From positions 1 to 47,231 of the forward strand of contig JBDRVQ010000012.1 of NCBI GenBank assembly GCA_039801905.1: a DNA stretch of 47,231 bases, given 5' to 3'. The position numbers and the translations under genes are program-made. Numbering within the stretch: the stretch's first letter is position 1; each line of letters starts with the position of its first letter. This document shows, piece after piece, positions 1 to 47,231 of the stretch. Below the pieces are notes generated by a model. The model did no database searches. It was not told where the DNA came from and saw only the letters and a list, made by a program, of their open reading frames with translations. The stretch is from a candidate division WOR-3 bacterium (GTDB taxonomy: Bacteria > Hydrothermota > Tepidihabitantia > Tepidihabitantales > JBDRVQ01).

Positions 1-144
1 TAATTCTCTTACTCTTTTAATTCTTTTTTGAACGCCTATTATTTTAAGAAACTTATTAAATAATTTCAACACATCTACTACCTTAATACCCTTATTAACC
101 TGGTAACCATGTCTTAACACATTTACTTTTTTTAAGGTTGACAT
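1..144 (-). CDS. N-terminus of an unrecognised protein (partial)
   Basis: An open frame on the minus strand starts with ATG at 144 and runs without a stop off the left edge, giving 48 residues (MSTLKKVNVLRHGYQV, then a basic, hydrophobic stretch ending KRIKRVREL). An AGAGAG stretch lies just before the ATG and could be a weak ribosome binding site. The high Lys/Arg content and the absence of a signal peptide suggest a cytoplasmic, perhaps nucleic-acid-binding protein, but I recognise no family. The start overlaps the -35 box of the divergent aminotransferase promoter, so the two genes would compete for the same DNA. Too little is visible to assign a function. Confidence 0.4.
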   Translation of the reverse strand, partial: MSTLKKVNVLRHGYQVNKGIKVVDVLKLFNKFLKIIGVQKRIKRVREL

Positions 145-165
145 TCTCTCTTTTTGGGTTAAAAT
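138..165 (+). promoter_or_regulatory. sigma-70-type promoter of the aminotransferase gene
   Basis: TTGACA at 138-143 and TAAAAT at 160-165 are separated by 16 bases. Transcription would start near 172 and give a leader of about 30 bases that contains GGAGG at 193-197, six bases before the ATG at 203. Because the in-frame ATG at 164 lies inside the -10 box, it cannot be the translation start. Confidence 0.7.
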
Positions 166-202
166 GTTTTTTAATAATTATATAAAAAATTTGGAGGAAA
201 GA

Positions 203-1531
203 ATGACGAAACCAAAAATTATAACGAAGTTGCCTGGTATTAAGGCACAGAAGATATTAAAAAAGGATAAGAAATATATCTCCCCTTCCTATACCCGCTC
301 CTATCCGGCGGTGATTGAGCAGGGAGAAGGTTGCTGGGTATGGGATGTGGATGGTAATAAGTTTTTAGATTTTAACGCCGGAATCGCAGTCTGTGCTACG
401 GGCCATTGCCATCCTGAGGTGGTAGAAGCAATTAGAAAACAAGTTGGTAAACTTATCCATATCTCCGGGACCGACTATTATTATCCCCAACAGGTTGAAT
501 TAGCCGAAAAGTTAGCAGAAATTACCCCCGGGGGAAAGAATAAGAAGGTATTTTTCTGTAATTCTGGGGCGGAGGCAGTAGAAGGTGCCTTTAAGTTAGC
601 CCGTTTTCATACCAAAAGGCCTTATGCCCTTTCCTTTTTTGGTTCTTTTCACGGTCGGACGATGGGTGCTCTCTCTTTAACCGCCAGTAAGGTTGTCCAT
701 AAGAGAGGTTTCGGTCCTTTAATTCCCGGGGTCTTTCATATTCCCTTCGGCTATTGTTTCCGTTGCTTTTTTAAGTTGGAATATCCGGGATGTGATTTCT
801 ATTGCGTAAAATATATTGAAGAAGAAGTATTTAAGAAGATTGTACCACCGGAGGAAGTCTGTGCATTATTTGCGGAACCGATTCAGGGTGAGGGTGGTTA
901 CATCATTCCGCCGGATGGCTATTTCCAGAGAATTCGGGAACTCTGCGATAAGTATGGGATTCTTTTTGTGGTTGATGAGGTGCAATCTGGTTTTGGTAGA
1001 ACCGGTAAGATGTTTGCCATTGAACATTATGGAGTGATGGCGGACATTTACTGTTTAGCGAAAGGGATTGCCTCGGGAATGCCGATTGGGGCGTTTGTCT
1101 CCCGCTCCGGAATTATGAACTGGCCACCGGGTGCTCATGCTTCAACCTTTGGCGGCAATCCGGTCTCTTGTGTTGCGGCGATGGCGACGATTCGCCTTTT
1201 AGAGAATGGTCTAATTGAGAATGCGGAAAAGATTGGGAAATATCTCTTAAAGGAATTGGAGAAGATTCAGAGTAAGTTTGAGGCGATCGGCGATGTCCGG
1301 GGAAAGGGTCTAATGATTGGCATTGAATTGATTGAGGATTCTATTTCCAAAAAACCGATTCCGGAGAGGCGGGATGCGGTTGTTTATAAATGCTTTGAGA
1401 AGGGATTAATTCTGCAGGGTTGTGGTCCGACGACGATAAGATTTTCGCCACCTTTGATTGTGACGAAGGAAGAGGCGGATACCGCCTTGGAGATATTTGA
1501 AGAGGCATTAAAAGAGGTCTTTAAGTCTTAA
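203..1531 (+). CDS. class III PLP-dependent aminotransferase (ArgD/GabT family)
   Basis: The 442-residue protein belongs to the fold-type I, class III aminotransferases. The PLP lysine is K287 in the LAKG motif, the cofactor aspartate is D258 in VVDEVQSGFGRTG, and the phosphate-binding region includes NSGAEA at about 120-125. Between them lies a four-cysteine patch, C185-x2-C188-x8-C197-x3-C201, which I associate with the archaeal-type branch of this family that includes ornithine aminotransferases and broad amino acid racemases. The substrate is therefore uncertain: 4-aminobutyrate, acetylornithine or ornithine transamination, or racemisation. The start at 203 is chosen because of its GGAGG site and the promoter upstream. 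It is a single-gene unit closed by a hairpin terminator, with no arginine-pathway neighbours to narrow its role. Confidence 0.9.
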   Translation: MTKPKIITKLPGIKAQKILKKDKKYISPSYTRSYPAVIEQGEGCWVWDVDGNKFLDFNAGIAVCATGHCHPEVVEAIRKQVGKLIHISGTDYYYPQQVELAEKLAEITPGGKNKKVFFCNSGAEAVEGAFKLARFHTKRPYALSFFGSFHGRTMGALSLTASKVVHKRGFGPLIPGVFHIPFGYCFRCFFKLEYPGCDFYCVKYIEEEVFKKIVPPEEVCALFAEPIQGEGGYIIPPDGYFQRIRELCDKYGILFVVDEVQSGFGRTGKMFAIEHYGVMADIYCLAKGIASGMPIGAFVSRSGIMNWPPGAHASTFGGNPVSCVAAMATIRLLENGLIENAEKIGKYLLKELEKIQSKFEAIGDVRGKGLMIGIELIEDSISKKPIPERRDAVVYKCFEKGLILQGCGPTTIRFSPPLIVTKEEADTALEIFEEALKEVFKS

Positions 1532-1536
1532 AAAAA

Positions 1537-1559
1537 CCGAAAGGTTTTCGGCTATTTTT
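1537..1559 (+). terminator. intrinsic terminator after the aminotransferase gene
   Basis: CCGAAA at 1537-1542 pairs with TTTCGG at 1546-1551 around a GGT loop, and a T-rich run follows at 1555-1559. It begins five bases after the stop codon. Confidence 0.6.
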
Positions 1560-1599
1560 AACTCTAACCCTTTTGCTCCAATTACGGCACTGGGAATTA

Positions 1600-1880
1600 G
1601 ACTGCTGGATAGGTTACTTATCGGAGAAGGGAAGAGGGAGGAAATTAGGAATTTTTTTGGGGAGTTTAGGGAAGAGTAGATTAGGGGAAAGATTGGAGAG
1701 AGGAGTAGGGAGGATAAGATTAGGAAAAATGGGGGAAAAGAGGCATATTTTTAACCCCCAGGGATACCGTAGGGGGGACTGACCCCTATCTTTTAAGCGC
1801 AATGCTTATAAGTTATTGATAATGAATAACTTAAAGCGATTTTACCACTTCCTAAAAAGTTATCTCATCAGATAATTTTT
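1600..1880 (+). repeat. dispersed structured repeat, copy A
   Basis: This intergenic block has the same two-part layout as copies B (15815-16151) and C (30387-30740, opposite orientation). The first part, about 1615-1745, is purine-rich and roughly periodic at 12 bp (units such as ATTAGGGGAAAG). The conserved core (1748-1880) holds a CCCCC/GGGGG hairpin, a second stem with arms AAGTTATT and AATAACTT, and a final hairpin TTATCT-CATC-AGATAA flanked by five A and five T residues (1854-1880). The last 27 bases are identical in all three copies. Open frames in the purine-rich part are compositional artefacts. The left boundary is approximate because the 5' end of A is the most diverged. The element may be a structured RNA or a miniature mobile repeat. 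Confidence 0.8.
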
Positions 1881-1926
1881 GTCCGGGAAAGATGCTTGTC
1901 TTCAAAAACTTTTTCGGGCATTTTTA
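1880..1926 (+). terminator. hairpin with T-run beyond repeat A
   Basis: TGTCCGGGAAA at 1880-1890 can pair, with G-U wobbles, with TTTTTCGGGCA at 1910-1920, and a run of T follows. It looks like a second intrinsic terminator directly after the repeat and has no equivalent after copies B and C. Confidence 0.4.
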
Positions 1927-1979
1927 CCTTTCAACCAAATTCTCTTTTAAGTCTCTCTTGAGGGCAGCAAGTGATTTCC

Positions 1980-2008
1980 TTGATTTTTTCCGATTATTCC
2001 CTTATCAT
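1980..2008 (+). promoter_or_regulatory. possible promoter of the tilS-panC operon
   Basis: TTGATT at 1980-1985 and TATCAT at 2003-2008 are 17 bases apart, placing transcription start near 2015, about 23 bases before the tilS ATG. An AGGGG ribosome binding site lies at 2023-2027. The boxes are weaker than others in this window. Confidence 0.4.
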
Positions 2009-2037
2009 ACCTAATTAAATTTAGGGGAACTAGATTG

Positions 2038-3435
2038 ATGAGGAAAGGACTTTTAATAGATAGAGTAAAGGAAACACTCCAAAGACTCATTGGGGAGTTT
2101 CTTTCTAAAAAGAAGAAGACAAGCATTTTGGTCGGGTTTTCTGGTGGAAAGGATTCAACTTTTCTCCTCTATGCCCTTTGCCAGTTGAAGGATTGGCTAA
2201 ACTTAGAACTTTTTGCCTTTCACTTAAATCATTTGTTAAGGGGCGAAGAGGCAAAAAGGGATGAAAGATTCTGTCAAGAATTTTGCCGAAAATTAAAGGT
2301 GCCCTTGGTTATAAAGAGATATGATGTGAAAGGTTATGCGAAGAGAAGGAAGATTTCCTTAGAGGAGGCGGGAAGAGTTATCCGGTATCGCTTCTTAGAG
2401 GAGATAAGAAAAAAGAAAGGGTTAGATTTTATCGTTTTGGGTCATAATGCCACGGATAATTGCGAAACGATGCTTCTCGGCTTAATAAAAGGGCAAGGGC
2501 TCTCGGGAATTGCTGGCATCCCGCCGACAAGGGGTAAGATTATTAGACCTTTAATTGATATTAAAAGGGAAGAGATAGAAGAATTCTTAAAGAAAAATAA
2601 TATCCCCTATGTTTTTGATACAACAAATTTATCCCTCTCCCATCCTCGCAATTATATTCGGCATATCATTTTGCCATTTCTTAAAGAGGTCAATCCCAAT
2701 TTGGAAGAGACGATGCGCCAGACCGCCCAAATTTTACAGGAAGAGGATGCTTTCCAGAAGGTGGTTGCGAAAGAAAAGATCGCGGAAGGGGGCATAAAGA
2801 AAGTGAGGGAAGGTTATTTTATTGACAATAAGATATTTTTGCCTTATAATTTGGCAATTAAGAGAAGAGTCTTGAAGGAGTTATTTAAAAAGATGCCCTA
2901 CGAGGATGTGGAAAGGGTAATCGGTTTGGTGGAAAAGCCTTCAGGAAAGGAGGTGATTTTGAAAGGCGGTCTCTGGGCGGTAAAGGAGTCAGATGGGGTA
3001 TTTATTGGGAAAATCCCCAAAAGGAGTACCTTTTATAAGGTATTAAAGTTTGGGGTAAATCGGATTGAAGGTATGGGTTTAGATTTGGAGATCAAAAGGA
3101 GAGAGAAGGGGGGGGAGATAAAGGATTTGCTAGCTGCCCCTATGGTAGAATACTTTGACGAGGATGAGATCTTACCTCCTCTCTATATCCGCTTCTGGCA
3201 ACCAGGAGATTTCTTGGCCTACGAAGAGGGAAAGAAGAAATTGCAGGATTTATTCGTTGACTACAAAATACCGAAGCGAATAAAGAATGAGATACCAATT
3301 CTTTTTGACCAAAAGGGAGTTTTATGGGTTTTAGGTTTGAGAAGGGCAAATCGGGCAAAGATTACGGAAAAGACAGGAATGATATTGGAGGTTAAGATAA
3401 AAAGATGGAAAGAGAACCCAATAAGAGGAATATAG
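2038..3435 (+). CDS. tilS: tRNA(Ile)-lysidine synthase
   Basis: TilS attaches lysine to the wobble C34 of the AUA-reading tRNA-Ile, changing both its decoding and its charging. The 465-residue protein has the N-type ATP pyrophosphatase loop SGGKDS at about 35-40, the H-x-N-H type segment (FHLNH) and the GHNATDN motif typical of the family, and a C-terminal TilS domain near 395-450 (KLQDLFVDYKIPKRIK, then WVLGLRRANRAKIT). Length fits the family. The ATG at 2038 follows AGGGG by ten bases; an in-frame TTG sits directly before it and is an alternative. It is the first gene of the operon and overlaps ftsH by 31 bases, the frequent tilS-ftsH pairing in bacteria. Confidence 0.93.
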   Translation: MRKGLLIDRVKETLQRLIGEFLSKKKKTSILVGFSGGKDSTFLLYALCQLKDWLNLELFAFHLNHLLRGEEAKRDERFCQEFCRKLKVPLVIKRYDVKGYAKRRKISLEEAGRVIRYRFLEEIRKKKGLDFIVLGHNATDNCETMLLGLIKGQGLSGIAGIPPTRGKIIRPLIDIKREEIEEFLKKNNIPYVFDTTNLSLSHPRNYIRHIILPFLKEVNPNLEETMRQTAQILQEEDAFQKVVAKEKIAEGGIKKVREGYFIDNKIFLPYNLAIKRRVLKELFKKMPYEDVERVIGLVEKPSGKEVILKGGLWAVKESDGVFIGKIPKRSTFYKVLKFGVNRIEGMGLDLEIKRREKGGEIKDLLAAPMVEYFDEDEILPPLYIRFWQPGDFLAYEEGKKKLQDLFVDYKIPKRIKNEIPILFDQKGVLWVLGLRRANRAKITEKTGMILEVKIKRWKENPIRGI

Positions 3436-5237
3436 CCTCTTCTCTCTTCATTTGGCTCCTAATCCTCACTGCTATCTGGCTTCTCTGGAATTTCTTCAAT
3501 ACAAGGCGAAAAGAAAGGGTCTTAATTGATTATACCCATTTCATCAAAGAAGTAGAGAAGGGAAATGTCCTGTCAGTGGTGATAATGGAAAAAGAGATTT
3601 TGGGGCAATTAAAGAAAGAGGCGGAATTGGAAGGGGTGACACCGATAAAGAAATTTACTGAATTTAAAACCTATTTGCCTTTTCCCGACCCAAGTTTAGT
3701 CCAGAAATTAATTGATAAAAAGGTCTTGGTCTCTTCTAAACCTTCTTCTCCCTGGTCAAATCTTATTGTGGGTGCTATCCCTTGGATTTTATTTTTAGGT
3801 TTGTGGTTGTTCTTTATTCGGAGGTTGACCGCGGGGCAGGACCGGGCATTTACCTTTGGTCGGAGTCGGGCAAAAATTCTTACCGAAAATAAACCGAAGG
3901 TCACATTTGATGATGTCGCCGGGGTTGATGAGGCAAAGGAGGAGTTGAAGGAGGTGATTGAGTTCTTAAAGGCGCCTCAGAAATTTCAGAGGTTGGGAGG
4001 AAGGATTCCGAAAGGGGTCCTTTTGGTCGGACCGACCGGAACCGGTAAGACCTTATTAGCAAGGGCAGTAGCAGGTGAGGCAGGAGTGCCATTCATCTCT
4101 ATATCCGGTTCTAACTTTGTGGAGATGTTCGTTGGGGTGGGTGCCGCTCGGGTTCGGGATTTATTCGAACAAGGGAGAAGGAATGCCCCCTGCATCATAT
4201 TCATTGATGAGATCGATGCGGTGGGTCGACAGCGAGGAGCAGGTTTGGGAGGTGGGCATGACGAAAGGGAGCAGACCTTAAATCAACTCTTAGTGGAGAT
4301 GGACGGTTTTGATACCTCAGAAGGCGTAATAATTATGGCGGCGACCAATCGCCCGGATATTTTAGATCCTGCTCTTTTAAGACCCGGAAGATTTGACCGC
4401 CAGATTGTCGTTGACCGACCAGATGTGAAAGGTCGAGAGGAAATCTTAAAGGTCCATACCCGAAAGATTCCTTTGGCGAAAGAAGTTGACCTTAAAGTCT
4501 TAGCCCGGGGAACACCCGGTTTTTCCGGAGCGGACTTAGCGAATATGGTAAACGAAGCGGCACTTTTAGCCGCCCGCCGGAATCACGATGTGGTGATGAT
4601 GGAAGATTTGGAAGACGCTAAGGATAAAGTATTAATGGGAGTGGAACGAAGGAGTCTTTTAATCTCCGAAGAGGAGAAGAGATGGATTGCCTACCATGAG
4701 GCAGGTCATGTTTTAGTTTCTAAGATGATCCCCGGAACCGACCCGATTCATAAAGTGACAATCATACCCCGAGGGAGGGCATTGGGGACAACCCAGCAAT
4801 TACCAATTGATGACCGAAGGATCTATTCCAAGACTTATTGCCTTAATCAATTGGCGGTGATGCTGGGAGGAAGGGCGGCAGAGGAGGCGGTATTTTCTGA
4901 TATCTCAACCGGTGCCCGGGATGATATTGATCGGGCGACCCAATTGGCGAGAATGATGGTGACGGAATGGGGGATGTCAGAAAAGGTTGGACCATTAACC
5001 TTAGGGAAGGCGGAAGAAGAAGTCTTTTTGGGTAGAGAGATGGGACTCCATCGGAATATCTCCGAGGAGACCGCCCGGTTGATTGATCAGGAGATAATAA
5101 GATTTGTGGAAGAAGCCTATGAGAAGGCGAAGAAGATTGTGCGGGAGAATATGGAAAAGTTACACAAAATTGCCAAAGCACTTTTAGAAAAGGAGATACT
5201 GGAAGGACAAGAGATTGATGCCCTTCTTATCCCGTGA
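3405..5237 (+). CDS. ftsH: ATP-dependent zinc metalloprotease FtsH
   Basis: FtsH is a membrane-anchored hexameric AAA+ protease that extracts and degrades damaged membrane and short-lived cytoplasmic proteins. The 610 residues show transmembrane helices at about 10-30 and 119-138 around a short extracytoplasmic domain. These are followed by a Walker A GPTGTGKT at 209-216, Walker B IIFIDEID at 264-271, the second region of homology ([19 protein letters not shown]) and the zinc-binding HEAGH at 431-435, with the third ligand expected in the later [11 protein letters not shown] segment. The start overlaps the end of tilS, and the stop codon overlaps the GTG start of dapA, so translation is probably coupled. 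All catalytic elements are present. Confidence 0.97.
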
Positions 5238-6127
5238 TTAAAAGTTCTATCCTCAAAGGTTCATTTACTGCCTTGGTTACTCCGTTCCAAAACGGAGAAG
5301 TTGATTTGGCAGGACTCAGGAGAAATATAGAATTTCAACTGGCTAATGATACCGCCGGTTTAGTTCCCTGTGGTACAACCGGTGAGTCGCCAACCCTTTC
5401 TCTTGAAGAATGGGAAATGGTGATAAGGACCACAGTGGAGAGTGTCCAAGGTAGAATTCCGGTTATTGCCGGAACCGGAACCAACGATACGAAGAAGACG
5501 ATTAAATTGACCGAGAGGGCGAAGGAATTGGGTTGTGATGGTTGTTTAGTTGTTTGCCCTTATTATAATAAGCCAACTCAGGAAGGGCTTTATCGCCATT
5601 TTGCCGAAATTGCCCAGAGTGTTGATATACCAATTATTATCTACAATATCCCAAGCCGGACCGGGGTAAATATCTTACCGAAAACGATTGAGAAGTTGGT
5701 AAAGGAATTTAATAATATCATTGGGATTAAAGAGGCATCAGGCAATTTGGACCAGGTTTCAGAAATTTTGGTGCGCTGTGGCGAAAGGATTAGCATCCTC
5801 TCCGGTGACGATGCCTTAACCTTACCCATCCTTTCGGTCGGAGGTCAGGGGGTAATTTCGGTAATATCAAATATCCTTCCGAAGGCGATGGCGGATTTAG
5901 TCAAGAGTTATCTAAAGGGGGATATAAAAGGAGCCCGGGAATTACACCAGAAGTTATTTCCCTTGATGAAAGTATTATTCATTGAGACCAACCCAATACC
6001 GATTAAAACTGCTATGAACCTCTTAAAGATGCCTAGCGGCGATTTGCGTCCTCCCCTTTATCCACCGAACGAAGAGACACTTAATCAGATAAAAAGGGAA
6101 TTAGAAAATTACGGACTTCTAAGATGA
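5234..6127 (+). CDS. dapA: 4-hydroxy-tetrahydrodipicolinate synthase
   Basis: DapA condenses pyruvate with aspartate semialdehyde, the committed step toward diaminopimelate and lysine. The 297-residue TIM barrel has the Schiff-base lysine K166 in IIGIKEASG, the active-site tyrosine Y137 in YNIPSRTG and the CGTTGES loop with the catalytic threonine pair near 48-49. It begins with GTG whose last two bases form part of the ftsH TGA, and it ends overlapping the dapB ATG. Adjacency to dapB supports the assignment over other members of the N-acetylneuraminate lyase family. Confidence 0.95.
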   Translation: MIKSSILKGSFTALVTPFQNGEVDLAGLRRNIEFQLANDTAGLVPCGTTGESPTLSLEEWEMVIRTTVESVQGRIPVIAGTGTNDTKKTIKLTERAKELGCDGCLVVCPYYNKPTQEGLYRHFAEIAQSVDIPIIIYNIPSRTGVNILPKTIEKLVKEFNNIIGIKEASGNLDQVSEILVRCGERISILSGDDALTLPILSVGGQGVISVISNILPKAMADLVKSYLKGDIKGARELHQKLFPLMKVLFIETNPIPIKTAMNLLKMPSGDLRPPLYPPNEETLNQIKRELENYGLLR

Positions 6128-6843
6128 TGAGGATAATAATTATCGGTGCCGGGGGGAGAATGGGAAGCGCTATCGCCCAAGGGATTCAAGAGACGAAGGA
6201 TATGGAAGTAATTTATGGGGTGGAAAAGGAAGGCCATTTCGCAGTTGGTTCTCCTTTTGGTAAGAATTTTATCGTTGATAAATTAGAAAAGGTAATAAGG
6301 GAAGGGGATGTGGTGGTTGATTTTTCCGAGCGGGAGGCGGTTTTAAGTAATAGGGAGATATTAATTCAAGGTGGTAAGCCTTACCTCTGTGGGGTGACGG
6401 GTTTCCGAGAAGAGGAATTGAAGGATTTGAAGGAGATGGGGAGGTATATCCCTTTTCTCTATTCTCCAAATTTCTCCTTTGGTGCCAATCTGCTCATCAG
6501 GTCGGTCGGGGAAATTGCCCGTTTTTTACCAGAAGATTACGAAATAAAAATTATTGAGACCCACCATAAGATGAAAAAGGATGCTCCGAGTGGGACGGCA
6601 AAGAGACTGGTCACAGAAGTTGAAGAGAAGAAAGGGGAGAAGGTGGAGGTCTTTTCTCTGCGGGCGGGGGAAATCGTTGGTGAACATAGGGTTATCTTTT
6701 TTGGTCCCGGGGAGGTCTTAGAGATTACCCATTCTGCCTTATCCCGGAAAGCATTTGTCCGAGGGGTAATAGAAGGAATAAGATTTATTATTAATCAGGC
6801 AAGGGGATTTTATACCTTTGATGATATTATAAAAAAGGTATGA
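6124..6843 (+). CDS. dapB: 4-hydroxy-tetrahydrodipicolinate reductase
   Basis: DapB reduces the dapA product with NAD(P)H in diaminopimelate and lysine synthesis. The 239-residue protein has the Rossmann loop GAGGRMG at 8-14 and the substrate-binding and catalytic segment ETHHKMKKDAPSGTA near 140-154. The C-terminal half carries the usual HRVIFFGPGE and ARGFYTFDDII features. It overlaps dapA by four bases and the next gene by ATGA, so it is co-translated with both. The following two genes, a restriction-modification pair, are foreign to this pathway. Confidence 0.95.
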   Translation: MMRIIIIGAGGRMGSAIAQGIQETKDMEVIYGVEKEGHFAVGSPFGKNFIVDKLEKVIREGDVVVDFSEREAVLSNREILIQGGKPYLCGVTGFREEELKDLKEMGRYIPFLYSPNFSFGANLLIRSVGEIARFLPEDYEIKIIETHHKMKKDAPSGTAKRLVTEVEEKKGEKVEVFSLRAGEIVGEHRVIFFGPGEVLEITHSALSRKAFVRGVIEGIRFIINQARGFYTFDDIIKKV

Positions 6844-7550
6844 ACCAAGAATTGGCACAGGTGATAAAGATGTATACAACTGGAACTCACAAGGAGTTGA
6901 GCAGTTACCTAATTGGGAAATCAAAGGATACCCTCATTGCTATCCTGGTTGATTTATTAACGATGTATATCAATGATAAAAACTCCTCAACAATACGAGA
7001 ATTCATAAACGTGACTTTAGCCGGTTATCAACATAAAGAAGGGAAAATTGGTTATAATGGTTTCAAACAAGATACATTTGTTCCCGGGAGGACAATAAGA
7101 TGTGAGGCGAAACCGAAAAATGTAAATAGCGAGGAGTTTGAAAAATATAAGAGAGGTGAGAGGAGAACACCCCCTGCAAAATTGAATGGTAGGGGTAATT
7201 TTACTGATTATACTCCGGAACGATTAGAGAAGGATAAAAGGGAGAAAGATTTGAATATGTTAGTAAGTGGTTTTGTTGATGGCAAACTCATTTATATTAT
7301 TGAATTTCCTTTTTCCACTCCTGATTTTGTAAGAAATTTAGAGAAGAAATTAAAAAAATGGCAGGAGAAGTTAAAAGGAAGTAAAAGTATAAAAGGTCAG
7401 TTCTTAAGGAGTGCGGATTTTGATTACAAAGATTATATTAATTGTCCAGATTTAAAAGTAGTTTATCTTTTAAGTAAGGATGAATTAGCAAAATATGAAC
7501 CATATATAGCCAAAGGATTTTATGAATTTTTAAGGGAAAAGACAAAATGA
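6840..7550 (+). CDS. putative type II restriction endonuclease
   Basis: I do not recognise the exact family of this 236-residue protein. The argument for a restriction endonuclease is its place immediately upstream of, and in ATGA overlap with, a site-specific DNA methyltransferase. A PD-(D/E)xK-like signature, D78 followed ten residues later by E89-A90-K91 (RCEAKPKN), also fits the nuclease fold. There is no signal peptide or membrane segment, and it is rich in lysine with many charged residues in the C-terminal half. Start and stop both overlap neighbours by four bases. By eye its DNA is somewhat richer in A+T than the flanking biosynthetic genes, consistent with transfer. It could also be an accessory protein of the methyltransferase. 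Recognition sequence unknown. Confidence 0.55.
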   Translation: MNQELAQVIKMYTTGTHKELSSYLIGKSKDTLIAILVDLLTMYINDKNSSTIREFINVTLAGYQHKEGKIGYNGFKQDTFVPGRTIRCEAKPKNVNSEEFEKYKRGERRTPPAKLNGRGNFTDYTPERLEKDKREKDLNMLVSGFVDGKLIYIIEFPFSTPDFVRNLEKKLKKWQEKLKGSKSIKGQFLRSADFDYKDYINCPDLKVVYLLSKDELAKYEPYIAKGFYEFLREKTK

Positions 7551-8431
7551 AATTGAATGAGTATTTAAATAAGATAATTCAAGGGGATGCCTTAACCGTA
7601 TTGAAAAATTTACCGGAGGAGATTGTTGATTTGGGTGTGACATCACCTCCGTATAATAAGGGTGAAAATAAAAAAGGATGGCTGGTGACAAGTGTCAAAT
7701 ATTCGGGTGTTTCGGACCGATTGCCCGAAAAAGTTTACCAAAGTCAACAAATAGATGTCTTGAATGAAATTTATCGGATTACAAAACCTGGTGGTTCTTT
7801 TTTTTATAATCATAAAATCCGTTGGGAAAGGGGTGAGTTGCTTCACCCGATGGATTGGTTGAGGAAGACCAAATGGATAATTAGGCAGGAGATAATATGG
7901 GATCGGATGATTGCCGCAAATATTCGCGGTTGGCGATTCTGGCAAGTAGAGGAAAGGATATATTGGCTTTATAAACCAAAGGGGAAAAAACTGATCGGTG
8001 AGGAATTAAAGCCGAAACATGCCCTTTTAACTTCAATTTGGCGGTTTCCACCAGAGAAGAAAAATCCCCATCCCGCACCTTTTCCTTTGGCTCTCCCAGT
8101 GCGGGTAATTTATTCTATTATGGATGAAAGAAAGGGGGTGGTAATTGACCCTTACTGTGGAAGTGGGACAACGCTGGTGGCGGCAAAGATTTTGGGGCAC
8201 GATTTTATTGGAATTGAAATATCTGAGGAATATGTTAAATCTGCTGAGAAGCGGCTTTTAAATTATAAAAACGAAAGGTGTGAGGCAGAAGAGGAGATTG
8301 CTAAACACATTGTTATCAAAACATTTAAGGAGAGAAAAGAGAAGGGAGAATTTACTGGGAAATACGGGAAGAGGGCAAATCAAGGAATGAATGCGCTCCT
8401 TTTATTTCGGGAGAAGGGTGAGGAAAGATGA
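7547..8431 (+). CDS. site-specific DNA methyltransferase, beta class (likely m4C)
   Basis: This 294-residue enzyme transfers a methyl group from S-adenosylmethionine to DNA. The catalytic motif TSPPYN comes first (about residues 29-34) and the AdoMet-binding motif DPYCGSGTT comes late (about residue 204), the circular order of beta-class amino-methyltransferases. SPPY rather than DPPY favours N4-cytosine, but N6-adenine cannot be excluded. A C-terminal basic tail of about 50 residues follows the core. It overlaps the putative endonuclease upstream and folK downstream by ATGA, so the pair sits neatly inside a biosynthetic operon. The natural role is host protection from the neighbouring nuclease; an orphan regulatory methyltransferase is the alternative. 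Confidence 0.88.
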   Translation: MKLNEYLNKIIQGDALTVLKNLPEEIVDLGVTSPPYNKGENKKGWLVTSVKYSGVSDRLPEKVYQSQQIDVLNEIYRITKPGGSFFYNHKIRWERGELLHPMDWLRKTKWIIRQEIIWDRMIAANIRGWRFWQVEERIYWLYKPKGKKLIGEELKPKHALLTSIWRFPPEKKNPHPAPFPLALPVRVIYSIMDERKGVVIDPYCGSGTTLVAAKILGHDFIGIEISEEYVKSAEKRLLNYKNERCEAEEEIAKHIVIKTFKERKEKGEFTGKYGKRANQGMNALLLFREKGEER

Positions 8432-8913
8432 ACCGAGTCTTTTTTGCCTTAGGCTCTAATTTGGGTAATCGGAAAAGGAATTTGGAAAAAGGGTTACAAT
8501 TATTAGAGAGGATGGGGATAAAAATCCGAAAGAAGTCAAGGATTTATGAGACGGAACCGGACGGTTTCCCTTATCAGCCGAAGTTTCTCAATCTGGTGGT
8601 AGAAGGAGAGACGGAAAAAAGTCCGGAGGAATGCCTTCTGATAATAAATGAGATTGAGAAAAGATTAAAAAGGGTGAGGATTTTTAAGAATGCACCCCGG
8701 CCCTTAGATATTGATTTATTATTCTATAATCAAGAGATAATTGAAAAGCCGAATCTTAAAGTTCCCCATCCAAAACTTCAAGAACGGGAATTCGTTTTGC
8801 GACCCTTAGCGGAGATTGCTCCCCAACTTTACCATCCCAAATTAAATAAGAGAATAGAAGAGTTACTAAAAGAGAAAGGTAATGGAAAGGGAATTAAACT
8901 ATATTGCGATTGA
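8428..8913 (+). CDS. folK: 2-amino-4-hydroxy-6-hydroxymethyldihydropteridine pyrophosphokinase
   Basis: FolK transfers pyrophosphate from ATP to the pterin precursor, just before its coupling to p-aminobenzoate in folate synthesis. The 161 residues contain the typical FFALGSNLGNR start, the YETEPDG loop, the NLVVEGET strand and the signature RPLDIDLLFY with the Mg-binding aspartates, followed by VPHPKLQEREFVLRPLAEI. Length is normal. It overlaps the methyltransferase by ATGA and the following kinase-like gene by 32 bases. Confidence 0.95.
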   Translation: MNRVFFALGSNLGNRKRNLEKGLQLLERMGIKIRKKSRIYETEPDGFPYQPKFLNLVVEGETEKSPEECLLIINEIEKRLKRVRIFKNAPRPLDIDLLFYNQEIIEKPNLKVPHPKLQEREFVLRPLAEIAPQLYHPKLNKRIEELLKEKGNGKGIKLYCD

Positions 8914-9511
8914 AGGCGGTATCGCTTTGGGTAAGAAAGAATTGGCGCAAAAACTGGCAAAACGGATAGATGCGCGAGCGCTTACCTTTGACGAGGAAAA
9001 TCCTTTCCTTCCTTTATTTTACCAGGACCAAAGTTATGCCTTCCAAACTCAAATCTATTTTCTTTTGGCGCGCTACAAACACCAACTCCTTCTTAAGCAA
9101 CCAGAACTTTTTTACCCGAAGGTAGTTACCAATTACATCTTTGAAAAAGATTGGATTTATGCCCATCTTAATTTGAAAGGGCAGGAACTTTCCCTCTACG
9201 AAAAGATTTACGAAATTCTGAAAAAGGATGTGCTGAAGCCTGATTTGGTCATCTATCTCCAAGCGCAACCGGAAACGGTTCTGGAGCGCATCAAAAGAAA
9301 GGGGAGACCTTATGAGAGAGATTTACCAATCGAATATATCAATTCCTTACTGAATCAGTATGATGCCTTCTTTATGCACTGGGAGGAGTCTCCTTTGCTT
9401 ATTGTTCGTCTGGAAAAAGTTGACCTCTTAAATCGGCAAGAAGATTTTGATAGCCTCTTTCACCAGATATTAGAGACAAAAAGGGGGAGGAAATTTTTTT
9501 CTAAGGTATGA
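8882..9511 (+). CDS. deoxynucleoside kinase-like protein with altered P-loop
   Basis: The 209 residues align in outline with deoxyadenosine/deoxyguanosine-type kinases: a P-loop start (YIAIEGG), ENPFLPLFYQD, YAFQTQIYFLLARY, FEKDWIYA, PDLVIYLQAQPETVLERIKRKGRPYER and a closing Asp-rich helix. These enzymes salvage deoxynucleosides with ATP. The odd point is the Walker A segment, EGGIALGKKEL at 11-21, where the Ser/Thr that normally follows GK and coordinates magnesium is replaced by lysine (K19). Either activity is lost or changed, or metal binding is compensated elsewhere. It sits between folK and panB, overlapping folK by 32 bases and panB by four. A folK-dNK pairing is familiar in this group of bacteria. 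Confidence 0.8.
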   Translation: MERELNYIAIEGGIALGKKELAQKLAKRIDARALTFDEENPFLPLFYQDQSYAFQTQIYFLLARYKHQLLLKQPELFYPKVVTNYIFEKDWIYAHLNLKGQELSLYEKIYEILKKDVLKPDLVIYLQAQPETVLERIKRKGRPYERDLPIEYINSLLNQYDAFFMHWEESPLLIVRLEKVDLLNRQEDFDSLFHQILETKRGRKFFSKV

Positions 9512-10317
9512 AGATCACAACCAAGACCTTAATTAGGATGAAGGAGAGAAAAGAGCCTATTGTCGCCCTTACTGCTTATGATTATCCAACAGCAAAGATT
9601 TTAGATGAGGTGGGAGTGGAAGTTATCTTGGTGGGCGACTCTTGTGCTAATGTCTTTTATGGTTACGAGACAACTTTACCCATTGGGATGGAGGAGATGC
9701 TTTATCATACCAGGGCGGTAGTGAAAGGGGTGAAAAGGGCATTAGTGGTTGGTGATATGCCTTTTCTTTCCTTTCAGACTGGAATTGATGAGGCGGTGAA
9801 AAATGCCGGCCTGTTCCTAAAAGCAGGAGCGCAAGCGGTAAAGATTGAGGGTGGAGAGATTGTCTTTAAGACAATTGAGACCTTAGTTAAATACGGGATT
9901 CCGGTGATGGGGCATCTCGGTTTAACTCCGCAATGGGTTCATCAATTTGGTGGTTATAAATTGCAGGCAAAGGGAAAAGAGGAACAAGAGCGTTTAATAA
10001 AGGAGGCAAAAGAATTAGAAAATCTCGGTTGTTTTGCGATTGTCTTAGAGAAAATTCCTTTGGCGGTGGCGAAAAGGGTAACGGAAGCAGTTAAAATTCC
10101 AACTATCGGTATTGGTGCTGGTCCATATTGCGATGGTCAAATTTTAGTCTTACACGATTTATTAGGGATTTTTGATACACCCAAACTGAAATTTGTTAAG
10201 GTCTATGCGGATTTGCACAGGGTCATAAAAGAAGCGGTAAGGAATTATTTTGAAGATGTGAAAGAAAAAAAATTTCCCGGAGAGGAGCATAGTTTTCAGG
10301 AAGATGAGAGTTGTTAG
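9508..10317 (+). CDS. panB: 3-methyl-2-oxobutanoate hydroxymethyltransferase
   Basis: PanB makes ketopantoate from 2-ketoisovalerate and methylene-tetrahydrofolate, the first step of pantothenate and coenzyme A synthesis. The 269-residue barrel carries the metal-site segment VGDSCANVFYGYETTLPI, the GDMPF motif, VKIEGG, the GHLGLTPQ segment and the catalytic glutamate in VLEKIP. Length is normal. It overlaps the kinase-like gene by four bases and panC by 14, so panB and panC are translationally linked. The folate-dependent cofactor gives a loose link to folK in the same operon. Confidence 0.96.
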   Translation: MKITTKTLIRMKERKEPIVALTAYDYPTAKILDEVGVEVILVGDSCANVFYGYETTLPIGMEEMLYHTRAVVKGVKRALVVGDMPFLSFQTGIDEAVKNAGLFLKAGAQAVKIEGGEIVFKTIETLVKYGIPVMGHLGLTPQWVHQFGGYKLQAKGKEEQERLIKEAKELENLGCFAIVLEKIPLAVAKRVTEAVKIPTIGIGAGPYCDGQILVLHDLLGIFDTPKLKFVKVYADLHRVIKEAVRNYFEDVKEKKFPGEEHSFQEDESC

Positions 10318-11146
10318 GAAGATTAAGACGATGCAAGATCTTGCCCAAGAAGCCAAGAAAAAAGGGAAAATTATTGGCTTCGTGCCAACGATGGGTTATC
10401 TCCACGAAGGGCATCTCCGTTTGGTAAGAATTGCCCGAAAGAAAAGCGATTTGTGCGTTGTTAGTATTTTTGTCAACCCCTTACAATTTGGACCAAAAGA
10501 GGATTTCAAGGAATATCCGAGGGATATAAAGAGGGATAAGAAATTATTGGAAAAAGAAGGGGTTGATATCCTCTTTTATCCCGAAGAGAAAGAGATGTAT
10601 CCGGATGACTTCTCAACTTATGTAAAGGTTGAGGGACTAACTGAAGGCTTATGTGGCCGCTCGCGACCGGGTCATTTCCAAGGTGTCACTACAGTGGTCA
10701 CTAAACTTTTTAACAGCGTATTACCTCACTTTGCGGTTTTTGGAGAAAAGGACGCCCAACAGGCATTGGTGATAAAGAGAATGGTGAGGGATTTGAATAT
10801 GCCGATTAAAATAATTGTCGCCCCAACTGTCCGAGAAAAAAATGGATTGGCGATGAGTTCAAGGAATGTTTATCTCTCCCCAAAAGAAAGGGAAGAAGCG
10901 ACGGTTCTCTACCGATCTTTATTAAAAGCAAAGGAGATGATTGAAAGAGGGGAGAGGAATTCCAATGTGATTATTGGCAAAATGCGGGAGATGATTGAAG
11001 AAACAAGTGGTAAGATAGATTATATTGCGATTGTTGATACGAAGGATTTAAAGGAGATGGAGGTAATTAAAGGGGAGGTTTTAATCGCCCTGGCGGTTTA
11101 CTTTTCCAAAGCGAGGTTAATTGATAATATAAGGGTTAAAGTATAA
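10304..11146 (+). CDS. panC: pantoate-beta-alanine ligase
   Basis: PanC joins pantoate and beta-alanine using ATP to give pantothenate. The 280-residue protein has the nucleotidyltransferase HxGH signature (MGYLHEGHLRLV), the SIFVNPLQFGPKEDF segment, GRSRPGHFQGVTTVV, FGEKDAQQ, and MSSRNVYLS as the KMSKS equivalent. It overlaps panB by 14 bases and is the last gene of the operon that begins with tilS. No panD or panE is seen in the window. I see no convincing terminator after it. Confidence 0.96.
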   Translation: MRVVRKIKTMQDLAQEAKKKGKIIGFVPTMGYLHEGHLRLVRIARKKSDLCVVSIFVNPLQFGPKEDFKEYPRDIKRDKKLLEKEGVDILFYPEEKEMYPDDFSTYVKVEGLTEGLCGRSRPGHFQGVTTVVTKLFNSVLPHFAVFGEKDAQQALVIKRMVRDLNMPIKIIVAPTVREKNGLAMSSRNVYLSPKEREEATVLYRSLLKAKEMIERGERNSNVIIGKMREMIEETSGKIDYIAIVDTKDLKEMEVIKGEVLIALAVYFSKARLIDNIRVKV

Positions 11147-11550
11147 AATTTTATAGAAATCTTAATTGCGAGAGTAATTCGGGGAAAGGGAAATTCTTAA
11201 AAGCCGGGATGATGATTTGATTTATAGAATTTTTATGTTTAACAATCATCGGTCACCCCAACTCAACGGTTGATATCTATTCCATCCTACTGGTTTTGTT
11301 AATGCTTACTCAATTATCCAGATGAGTGATTACCTTCTCCTCTGGTGATACGGGTACATATTTTTTATCTTTGCCATTCGGATACTGGTCACACATTCCT
11401 CAGAGAGCCCTGATTTTGGTGATACTTTTGCGAAATTAATTATATCCTTTTCGTAAGAAGGTGCGATATATGTGTTACCGAAAAGATTATCTCCGGAAAT
11501 AAAAGAATTAGCCGGAGTTCATTTTAATGGATAGCCAGAGGGAAAATTTG
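11147..11550. other. intergenic region without a recognised gene
   Basis: About 400 bases separate the convergent ends of panC and the kinase-helicase gene. An inverted repeat CTCCGG (11491-11496) / CCGGAG (11512-11517) could be a weak terminator for the leftward gene. A minus-strand open stretch at about 11497-11335 (SGDNLFGNTYIAPSYEKD and onward) has a protein-like look but no start, no ribosome site and no family I know. It may be a remnant of a lost gene. Confidence 0.4.
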
Positions 11551-14145
11551 TCAAATGCCCAGCATCTCGGGAAGAAAGCGTGATACCTGTTGAATTTTTC
11601 CCCCGATCTTTTTGGGATAGGAGATGTAAAGCCTTTCGGTCGCCCTGGTGATTGCCACATAACAAAGCCTTCGCTCTTCAGCCAGACTTCTTTTATTTAG
11701 TGTTGTTCCCAGTAAAGGGAAAAGGCCTTCCACCATTCCTACCAGAAAGACGATGGGAAATTCTAAACCCTTAGCGGCATGGACGGTTAAGAGCCGAACC
11801 AAGTCCTTCCCCCAATCAACCAATGCCAGGTCCTCAAGGAGTTGAACCCGTTCTAAAAAGTCTTTCAATTCCTCCCTCTTAAATGCCTTTGCCTCATTTA
11901 CCAACTCCTTCACATTCTCAATCTTTCTTCTTCCCATCTCCTGCTTCTCCCAGGAAGAAAAGAGGGGGGATTGGAAAATGAGGGGGATGAGGATTTCTTC
12001 GGTTTTACTCTCTTCCGCCAATAACCGATTAACCAGAATGAAAAATTCTTTCACTCTCTTTTCGGAACCCTGAAAGAGGAAGCGATTCTCTTTGAGCATT
12101 AAACTCCCTTCGGGGATGCCGGCAAGCCAGGCAAGGACCGGAAGGAGAAGTTTTTTGTCTTGCTGGGTGATTCCATCCAAAAGTTGAATAATTTTTCTGA
12201 TCTCTTCCCGCTCGTAAAACTTTTCATCACCAATCACAGTGTAGGGGATATCCTCATTGATTAACCCTTCTTCGTAAATTCGCGATTGGTAGTTAACACG
12301 GTATAAGACTGCTATTTCGGAATAAGAACGTTTCTCCTTCTTCACAATCTCTGTTATCTTTTTTGTTAGAAATAACACCTCTTCCGCTTCGTTTTCCGCG
12401 GCGAATAGTTCTAAAACCCCGCCCTCTTTCAGAGAGAACATAGAACCTTTTTCCCTTTCGGTGCGAAGCAAATTTTCGCAGATCCGGCAGATCTTCTCCG
12501 GCAGCCGAAAATTGGTGAGGAGGTGATAGGTTTTTATCCCAGGGAAATCGGTTTGGGCTAAAATGATATTCTCCGGTCGGGCATTGCGCCATTCGTAGAT
12601 TGATTGGCTTTCATCTCCTGTCAAGAAAATATAGCCATGGACGGAGGAGAGGAGGGGTAAGAGTTTGTATTGAACTGGTGTCAAATCTTGTAATTCATCT
12701 ACCAGAATCCTCTGGAACTGGCGTGAATATTTTTCTCTAATCTCGGGAAATTTTGTGAGGAGAATATAGGTATAGTAGATGAGGTCGTCAAAGTCGATTA
12801 AATTATTACTCTTTAAGTGAGTCTGGTATTTTTTGTAAACCGCGGCCGTTAGTTTTTGGAATTCATTTTCTGCTTTCCGTTCTAATTCCTCCGGAGCAAT
12901 AGGAATTGACTTAAATTTTTCAATTTCCTTCTTTATGCGGTTAATCTGGTTCTTACCGAGACCGATAAATTTTAAGCGAAGGGATTCAGAAAAAGGGGGG
13001 ACTACGTTAAAATCTTGACCAAAATCTAAAAATTCCGCTTCCGCCTTCAGGAGGGAGAGGCAGAGATTGTGAAAGGTGCAAATATTGATATTTCTCACCT
13101 CTCTCTTCATTAGTTTTTCTAACCTTTCTTTTAAATCTTTTGCTGCCTTGTGGGTAAAGGTTAAGACCAAGATTGATTCGGGTTCAATCCCTTCCTCTTT
13201 TAGAAAGTAGTAAACTTTATAGGTTAAGACGGTTGTCTTGCCGGTTCCCGGGCCGCCAGTTACCAAAATCTTTTTTTCCTTAGAGTTTATTATTTCCCTT
13301 TGTTGGGGGGTGAGATTGATCTCAGATTCTCGGGGGAGGAGGACTAAGGGTTTTATCTCCAGACTTTTACGCAAAAGGAGTTGTGAAAATTCTTTTGCAG
13401 AGCTTGGCCGCTCTTCCCGGTTTTTGCTTAAAGACTTTATAATCGCCTTCTCTATCGTCTCCGGTAGGGAGGGGTTAAAAAATCTTGGCGGGAGGGGATT
13501 TTTTAGAAAAACCAAATTCCGAATCTCTTCCAGATTCTCTCCCAAAAAGGGAGGTCTTTTGGTTACCATTTCGTAAAAAACCGCACCAAGGGAATAAAGG
13601 TCGGATTCTGGATAAAACTCTCCCTTCCAGGCTTCCGGCGGCATATAGATTGGGGTGCCGGCAATGGAGGCGGAGAGGCTCCCTTTCTTTAGGAATTTAC
13701 CGAGTCCAAAATCAGTAATCTTCACTAATCCTTCTTTTGAAACTAAAATATTCTCAGGTTTTAAGTCCCGATGGATTATTCCTTTTTTATGGGCATAAGC
13801 CAAAGCGGAAAGACACTGCTCAATAATATCCAGCGAGCGGGTTAAATCCAATTCCTTTTTTTCCATCAACTCCCTTAAGGAATCCCCTTTCACGTATTCC
13901 GTAATTAAAACCAATTTGCCTTCTAAGTAATCAATATTATAAAAACGGACAATATTTTTATGCTCTAACTGACTTAAAAGTCTTGCTTCTTCTTTTAGGA
14001 TTTGAGTATCTTCTCTGCGCATTCGGGAGATTTTTAAGGCAAAACTCTCTTTTAAGATGGTATCGTAGGCTAAGTAGACATCACCAAATTGACCACCCCC
14101 GAGCCATTTAATAATTCGGTATTTTCCCAAATTCTGAGTAAGCAT
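11551..14145 (-). CDS. Ser/Thr protein kinase fused to UvrD-like SF1 helicase
   Basis: One 864-residue frame joins two enzymes. Residues about 1-260 form a Hanks-type kinase: glycine loop GGGQFGDV, lysine K38 in ALKIS, HRDLKPEN with catalytic D127, D145-F-G, and GTPIYMPPE. From about 278 an SF1A helicase follows: Q motif LTPQQREII, Walker A GGPGTGKTT (297-305), TFTHKAAKDL, motif II VDELQDLTPVQ, GDESQSIYEWR, motif V/VI regions LLTVHAAKGLEFPIVFL and CYVAITRATERLYISYP. The helicase part is about 590 residues, shorter than PcrA/UvrD (about 720), suggesting a reduced 2B subdomain. All catalytic residues look intact on both sides. No membrane segment is seen, so it should be cytoplasmic. The ATG at 14145 is chosen because a TTGACG/TAAAAT promoter ends five bases before it; the in-frame TTG at 14178 lies in the -35 box. 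The function of the fusion is unknown. Confidence 0.9.
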   Translation of the reverse strand: MLTQNLGKYRIIKWLGGGQFGDVYLAYDTILKESFALKISRMRREDTQILKEEARLLSQLEHKNIVRFYNIDYLEGKLVLITEYVKGDSLRELMEKKELDLTRSLDIIEQCLSALAYAHKKGIIHRDLKPENILVSKEGLVKITDFGLGKFLKKGSLSASIAGTPIYMPPEAWKGEFYPESDLYSLGAVFYEMVTKRPPFLGENLEEIRNLVFLKNPLPPRFFNPSLPETIEKAIIKSLSKNREERPSSAKEFSQLLLRKSLEIKPLVLLPRESEINLTPQQREIINSKEKKILVTGGPGTGKTTVLTYKVYYFLKEEGIEPESILVLTFTHKAAKDLKERLEKLMKREVRNINICTFHNLCLSLLKAEAEFLDFGQDFNVVPPFSESLRLKFIGLGKNQINRIKKEIEKFKSIPIAPEELERKAENEFQKLTAAVYKKYQTHLKSNNLIDFDDLIYYTYILLTKFPEIREKYSRQFQRILVDELQDLTPVQYKLLPLLSSVHGYIFLTGDESQSIYEWRNARPENIILAQTDFPGIKTYHLLTNFRLPEKICRICENLLRTEREKGSMFSLKEGGVLELFAAENEAEEVLFLTKKITEIVKKEKRSYSEIAVLYRVNYQSRIYEEGLINEDIPYTVIGDEKFYEREEIRKIIQLLDGITQQDKKLLLPVLAWLAGIPEGSLMLKENRFLFQGSEKRVKEFFILVNRLLAEESKTEEILIPLIFQSPLFSSWEKQEMGRRKIENVKELVNEAKAFKREELKDFLERVQLLEDLALVDWGKDLVRLLTVHAAKGLEFPIVFLVGMVEGLFPLLGTTLNKRSLAEERRLCYVAITRATERLYISYPKKIGGKIQQVSRFLPEMLGI

Positions 14146-14150
14146 ATCTA

Positions 14151-14178
14151 ATTTTAATAGAAGAACCTTTGCCGTCAA
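14151..14178 (-). promoter_or_regulatory. promoter of the kinase-helicase gene, leaderless
   Basis: On the minus strand TTGACG (14178-14173) and TAAAAT (14156-14151) are 16 bases apart. Five bases, TAGAT, separate the -10 box from ATG at 14145, so transcription should begin at or next to the start codon. No ribosome binding site is present. Confidence 0.65.
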
Positions 14179-14238
14179 ATAGAAAATAAAAGTAAAAATG
14201 AAATGGATAAAATTCTTTCGAGTTAATGCCGGATGAGA

Positions 14239-15636
14239 TTAATTAAATTCTAAAACCTTTATTTTAATTTTTCCCACTGCGTTTAAGACCTTTGCTTGCT
14301 CTTCAATTTCTCCCACCTTTAAGATGATATGGGTGGGATTGGCAGGAAATTCGCCGAAGGTCGGGTCACAAGCAACCCATCGGTCAAGATAGATCAAATT
14401 CCAGGCGTGGTAGTAGAAACTACCTTGGAAGTAGACAAGACCAACACAGATTTTTGCTGGGATACCAGCGGCCCGGCATAAGGCGGCAAAGAGGATGGAG
14501 TGCTCATTACAATCCCCTTCTTTACTCTTTAAGACATCAACTGCGGAAGGTAAGGAAGCGGTTGGTACTTTTCTCAGGTTTTCATAAACCCAAAAAAGGA
14601 TTTTTTTCGCCACCTCTTGGGCATCTTCCTTTTCCCCTTTTACCTCTTTTGCTTTATTGATAATATCTCTATCATCAGATTGGATATAAAGGGAAGGTTT
14701 TAGAAATTCCTTTTGTTGATTGATGGGTAAAGGAATAGGTTTTTCTTGAAGGTGCGGATATCTTATCTCTAAGATTAATGGGTCTTCAGAAATGACCTTT
14801 TGCTCAGCAAGATTTAGGTCAAAATCCGAAGGTTTAATACCCGTGATTTGGATTTTTAGATATTCCAAGCCCTGGGCTTTTGGAATTACGGTATCTGCCT
14901 TAATTGAGAAATAGGAGATGATGTCAATTGCCTCTTCTCCTTTTTCCTGAGATAGCGCTTCTTGGGGCGATTCCCTTATTGCCAACATCTGGGGTGGAGT
15001 CTCTTCTTTAATCTCCCGGCCAAGAGTGTCAATCCAATAGAAGGAAGTATTATTTGCCATTACCACTTTCGCTTTGGTGCAGAGATAAGTTGAATCACCG
15101 ATTTTCACTTCTTCCTTTCCTAAAACCGTTACCGTGGCTAAGAGGATTTTATTGAGAATAGGTTCAAAGATATGGAAATTATAATCTTTATTCGGTGTCA
15201 ATTTCTTCTGGTGAACAATCTTACCCAGAGCAAAGGAGGGATAAATTTTATCTTCTAAGGAAATTTTTGTGCGCCGCGGACCTTTTTCGGTAAAGACTTC
15301 TTGGTAAAGTTCATTTTCCCTCACTAAGGCGTTTATCCGCACTTTTTGTTTTGGGGCAATTAGGTCAAAACGCAAGCCTTGAATACTAAAATCCGGATTG
15401 GTGGTGCAGTCGGTGGTGGTCAAAAGTTCTTGGACGCTCCCCGCCATTGCCAAACGCATTTTGGCGCGGTTGTAGAACCGAAAGTTTTTCGGTCCGATTT
15501 GAAATTTTTGGAAGGAATAGCCCACCTTTTTTCCGTTGAGATAAAAACCAAGCCAGGTCTCATCTTCTCTTAGGGTTTGTCCCTTTTGGCAAAAGAAAAA
15601 GAGAAACCAAGTAGAGAAAAGAATTATTCTTTTCAT
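14239..15636 (-). CDS. secreted transglutaminase-fold protein
   Basis: The 465-residue protein starts with a hydrophobic export signal (MKRIILFSTWFLFFFC). C16 might be lipidated, but the residues before it (FFF) are not a standard lipobox. Residues about 20-330 are a beta-rich region I do not recognise. The C-terminal 120 residues are a transglutaminase-like core with an intact papain-type triad: C376 in GDCNEHS, H410 in YYHAWN and D424 in CDPTFG. Such domains act as cysteine proteases, amidases or cross-linkers outside the cytoplasm; the substrate cannot be deduced. It lies about 90 bases upstream of the kinase-helicase gene on the same strand, each with its own leaderless-type promoter. Confidence 0.85.
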   Translation of the reverse strand: MKRIILFSTWFLFFFCQKGQTLREDETWLGFYLNGKKVGYSFQKFQIGPKNFRFYNRAKMRLAMAGSVQELLTTTDCTTNPDFSIQGLRFDLIAPKQKVRINALVRENELYQEVFTEKGPRRTKISLEDKIYPSFALGKIVHQKKLTPNKDYNFHIFEPILNKILLATVTVLGKEEVKIGDSTYLCTKAKVVMANNTSFYWIDTLGREIKEETPPQMLAIRESPQEALSQEKGEEAIDIISYFSIKADTVIPKAQGLEYLKIQITGIKPSDFDLNLAEQKVISEDPLILEIRYPHLQEKPIPLPINQQKEFLKPSLYIQSDDRDIINKAKEVKGEKEDAQEVAKKILFWVYENLRKVPTASLPSAVDVLKSKEGDCNEHSILFAALCRAAGIPAKICVGLVYFQGSFYYHAWNLIYLDRWVACDPTFGEFPANPTHIILKVGEIEEQAKVLNAVGKIKIKVLEFN

Positions 15637-15641
15637 AATTG

Positions 15642-15670
15642 ATTATAAAAGAAGAAATTAAGAAAGTCAA
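15642..15670 (-). promoter_or_regulatory. promoter of the transglutaminase gene, leaderless
   Basis: TTGACT (15670-15665) and a perfect TATAAT (15647-15642) are 17 bases apart on the minus strand, and only five bases lie between TATAAT and the ATG at 15636. This is the clearest leaderless arrangement in the window. Confidence 0.75.
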
Positions 15671-15814
15671 ATGTTCATTTGGCTAAAATGAAGATATTAC
15701 GGAAATAGAGACGACACCGATTCCTCTCTCCTTTGCTACTGATAACTTTAATTATATGGTATCTAAGGGTTGAATTTGGCGCCCTTCAACTAGTGCTATT
15801 TCCCGATTGTTTAC

Positions 15815-16151
15815 AATTTTTTTTCTTTAAGATTGGCGTAGGGTGATGGAGAAAAGAAGGGAAAAGCGAAGAGGGAAAATAATTAGCCAAGGGAGAAGGA
15901 AAAGGGGGAGGGAAGGAAATGTGAGAGGAAAGATAGGAGAAAAGGGGGAAGGAATGGGGAAGGAGTTAGGGGAGAGATGGATGAAGAGGATAAGTGGAGG
16001 GATTAGGGGGAAATTGTCCATTTCTACCCCCAAGGAGGCCGTAGGGGGAACTGACCCCATCTTTTTCGTCCGAATGGCTTCAAGTCTTTGAAAATGAAGA
16101 GTTTAAAGCAATTTTCCCATTAATAAAAAGTTATCTCATCAGATAATTTTT
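15815..16151 (+). repeat. dispersed structured repeat, copy B
   Basis: The 5' end (T-run, then AGATTGGCGTAGGGTGATGG) matches the start of copy C closely. A purine-rich stretch at about 15845-16015 follows, partly periodic at 12 bp. The core at 16021-16151 has the CCCCC...GTAGGGGG hairpin, the ACTGACCCC segment, a CTTCAAG/TTTAAAG stem and the terminal TTATCT-CATC-AGATAA hairpin (16125-16151) identical to copies A and C. It abuts the decayed transposase, whose reading frame stops inside the terminal hairpin. Confidence 0.8.
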
Positions 16152-17090
16152 ATTATAAAATATGAGAACGATCCGCCTGAGGCGGATAAAATCTTCTTCA
16201 CTCTTTATCTTTATAAGATGAGGAATATAAAACTCATAGTCATCAGTTTGATGAGACCTCTCAACAAATGGATTATCTTCTGGATGTCCCTTGCGAATAA
16301 TTCTCCTCTCTACCCCTAATGGTCGCCAAAACCTCTCATTCGCCTTTTCATAAGCCCCGGGTTGAGAAGCATCAAATTCTAGCCACCATCTGACCAAATC
16401 ACTATCTTTTCTCTAAAACCAAAAAACCTCAACCACCAGAGTGCCATCTTCCCAAATACTTGACCACAAGACCAATCCCAAAAATAAGACCAAGCCAAAA
16501 ATCGGGTTTTAGAAACCACATCAATTAAAGTCCATTGGTAGTAAGGAATAAAAGTGGATGCCTTAAAATAAGAATAGACTTCTTTGGGAAGTGTCCTTTT
16601 ATCAAAGATTTTTTGGTATCCATCTCCATCTCTGCAAAGGGCAATATCTTATCCCATTAATATTTTATCCGCCTGGGGTAGATATTTCTCGTCGCACCCG
16701 CCTTTTAGAACGGATTAATCTCTCCCTTTTTAATATCTTCCCGATAGTACTTTCTGGGATTAAAAGTCCCTTTTTATTAAAGAGATAGTGACGCAATTTT
16801 CTTTTCCCAAAGCCGGTTTGTTTTCTCTCTTTTATGATGATAGAGACAATCTCCTTTTTTGTTGTTTTCGGGTGAGGTCTTTTGGGGATATGGGGTTTAT
16901 CGTTGAGGTCATTTCCTTTTTGTTTATTTAAGGTAAGGTAGATGGTATTTTTTGAGCATTGCATCTTTTGGGCAGTCTTTTCCACATTTCCTTTATTTCT
17001 TAATAGGTTTTCTAAAAGGACTTGTCGGGCGTATTGGGGGGAGGTCTGTTTTTTGAGGTAAAGATAAGATTGAGAGAGGACGATTGCCAT
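16150..17090 (-). pseudogene. decayed DDE (rve-type, IS481-like) transposase
   Basis: An ATG at 17090 with a strong AAGGAGGT site opens an intact frame of 141 residues. It contains a helix-turn-helix (NVEKTAQKMQCSKNTIYLTL) and a second DNA-binding region (GFGKRKLRHYLFNKKG, then STIGKILKRERLI). After a stop near 16665 the homology continues in shifted frames: EMDT with the first catalytic Asp (about 16630), YYQWTLIDVVSKTRFLAWSY (about 16535-16475), WSDGG with the second Asp, a stop, then in another frame WLEFDASQPGAYEKANERFW and NPFVERSHQ with the catalytic Glu. It ends at FYNKNY where repeat B begins, lacking the usual C-terminus. At least three frame disruptions make it inactive. Confidence 0.8.
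16171..16187. repeat. small palindrome ATCCGCC-TGA-GGCGGAT
   Basis: A perfect seven-base-pair hairpin with a TGA loop lies 19 bases after repeat B. The sequence ATCCGCCTGAGG recurs just beyond repeat C (complement of 30342-30353), and ATCCGCCTGG occurs at about 16668-16677. It may mark the outer edge of the repeat or be an independent short palindromic repeat. Confidence 0.6.
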
Positions 17091-17209
17091 AACTACTTAC
17101 CTCCTTAATTTGAGCGAATAGTCTTTTCTTTTTAACAGACATTTTAATTGCCTTTACATTTTGTGTCCATAATGCCTTTATTTTAGCCAAAATATTCTTC
17201 CGATTTAAG

Positions 17210-17235
17210 CCTGAACGGTCTATAGACCGTTCAGG
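17210..17235. promoter_or_regulatory. perfect 26-bp palindrome at the transposase promoter
   Basis: The half-site CCTGAACGGTCTA is followed at once by its exact complement. It begins three bases downstream of the TATAAT used for leftward transcription, so it covers the transcription start and would also form a strong hairpin at the 5' end of the transposase mRNA. It may be an operator, an RNA structure limiting transposase translation, or part of the element's end. Confidence 0.6.
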
Positions 17236-17238
17236 AAC

Positions 17239-17265
17239 ATTATAACCAAGTGAAGTCCTTGACAA
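17239..17265 (-). promoter_or_regulatory. possible transposase promoter
   Basis: On the minus strand TTGTCA (17265-17260) precedes TATAAT (17244-17239) with a short 15-base spacer. It would give a leader of about 140 bases before the transposase ATG and overlaps the divergent promoter of the YfhO-type gene. Confidence 0.4.
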
Positions 17266-17286
17266 ACTCTCTCTCATCTTTAAACT
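17259..17286 (+). promoter_or_regulatory. promoter of the YfhO-type gene, nearly leaderless
   Basis: TTGACA at 17259-17264 and TAAACT at 17281-17286 are 16 bases apart, and eight bases separate the -10 box from the ATG at 17295. No ribosome binding site is visible. Confidence 0.6.
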
Positions 17287-17294
17287 TCCTTTTG

Positions 17295-19565
17295 ATGAAA
17301 TTACTGAAAAGACTTCTTCCCGGGATTGTTTTGATACTCTTACTTTTTATTTACTTCTGGCCGATAATTATTGGAAAGAGTTACTTCTGGGAGGATGTGA
17401 TTGAACATTACTATCCTTACCATTTTTTTCTCTTCAAAAATTTACGCCGCTTCACCATTCCTCTCTGGAATCCTTACATCTTCTCCGGAATGCCTTTTTT
17501 GGGTGATGTCCAATCCCAAATTTTTTATCCCATAAATTGGCTTTTAGCCTTCTTCTCTTCACCCGGCTCGGTCTTTTGGCTTTTGGAGATGAAGATAATT
17601 TTTCACCTCTTACTGGCGGGAATCTTTTTTTATCTTTTCCTTCGGGAGTTAAATTTAAGTTATTTCTCTTCCTTTTTTGGTGGGGTTGTCTTTACCTTCA
17701 GTGGTTTTCTTATCACCCATCTGATTCATGTGACGATGGTCAATGCTTACATCTGGCTCCCCCCCCTCTTTCTTTTTCTCTTTCGGTGGGTTAAGAGAAA
17801 ATTTTTGAGAGATCTCCTTTTTGCCGGAGTTGTTTTTGGGCTGGCGAATTTAGCCAGTCATCCCCAAATTACCCTTCATATTCTTTATACCATTATCTTC
17901 TTTTTTATTTTCTGGTTATTCTTTTGGGAAAGAGAGAAGATATCCTTGCGATTAAAAAAAGGTTTCATCGCTCTCTTCCTTATTTTCGGTATTGGCTTTG
18001 GTTTGGCGGCCATCCAATACCTTCCTGGTTATGAGCATTCAAAATCTACCCTAAGAGAGGAGATGACTTTTGAGGAATCAGCCGAGGTTTCTCTTCCCCC
18101 TTCTTTTCCCCTTCTTCTTCTGATTCCTAAGTTTTTCGGCAGTATCACAGGAAGGGGAACTGATTCTGTTCCTTTCTGGGGTAAGGAGGTGGGATATTAT
18201 TATTGGGAGACGGCTTGCTATTTGGGAGTAATACCTCTGCTCTTTGCTCTTTTCGGAATAATATTTTGGCAGAAAAAGGAGAAGCGCTTCTTTATCATTT
18301 TAGCTCTTCTCACCCTTTTGGCCGGATTGGGTAAATATACCCCCTTTTACAAATTCATATTTCGTTTCCTTCCTGGTTTCGACCGTTTTCGGATTCCGGC
18401 TCGATTCGTTGGTTTATTCACTTTCAGTATGGCTACTTTGGCGGGATTGGGAATGGAGTCTTTCTCCCAAGCAGACTGGGAAAGGGTGGCTAATTTCTGG
18501 AAATTTCTTTTGGCATTTCTCTGCTTGATACTTTTCTTTTGGTTTTTATTCCTTCTCGGGGCCTTCCGGGGTTTAAGCCAATTTTTAAAAGTTCCCGTAG
18601 TGGAGAGAAATATCAATAAGCAATTTGGCATCTTTTTTGTTTTTCTTCTTATTGGAATTGTTCTTTTCTTGGGGAAAAAATTTTTCGGAAAGAGAAAAGG
18701 GAAAGATTTCCTTTTTCTCCGGGCAGGTTTGAGCATTCTGGCAATTTTCTTTACTTTTCTTGATCTCTATTTTTTCGGTAAAGATTTCAACCTCGGTCCT
18801 TATAGTTCAGAGGATTATTATCCCCAAAATCAGAATGTGCGTTTTTTAAAAAACGAAAGGGAGAGAGAAATCTTTCGCGTCAATGCTCGGAAGGGGCGGT
18901 ATATGATATTAAAGAGAAATGAAGGAATGATTCACGGATTGGAACTCTTAGAAGGTTATACCCCTTTGGGTTTAGCGGATTATGCGACATTTGATGTGCC
19001 GTTAACAAAGAAATGCGATTTATTGAATGCGAAATATAAAATAAGGGTTGATGAGTTGAAAAGGAAAATGGAATTGGTATCAAATCCAACTTATCTTCCC
19101 CGTTTTTGTTTTTTCTATCAATATTTGGTGGAACCAAATCGGAAGCGAATTTTAGAAATTCTTTCCGATGATAATTTTGACCACAATCATATTTTAATCT
19201 TAGAAAAGGAGCCGAGCCTTTTTAATTCGGGAAGGGAGGTTAAATTTCCCGATTCGGTAAGGAATTGGATAAAGGTTTTGCGTATGGAAAATGACCGGAT
19301 GGAACTAAAAGTGTATACCGAAGAACCGGGTCTTTTTTTTCTCTCTGAGGTCTATTATCCAAACTGGCGGGTGAAGGTTGATGGGCAAGAGAGGGAAATT
19401 TACCGTGCGGATTATTGTTTAAGGGCAGTGCCTCTGGATAAGGGGGAACACCATTTACTTTTTTATTATGATACGAAGACCTTAAAATTTGGTGCCGGTC
19501 TCAGTTTTTTAACCTTAATTTTTACCCTCGCTTTGTTATTTTGGGAAAAGAGGAGGAGAGGATAA
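17295..19565 (+). CDS. YfhO-family polytopic membrane protein
   Basis: This 756-residue protein has about a dozen hydrophobic segments, beginning at residues 5-25, and loops typical of YfhO/GT-C-like proteins: EDVIEHYYPYHFFLFKNL with an acidic pair after the first helix, FSGMPFLGDVQSQIFYPINWL and SHPQITLHILY. The last 200 residues form a soluble domain ending YYPNWRVKVDGQEREIY, a diagnostic YfhO feature, followed by a final membrane helix. In Gram-positive bacteria YfhO helps glycosylate lipoteichoic acid; here it probably handles a lipid-linked sugar in the envelope, substrate unknown. The ATG at 17295 is chosen from the promoter; an upstream in-frame start at 17250 would lie before the -35 box. 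It ends one base before the DUF1614 gene. Confidence 0.85.
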   Translation: MKLLKRLLPGIVLILLLFIYFWPIIIGKSYFWEDVIEHYYPYHFFLFKNLRRFTIPLWNPYIFSGMPFLGDVQSQIFYPINWLLAFFSSPGSVFWLLEMKIIFHLLLAGIFFYLFLRELNLSYFSSFFGGVVFTFSGFLITHLIHVTMVNAYIWLPPLFLFLFRWVKRKFLRDLLFAGVVFGLANLASHPQITLHILYTIIFFFIFWLFFWEREKISLRLKKGFIALFLIFGIGFGLAAIQYLPGYEHSKSTLREEMTFEESAEVSLPPSFPLLLLIPKFFGSITGRGTDSVPFWGKEVGYYYWETACYLGVIPLLFALFGIIFWQKKEKRFFIILALLTLLAGLGKYTPFYKFIFRFLPGFDRFRIPARFVGLFTFSMATLAGLGMESFSQADWERVANFWKFLLAFLCLILFFWFLFLLGAFRGLSQFLKVPVVERNINKQFGIFFVFLLIGIVLFLGKKFFGKRKGKDFLFLRAGLSILAIFFTFLDLYFFGKDFNLGPYSSEDYYPQNQNVRFLKNEREREIFRVNARKGRYMILKRNEGMIHGLELLEGYTPLGLADYATFDVPLTKKCDLLNAKYKIRVDELKRKMELVSNPTYLPRFCFFYQYLVEPNRKRILEILSDDNFDHNHILILEKEPSLFNSGREVKFPDSVRNWIKVLRMENDRMELKVYTEEPGLFFLSEVYYPNWRVKVDGQEREIYRADYCLRAVPLDKGEHHLLFYYDTKTLKFGAGLSFLTLIFTLALLFWEKRRRG

Positions 19566-19566
19566 T

Positions 19567-20229
19567 ATGTTCTTCTTTCCTTTATCTTTTTTGCTCTTTT
19601 TTGCTTTCTTATTACTTTTACCCTTTCTTTTCCTTTTGTTCCAGCTCGGGATAATTAATCTTGCCTTTGCTAAGTTGGGCTTACCTTCGGAGGTTGGCTT
19701 CCTGTTTTTCTTCTTCTCCCTGATTGGGAGCGCGATAAATCTGCCACTGGTCCGCAAGGAGATTGAGGTAGAGGAGGAGATCTCTTTTTCCGAAATTTTT
19801 TATCTCTTCTATCGTCTTCCGAAAAAGGTTTTTCGGGAAAGGATAATTGCGGTTAATCTTGGGGGGTGTATTCTACCGTTGCTTCTCTCTTTGTATCTTC
19901 TCACCCGGGCATCGTTTTCCGCAGTCGTGATTTGCACTATTCTGATGACCTTGATTGCTAAGTTTTTAAGCCGGCCGGTTAGAGGATTGGGGATTGTGAT
20001 GCCGGCTTTTATCCCACCGATATTTTCGGCAATTCTGGCTTTAATTTTTTCCCGGAGTAATCCGGCACCAGTTGCTTATATCTCTGGTGTCTTTGGAGTA
20101 CTCATCGGAGCAGATTTACTGAACCTTCATAAATTAGAAGAAGTTGGGGCAGGGATGCTCTCCATTGGTGGGGCAGGGGTATTTGATGGCATTTACTTAG
20201 TTGGAATAATTGCGGTCTTAATCGCTTAA
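19567..20229 (+). CDS. DUF1614-family membrane protein
   Basis: A 220-residue protein with about six or seven hydrophobic helices and the DUF1614 hallmarks GSAINLPL, NLGGCILPLLLSLYL, GIVMPAFIPP, ISGVFGVLIGADLLNL and SIGGAGVFDGIYLVGI. The function of this family, widespread in archaea and deep-branching bacteria, is unknown; the conserved glycines, Asp and His in membrane segments suggest a transporter or membrane enzyme. The GGAGAGG at the end of the upstream gene acts as its ribosome site, so it is co-transcribed with the YfhO-type gene. Confidence 0.82.
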   Translation: MFFFPLSFLLFFAFLLLLPFLFLLFQLGIINLAFAKLGLPSEVGFLFFFFSLIGSAINLPLVRKEIEVEEEISFSEIFYLFYRLPKKVFRERIIAVNLGGCILPLLLSLYLLTRASFSAVVICTILMTLIAKFLSRPVRGLGIVMPAFIPPIFSAILALIFSRSNPAPVAYISGVFGVLIGADLLNLHKLEEVGAGMLSIGGAGVFDGIYLVGIIAVLIA

Positions 20230-20285
20230 AAAGAAATTTTTGCCAATTCCTCTTGCCTTTTTACCTTTTTTTTGTATTCTTAATT

Positions 20286-21314
20286 ATGATTTATATCATT
20301 CTTTTAATTTTATTAGGCGTAATAATTTTTTTAATTCTCTATCTTCTTTTAAAGAAAGAATCAGGGATAAAGTCAAGCGAATTTCTCCAATTACTGCAGG
20401 AGCAAATTTCGTCTTTACGCCAGGAGATGAGCCAAAACTTTGCTACCTTCCTCAATTCTCTCCAGCAGACCACCGGACAAGTCAATACCCGGTTAGACAA
20501 TGCAGCGGCGGTCATTCGGGATGTGAGTAAGAGTTTAGGGATTTTACAAGAAGGAACCCGGCAGGTTTTGGAGATCGGTAAAGAGATCTCTCGCCTTCAG
20601 GAGATTTTGCGGGCACCAAAAGCACGGGGCGTTTTGGGTGAACTCTTTTTAGAAGAACTATTAACTCAATTATATTTTCCCGCGGATGCCTACCGAATGC
20701 AATATGGGTTTAAGAGTGGGGAGAAATGCGATGCCGTGCTTATTTTGGGTGGGAAACTACTGCCGATTGATGCTAAATTTCCCCTGGAGGGTTTCAAAAG
20801 GATACTGGATACGGAGGAGAAAGATGAGCGAAAAAAACGGAGAAGAGAGTTCTCCCAGCAAGTTAAAAGACATATCGATGATATCGCTCGCAAATATATA
20901 CGACCTGAGGAAGGGACATTTGACTTCGCCTTGATGTATATCCCGGCGGAGAATGTTTATTACGAGATGATAATTAAAGAGGAAGGGGAAGAAAGCCTTT
21001 CTTCCTATGCCTTAAACAAGAAAGTGATTCCTGTTTCTCCTAACAGTTTCTATGCTTATCTCCAGGCGATTCTTTTTGGGTTAAGGGGATTGGCGATTGA
21101 AAAACGGGCGGAAGAGATCCTCTCATCTATTAATAACCTTTCTTTGGAATTCTCTCGCTTTCGGGAAGATTTTGAAACCTTGGGGAAGCATATCGCTAAC
21201 GCCTTTAATAAGTATCAGGAGGTGGATAAGAAAATCTCCCGCTTGGAGGAGAGATTCTCCCAAACTAAAACAATCGGGAGGGAAGAGAAAATTTCTTTAC
21301 CGCCGTCAAATTAG
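20286..21314 (+). CDS. rmuC: DNA recombination protein RmuC
   Basis: RmuC proteins limit inversion and recombination at short inverted repeats and carry a PD-(D/E)xK-like nuclease fold. The 342 residues contain an N-terminal membrane anchor (about 2-24), a coiled coil (about 30-110), then the family core ARGVLGELFLEELL, GEKCDAVLILGGKLLPIDAKFPLEGF and FALMYIPAENVYYEMI, and a C-terminal coiled coil. The D-x-K segment in LPIDAKFP fits the catalytic site. The ATG at 20286 is preferred to an in-frame TTG at 20253. Its 3' end overlaps the convergent activator gene by four bases. Confidence 0.9.
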   Translation: MIYIILLILLGVIIFLILYLLLKKESGIKSSEFLQLLQEQISSLRQEMSQNFATFLNSLQQTTGQVNTRLDNAAAVIRDVSKSLGILQEGTRQVLEIGKEISRLQEILRAPKARGVLGELFLEELLTQLYFPADAYRMQYGFKSGEKCDAVLILGGKLLPIDAKFPLEGFKRILDTEEKDERKKRRREFSQQVKRHIDDIARKYIRPEEGTFDFALMYIPAENVYYEMIIKEEGEESLSSYALNKKVIPVSPNSFYAYLQAILFGLRGLAIEKRAEEILSSINNLSLEFSRFREDFETLGKHIANAFNKYQEVDKKISRLEERFSQTKTIGREEKISLPPSN

Positions 21315-23938
21315 GGGGGTCTTTTTAATCCGTATTTTGCCATTAGACGATAGAGATGGCGGCGACTAATTCCTAACTTTTGAGCGGATTTAGTTATATC
21401 CCACTGATTCGTTTGTAGGGTATTTAAGATAATTTCTCTTTCCGATTCCCCAATCTCTTTTTTCACTTTTGTCTTAATTGCTTTCAATTCTGGCCTTTTG
21501 TCTTCCTGAGGAAGGAATTGTAAATGGGGCGGTAAATCAGAATTGGTAATCACTTCTCCTTGGGCTAAAATTATTGCCCTTTCCAACACATTCTCTAACT
21601 CCCGGATGTTACCGGGCCAGTGGTAACGGAAAAATTTATCCATTACCTCTTCGGTTACCCCTTGGCAAGACTTCTGAAATTCATTGTTGTACTTTTTAAT
21701 AAAGTAATCAACTAAAAGGGGAATGTCTTCCTTCCTTTCCCGAAGAGGGGGGAGGGAGAGGGAGACGACATTTAAGCGGTAGAGGAGGTCTTCGCGAAAT
21801 TTGCCTTCTTTCACATTTTTTTCCAAGTCCTGGTTGGTAGCAGCGATAATTCGGACATCGGTTTCAATCGTTTTTCTTCCTCCGACCTTTTCAAACTTTT
21901 TCTCCTGTAAGACCCTAAGAATCTTAGCCTGGAGGGAAAGGGTCATATCTCCAATTTCGTCTAAGAAAATAGTTCCCCCCGAAGCCAGTTCGAACTTCCC
22001 CTTCTTTTCCGTCACCCCGGTAGCGGTTCCTTTTTCCACGCCAAAGAGTTCGCTTTCCAAAAGGGTTTCCGGGATGGCGGCACAATTGATGGCGACAAAT
22101 GGCTTATCGGGACCAAAGGAGAGATTGTGGATACAACGGGCAATCAGTTCTTTACCGGTGCCGCTTTCTCCTTGAATCAGGATAGAAACTTTGGTGGGCG
22201 CCACTTTTTTAATTATGGCAAAAACTTCGCGCATCTTGGCAGTTTTACCGATGATGCCTTCAAAGGGTATCTCCTTCTCCGTCTCTAATTCAATAGGTTT
22301 GGGAATCGCCTGACTCTTCGCCTTTTCCAGACCGAGGGCAATGATATTGGCTACAGCTTCTTTAATTGTTTCACTAAGGGAAATTGGTGCCGGCGTAGGA
22401 AATTTGAGATAGAGAATACCCAGTTTTTCTCGCCCCGAGGAGAGGGGGATGGCGACTGCCTCTGCTTCCTCGATCGTTCCCAAGGTGAGGTGGTGGCTAT
22501 CAATTCGGATGGCACAGCCTTCCAAGAGAAGAATCTCTTTGAGAAGACTGAGGCATTTCCGGCAAAAATCGGTTAAAGGTGCGGGGTTAGCGCAAATGGT
22601 GGAGAGACTGCGGAGGAGAGCGACGCCTTTATTTTCCTCGCGTTCTAAGCGATAGAGATATTTTTCTAACTCTTCTCCCTCTTGGAATATCTCCAAGTTC
22701 TTAAAAATCGTTTTTGCTTCATTAAGATAGGGGAGACCGATATTTTTGGCGTAGTTCTCCACTAGAAATTTGCCGTATTCTAAATAGGCCTTTCCCAATT
22801 CGTATCGGATTCCTAAATTTCTAAATATCTCACAAGATTCCTGAAAATACTTTTTAGCGGTCTCTTTTTCTCCTAAAGCCCAATAGAGATTGCCCAGTGC
22901 CTTCCGCACATTCCCCTCTTCTTTTTTTATTCCGGTTTCTAGGGCTAAGGAGAGGGCTTTGGTTAGAAACTCCTGTGCCTCTTTTATCTCCTGGGAACGG
23001 AGTAGTAGTTCTCCCATTCGCCGATAAGTCTTCGCCAATTCATCCTTTTGGTTAATTTTCGTACAGATTTCCATTGCTTCCACATAGAGATTCATCGCCC
23101 GAAGGAAGTTGCCCATAAGAAAATTTGCCTCCCCTAAATTCCCTAATGCTTCCGCCTTTCGGGGTAGGGAACCAATCTTTTCGGAATATGAGATGGCAGT
23201 TTCAAAAAGGGTAATTGCTTTATCCAACTTTCCCCTTTTTAGATAAATCTCCCCAATATTGTTATAACAGAGGGCAATGCCGGCACAGTCCTTAATTTTT
23301 TCTTTTTCTACCAATGCCCGATAGAAACACTCCGTTGCCGATTCCCACTCTCCCATATCTTCGTAAATTACTCCCATATTTAACCGGGAGACTGCAACCG
23401 CAGCACTTTCGCCCCTTGCTTCTTTGATTGCTAAACTCTTTTTTTGATATTCTAATGCCTCTGCCAACTCCCCCTTGTACCAGTGAACTAAAGACAAATT
23501 ATTGTAAGCAATTGCTAAGCCCAGTTCATCATTTTGGGCTTGGTAAAGAAGGAGGGCTTCCTTGTGGCAGGTAAGTGCCTTTTCAAAATCGCCATTGGCT
23601 TGATGGATAAGACCGAGAATTTGGTAGGCGGTGGCTTTGATTGATTTATTATTTTCCATTTCCCCAACTTTTAATGCTTTTTGAGCAAAAGAGAGTGCCT
23701 CTCCCATATTACCTTCTATCCGGAGGATATTGGCATAAAAGTTTAATGCCTCCCCAAACGATTTTCTCTCTTTCCCCCTTTTAGCTAACGCGATGGCTTG
23801 AGTTGCGAAATACTTTGCCAGTTTTAAGTCGCTCCGGAGGTGTCTCTTGCTGATTTCAATTAAGATTTCTACCTTTTTGGGTAAAGAGGTTTCCTTTTTT
23901 AATTTTTCTTCCAAATTGACCAGGTCACCGTCCTTCAT
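21311..23938 (-). CDS. TPR-GAF-AAA+ transcriptional activator lacking the GAFTGA loop
   Basis: Residues about 10-425 form a long array of tetratricopeptide repeats of the Rap/LuxR-associated kind (for example AYNNLSLVHWYKGELAEALEY). About 430-540 looks like a GAF domain. About 558-800 is an NtrC-type AAA+ domain with Walker A GESGTGKE (590-597), Walker B GGTIFLDEIGD and arginine-finger region FREDLLYRLNV. The C-terminus has a Fis-type helix-turn-helix (DITKSAQKLGISRRHLYRL). Activators of sigma-54 contact it with a GAFTGA loop; here that site reads GTATGV (637-642), lacking the phenylalanine. It may work with another sigma factor or act differently. There is no receiver domain, so peptide or protein binding to the TPRs is the likely input. 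Confidence 0.9.
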   Translation of the reverse strand: MKDGDLVNLEEKLKKETSLPKKVEILIEISKRHLRSDLKLAKYFATQAIALAKRGKERKSFGEALNFYANILRIEGNMGEALSFAQKALKVGEMENNKSIKATAYQILGLIHQANGDFEKALTCHKEALLLYQAQNDELGLAIAYNNLSLVHWYKGELAEALEYQKKSLAIKEARGESAAVAVSRLNMGVIYEDMGEWESATECFYRALVEKEKIKDCAGIALCYNNIGEIYLKRGKLDKAITLFETAISYSEKIGSLPRKAEALGNLGEANFLMGNFLRAMNLYVEAMEICTKINQKDELAKTYRRMGELLLRSQEIKEAQEFLTKALSLALETGIKKEEGNVRKALGNLYWALGEKETAKKYFQESCEIFRNLGIRYELGKAYLEYGKFLVENYAKNIGLPYLNEAKTIFKNLEIFQEGEELEKYLYRLEREENKGVALLRSLSTICANPAPLTDFCRKCLSLLKEILLLEGCAIRIDSHHLTLGTIEEAEAVAIPLSSGREKLGILYLKFPTPAPISLSETIKEAVANIIALGLEKAKSQAIPKPIELETEKEIPFEGIIGKTAKMREVFAIIKKVAPTKVSILIQGESGTGKELIARCIHNLSFGPDKPFVAINCAAIPETLLESELFGVEKGTATGVTEKKGKFELASGGTIFLDEIGDMTLSLQAKILRVLQEKKFEKVGGRKTIETDVRIIAATNQDLEKNVKEGKFREDLLYRLNVVSLSLPPLRERKEDIPLLVDYFIKKYNNEFQKSCQGVTEEVMDKFFRYHWPGNIRELENVLERAIILAQGEVITNSDLPPHLQFLPQEDKRPELKAIKTKVKKEIGESEREIILNTLQTNQWDITKSAQKLGISRRHLYRLMAKYGLKRPP

Positions 23939-23947
23939 CTTGATTAA

Positions 23948-23975
23948 AATATAAATAAAAATAGAAATTTGTCAA
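23948..23975 (-). promoter_or_regulatory. promoter of the activator gene, nearly leaderless
   Basis: TTGACA (23975-23970) and TATATT (23953-23948) are 16 bases apart on the minus strand, with nine bases from the -10 box to the ATG at 23938. The leader would be zero to three bases. Confidence 0.6.
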
Positions 23976-24099
23976 GGAAACCTCTTTTTCTTATCGGGTT
24001 TTTAATTAACCTTTTGGTTAAATTGAACGAGCGATTACTCTATAGGATGTTAGATTGCCCATCTGTAAAGTCCATTAGATGGTAGAAACAGGCTTTGCC

Positions 24100-26766
24100 T
24101 TACTTCACAACGATTAACTTTCTTTCTTCCTTAGATTTTAATGTTTCAAAGTGCAAGAGATAGATTCCCGCTGGTAATTTTTGGATCGTGAATTGACCCG
24201 CATCACTTTCCTGGGAAGAGATGAGTTCCCCTAAGATGTTGTAGATTTTCATAATTACTTTTTCTTTTTTGGGAAGTTTATAAGAGACGTTAGTTAAGCC
24301 TTTTGTGGGATTTGGTTTAATATCAAAGGTGGGGTGATTGAATACTTCGCCATTCACTGCTGGTTTAAGAATCTCAGAGGATTTCTTCCCACCGTAGAAC
24401 CAAAACTCATTGGTATTATTGCCGATAATGCAGTAGATGCCCTGGGAAGTTGATGTCAAGGAACGGCCACATTTTATTCCCTTTTGTGTTTGTCCGTTTC
24501 CGACTTCGCCGAGGTATTGCCAGGAGTTTCTCAGAGGAGAGTAGGTCCAGAACTCTTTTGAATTACCGCCTTTCACCGCGTAGAAAGCACCATTCCAATA
24601 TTCTAAGCAACCTCCCTCTTTAACCTTCCTCTTTCTCCGACTATTGGGGGCGTTGAGGGGTAAATCTTGTTTTCTCGTCCAGGAATGGTTTATCAGGTCA
24701 AAGCAATAAAACTCATTAGTTTTACCCCCAGCGCGCAGGAAGTAAATTTTTTTATCACCATCCCAGGCAAGGGCACTTCCCACTTTTGCCTTTCCTGGTA
24801 AAAACGGGGTAATCGCTTCCCAATTCCGGCTGGAAATTTTGTATCTCTTCCATTCGTCGGTTCGGGAGCCGCTTCCCGCATAAATATAATCTTCACCGTC
24901 AATCTCTACAAAGGTCCCAAATCCTCCTTTTACTCCTTTCATAAATCCCGGAGATGGCAGTAATTCCCAACGGTTATGGATTGGATCATAGAGGTAAAAT
25001 TCTTGAGTCCCACTACCCTTAAAGATATAGACTTCGCCTTCCACACCCTTATCGTTGCGGTCAGTATCAAAGATGTAGGCGCCTTTTTTTACTTTCTTAT
25101 TATCTGGGCCAATCGGCACCGAGGGGAGAGAAATCCATGAGTTGCGATTGGCGGAATATTTGAGAAAATCAAGGGTATTATTACCGGGGATCAAGAAGAC
25201 CAGGGAATCCCCGCGTGCCGCAATCCCACCTCCACCTTTAATTGGTTTGGTAGGGTTGGGTGATGCTCTTGGTTCCCAGCCGGAGGGGCTTTCTTCAATT
25301 CTTTCTATCAAGGCTCTGATCAACCAATCGCCGTAGTATAGATTACGTTTCCAAACTCCCTCAAAGTACTCCCAATTTTCTCCGGAAAGAGGCGAATTTC
25401 TATCAACTCCTAATGCCGGGGAATTGGGATAAGTGTCGGTTTGGATGTAGGCAACATAGAATGACCCATCATCAATACGAAGAGGTGGATAAAGGTTGAT
25501 GGTGTTGAAAGTTCCAGCGCTGACAGTTGTGGTGTCAGAATAGTAGAGGATAGTGCCGGGCGAATTATTAGGTCCGTCGTCATCCAAAATCCAAGCTACC
25601 ATTCTTCCTCCAACCGAAAAATAGAATTTTAGTGCTAACAATTGGCAAGGGTAGTAAGGGGGCGTAAATTTATTCGCCCAGCCATTTCCGGGGAAATACC
25701 AAGTGAAACTAAGTTCGGGATCGTTATCGTCGTATCTTAATTCGGCAAATAAGGAACAAACTTGGGTTTCTCTTATCTTCCCGTCATTATTTGGTCGCAT
25801 ATCTGAAGGAAGGAGAGAGCGCACAACGATATGATAGACGCCATCGGTATTTGGTGTCCAGTTTGGTGAGAAATAGACCGGAAGTGTCTCATTCACACCA
25901 ATTGAACCAACCGATTGGGACCAGTTAGCAACCGCTACTCCGGCTTCAGTATAAACTGTGCAAGCAACGGTAACTGTTGGTTCATCAACTGTTCCGCTGT
26001 TCGTAATAATTCCCGAGAGTTGGGCATTACCAGGGTTGGGCAAAAAGAACCCTTGGCTATTACCGACCGATAAAACTTCAATATCGTGAACATCGACCTC
26101 TTCGTATTTAACAATCGCTCGATTGAAGAAATTGTAAGGGGAGAAGTTCCAAGGTCCATTGGAACTAAAACTATAGGCATTTCGTGTGTGATCACCCGGC
26201 TCGTCAGCCAGGGGATGGAGCGTATCGGTTGGATATATTTGCACATACTTATAGCCGACCCAAAATTCTTCCGGCGTAAGGGAAATGGTTTCATTCGGAA
26301 AAATTTCGTAGACGAACCAATTGCTTGTTAATCCTGCTGGTAAACTATCTCGGAAATAGTCAATGAATAATCTCTCTCCTGGATAATGCTTCCAATCAAT
26401 AAGGGTGTCTCTGCAGATGAGAAGGGAGCATCCCGCGACTACTGGATTAGAGGGATTGCTTGATAATCCTCTTCTTTTAGCAAAAATCAGGGCAAGAAGG
26501 GTGCAGGGTTGGGCAGGAGAAAGGCGCGAGAGGAAAAAGATATTTGGTGGACCAAGATATCGCTCCGGTGTGCCGTCATCGTTTTTTAAAGTATCAATGG
26601 GCCATCCCTTCTCTGATGCTTGGTAATTGGTGCTCTGAAATACCATAGGGACTGAGAGAATGTTTGAATTTGGGAAGAAGTATGAGGAAAGAGGTTGCAC
26701 GAGAGGAATTTCACCTCGGGCGAAAAATATAAGGAAAGGAAGAAATAAAAGTTTTTTTCTATTCAT
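24100..26766 (-). CDS. secreted kelch-like six-bladed propeller protein, T9SS sorting domain
   Basis: The 888-residue protein has a signal peptide (MNRKKLLFLPFLIFFARG), an N-terminal domain of about 200 residues, a CARDB-like immunoglobulin-type domain (VDVHDIEVLSVGNSQGFF and onward), and a second beta domain. Six kelch-type blades follow at about 520-800, with the recurring pattern K(V)KxGG, then YxxKGGxTxEFWxYD and xxW. The C-terminus (PNPTKGLTNVSYKLP, KIYNILGELI, LPAGIYLLHFE, RKLIVVK) is a type A secretion tail used by the type IX system. It is expected on the cell surface or outside. It is a tandem paralogue of the gene at 27383-30100. Its promoter and a GGAGAGGG ribosome site lie upstream. 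Function unknown; ligand or surface binding is plausible. Confidence 0.85.
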   Translation of the reverse strand: MNRKKLLFLPFLIFFARGEIPLVQPLSSYFFPNSNILSVPMVFQSTNYQASEKGWPIDTLKNDDGTPERYLGPPNIFFLSRLSPAQPCTLLALIFAKRRGLSSNPSNPVVAGCSLLICRDTLIDWKHYPGERLFIDYFRDSLPAGLTSNWFVYEIFPNETISLTPEEFWVGYKYVQIYPTDTLHPLADEPGDHTRNAYSFSSNGPWNFSPYNFFNRAIVKYEEVDVHDIEVLSVGNSQGFFLPNPGNAQLSGIITNSGTVDEPTVTVACTVYTEAGVAVANWSQSVGSIGVNETLPVYFSPNWTPNTDGVYHIVVRSLLPSDMRPNNDGKIRETQVCSLFAELRYDDNDPELSFTWYFPGNGWANKFTPPYYPCQLLALKFYFSVGGRMVAWILDDDGPNNSPGTILYYSDTTTVSAGTFNTINLYPPLRIDDGSFYVAYIQTDTYPNSPALGVDRNSPLSGENWEYFEGVWKRNLYYGDWLIRALIERIEESPSGWEPRASPNPTKPIKGGGGIAARGDSLVFLIPGNNTLDFLKYSANRNSWISLPSVPIGPDNKKVKKGAYIFDTDRNDKGVEGEVYIFKGSGTQEFYLYDPIHNRWELLPSPGFMKGVKGGFGTFVEIDGEDYIYAGSGSRTDEWKRYKISSRNWEAITPFLPGKAKVGSALAWDGDKKIYFLRAGGKTNEFYCFDLINHSWTRKQDLPLNAPNSRRKRKVKEGGCLEYWNGAFYAVKGGNSKEFWTYSPLRNSWQYLGEVGNGQTQKGIKCGRSLTSTSQGIYCIIGNNTNEFWFYGGKKSSEILKPAVNGEVFNHPTFDIKPNPTKGLTNVSYKLPKKEKVIMKIYNILGELISSQESDAGQFTIQKLPAGIYLLHFETLKSKEERKLIVVK

Positions 26767-26800
26767 ACCCTCTCCTTACTAAAACCTTCTTTTACTTTTC

Positions 26801-26828
26801 ATTATAGAGGGATTTTGCTATTTGTCAA
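26801..26828 (-). promoter_or_regulatory. promoter of the first propeller gene
   Basis: TTGACA (26828-26823) and TATAAT (26806-26801) are 16 bases apart. The leader is about 30 bases and includes GGAGAGGG just before the ATG at 26766. Confidence 0.75.
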
Positions 26829-26917
26829 CAAAATTTTCTGTCTACTTTTACAAATTCTTGTGTCATTCTAAAACCTCTCCACCAATTCATCCCACAAAAG
26901 TTATACCGGCTTCATTT

Positions 26918-27037
26918 CTAACCTGCAAAGTAAGCCAGAATAAAAAGAACCGCCGCCGCTACTCCGAGGAGAGAGACAATAGTCCAGAAAAAATCTTCAA
27001 AAATCGCACTTAAAAAGATACTAATAAAATCTCTCAT
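26918..27037 (-). CDS. 39-residue membrane peptide
   Basis: A short gene starts with ATG at 27037 directly after a strong AGGAGGG site (27049-27043) and reads MRDFISIFLSAIFEDFFWT, then a hydrophobic helix IVSLLGVAAAVLFILAYFAG to a stop at 26918. The good ribosome site, a promoter 27 bases upstream and the clean amphipathic-plus-transmembrane layout argue that it is real. The N-terminal half is aromatic and carries two acidic residues, the C-terminal half is one membrane span. I recognise no family; small membrane regulators and toxins both look like this. It is encoded between two secreted propeller genes, all leftward, and has two operator-like palindromes upstream. Confidence 0.65.
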   Translation of the reverse strand: MRDFISIFLSAIFEDFFWTIVSLLGVAAAVLFILAYFAG

Positions 27038-27063
27038 TTTACCCTCCTAACATTTTCATACAC

Positions 27064-27091
27064 AATATAATATCATCAAATTTTATGCCAA
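27064..27091 (-). promoter_or_regulatory. promoter of the small membrane peptide gene
   Basis: TTGGCA (27091-27086) and TATATT (27069-27064) are 16 bases apart on the minus strand. Start of transcription would be about 20 bases before the ATG at 27037. Confidence 0.5.
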
Positions 27092-27146
27092 TAAATCCAT
27101 TTTTAAGTATATAAAAATCAATAACTTATTTTTAGGGTTTATATTT

Positions 27147-27165
27147 TGGGACACAGTATGTCACA
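27147..27165. promoter_or_regulatory. operator-like palindrome 1
   Basis: TGGGACA-CAGTA-TGTCACA forms a 19-base dyad with one mismatch. It sits inside a longer inverted repeat with outer arms TTATATTTTG (27139-27148) and CAAAATATAA (27164-27173). It lies about 60 bases upstream of the -35 box of the small peptide gene, and its half-sites match palindrome 2. Confidence 0.5.
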
Positions 27166-27212
27166 AAATATAAGGTATTAGAAATTATCTTTTTGAAAAT
27201 CAATAATTTATT

Positions 27213-27231
27213 TGTGACAAGTAATGTCACA
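27213..27231. promoter_or_regulatory. operator-like palindrome 2
   Basis: TGTGACA-AGTAA-TGTCACA is a perfect dyad with seven-base half-sites, the same layout as palindrome 1 and centred 66 bases from it. Both are preceded by nearly the same AAAATCAATAA(C/T)TTATTT, so the module looks duplicated. The half-site recalls CRP/FNR-type TGTGA sites, but the spacing is nine bases rather than six. Confidence 0.5.
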
Positions 27232-27329
27232 TTATGAATTTTTGGACAAAGGCTACGATGAATGTAATTAGGTTTGTAACCTTTTATCTAATTTTGCTCT
27301 AAAATAGAGTCATAAATTTTACTCTTTGC

Positions 27330-27364
27330 AAAAATAAAAGGGCGGGAGAAAATCTCCCGCCCTT
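27330..27364 (-). terminator. strong intrinsic terminator of the second propeller gene
   Basis: A perfect 12-bp stem with arms AAGGGCGGGAGA (27338-27349) and its complement (27353-27364), loop of three, is followed on the minus strand by a T-rich run. It begins 19 bases after the stop codon of the leftward propeller gene. Confidence 0.85.
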
Positions 27365-27382
27365 CTCCTTTTAGGTCTTGGG

Positions 27383-30100
27383 CTACGGCAAGATGACCAT
27401 TTTTCTTTCTACCGTACAGCCCTTTGTTTCCAGACGAATCAGGTAGATACCAGCAGGTAGTTTGTTCAATGTAAACGAGTTTTTCTCACTCTTTGCCGAA
27501 TAGACGAGTTCGCCTAAGGCGTTATAGACTTTCAGGGTTGCTATCTCTTTTTCTGGTAGGTTATAAGAGATAGTAGTTAAACCTTTGGTTGGGTTTGGTT
27601 TAATATCAAGGGTGAAGGTATTGGTTGGCTTGCCGCTGATTGCTGGTTTCAGAATGTCAAAGGATTTGCCCGTGCCGTAGAACCAGAATTCATTAGTATT
27701 ATTACCGATGATACAGTAAATACCTTGGGAAGTGGAGGTTAAGGAGCGACCGCACTTAATACCTTTTTGCGGTTGACCGTTTCCGACTTCACCGAGGTAT
27801 TGCCAGGAGTCGCCATCTGGGAAGTAAGCCCAGAACTGTTTCGTATTGCCACCTTTTACCGCGTAGATTAAACCACCAAAGTATTCAATACAGCCACCTT
27901 CTTTCACCTTCTTTTTCTTAGTTGTCCCGGGCACTTGGAGTGGTAATTCATTCTTTGTGCTCCAAGAGGAGTTCGTCAGGTCAAAGTAGTAGAAATCATT
28001 GGTTTTGCCGCCACCGTGCAGGAAGTAAATCTTTGTGCCACCATCCCAGGCAAGACCGCTTCCGACTTTTGCCTTCTCTACTGGTAGAGGCGGGTTGATT
28101 GCTTCCCAAGTTTTGGTAGAGATTTTGAATCGCTTCCATTCGTTAGTGTTAGAACCGCTTCCGACATAGATGTAGTCTTCACCATCCTTTTCCACGAAGG
28201 TGGCAAAACCGCCCTTCACGCCCTTTGTGAAATCAGGTCCCGGTAAAGAATCCCAGCCTTTGGTTAGTGGGTCGTAGACATAGAATTCCTGTGTTCCACC
28301 ACCCTTTAAGACATAGACCTCACCTTCTACACCTTTATCGTTTCTATCGGAGTCAACGATGTAGGCGCCTTTCTTCACCTTCTTATTCTTTGGACCAACT
28401 GGAACATCCGGGAGTTTTGTCCAGGAGTTAGAGTTGGTTGAGTATTTATGGAAATCAAGGGTATTATTACCGGGGATTAAGAAGATAAGGGAGTCGCCCC
28501 TGGCGGTAATACCGCCACCACCTTTAACCGCTTTGGTTGGGGTTGGAGAAGGTAGTTGTGTCCAGCCACCTGGCGGTGGTCCACCGATTTTTTCCACTAC
28601 CGCTCTAATCATCCAATCACCAGGGGATGGGTCTAATTCCCACGTATCATATTCTGCCAAATAAGTCCATTTCTGACCGGCAAAAGGTCCATCCTCATCA
28701 ACTGCCAGACCAGGACAATTGGGATAGGAATCGGCTTGGATGTAGGCAACATAGAATGAACCACTATTGACGGTATATGGGGTTGGGAGGTTTATTGTGT
28801 TGTAGGTGCCGCGGTTAATAGTCACCGGACCAGAATTATAGATTTCGGTTCCGGGTGAACCATCAGGACCATCGTCATCAAAGACCTTAGCGATGATTCT
28901 ATTGCCACCGGGATTTGGCCAATCAGATGACCAGAGGTAATATTTTAATGCGGTCAGTTTGCAGGGATAATATGGTGGGGTGAACTTATTCGCCCAGCCA
29001 TTATTTGGAAAATACCAAGCCCAGGCATTATCTGCTTCATTGTCATCATATCTCAATTCCGCAGGTGAAGAGCAGACTTGGGCTTCTCTCATTGCCCGGT
29101 CATTTTGTGGTCGGTCATCGCCGGCTAAGAGGGAACGAACAACAATCCGATAGACGCCATCGGTATTTGGTGTCCAGTTTGGTGAGAAATAGACCGGAAG
29201 TGTCTCATTCACACCGATTGGACCAACCGATTGGGACCAGTTAGCAACCGCTACTCCGGCTTCGGTATAAACTGTGCAGGCAACAGTAACTGTTGGCTCA
29301 CTAACTGTTCCGCTATTCGTAATAATTCCCGAGAGTTGGGCATTACCAGGGTTGGGTAAGAAGAACCCTTGGCTATTACCGACCGAGAGGACTTCAATAT
29401 CGTGGACATCAACTTCTTCGTATTTGACAATCGCCCGGTTGAGCCAGTCTAAGGCATAGAAATACCAAGGACCGTTAGAAGTCGGACCATAGGCATTACG
29501 AGTTGCATCCCCTGGGTCATCCGCGAGAGGGAATAAGGTATCGCTTTGATTGGTTGTGAGTCTCACATAGCGATAGCCAACCCAAAAGTCTTCAGCACTG
29601 AAACGGAAGGTATCGTATGGAAAGATGTTATAGATAAACCAAGCCGCATACCAGCCATGAGGTAGACTATCTTTGCCATAGCCGACAATTAATCTCCGAC
29701 CCGGGGTATGTTGACCACTAATCATTGTATCTTTACAGATAACTAAGGAGCAACCAGCAACGATTGGGAAATTGGTATCTCTGGTCTGCCAATTCCTCTG
29801 TTTAGCAAACATCAGAGAGAGAAGGGTGCAAGGGGCAACTGGGGAAAGCCGGGAGGCAAAGAAGAGGCTTGGTGGAGATAAATACCACTCCGGATCGCCA
29901 TCATCGTTTTTCAAGGTATCAATCGGCCAACCTTTAATCGGCTCACCAGGATTGACGACCTTTAGTTCCATCGGAACTACGACTTTTTTCATCTCCAGGT
30001 TAGGAGCGGAAGACGTCGGTTGGTTTAAGGAGATTTTTCCGGTAGCGAAGAGAAGACTGACCATCCCAAGGATGGCTAAGGTTTTGATTAACCTACTCAT
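27383..30100 (-). CDS. secreted kelch-like propeller protein, T9SS sorting domain (paralogue)
   Basis: This 905-residue paralogue of the 24100-26766 product has the same order: signal peptide (MSRLIKTLAILGMVSLLFATG), an N-terminal domain beginning after GWPIDTLKNDDGDPEWYLSPP, CARDB-like domain, second beta domain, proline-glycine linker (GGPPPGGW), six KGGxTxEFW-type blades and a Por-type tail (DIKPNPTKGLTTISYNLP, LKVYNALGELVYSA, RKMVILP). The start at 30100 follows AGGAGG (30113-30108) by seven bases and begins the signal peptide; an upstream in-frame start would add 22 residues with no ribosome site. Two tandem promoters, a structured leader of about 140 bases and a strong terminator suggest high, regulated expression. 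Probably a surface protein of unknown ligand. Confidence 0.87.
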   Translation of the reverse strand: MSRLIKTLAILGMVSLLFATGKISLNQPTSSAPNLEMKKVVVPMELKVVNPGEPIKGWPIDTLKNDDGDPEWYLSPPSLFFASRLSPVAPCTLLSLMFAKQRNWQTRDTNFPIVAGCSLVICKDTMISGQHTPGRRLIVGYGKDSLPHGWYAAWFIYNIFPYDTFRFSAEDFWVGYRYVRLTTNQSDTLFPLADDPGDATRNAYGPTSNGPWYFYALDWLNRAIVKYEEVDVHDIEVLSVGNSQGFFLPNPGNAQLSGIITNSGTVSEPTVTVACTVYTEAGVAVANWSQSVGPIGVNETLPVYFSPNWTPNTDGVYRIVVRSLLAGDDRPQNDRAMREAQVCSSPAELRYDDNEADNAWAWYFPNNGWANKFTPPYYPCKLTALKYYLWSSDWPNPGGNRIIAKVFDDDGPDGSPGTEIYNSGPVTINRGTYNTINLPTPYTVNSGSFYVAYIQADSYPNCPGLAVDEDGPFAGQKWTYLAEYDTWELDPSPGDWMIRAVVEKIGGPPPGGWTQLPSPTPTKAVKGGGGITARGDSLIFLIPGNNTLDFHKYSTNSNSWTKLPDVPVGPKNKKVKKGAYIVDSDRNDKGVEGEVYVLKGGGTQEFYVYDPLTKGWDSLPGPDFTKGVKGGFATFVEKDGEDYIYVGSGSNTNEWKRFKISTKTWEAINPPLPVEKAKVGSGLAWDGGTKIYFLHGGGKTNDFYYFDLTNSSWSTKNELPLQVPGTTKKKKVKEGGCIEYFGGLIYAVKGGNTKQFWAYFPDGDSWQYLGEVGNGQPQKGIKCGRSLTSTSQGIYCIIGNNTNEFWFYGTGKSFDILKPAISGKPTNTFTLDIKPNPTKGLTTISYNLPEKEIATLKVYNALGELVYSAKSEKNSFTLNKLPAGIYLIRLETKGCTVERKMVILP

Positions 30101-30240
30101 TGTATATCCTCCTGTTTTTTGGTATCCGGCACCAAGATACCTTTTCTTACCATTGGTCGGTGCCACCAGGAAGTTTCTCTTTTACCTAATTCGGTCCTTC
30201 CCAAACCGAATTTAGGATTTTTATCCGCCACCAGTCCAAC
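30101..30240 (-). promoter_or_regulatory. structured 5' leader of the second propeller gene
   Basis: The leader has a stem with arms CTAATTCGGT (30186-30195) and ACCGAATTTAG (30205-30215). Nearer the gene lie two arm pairs, GGTATC/GATACC (30121-30126, 30136-30141) and GGCACC/GGTGCC (30128-30133, 30159-30164). One arm of the second pair lies in the loop of the first, so they form either alternatives or a pseudoknot, 8 bases upstream of the ribosome site. No known riboswitch recognised. Confidence 0.4.
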
Positions 30241-30245
30241 TATCT

Positions 30246-30274
30246 ATTATAAAGATTTTTTTTTCTTTTGTCAA
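30246..30274 (-). promoter_or_regulatory. proximal promoter of the second propeller gene
   Basis: TTGACA (30274-30269) and TATAAT (30251-30246) are 17 bases apart on the minus strand, with an A-rich spacer. The leader would be about 140 bases. Confidence 0.75.
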
Positions 30275-30283
30275 TCACTATTT

Positions 30284-30311
30284 ATTATAATAGATAGAAA
30301 GAAAAAGTCAA
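30284..30311 (-). promoter_or_regulatory. distal tandem promoter of the second propeller gene
   Basis: TTGACT (30311-30306) and TATAAT (30289-30284) are 16 bases apart, 38 bases upstream of the proximal promoter and followed by the same TATCTAT/TAGATAG-rich sequence, as if duplicated. Confidence 0.6.
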
Positions 30312-30386
30312 GGTAGAATTTCATAAAAATTAATCTTAACTACCTCAGGCGGATTATTTAATCAAAAATACCTTACAAACAATAAG

Positions 30387-30740
30387 AAAAAATTATCTGA
30401 TGAGATAACTTTTTATTAAGGGAAAAACTGCTTTAAGTTTTTCATTTTCAATAACTTAAAGCCATTTGCCAAAAAGATAGGGGGCAGTTCCCCCTACGGC
30501 ATCCTTAGGGGGTAAAAAGGAATAATTCTTTCCTTAATTTCTTCTCTAATCCCTTCCTTCATTTCTTCCCTCATTTCTCTCCTACTTTCTTTCTCCGTCC
30601 CTTTCCTCCTTTCTCCTCTCTTTTTCCTAAAACTCCCTTCCTTCCTTCTGCCACTCGCCTCCTGCCCAATCTTCCCACTCCTCGTCCCTCTCCTTCTTTC
30701 CCCAATCGCCTTACGACAATTTTGAAAGAAAAAATAATTT
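30387..30740 (-). repeat. dispersed structured repeat, copy C
   Basis: This is the most complete copy and points leftward. Reading the minus strand, it opens with a T-rich tract and AAAATTGTCGTAAGGCGATTGG (about 30740-30700, matching copy B). About 15 purine-rich 12-bp units follow at 30710-30531 (for example AGAAATGAGGGA). The core (30519-30387) has arms CCCCCTA/TAGGGGG, a clean stem CTTTAAGTT/AACTTAAAG, and the terminal TTATCT-CATC-AGATAA hairpin with flanking A and T runs. It fills the space between the divergent promoters of the propeller gene and the DUF2520 gene. Confidence 0.82.
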
Positions 30741-30770
30741 GAAAACATTATAAACAAACGAACCGAAGAG

Positions 30771-30798
30771 TTGACAGGGATTTCTTTTCTACTAAACT
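30771..30798 (+). promoter_or_regulatory. promoter of the DUF2520 operon, leaderless
   Basis: TTGACA at 30771-30776 and TAAACT at 30793-30798 are 16 bases apart, and five bases separate the -10 box from the ATG at 30804. The in-frame TTG at 30771 is the -35 box, not a start codon. Confidence 0.65.
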
Positions 30799-30803
30799 GG
30801 AAT

Positions 30804-31673
30804 ATGATAGAAACGATAAGAAATAAAAGATTTGGTTTAATCGGTGCGGGCAGGGTTGGTAGTTTTTTTGCTGCTCTCTTAAAGAAAAAAGGTTTAAGGG
30901 TGGTAGGGGTCTCTGATATTAATGAAAAGCGAGCGGTTCAACTCTCTCGTTGGTTAGGACTTAAAGGTAAAAATTGGAGGAGTAGAGATTTGGCAGAAAT
31001 CTCCGATGTCTTATTCTGTGCTACCCCCGATGATGTAATAATTGAGGTCTATGAAGAGATAAAAGATTATCTAAAACCGGGGGCAATCTTTTGCCATTTC
31101 TCTGGTAGCCTTTCTCGTAATGCCTTCTCGCCCCAGGCAGCAGTCCTTTCTCTCCATCCAATATATACCTTGACCAAAAGGGATAGAAGAGAGATTTGGA
31201 AAAAGGGGGAGGAGATAGAATTTCCTTTTGCTTTGGAAGGGGATGAAAGGGCAATCAATTTTGGGAAAAGGTTAATGAAGGCGATTGGTGGAAATTATAT
31301 TCTCATCCCAACGGAGAAAAAGGAGATTTATCATCTCGCTTGTGTCTTTGCTTCCAATTTTCTTTGGTCAACCCTCCGCGTCGCCTTCCATCTGATTCAG
31401 GATATTGTTGATGATTACCATATCCTCTTACCCCTCGCTTCGGCTTCCTTAAATAATACCTTTTCTTATCCGCCGAAATTATCTGCTACCGGACCAATTG
31501 TCCGGGGAGATAAAGAGACAATCAAGAAACACATTAGGGTATTAAAAGAGAGATTCCCGCAATACCTTTCCCTTTATAAAAGTTTATCCCAGGTAATCTT
31601 TCGCCTATTAAAAGAGGAAATCCCAGCCGAGGCGCGAAGGGAGATGGAAAGGCTAATCCATGTTACTCGGTAA
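30804..31673 (+). CDS. Rossmann-fold DUF2520 protein
   Basis: The 289-residue protein resembles NAD(P)-dependent dehydrogenases of the pyrroline-5-carboxylate reductase/ketopantoate reductase kind: FGLIGAGRVGSFFAALL at the N-terminus binds the dinucleotide, ISDVLFCATPDDVI and GAIFCHFSGSLS follow, and the all-helical C-terminal DUF2520 domain includes LSLHPIYTL, FASNFLWSTLRVAF and SATGPIVRGD. The substrate of the family is not established. Some DUF2520 genes neighbour pantothenate genes, but panB and panC are distant here. It is the first gene of a four-gene rightward operon and overlaps the lipoprotein gene by 14 bases. Confidence 0.87.
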   Translation: MIETIRNKRFGLIGAGRVGSFFAALLKKKGLRVVGVSDINEKRAVQLSRWLGLKGKNWRSRDLAEISDVLFCATPDDVIIEVYEEIKDYLKPGAIFCHFSGSLSRNAFSPQAAVLSLHPIYTLTKRDRREIWKKGEEIEFPFALEGDERAINFGKRLMKAIGGNYILIPTEKKEIYHLACVFASNFLWSTLRVAFHLIQDIVDDYHILLPLASASLNNTFSYPPKLSATGPIVRGDKETIKKHIRVLKERFPQYLSLYKSLSQVIFRLLKEEIPAEARREMERLIHVTR

Positions 31674-32601
31674 GGGTCTTAGTGTTGTCTGGAATTTATC
31701 CTTTTTCCTTATCTTTTTTCTTTCCTGTGCCAAAAAAGCTTTACCCCCGAGTCCTGACCGCTTTGGTCCCCGTTTATTAGAAATTATCTGCCCCAATCGC
31801 ACCCAAGTGATTTTAACCTTTGATGAAGGGATAAAGGAAGGGAAATTTCTCATCTTTTCGGCAAAGGAGACGATTGGTATCAGGTCCATAAAGATTAAAG
31901 AAAAGAAAGTTAATATTTATACTCAACCAGTAAAGAAGGAAGATTATCTTCTTATAGGTGAGGTTGCGGATTTATTTGATAATCTAAAATACTTAAAGGT
32001 TCGTTTTTCTGGTTCTGCTGAAAGGGAGACAATTAAGCCGGAGATAAGAGATATCTCTTGGGTTAAAGATGGTATAATGGTTTCTTTTTCGGAGCCGATG
32101 GAGACAACCAATTTCCAATTTCTCACTGCCCCCGGGAAAAGAGAAGACTTTTCTATCTCCTGGTCCGAGGAAAAAGATAAGGTGATGGCAAAGTGGTCAG
32201 GGATTTTTAATTTACCTTACCTCTCTTTCTTAATCCTACCAAGTTTAACCGACCTGGAAGGAAACCATCTGAGAGCGGGAAGGGTTTACCAAAGATTTTT
32301 TGACACCCTTATTGTAACCAAGAGGCAGGAAGGGAAGGTTGTGGAGAAAGAGAAAGGGGTTGGGGGAGCAATTATTTTCCTTTCTGATTCCTTCTCTTTC
32401 TTTGCCCTAACCGATAAAGATGGTAATTTCCGATTAGATTTACCTTCCGGGGTCTATAAATTGGTTGGGATTTATGATGAAGATGGGGATGGTTTAGTTG
32501 ATTTCTCTCTAACCACTGATTTAGAGGTACCAGCGGAACCGGTCTTTTTAAGGTTACTGCCGGTGGAGAAAAAGATGCCAATTTCGGATTATCTCCGATG
32601 A
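31660..32601 (+). CDS. lipoprotein with Ig-like and carboxypeptidase-regulatory-like domains
   Basis: The 313 residues begin with a lipoprotein signal (WNLSFFLIFFLSC, lipidation expected at the Cys before AKKALPPSP). The middle (about 45-220) reads like SbsA/Big_5-type beta-sandwich domains (IICPNRTQVILTFDEGI, then RDISWVKDGIMVSFSEPME). The C-terminal 90 residues look like a carboxypeptidase-regulatory-like domain (TDKDGNFRLDLPSGVYKLVGIYDEDGDG). Such proteins are usually surface-anchored structural or adhesion components. It overlaps the VWA gene by ATGA. No specific function assigned. Confidence 0.75.
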   Translation: MLLGKGLSVVWNLSFFLIFFLSCAKKALPPSPDRFGPRLLEIICPNRTQVILTFDEGIKEGKFLIFSAKETIGIRSIKIKEKKVNIYTQPVKKEDYLLIGEVADLFDNLKYLKVRFSGSAERETIKPEIRDISWVKDGIMVSFSEPMETTNFQFLTAPGKREDFSISWSEEKDKVMAKWSGIFNLPYLSFLILPSLTDLEGNHLRAGRVYQRFFDTLIVTKRQEGKVVEKEKGVGGAIIFLSDSFSFFALTDKDGNFRLDLPSGVYKLVGIYDEDGDGLVDFSLTTDLEVPAEPVFLRLLPVEKKMPISDYLR

Positions 32602-34553
32602 TTTTAAATCTCATTTTAATTCTTGGTTTTGTCTCCCTTCTCTTTTTTTACGGGAGAAGGAATCGTTTTCCCTTTTTTTTATTTCGGCTCTTGGGAACTC
32701 TCTTTGCTCTAATTCTTATTGCCAATTTTAATTTTCGTTTAAATCTTATTAAGAGGCCAAAGGATTTGCTCATTCTCTTGGATGTTTCGGAGAGTATGAA
32801 AGAAAATCTTTCTCTTACCGAAAAGGTTATTAGTTTCTTTTCCCAAAAGAAAGAGATTAAAATTTTCCCTTTTGCCGAAACAATTGGTGTTGCCCGAGAG
32901 AAATTAAGTGGGAAGCGAACGGAAATGGGGCGGGCGTTAGAATTTGCTCTTAGTAAAAAACCCGGAGCAATCGTTTTAATCTCCGATGGTTTGGACAACG
33001 GAAGGGAAGACCCGATAAAAATTGCGGAGAAGTCAGAGACACCAATTTATACTATTGCCACCGGTAAGGAAAAAGGAAGGGATTTGGCAATTAGTGAATG
33101 CCTCTATCCGGAGATAATAAACGAAGGGGAGAGTTTGAGGGTTAAAGTCTTAATCCGAGCAACGAATCTCCCCGGAGAAAGGGAATTGTCTTTGCAGAAA
33201 GACGATAAAATCTTAGAAAAGAAAAAGGTAAATTGGAAAGAAGGGGAGTACTATAAAGAAGAAGAGTTTATTTTCTGCCCGGAGCCGGGAAAATATTCGG
33301 TTTTGATTGAATCGGTCCCCAATGAGGATGACTACACGAATAATCAGTTTCCTTTAACTTTTGCGCTCCGAGAGAAAAAGAAAAGGATTTATTATATTAC
33401 CAACTCCCTCACCTATAATTTTAAATTCCTTCAGCAAATTTTAGCGGAAGATAAGGATAACGAATTAAATATTATCTTCTCCCTTGACGGTCAGAAATTT
33501 TATCAATTGGTTGGTGAAGAGAAGAGGATGATTTCCGAACTCAATCTGCCGAGAGAGGCAATTCTTATTTTGGACAATATTCGGTTTAATCTTTTGCCTC
33601 CAAACTTTAAGAATTCCCTCCGCGATTTATCCCTTAACTGTCTGGGGGTTTTATTCCTTTGTGGGGAGGAGGATTATCGGGAGATGGAAAATTGGCTCCC
33701 CTTCGCTTCGGAAGGAAAGGTTGTAAAGAAGGAGATTGAGTGGGCGATAACCAAAGAGATGTTTAATAGTTCTTTATTCTATCGGGAAGGGGAAAATCTT
33801 TTAATGAATGCGCCACCATTTTTGGGGATGATAAAAAGTAAGGCAAAGGCAAATACGAAAATTTGGTGGGAAGGTGCGGAAGGACCATTATTTGGTTATT
33901 GGCGGTATCGGGATAAAAAAATTATTCAACTCACCGGTTTCCCTTTTTGGCGTTTATTCTTTTTCCCTGATGAGAATTGGGAAAAACGAAGGGAATTTTT
34001 AAGGAATCTCTTTGATTTCTTTTTATTTGGGGAGAAAGTCTTCTCTCTCCGAACCGATAAGAAGAGATATTTTTCCGGAGAAGAGATTCGGGTTCGGGTC
34101 TATGCTTTTGATGAGACGGGAAGACCACTGGCTAATCTTGATTTGGAATTGATTGCCGATGAGGTGAGAATTCCGATGGTGGCGATGGATAAGGGTCTAT
34201 ATACCGCAAAACTTTTTTTACCACCCGGCGAACATCTCTTGCGGGTAATCGGTCGGGAGAACGGTGAGGAGCGGGGAGAGGCGGAAGGGGAGGTAATTGT
34301 GGAAGAGAAGAGTGTTGAGTTTCTGAGGCGAGGAATTGATAAGGAAGTTCTCTCTTCTATTGCCCAAAGGAGTAACGGGGAATTCTTTTTCGCCGATAGT
34401 ATCATTGCCCGAGGAGAGATGCCAACTTTCCGCTGGGCGGAATATAAGAGGGAATTAAAATTTATTCCGAGAAGAAGTTTGCCGATTTATCTTTTAATTG
34501 CCGGCATCTTTATTGGCGAATGGATTTTTCGGAAAAAGAAGGGTTTGCCATAG
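32598..34553 (+). CDS. VWA-domain membrane protein (BatA-like)
   Basis: This 651-residue protein has two membrane helices at the N-terminus (about 1-16 and 26-48). A von Willebrand factor A domain follows, with the MIDAS start LDVSESM, the T of KRTEMGRAL and LISDGLDNGRED. A CARDB-like beta region comes next, then a glutamine-amidotransferase-like segment without clear catalytic residues (about 265-450). A beta domain and a final membrane helix (about 630-647) complete it. Proteins of this build occur in the Bat/aerotolerance and MoxR-linked loci of Bacteroidetes-type bacteria, where they may assemble envelope complexes. No MoxR ATPase is in the window. A DUF4175-like protein, a usual companion, lies at 40755-43979 in a different operon. 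Confidence 0.8.
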   Translation: MILNLILILGFVSLLFFYGRRNRFPFFLFRLLGTLFALILIANFNFRLNLIKRPKDLLILLDVSESMKENLSLTEKVISFFSQKKEIKIFPFAETIGVAREKLSGKRTEMGRALEFALSKKPGAIVLISDGLDNGREDPIKIAEKSETPIYTIATGKEKGRDLAISECLYPEIINEGESLRVKVLIRATNLPGERELSLQKDDKILEKKKVNWKEGEYYKEEEFIFCPEPGKYSVLIESVPNEDDYTNNQFPLTFALREKKKRIYYITNSLTYNFKFLQQILAEDKDNELNIIFSLDGQKFYQLVGEEKRMISELNLPREAILILDNIRFNLLPPNFKNSLRDLSLNCLGVLFLCGEEDYREMENWLPFASEGKVVKKEIEWAITKEMFNSSLFYREGENLLMNAPPFLGMIKSKAKANTKIWWEGAEGPLFGYWRYRDKKIIQLTGFPFWRLFFFPDENWEKRREFLRNLFDFFLFGEKVFSLRTDKKRYFSGEEIRVRVYAFDETGRPLANLDLELIADEVRIPMVAMDKGLYTAKLFLPPGEHLLRVIGRENGEERGEAEGEVIVEEKSVEFLRRGIDKEVLSSIAQRSNGEFFFADSIIARGEMPTFRWAEYKRELKFIPRRSLPIYLLIAGIFIGEWIFRKKKGLP

Positions 34554-34556
34554 AAG

Positions 34557-35630
34557 ATGAGATGTCAAATTTGTAATAAAGATTCGGAGGAGATTAGTAA
34601 GTATCTTCCCTTCTGTTTTGATTGTCTAAAGAGGGAGTTTCCTAAGGTGAAAGAGAAGATTTCGCAGATCCACGTCGCAACGAGAAGGGAATTTAATCTA
34701 CCAGAGGGAGTTCCCAAAGAAGGTATAAGATGTGGACAGTGTGGAAATAATTGTTCTCCGGGGAGAGGAGAAAGGGGTTACTGCGGATTGATTAAAAATG
34801 AGGGAGGGAAAATAATCTTTCCGGATTTTGGTCTCCTTGACTTTTATCTTGACCCTTTGCCGACCAATTGTGTGGCGGATTGGGTTTGTCCCGGGGGTAC
34901 CGGAGTGGGTTTTCCCAAATATGCCTATCGCAATGGTCCAGAATACGGTTATAAGAATCTGGCAGTCTTCTTTCGCCACTGCACCTTCAATTGTCTTTTT
35001 TGCCAGAATTGGCACTTCCGGAAACCAACGAGCCACTTTTACCAGATTGAAGATATTCTTTCCGTCTTAAATGATAATATCTCCTGCATTTGCTATTTTG
35101 GTGGTGATCCGACACCGAATATTAAATTTGCCCTCAAATTATCCGAAAAGATCCTCAGTTCGGTCAATCGGATATTCCGAATCTGTTGGGAGACAAACGG
35201 TTCCGCTAATAGGGATTATATTAAAAGGATGATGGAACTCTCTCTCATCTCCGGTGGGATATTGAAAATTGACCTGAAGGCTTTTTCCCGGGAGATCTCT
35301 TTTGCCCTCTGTGGGGTGAGCAATGAGAATACGATTAAAAATATTGAGTATTGCGCTCAGTTCTTTAATAAAAGAGAGATTCCCCCTCCCTTAGTAGTTT
35401 CCACCCTTCTCGTTCCTGGTTACATTGGAGAAGATGAGATTACTCTGATGGCGAAATTTTTGGCTGGGATTAATAAAAAAATCCCTTGGGCGCTTTTAGG
35501 TTTTTCTCCCCAATTTTACCTTTCTGATTTACCTCCCACTTCTCGCCGACAAGCAGAAAGGGCATTAGCCATCGCCAAAGAGTTCGGCTTAGAGAATGTC
35601 CGTCTTGGGAATATCCATCTTCTCAAATAG
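34557..35630 (+). CDS. radical SAM protein related to PflA activases
   Basis: The 357-residue protein has an N-terminal zinc-ribbon-like region (CQIC then CFDC), a second cysteine cluster (CGQCGNNC, GYCGL) and the radical SAM motif C-x3-C-x2-C in HCTFNCLFCQNWHF, followed by CYFGGDPTPN and WETNGS. This is the layout of the COG1180/COG1313 group of pyruvate formate-lyase activating enzyme-like proteins, which use an iron-sulfur cluster and S-adenosylmethionine to generate radicals. No glycyl-radical partner is present in the window, so the target is unknown. It begins three bases after the VWA gene and ends the operon. Confidence 0.85.
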   Translation: MRCQICNKDSEEISKYLPFCFDCLKREFPKVKEKISQIHVATRREFNLPEGVPKEGIRCGQCGNNCSPGRGERGYCGLIKNEGGKIIFPDFGLLDFYLDPLPTNCVADWVCPGGTGVGFPKYAYRNGPEYGYKNLAVFFRHCTFNCLFCQNWHFRKPTSHFYQIEDILSVLNDNISCICYFGGDPTPNIKFALKLSEKILSSVNRIFRICWETNGSANRDYIKRMMELSLISGGILKIDLKAFSREISFALCGVSNENTIKNIEYCAQFFNKREIPPPLVVSTLLVPGYIGEDEITLMAKFLAGINKKIPWALLGFSPQFYLSDLPPTSRRQAERALAIAKEFGLENVRLGNIHLLK

Positions 35631-35651
35631 ATACCCGAGGAATTGAAAAGA

Positions 35652-36881
35652 TTAAACGGGAGGGAGAATTTTGAGGAATTTCCTTTTGCCCACCTTAATC
35701 GTCCTTTCCTTTTCTAAGGAAAGGAGATGATTGATATCGGTGATCCGCTCCCCATCAACATAAACTGCACCTTCGGTAATTTTTCTTCGCGCCTCGCTTT
35801 TGGAAGGGAGGAGTTTGGCAAGGTGGAGAAGTTCTACCAATAACATCCTTTCCTTTGGCGCTTGAAAGGTTGGAATCACCTCGGGTAATTCTTTATACTT
35901 AAAGATGCGGTCGAATTCCTCCGCTGCCTTTTCTGCTTCCGCGGCGGAGTGGTAGATGGTGACAATATCCTTCGCCAATAGGGACTTTAACTCTCTGGGA
36001 TTTTCGCCAGATTTTAATTGCGTCTTTATCTTCTTTATCTCTTCTGGGGAACGATTGGTAGCAAGGGAGAAGTAGCGGACAATCAGCGTATCGGGAATGG
36101 ACATAATTTTCCCGTACATCTCTAAGGGCGGTTCGGTAATTGCCACATAGTTTTTGTAGGATTTGCTCATCTTCAATTTCCCATCCAGACCCTCTAAAAG
36201 GGGAACGGTGATGATTACCTGCGGGGGAAGGTTATATTCCTTCATCAACTCCCGACCGACGAGGAGGTTCCAATACTGGTCGGCACCACCTAATTCCACA
36301 TCCGCTCTGGTAGCAATGGAGTCATAACCCTGAAAAAGAGGATAGAGGATCTCATGGAGATAGACCGGATTTCCTTCCTTCAGTCTTTTAGCAAAATCTT
36401 CTCTCTCTAAGATCCGCGCCAGGGTGTATTTAGAGGTGAGGTTAATTATCTCTTCGGCACTTAAAGCATCGTTCCATTCCGAATTGTAGCGGAATTCGGT
36501 CTTCTCCGGAATGAGTATCTTAAAGATCTGCTCTCGGTATCTTGCCATATTTTCCTTGATCTCTTCCTTAGTGAGTTGGGGACGAGTCTTGGAGCGTCCC
36601 GAGGGGTCACCAATCCGACCGGTGAAATCACCGACGATAAGAACGGCGGTATGTCCCAATTCTTGAAACTGACGCAACTTCCGTAGGACAACCGCAAAGC
36701 CTAAATGAATTTCTGGACCGGAGGCGTCAATCCCTAATTTTATCCGCAATGGTTTCTTATGAAGGATTGAGTTTTTTAATTTTTCTATCAATTCCGATTC
36801 GGTTATTAAATCCTGGCAGGGAACCGGTCTCTCCTTTATTACCGCTAATTGTTCTTCTGCATCCTTCAATAATTTTAACAT
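35652..36881 (-). CDS. tyrS: tyrosyl-tRNA synthetase
   Basis: TyrS charges tRNA-Tyr with tyrosine. The 409-residue class I enzyme shows GPEIHLGFAV as the HIGH signature, GDFTGRIGDPSGRSKTR, the tyrosine-binding region LGGADQYWNLLVGRELM, KMSKS in LKMSKSYKNYV, and a C-terminal S4 RNA-binding domain (LPSKSEARRKITEGAVYVDGE). The H-L-G-F form and spacing point to the TyrZ-like bacterial branch. It is the last gene of the rpsR operon, 39 bases after the preceding gene, with no clear Shine-Dalgarno site. Confidence 0.95.
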   Translation of the reverse strand: MLKLLKDAEEQLAVIKERPVPCQDLITESELIEKLKNSILHKKPLRIKLGIDASGPEIHLGFAVVLRKLRQFQELGHTAVLIVGDFTGRIGDPSGRSKTRPQLTKEEIKENMARYREQIFKILIPEKTEFRYNSEWNDALSAEEIINLTSKYTLARILEREDFAKRLKEGNPVYLHEILYPLFQGYDSIATRADVELGGADQYWNLLVGRELMKEYNLPPQVIITVPLLEGLDGKLKMSKSYKNYVAITEPPLEMYGKIMSIPDTLIVRYFSLATNRSPEEIKKIKTQLKSGENPRELKSLLAKDIVTIYHSAAEAEKAAEEFDRIFKYKELPEVIPTFQAPKERMLLVELLHLAKLLPSKSEARRKITEGAVYVDGERITDINHLLSLEKERTIKVGKRKFLKILPPV

Positions 36882-36920
36882 TTTTTAGAAGGATCAGTTA
36901 ACCGTAGCCGAGAATGGGAG

Positions 36921-37403
36921 TTAAATTTGAAAGTCGCCTAAGTCTTCCGGTTCGGTTTTTCTTAACCAGTCCTCAATCTCTTTAATGCGGTCTTCGTCAG
37001 TTTCGGGGATAACAATTCCGCAACTTGCCATTACTTCCTCCTCGCAGAAAATTGGGCAATTGACCTTTAAGGCTAAACCGACAGAGTCAGAAGGTCGAGC
37101 GTCAATGACGATTTTGTTCCCTTCCCTTTCCATGATTATCTCAGCAAAGAAGGTGTTATCCCTTATTTCGGTAATCACCACCCTTTGAATCTTTCCACCC
37201 AGTCCTTCAACCAATCTTTTCATTAGGTCAAGGGTCAAGGGTCGTTCAAATTTTACCTTTTCTAAGGCGTACATAATAGCCGCGGCTTCGGCGGGTCCAA
37301 TGAAAATAGGTAGCACGCGGTTACCCGAGACTTCCTTTAAGAAGACGACCGGGGACCGGGTCTTTTCGTCAAATTTCACTCCGGTCACTTTTACTTCAAT
37401 CAC
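36921..37403 (-). CDS. bifunctional nuclease-family (DUF151) protein
   Basis: About 160 residues with the BFN/DUF151 signature: RVLPIFIGPAEAAAIMYAL, RPLTLDLMKRLVEGLGG, FFAEIIM and IDARPSDSVGLALKVNCPIF. Plant and archaeal members have RNase/DNase activity; the bacterial role is unsettled. The GTG at 37403 is preferred because it overlaps the rplI stop (GTGA) and follows GGAGG closely; an in-frame ATG at 37427 would add eight residues inside rplI. It is co-transcribed with ribosomal protein genes and tyrS. Confidence 0.87.
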   Translation of the reverse strand: MIEVKVTGVKFDEKTRSPVVFLKEVSGNRVLPIFIGPAEAAAIMYALEKVKFERPLTLDLMKRLVEGLGGKIQRVVITEIRDNTFFAEIIMEREGNKIVIDARPSDSVGLALKVNCPIFCEEEVMASCGIVIPETDEDRIKEIEDWLRKTEPEDLGDFQI

Positions 37404-37849
37404 TTCTCCTCCCTTTTTAAGACCCAAAGTTTTAGGAAGGTCTTAATTTCGGGTTCTAACCTGATGGGGATGTCATAAACCCCAGGGGACTTGATTGGTT
37501 CTTCTAAGATGACTTCCTTTTTATCAATTACCACCCCTTCCTTTTTGAGAAGTTCCGCAATATCACCAGCAGTGATGCGGCCGAAGCTACCTTCTTCTCC
37601 GAAAGTTAACTCCGTCTTAAGGATGAGCGTTTCAATTTTCTTGGCATACTCCTGGGCTTTTTGTTTCCTTCGGATAATTTTGGCTTCTTTTTGCCGCTTT
37701 ATCTCTTCCCAATGTTTTATGAGAGAAGGAGTGGCGGGTAGAGCCAGGTTTTGGGGTATAAGATAATTCCGAGCGTAACCATCCCGGACATTCACAATTT
37801 CACCTTCTTTTCCTAAATTAGGGACTTCTTTTTTTAGTATCACCTTCAT
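37400..37849 (-). CDS. rplI: 50S ribosomal protein L9
   Basis: The 149-residue protein has the conserved N-terminal RNA-binding domain (MKVILKKEVPNLGKEGEIV, NVRDGYARNYLIPQNLA), a long connecting helix (about 45-75) and the C-terminal domain with FGEEGSFGRITAGDIAELL. It starts one base after the rpsR stop and overlaps the DUF151 gene by four. Ribosomal L9 binds domain V of 23S rRNA and helps reading-frame maintenance. Confidence 0.96.
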   Translation of the reverse strand: MKVILKKEVPNLGKEGEIVNVRDGYARNYLIPQNLALPATPSLIKHWEEIKRQKEAKIIRRKQKAQEYAKKIETLILKTELTFGEEGSFGRITAGDIAELLKKEGVVIDKKEVILEEPIKSPGVYDIPIRLEPEIKTFLKLWVLKREEK

Positions 37850-37850
37850 T

Positions 37851-38051
37851 TCACTTCACCACATAAGGTAAGAGGGCAAGATTTCTTGCTCTCTTTATCG
37901 CCTTAGTTAGAGAGCGTTGGTGCTTAGCACAGAGACCGGTAACCTTCGCCGGCAAAATTTTTCCCCTTTCGGTTAAAAAGTTCCTTAAAGTCGGTTCTTT
38001 ATAATCAATCTTCTTTATATTCCGTTCGCAAAAAGAACAACCCTTTTTCAT
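37851..38051 (-). CDS. rpsR: 30S ribosomal protein S18
   Basis: A 66-residue S18 ([57 protein letters not shown]). The cysteines at C5-x2-C8 and the CxxH in LCAKH form the zinc-binding version of S18. The ATG at 38051 is set by homology and by a promoter immediately upstream; a longer in-frame start would add 16 unrelated residues from the promoter. It heads the operon rpsR-rplI-DUF151-tyrS; rpsF and ssb, often next to it, are absent. Confidence 0.95.
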
Positions 38052-38059
38052 AGAAAAGT

Positions 38060-38087
38060 ATAATAAAGAAAAAAGAGAAAAAGTCAA
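38060..38087 (-). promoter_or_regulatory. promoter of the rpsR operon, nearly leaderless
   Basis: TTGACT (38087-38082) and TATTAT (38065-38060) are 16 bases apart on the minus strand, eight bases before the ATG at 38051. An overlapping TATACT gives a 19-base spacer and a five-base gap. No ribosome binding site is present. Confidence 0.6.
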
Positions 38088-38264
38088 GCGCAATGTCATG
38101 AAAGGACAATCGGGAGGGGATAATAGAGGAAGTGGCAGGGCTCACTTCTTCATCTTAATAAATGGGATAAAAGTTGCCTTTTTCAGGACAAAAGCATAAA
38201 TTGCTATTAGTCTTATTGATAAACTGTCCGAGATAACGTCGGAACCTAAGAGAAAACCAAACCT

Positions 38265-38292
38265 TTGACATTTTCCTAAATTATAATATAAT
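38265..38292 (+). promoter_or_regulatory. promoter of the third propeller gene
   Basis: TTGACA at 38265-38270 and TATAAT at 38287-38292 are 16 bases apart. The leader is only about ten bases, but GGAGGG at 38300-38305 sits just before the ATG at 38310. Confidence 0.7.
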
Positions 38293-38309
38293 AAAAAGTG
38301 GAGGGATAT

Positions 38310-39809
38310 ATGAAATACTTAATTTCAGTCGTCTTTTTAGTCTTGCCACTCCTCGCCCAAGATGTGGGAGTGACGAAAATCTTTGCTCCCTCGGGCATAA
38401 TTGAACCCGGCCCAGTAAATTGCCGGGCGCAGATAAAGAATTTCACCTCCCAAGAGGAGAGCCTCTTTGTCTACTTTTCCATTTCTCTTGTTAACGGGGG
38501 AAGGGTTTATTATGAGTCTTCTTTTGTCAAGATTAACGGGAATGCGACCCAGAATGTCTCTTTCCCCTCTTGGAACGCAACCCTGGGTAGTTATCTTCCG
38601 AGATGCTCAACCGCTCTTTTGGGTGATGTCAATCCAATCAATGATACCATAAGCGAAAAGGTTTTGGTCTTAGCAATCACACCGGGTCAGTGGATTTCCC
38701 GGGAGAGTATGCCGGCCGGACCGGACAAAAAAAGGGTGAAGGACGGCGGAGCGATGGTTGACGGCTCAAAAGGGAGGGATAAGTTCATCTACGCGATAAA
38801 GGGAGGAAATACCAGGGAGTTCTATCGTTACGATGCGATTCTTAACCAATGGTTGCCGAGGAGAGAGGTTCCGGTTGACCCATTAAATCCCAAGAATGTG
38901 AAGAATGGTGGTTCTATCTGCAAAGAAGGAGATTATATTTATCTGATAAAGGGAAATAAGACCTTAGAGTTCTGGGCTTATGATATTGGGGGTGATAGTT
39001 GGCTCCGAAAGCGAAGTGTACCTTCCGGACCAGAAGGAAAGATGCTCAAAGGCGGTAGTTTCATCACCAGAGGAAAAATCCTGAATAAGAACTATATCTT
39101 CTTGATTAAAGGTGGCACCAGAGAGTTTTATGCTTATGATATTGCAAACGATACCTGGATTTCGCGGCGGGAGACTCCTTATTTGGAAAGGGAGACAAAG
39201 ATAAAGGATGGCAGTTGTCTCGTTTATGATGGTGAGGGTCATCTCTATCTATTAAAAGGCGGTTACAATGAGTTATTCCTTTATGATTGTGATAATGATA
39301 CTTGGAGTCCAAGAAAGCCGATGCCTCTTTACGGTCGGGAGATGAGGAAAAAGAAGGCGAAGAAGGGAGCAGCGATGGTTTACGAACGGGGTAACGATAT
39401 TATCTATGCCTTAAAAGGCGGTGGGACAAATGAATTCTGGGCTTATTTTGTGGAAGGTGACTCCTGGCACGAATTGGCATCAGTTCCCTTAGGGGAGAGA
39501 GGGAAAAAGGTGAAGGGTGGTGCTGGCCTCTCCTTAACTGCGGGTCAGGTCTTTGCCCTTAAAGGTGGTGGCACTAATGAACTCTGGATGTATACCCAAC
39601 CACAATTTCCTTTCCTCTCAGGAGTTCCTTTGGGAAAAGGGGAAGAAGAGAAATTATCTTCTTTCATCAGGTCGGAAGATTTGCGGCTCGTTGGCAAATC
39701 CCTTCTTTATGATGCTTCTGGACGATTGATTTACCAAAACCGATTGAGAAAAGGTATCTACTTCTTAAAGAGGGGAAAGGATTTTATTAAGGTAGTGGTG
39801 ATAAGATAA
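38310..39809 (+). CDS. secreted kelch-like six-bladed propeller protein
   Basis: The 499-residue protein has a signal peptide (MKYLISVVFLVLPLLAQ), a beta-sandwich domain of about 100 residues (DVGVTKIFAPSGIIEPGP), then six blades from about 130 to 435. Each has a basic K-x-K-x-GG lead, a strand YxxKGGxTxEFWxYD and a W-x4-P close (for example IYALKGGGTNEFWAYF). The C-terminal 60 residues (LYDASGRLIYQNRLRKGIYFLKRG) resemble a shortened sorting tail. It is a smaller relative of the two large propeller proteins at 24100-30100 without their large N-terminal domains. ATG at 38310 is preferred to the GTG at 38298 because the ribosome site overlaps the latter. Confidence 0.82.
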   Translation: MKYLISVVFLVLPLLAQDVGVTKIFAPSGIIEPGPVNCRAQIKNFTSQEESLFVYFSISLVNGGRVYYESSFVKINGNATQNVSFPSWNATLGSYLPRCSTALLGDVNPINDTISEKVLVLAITPGQWISRESMPAGPDKKRVKDGGAMVDGSKGRDKFIYAIKGGNTREFYRYDAILNQWLPRREVPVDPLNPKNVKNGGSICKEGDYIYLIKGNKTLEFWAYDIGGDSWLRKRSVPSGPEGKMLKGGSFITRGKILNKNYIFLIKGGTREFYAYDIANDTWISRRETPYLERETKIKDGSCLVYDGEGHLYLLKGGYNELFLYDCDNDTWSPRKPMPLYGREMRKKKAKKGAAMVYERGNDIIYALKGGGTNEFWAYFVEGDSWHELASVPLGERGKKVKGGAGLSLTAGQVFALKGGGTNELWMYTQPQFPFLSGVPLGKGEEEKLSSFIRSEDLRLVGKSLLYDASGRLIYQNRLRKGIYFLKRGKDFIKVVVIR

Positions 39810-39814
39810 AAATT

Positions 39815-40765
39815 TTAGTGAACCCCGCCCTTCTTTTCCGGTTTTAATAGAGAACGGGCGATTGGGGCAGAAGAAGAAGAAGGGTAGCGCGTGATTAACT
39901 CTTCTAAGATATTCATTGCCCTTTTCTCATCGTTCATTCCTTGGTAAATTTTTGCCAGTTGGAGAAGAGCCTTACTGACGAAAAAGGCGGTGGTATCCCG
40001 ATTGATTATCCCTTCTAATAATTTTATTGCCTGGTCGGTTTTTCTATTCTTTTCGTAGATTTCTGCTAAGAGGATTTGGGCAAGAGGGGAAGGAGATTTC
40101 TTCAATTCTTCCTCCGCTTCCTTATCTTCACCAATCTCTAAGAGGCGATAGGCTCTAATTAGGGGTTTTAGGTCCTCACCCGAAGCGGAGAGGAGATTTA
40201 ATTCGTAAAGGGTGTTTCTTAAATCACTTTTGGGAAACTTCTTAGAAAATTGTCGGGTATACTCCAAGCAAGAATCAAACTCTTCGGCTAAGAAGAAGAA
40301 TTTTGCTAAGTAATATAATTTCTTCTCGGTTTCCTTTGGGATTTCCCGAATTTTTTTTTGGGCTTCTTTGAGATTATTCTTTTTTAATAACGCCCTTGCC
40401 TCTTGAAGATAAGTTTCCTCCATCTCCGACGATAGTTTTAAACCCGCTTTTGCTATTTCTCCATATATCTCTTGGGCAAGATTAAACTCCCCTTTCTCTT
40501 CGCAGTATTTCGCCAAACCTTCCCACTCCTTTATCGGTATTTTCTTTAATTCTCTTTTTGCCGATCGGGCGTCTTTCAGATTTACATACAAGCGGAATAG
40601 TTCTGGGGCGTGAAGCCTTTCGTCTTTCTTTTCTTTACGGTCTTTGAGGTAAATCCCAATTGCCTCTTTATATTTTCCTTCTTTAACTAACTCTTTTGCC
40701 TTCTTTAAGTCCGCAGCAAAAATAATGAGAGAAAGGAGAGAGAGCAGGAATAGTTTACTCTTCAT
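39815..40765 (-). CDS. exported TPR-repeat protein
   Basis: A 316-residue protein with a short signal peptide ([18 protein letters not shown]) followed by helical repeats throughout, several of TPR type (AKELVKEGKYKEAIGIYL, ALLQLAKIYQGMNDEKRAMNILEELI). TPR proteins scaffold multi-protein assemblies. It overlaps the DUF4175-like gene by 11 bases and is the last gene of the uvrB operon. A periplasmic role together with the membrane protein upstream is a reasonable inference. Confidence 0.8.
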   Translation of the reverse strand: MKSKLFLLSLLSLIIFAADLKKAKELVKEGKYKEAIGIYLKDRKEKKDERLHAPELFRLYVNLKDARSAKRELKKIPIKEWEGLAKYCEEKGEFNLAQEIYGEIAKAGLKLSSEMEETYLQEARALLKKNNLKEAQKKIREIPKETEKKLYYLAKFFFLAEEFDSCLEYTRQFSKKFPKSDLRNTLYELNLLSASGEDLKPLIRAYRLLEIGEDKEAEEELKKSPSPLAQILLAEIYEKNRKTDQAIKLLEGIINRDTTAFFVSKALLQLAKIYQGMNDEKRAMNILEELITRYPSSSSAPIARSLLKPEKKGGVH

Positions 40766-43700
40766 AAATTAGGGCATCAAAATATTCTTTGATGAGGCGA
40801 TAATATTCTCGGGGATAATTTTCTTGCAGTGCCTTCAGAAGTTCCTCTTGGAGGAGCCTCTTCTTTTCTCCCAGGTCCTGGGGGAGGATTGGTCTCTCTT
40901 CAATCTGAAACTCCTTTCCCACTTCCCTTTCTCTTTTTTCTTCTGCCTCCTTTTTTCTGATGCTTCGCTCCACATCCAAAAGTCTTTGGAAGACCTTCTC
41001 TTCTCTTTCTACCAGTTCTCGGGTGATATTTAATTTCTCCATATCCTCCTCAATCTTTTTCATCTCCTCAATTATCCCTTCCATCGCTCCGGTCAAACCC
41101 GGTTTCTCACTCAACCCTTTCATCATCTCTTCTAATCTTTCCCTTAAGGAACGGTGTCGTCCCAAAATTCTTTGGAGGGCAGATAATTGTTCACTGGATA
41201 GGGGAGAGGGAATCGGGATGGGCATCCCTCCCATTTTGGAAAGGATTTCCGACATCTCATTTAATCCCTGAGAGAGGGCAGAAAGGAAGTCGTCTAAACC
41301 ACCACCCATCCCACCTTTCTGGGCAAGGGTTAAAAGGAAAAGGATGTTTTCTATTGTGTTATTGAGATTAACCTTGGCTTCCGAAAATTTATTCTCGCCT
41401 CCGGAATAATTTTTTTCAAATAAAAGATTCCCACCTTCTTCTAAGGCACTAATCGCTTTGAGGAGGTCATCGGCTAAACGGGGAGAGATGGAAAGGGAGC
41501 GGGCGGAAAGGGCTAAGATACTATCTGCCACATTTTTTGTTCCTTCGGCAAGCCCTCGGCTTTTGCCGATTAAATCATCCACTTCTCTTCGCTCTTTGGT
41601 CGCCTTCTCCAAGTCTTCGGTGTATTCGGTAATCTGGCAGAGTTCTAAGGCGTAGTGCCATAACTTATCAATAATTTCTTGGTGGCGTTTCTTTTTCATC
41701 CCTTGAGTTAGTTCGCGCAACTTCTTTTGCATCTGGGATAGTTGACGGCGGAGGTTTTCGGAGCGGTTTTTTGCCTCACCCAATTTTCCTTCTCCTATTT
41801 TCTCTCTTATCCTTTCTGCCATTTTGGAAAATGGCTTCTCTGCCAATTCCTTTTTTATCTCTTCTAAAATTTCCTGTAACTCTTTTTCCGAGAGTTGTAA
41901 ATCGTTCAGTTCTTTCTCCCAGGACTTTAATGCATCCGCAATCTCTTTTTCCCTTTCCGCCAATTTCTCCTTAGGGATCTTATTTATTTCTTCTTCCAAA
42001 GACTTCTGTTTTTTCCCCATCTCCGCCAGTTTCTTTTCCAGTTCCGAAAGTTTTGCTTCCTCCTGCAACCTTTTTAAGATTTCAATTGACCTTGCCAATT
42101 GGTTTTTTAATTCCTCAGTCGTCATCTTCATCTTTTTCAAGATTTGAGAGAGGTCCGCTGATTTCTTCTCTAAGGCGTCACGGAGTTTGGCGATGGCGGA
42201 TTTTAGTTCTTGGGGTAGAATCTCGGAAAGGAGTTTTTCCAATTCCTCTAACTTTTCCATCGTCTCCCGGTCGTAGACCGCACTCTCTAAAAGTTCTTCC
42301 ATCATCTCGGCCACTTCTTCTCGTAATTTTTTTAAGGCGGAAAGGATTTCTTCTTTTTTCTCTAAGGTGGCTTCTAATGCCCGCTTCTCTTCCCAGGATA
42401 GTTTTCTTTCCTTTTTGAGCGAAGAGATAAGGTCTTCAATCTCCTCGGAAATCTTTTCCGATTCTTGGAGTTGGGTGGAGAGAGAAGACTTTATTTCTTC
42501 CCTTTTCTCAATCGTCTGGGAATAGATTTCGGTGAGGGTGGGGAAGCGGAGTTTATATTCATTAGATTTGCTAAATTTTGCTCCGGCAGGGTCATTATCC
42601 GAAATGAGGGCATAATAGATTAACTCATCACCGGGTAAAAGATTTATTTTCGTTAAATCCCAAACGAAGGCGACGGTATCGGTCCTTTTCTTAGGGAAGC
42701 GGGAATAGAATTTTATCTTTTCTTCTGGGTGCTCTTTATGATGATAAAAGAGGGATATTTCACCGATGCCAAAATCATCTAAACCGACAAGATAAAGTAG
42801 AATCTTCATACTTTCGGGAATATCCAGATCGCGCCCGGGAAGGAGAAAACGGACGAAAGGTTGTTCATCCGGGAGATAACTGATTTTGATTGGGTAAGTT
42901 TTCTCGGCCTCCTTCTCTGCTAACTTTACTAACAAGGTGGTATCACCGGTCGCAAAAAAAGAGAAAGAGAAGGTGTCGGTTTTAGGATATTGGGTAGCGA
43001 GTTTGCCATCGCGCAAAAGGAGAATGTCAGTCAATTTATTAGCCTTGCCATTAATTCTAATTTCTGTGCCTTTGAGGCAGTTAATCTCCTTGGGGAAGTC
43101 AATCCGAGAAGAAGGGAGGACAGTATAAGGGGGAGGGGAGAGGAAAACTTCTAATCGCAAAAGTTCGGGTGGAATAAGAAGTCTAATTATCCCCTTTTCC
43201 GAAAGCCGATTGAAGACCTTAACATAATAGGTAACTTCCTGATTGGGAGACAATTGATATTCAGTACGATTATTCTTGAATTTTAACGGCAGGACCTTTC
43301 CTTTTTTCCCATTGGATAAAGGCTCAAGATAGAGCGAACCGGAGGAGAATTGATAAGGTGATTTGATTTCAATCCCAATTTTTACTTCCTGATTGGGTAA
43401 GGTGAAAATCTCTTTTGGGTGAAGGGAAATTATGAGAGGGATTTTGTTAGGCGAGAATAGGGAATAGAGGGAGAAGAGGAATTTTTTGGGAAAGAAGAAA
43501 GCGAAGATAGTTAAGATAGTAACGGTGGCAAGAAAAGAGATTACCCCTTTTCTTAAAAGTTGGCGGTTGACAATTTTGTTTACAGGTAATTTCTTAATGA
43601 TTTCGTAGGTCTCATTAATTGCGGCATCAATCAAAGAAGGGGAATAATTCTCTTTGCCCTTTATCAGTTGCTGATAATCTTGAGCCAGGGAGACACCAGG

Positions 43701-43979
43701 GACGATCTTCCCTTTTGCTTCGGTGAATTTTTCTTCTAAGAGATAAGCCGTCTTAATTCGGGAGTAGTTTTGGAAAAAGGGAAAGTCTCTAAATGACCGG
43801 TAAGTATAGAGGAGGAAAAGGAAGAGAAGGGAAGAGAAAAGAAGAGCCAAAGGTGAAGGAATGTTGGCGAAGAGAAAGAGGAGGAGAAGGAGGAAGGTGA
43901 GAAGGAAAAAAAGAGAGGCAGAAAGGTCATTGGTCAATCTCTTTTTTCTCAATTGGTCTATAAAATTAAGAAGTTTCAC
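40755..43979 (-). CDS. DUF4175-like coiled-coil membrane protein
   Basis: The 1,074 residues begin with hydrophobic helices at about 20-62 and another at about 145-170. Beta-rich domains follow to about 480, with an extracytoplasmic look, then an exceptionally long Lys/Glu-rich coiled coil from about 490 to 760 and again near 930-1060. This matches the large DUF4175-type proteins found near Bat/VWA genes in Bacteroidetes-like bacteria. The function is unknown; scaffolding in the envelope is likely. Its start overlaps the end of uvrB by 14 bases, an odd pairing with a DNA repair gene. No enzymatic motif seen. Confidence 0.78.
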
Positions 43980-45987
43980 TTCGCCTCTTTTTCCGCCGGA
44001 TGAATTTTAGGGTCTCTTGGGAGAGTTCTTCCCGAATCTCTTTAATCTTATCCCGAATCTTTGCCGCCTTTTCAAATTCTAAGTTTTCTGCAGCTTTTTT
44101 CATCTCTTCGGTCAAAATCTCTAAGAGTTTTATCTTATCCTCTTCGCTAATCTCTTCTATCTCCTTATCATAATCCCCTTTGGCATCAGCAACGACCGTT
44201 GTCTTTATCACCTGCTCGTAAGACTTTTCAATACTCTTCGGTGTGATATTATGCCTTTTATTATACTCAATCTGCTTCTGCCGCCTTCTTTCGGTTTCCG
44301 CCAATGCCCTTCTAATGGAACTGGTGATATGGTCGGCATAGATAATTACCTCTCCCCGGACATTACGGGCGGCGCGACCGGCAGTCTGGATTAAAGAACG
44401 GGCATCCCTTAAAAAACCTTCTTTATCACCATCAAGGATTGCCACTAAGGAGACCTCAGGTAAATCTAAACCTTCTCGGAGTAAATTTATACCCACTAAG
44501 CAGTCAAATTTTCCCAGACGCAACTCCCTTAAAATCTCCACTCGGTCAATGGGCGCGATTTCGGAATGGAGGTACTTTACCCTAATCCCCATCTCTGACA
44601 AATATTCGGCCGTATCTTCGGCTAACCTTTTGGTTAAAGTTGTTACCAGTACCCGTTCCTTTCTTTCCGCCCTTTTCTTAATCTCGTTTAATAGGTCATC
44701 AATCTGTCCGGTGGTTGGTCTGATAGTCATCTTTGGGTCAACTAAACCCGTCGGTCGGACAATCTGCTCCACGAATTTTCCATCGCACTTCTCAATCTCG
44801 TAATCGCCCGGGGTAGCAGAAGTGAAGATGACCTGATTGATTAATGTTTCAAACTCCTCAAATTTTAATGGTCGGTTATCAAGACAGGAGGGAAGGCGGA
44901 AGCCATATTCCACCAAAATCTCCTTTCTTGCCCGGTCACCCCGATACATCCCGTAAATCTGCGGAATTGTGACATGGGATTCGTCAATGACCATTAAGTA
45001 ATCCTTCGGAAAATAGTCTAAAAGACAATAAGGCCTCTCTCCGGGTTTCCGACCGGAGAGGTGCCGGGAATAATTTTCAATCCCTGGGCAATAACCGAAT
45101 TCTCTAATCATTTCTATGTCAAATCTCGTCCTTTGGGTAAGTCTCTGGGCTTCTAAGAGTTTCCCTTGTTCTTTTAACTCTTGGACCCTCTCTTCCAATT
45201 CCTCTTCAATTGAGGCAATCGCCCTTTCCAAACGGGATTTATTACTAATAAAATACTTAGCCGGATAGATGACAACCCTCTCTTTTTTCTCTATGGTGTC
45301 CCCGGTTAAGATATCAAATACCCGAATCTCTTCTATCCTTTCTCCGGAGAAATAAAGTCTAATTCCATAGTCCCGATGGGAGGGATGGATTTCCATTGTC
45401 TCACCCCGAACTCGGAAGGTGGCGCGTTTCAACTCTAAGTCGTTTCGGGCATATTGGAGGTCAACCAATCTTTCTAAGATTTCGTCCCGGGTTAGAGACT
45501 TATTGATGTCAATTGGGAATAGACTCTCCTTAAATTCCCAGGGTTCACCTAAATTATAAATACAGGAGACCGAGGCGACAATTATCACATCCCGTCTTTC
45601 AATTAAAGAGGAGGTGGCACAGAGCCGTAATTTTTCAATCTCTTCATTGATGGAGGCGTCCTTTTCAATATACAAATCAATCTCCGGGACATAGGCTTCG
45701 GGCTGGTAATAGTCATAATAAGAGATGAAATATTCCACCGCATTTTCTGGAAAGAACTGCTTAAACTCACCGTAGAGTTGGGCGGCAAGGGTCTTATTGT
45801 GGGAGATGACAATCGTCGGTTTTTGCACCCTCTCAATAACATTGGCAATAGTAAAGGTCTTACCAGAGCCAGTGACGCCCAAAAGGGTCTGAAATTTTTT
45901 GCCTGCTTCTATTCCCGCCACTAACTTCTCAATCGCTTCCGGCTGGTCACCGGTTGGCTTAAAAGGTGCCTTTAACTTAAATTTCAT
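43966..45987 (-). CDS. uvrB: excinuclease ABC subunit B
   Basis: UvrB verifies DNA damage in nucleotide excision repair, receiving DNA from UvrA and recruiting UvrC. The 673-residue protein has Walker A GVTGSGKT near residue 38, the beta-hairpin segment [12 protein letters not shown], motif II DESH, helicase motifs [14 protein letters not shown] and QTAGRAARN, and a C-terminal UVR motif ([17 protein letters not shown]). Length is normal. ATG at 45987 lies six bases after the -10 box, so the mRNA should be leaderless; the in-frame TTG before it is less likely. First gene of a three-gene operon. Confidence 0.97.
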
Positions 45988-45993
45988 CAAAAA

Positions 45994-46021
45994 ATTATAG
46001 ACCGAAAATTATTTAAGTCAA
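45994..46021 (-). promoter_or_regulatory. promoter of uvrB, leaderless
   Basis: TTGACT (46021-46016) and TATAAT (45999-45994) are 16 bases apart on the minus strand, with six bases from the -10 box to the ATG at 45987 and no ribosome site. Confidence 0.72.
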
Positions 46022-46111
46022 TCTTTGCCTTTTTATGATTGAAAATGGAATAGGAAGATGAGCAAAATCGTGTCCAAATTAAAAATCTGCTAAAAAGTCG
46101 TCATCGGGGAT

Positions 46112-46267
46112 TTAATGAGGAACTTAATTCCAAGCCTAATAGAGGATGTAATGGAGGGTGTAATCGGAGGCGTAATAAGGGGTCTAATAGGAAGCCTAAT
46201 AGAGGGTGTAATAGAAAATCTAACCCCGAGCCTAATCAGGGGTTTAACCCGAAGCCGAAATGAGAGC
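46112..46267 (+). repeat. 12-bp minisatellite related to the dispersed repeats
   Basis: About 12 to 13 head-to-tail units of 12 bases, such as CTAATAGAGGGT, GTAATCGGAGGC and GTAATAAGGGGT, with TAAT at fixed phase. The unit matches, with a phase shift, the 12-bp units of copy C (AGAAATGAGGGA), and the preceding AAAAAGTCGTCATCGGGGAT recalls the start of copies B and C. The conserved hairpin core is missing, so this would be a partial or diverged copy (D). The open frame through it, with a four-residue period (LIEG, VIGG, LIGS), is a by-product. It occupies the region between uvrB and the transposase. Confidence 0.75.
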
Positions 46268-46374
46268 CGAAGGCATAATTATCTGGAAAATGGAAAAGGA
46301 TTCACAGCGTCTTTCATCAAAATAAAATCTTACCATAGTTAGGATATGAATTTTGTTGATAATTTGGATGTTTT

Positions 46375-47231
46375 TCATTCTTCATCTCCTAGGGAAAGAG
46401 TATATTTCTTATGGTATGCCTCGTCAAGTCTTTTTAGAAGTTGGGTTATTTCATTAAACATTTCTAAGTAAGAGAGGGAAGATTTCCGTTTTATTATCTC
46501 CTGTTTCTTCTCCTCCTCTACTTCCTTTGCTTTTAAAACCCGATTGAATGGCGTATCAACTTCATACTTTTTATATACCTTACCGCCAATCCGTTCTCTC
46601 TTTACCAATTTCATTGTCGGAAGGAAATAATTATGCAAAAGGGAAATAGTTCTTAAAAGACGGTCTAAAATTTCATACTCCTCTTCGGTATCATACCGCC
46701 GATAACCAACATAAGACCGCACCATTGTCCAATGCCGACTTTCCACATAAGGGGCATCATTTTTATGATAGTCACGAGAACGGGTATATTTAATCCCCTG
46801 CTCTTTGGTATAACCTAAAACAAAGGCATTAATAAACTCACTGCCATTATCAACATGGCGGGTATGAATCTTAAAAGGGACAGTTTGGTCAATATCTCTT
46901 AATGCCTGAAGGGTCCAGATTTGAGCCTTGTTCTTTAATGCCCTAAGTTCTGTCCAGCCGGTATTGATTTCTGTTTCCGTTAGCGTATAACAGAAAGTCC
47001 CTTTTGAAGAAACCCCGCCGTGATGCACCAAATCAATCTCCGTATAGCCAATCGGGCTCTCTTTTGGTTTATCAAAATAACTCTCCACCGGAATTTGCTT
47101 TTTTATTATTGAGGCGTGGGGATGTGGCTTATATCGCCGTTTTAATCTTGCCTTCTCTTTAACTCTTCTTAATAGTCTATCACAAGTAGCTGGGCTAATT
47201 TTGAGAAGTTTTTCTTTGCTCTCCTTTGGGG
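46375..47231 (-). CDS. DDE integrase-type transposase, 5' end outside the window
   Basis: A leftward frame runs from the right edge to a stop at 46375, at least 285 residues. It begins with PKESKEKLLKISPATCDRLLRRVK, the helical region before the catalytic core of many rve-type transposases. It then has catalytic D in YTEIDLVHHGG, D in HVDNGSEF and E in APYVESRH. The C-terminal 90 residues are lysine-rich and helical. An internal GTG at 47088 should not be taken as the start. It looks intact in the visible part and differs from the decayed transposase at 16150-17090, so two element types are present. The family is IS481/ISNCY-like; exact assignment is uncertain. Confidence 0.85.
   Translation of the reverse strand, partial: PKESKEKLLKISPATCDRLLRRVKEKARLKRRYKPHPHASIIKKQIPVESYFDKPKESPIGYTEIDLVHHGGVSSKGTFCYTLTETEINTGWTELRALKNKAQIWTLQALRDIDQTVPFKIHTRHVDNGSEFINAFVLGYTKEQGIKYTRSRDYHKNDAPYVESRHWTMVRSYVGYRRYDTEEEYEILDRLLRTISLLHNYFLPTMKLVKRERIGGKVYKKYEVDTPFNRVLKAKEVEEEKKQEIIKRKSSLSYLEMFNEITQLLKRLDEAYHKKYTLSLGDEE

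Follow-up and report, generated by a model that had tools for sequence, protein, structure and literature searches.

UvrD-family helicases load on single-stranded DNA (ssDNA) or 3'-tailed DNA, and these motors work in excision repair, fork restart and anti-recombination. Another described family of relevance to the locus considered here is ARPP (ARG and Rhodanese-Phosphatase-associated Protein; Iyer et al. 2022, PMC9503650), which the parts of that paper drawn on here describe as unrelated to earlier characterised domains and as carrying invariant Cys and Gln residues. The same parts propose, by analogy with SRAP, covalent or enzymatic action of ARPP on sugar moieties, and action upon the ribose moieties of ADP-ribose; they place ARPP in ARG-centred conflict systems, of which an ADP-ribosylglycohydrolase is the core, and find it adjoining a HIRAN domain, a binder of DNA 3' ends. 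A kinase-UvrD pairing is not among the contexts that these parts of the paper give, and a literature search of open-licence papers returned no description of such a fusion, or of ARPP-1 (PF20208), beyond PMC9503650.

The locus lies in a stretch of 47,231 nucleotides from a candidate division WOR-3 bacterium (contig JBDRVQ010000012.1; the whole stretch is hereafter the window), where a Hanks-type Ser/Thr kinase and a UvrD-type helicase are encoded together, with the following features:

11551..14145, minus strand: kinase-helicase fusion gene, 864 aa (ATG 14145-14143, stop 11553-11551)
13396..14121, minus strand: Hanks-type Ser/Thr kinase domain, residues 9-250 (Pfam Pkinase, E 4e-53)
13315..13395, minus strand: inter-domain linker, residues 251-277 (27 residues between domain edges)
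12541..13314, minus strand: N-terminal half of the UvrD helicase, residues 278-535 (Pfam UvrD-helicase, E 9e-72; aligns to PcrA 1pjr)
11611..12528, minus strand: UvrD_C half, residues 540-845 (Pfam UvrD_C, E 9e-48)
11938..12141, minus strand: variable insert, residues about 669-736, at the site of part of the PcrA 2B subdomain (1pjr alignment)
14239..15636, minus strand: gene for an exported transglutaminase-core protein, upstream of the fusion across a 93-nt gap and outside the module discussed below

Translation of the window gives zero internal stops across the 864 aa, and the Pfam domains on this single uninterrupted ORF bear out the preliminary description of the locus, which had reported a complete Hanks kinase and a UvrD-type helicase in one polypeptide and had correctly placed K38, D127 and DFG145; the linker, there put at about 20 residues, is longer. 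The kinase domain contains the GGGQFGD loop, K38, E53, HRDLKPEN (D127, N132), DFG145 and GTPxYM (T164), and every element expected of a Hanks kinase (Gly-rich loop, VAIK Lys, HRD Asp, DFG Asp and APE-type Glu) is present. Its best matches amongst PDB kinases are StkP and PknB, with which it has the complete catalytic apparatus in common; unlike these, the fusion has no PASTA or PEGA part, the helicase being joined to the kinase instead. The other two kinases of the window's genome bear PASTA and PEGA domains.

In the helicase, the N-terminal half holds the Q motif, Walker A (GPGTGKTT), Ia, Ib, DELQD (II) and GDxxQSIYEWR (III), and the UvrD_C half holds IV, IVa, V (HAAKGLEFP) and VI (EERRLCYVAITRA); the full SF1A set (Q, I, Ia, Ib, II, III, IV, IVa, V and VI) is therefore present with its catalytic residues, and in the order found in PcrA, UvrD and Rep. 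Residues 277-668 align to 11-411 of PcrA (1pjr), making about 390 N-terminal helicase residues that align continuously, and residues 737-860 align to 504-640. However, the 2B-region segment of about 92 residues in PcrA is represented by about 68 in the fusion, the C-terminal tail that PcrA has after about residue 640 is missing, and PcrA, UvrD and Rep all differ from the fusion in the N-terminal kinase that the latter carries. With NCBIfam equivalog scores below the cut-off (pcrA 420 vs 911 bits, uvrD 345 vs 1144, rep 370 vs 951), a reduced 2B region and no C-terminal tail, the fusion was not assigned as an equivalog of any of the three. A structure prediction for the window protein, made from an alignment with two relatives, was unusable (mean pLDDT 36).

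The fusion is found in 63 of 147 genomes of candidate division WOR-3, the phylum of the window, and at full length in 4 of the 297 Acidobacteriota genomes sampled; a pattern scan of genome contigs returned 4 loci. Over their length, twenty-four aligned relatives are 31-44% identical to the window protein, and Pkinase and UvrD domains are both recognised by Pfam in 25/25 aligned members, in all of which E171 (YMPPE) of the kinase is invariant. Across 51 essentially full-length fusion proteins the kinase residues K38, E53, D127, N132, D145 and T164 and the helicase residues K303, D483, E484, Q514, R547, R616 and R834 do not vary, position 304 is Thr in 50 of the proteins and Ser in the remaining one, and the linker measures 27-38 residues throughout. 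Given these invariant catalytic residues and the confined linker length, both activities appear to be kept by selection in a single chain and at short spacing. Both enzymes look active, phosphotransfer and unwinding being predicted from their sequences, and since they are kept together on a short linker of near-constant length, phospho-control coupled to the helicase is plausible within the fusion: an N-terminal kinase so tethered lies where the DNA-bound state of the motor could switch it, or where it could phosphorylate the motor. That the gene should be an assembly join, a frameshift or a chance fusion in a single genome, as might be feared of a draft genome of 58 contigs, has next to no probability, because the same single-ORF fusion recurs in tens of independent genomes, including the single-contig G031, G043, G047, G053 and G055. 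Homologues split into two genes, an outcome that the preliminary description had set against its own reading, were not what we found: in many independent assemblies they stay one ORF. The other such outcome, a fusion already widespread and characterised, applies as to its spread within WOR-3 and not as to characterisation, open-licence literature having yielded no description.

In a sample of 61 genomes, nearly all members of the class outside the window's order carry the fusion, and within that order it occurs in the window's genome and G001 only. A tree of the helicases sets the fused enzymes apart from 15 free UvrDs of WOR-3 (support 0.985 for the free UvrD clade, only 0.60 for the fused clade), and the branching of the fused helicases largely mirrors taxonomy. 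The Acidobacteriota copies branch beside those of the WOR-3 genomes G121 and G122 with support 1.0, so that transfer between the two phyla is possible. As judged from these sequence comparisons, the fusion is an old, conserved gene, joined before the WOR-3 families separated and inherited mostly vertically. In the window's genome it is the sole UvrD/PcrA-type helicase found besides an AddA-like helicase-nuclease, and there it may consequently also cover general PcrA/UvrD duties; many genomes, however, carry both the fusion and a free UvrD of the separate clade, which indicates that it is not simply the housekeeping helicase. A role as a stand-in for LexA was considered and dropped: the LexA DNA-binding domain, undetected in the window's genome, is present in 80 of the 147 genomes, fusion-bearing and fusion-less alike.

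Clustering of the neighbourhoods of 47 fusion loci yielded one recurrent family directly upstream, identified as ARPP-1 (PF20208; 207-245 bits for two members, against a cut-off of 27). The two genes are co-stranded at 35/35 WOR-3 loci where both lie on the same retrieved stretch, with a spacing of -8 to +8 nt at 22 of these; two further pairs, in G044 and G118, are adjacent by coordinates, and ARPP-1 overlaps the start of the fusion by 4 nt in 4/4 Acidobacteriota genomes. G121 and G122 have the reverse order, with the fusion first, yet keep the two genes linked, an arrangement hard to explain by inherited synteny alone. Residues Q85, C107, E109, R112, R131 and Q152 of ARPP-1 are invariant, and invariant Cys and Gln are common to this partner and the ARPP described in the consulted parts of Iyer et al. 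(2022). As HIRAN binds 3' ends and the UvrD family engages 3'-tailed DNA, ARPP is paired with a DNA-end module in both contexts.

The copies associated with the fusion constitute one subtype; retrieved loci were allotted to it from their scores and position in the tree, and a small number of others from adjacency or family membership. Its proteins form a clade, are about 300 residues long and, when the WOR-3 copies are scored with a model made from the fusion-linked ones, reach 226-445, compared with 59-200 for the other, mostly longer, ARPP-1 copies; fusion-linked copies from Acidobacteriota score 223-238. At 30 loci of non-fusion Acidobacteriota ARPP-1 no kinase or helicase neighbour was present within 1.5 kb on each side. 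Amongst the 147 WOR-3 genomes, 60 have both the fusion and the subtype, 3 the fusion only, 3 the subtype only and 81 neither, a per-genome association that is inflated by shared ancestry and for which the count by family, where the two agree (19/19 vs 0/18), and the repeated joint absences at family and genus level are fairer measures. The fusion-only genomes are G077, G108 (98% complete) and G110 (94% complete); the subtype-only genomes, G056, G081 and G107, are all fragmentary assemblies with fusion-bearing genus mates, and the contig of G056 stops where the fusion should start. It is thus well supported that the fusion and one ARPP-1 subtype form a module inherited together, often as a tightly spaced operon.

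In the window's own genome the fusion-type ARPP-1 (PF20208, E 2.5e-76) lies on a different contig from the fusion (G000:C2:37113-37976), for which reason the partner was not visible from the window alone; it is sister to the fusion-linked copy of G001 (support 0.93). A transposase-like ORF with an integrase core (PF00665) stands at the end of the window (46375-47088), and a fragment related to it lies directly downstream of ARPP-1 on the second contig (locus L144, 10208-10525), so that insertion elements may have helped to part the two genes.

The transglutaminase-fold neighbour pointed out in the preliminary description is real (PF01841), but no homologue recurs beside the fusion in relatives, and the promoter that the gene was said to possess is indistinguishable from background, the region having 10 promoter-like matches vs 11.1 +/- 3.0 in shuffled sequence. 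Elsewhere in the window, at 6840-8431 on the plus strand, an ORF of 236 aa with no Pfam, NCBIfam or PDB match overlaps an N6/N4 DNA methyltransferase gene (PF01555) by 4 nt, the two probably being a type II restriction-modification pair that was inserted into a cluster of biosynthetic genes. The protein encoded on the minus strand at 21311-23938 joins a TPR array to a sigma-54 AAA+ activator that has a Fis-type HTH and lacks a receiver domain; it is probably an enhancer-binding protein under TPR regulation. Three exported-looking proteins (24100-26766, 27383-30166 and 38298-39809) have kelch-like repeats in common ('KGG', 'TKEFW/TNEFW'), and two of them end in a similar segment resembling a sorting signal, as read from the translations.

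The best explanation that we can offer, and one put forward tentatively, is that the fusion is half of an old two-component module in which ARPP-1 and the kinase-UvrD protein serve damage-responsive phospho-signalling or repair. The SF1A helicase or translocase part would bind 3'-tailed or damaged ssDNA, at stalled forks or in excision or strand-break intermediates; engagement with DNA or translocation along it would activate or silence the attached kinase, which would phosphorylate itself or the helicase, and/or ARPP-1; and ARPP-1, with its invariant Cys, Gln and Arg set, would act upon the (deoxy)ribose moiety at a DNA lesion or end. The steps beyond the intact enzymes and the ARPP-1 partnership are ones that we infer, gating of the kinase by DNA and the choice of ARPP-1 as its target being read from linkage and fusion only. 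The unlinked position of the two genes in the window's own genome, and the three genomes that have the fusion with no ARPP-1 seen, count against such a module. No PP2C_2 phosphatase (PF13672) was found in the window's genome, which leaves reversibility of the phosphorylation unsupported. Furthermore, the chemistry of ARPP-1 need not concern DNA, since ARPP-1 has other contexts, both in the consulted parts of PMC9503650 and amongst the type B copies encountered here.

Several of these observations can be accommodated without a direct partnership. If the fusion were a diverged housekeeping PcrA/UvrD in which DNA binding leads to autophosphorylation that tunes unwinding, ARPP-1 would merely be a co-regulated repair or metabolic gene; every helicase motif is intact and alignable to PcrA, the window's genome has no further UvrD/PcrA-type helicase apart from the AddA-like protein, the linker is short and near-constant, and in a fair share of lineages the two genes are not linked. 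We nevertheless consider this somewhat unlikely, as the ARPP-1 subtype occurs without the fusion only in the three fragmentary genomes noted above, and as the genomes with an additional free UvrD hold the fusion as a paralogous system. Were ARPP-1 instead to handle a nucleotide second messenger (c-di-AMP, ppGpp or ADP-ribose) in a stress circuit, the kinase-helicase would relay DNA or RNA status to it. Unlinked fusion-type ARPP-1 adjoins cdaA (DAC domain, diadenylate cyclase) in G087 and G089 (L150 8793-10447; L153 9536-11198), hinting at a c-di-AMP connection, and a relA/spoT gene directly follows it in G083 (L157 310-3547), positions that fit nucleotide signalling equally well; the proposed action of ARPP on ADP-ribose, cited above from parts of PMC9503650, is in keeping with this. 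However, these neighbours are confined to a few lineages and may be chance housekeeping genes, and ADP-ribosylglycohydrolase does not co-occur, so that a second-messenger circuit seems improbable.

A defence function was amongst the suggestions of the preliminary description, and would have the kinase-helicase sense invading DNA and trigger a response in which ARPP-1 served as effector or processed ADP-ribose. PADLOC models of GajB, DRT helicases and PD-T4-6 kinases do match the separate domains, and ARPP has been placed in ARG-centred conflict systems (in the parts of PMC9503650 already cited). The similarity to Gabija GajB, the PD-T4-6 kinase and DRT RTasHel is, however, generic to UvrD-like or kinase domains, whereas the fusion has both in one chain, in a housekeeping context and with no GajA or reverse transcriptase recognised nearby; Gabija membership was likewise rejected, no GajA (OLD-type ATPase/nuclease) appearing among the window ORFs near the fusion or the recurrent neighbours examined in relatives. 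The ARPP-1 of the window's genome matches no PADLOC or PHROG model. ARG-centred ARPP systems have an ADP-ribosylglycohydrolase (PF03747), but this occurs in 12 of 147 genomes and is absent from the window's genome and from 60 of 63 fusion genomes, and a link of the module to that enzyme was accordingly rejected. The neighbours are of housekeeping type, with folK-, panB- and panC-like genes in the window and rpsL-rpsG-fusA beside the Acidobacteriota fusions (both read from translations), and inheritance of the fusion tracks taxonomy. Among phage and plasmid records there is none that spans 80% of the fusion protein, and by these searches no fusion was found in phages, plasmids or IMG/VR, which led us to set aside a mobile-element origin. 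The IMG/VR contigs L230 (2657-5302) and L232 (2800-5395), which might be cited in favour of defence, each have a UvrD-like helicase gene with a kinase-like gene immediately next to it, as separate genes and possibly as a mobile pair of another lineage. A gene that is inherited mostly vertically, has a partner, stands among housekeeping genes and is missing from the phage and plasmid records does not look like one for phage defence, a reading to which we give little credence; stress-regulated DNA repair, also raised in the preliminary description, is the closer reading.

For the module of ARPP-1 and kinase-UvrD, a more specific and distinctly speculative form, which we regard as rather unlikely, would be a hitherto undescribed DNA-damage module in which the kinase-helicase reads the state of ssDNA or of a lesion and transfers phosphate to ARPP-1, which as a Cys-dependent enzyme would act on the sugars of damaged DNA or nucleotides. 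If true, the resemblance of the module to the eukaryotic damage-sensor kinases would be one of function and not of descent. To our knowledge, direct connections of protein kinases to DNA-processing motor enzymes are rare in bacteria, and here the wiring of kinase to motor is covalent, ancient and conserved. ARPP-1, for its part, is a broadly distributed family for which our search of open-licence papers found no tested function. If the kinase is controlled by the DNA state of the helicase, the fusion would provide a compact system in which DNA lesions could be coupled with the phosphorylation of proteins, and would give access to the function of ARPP-1.
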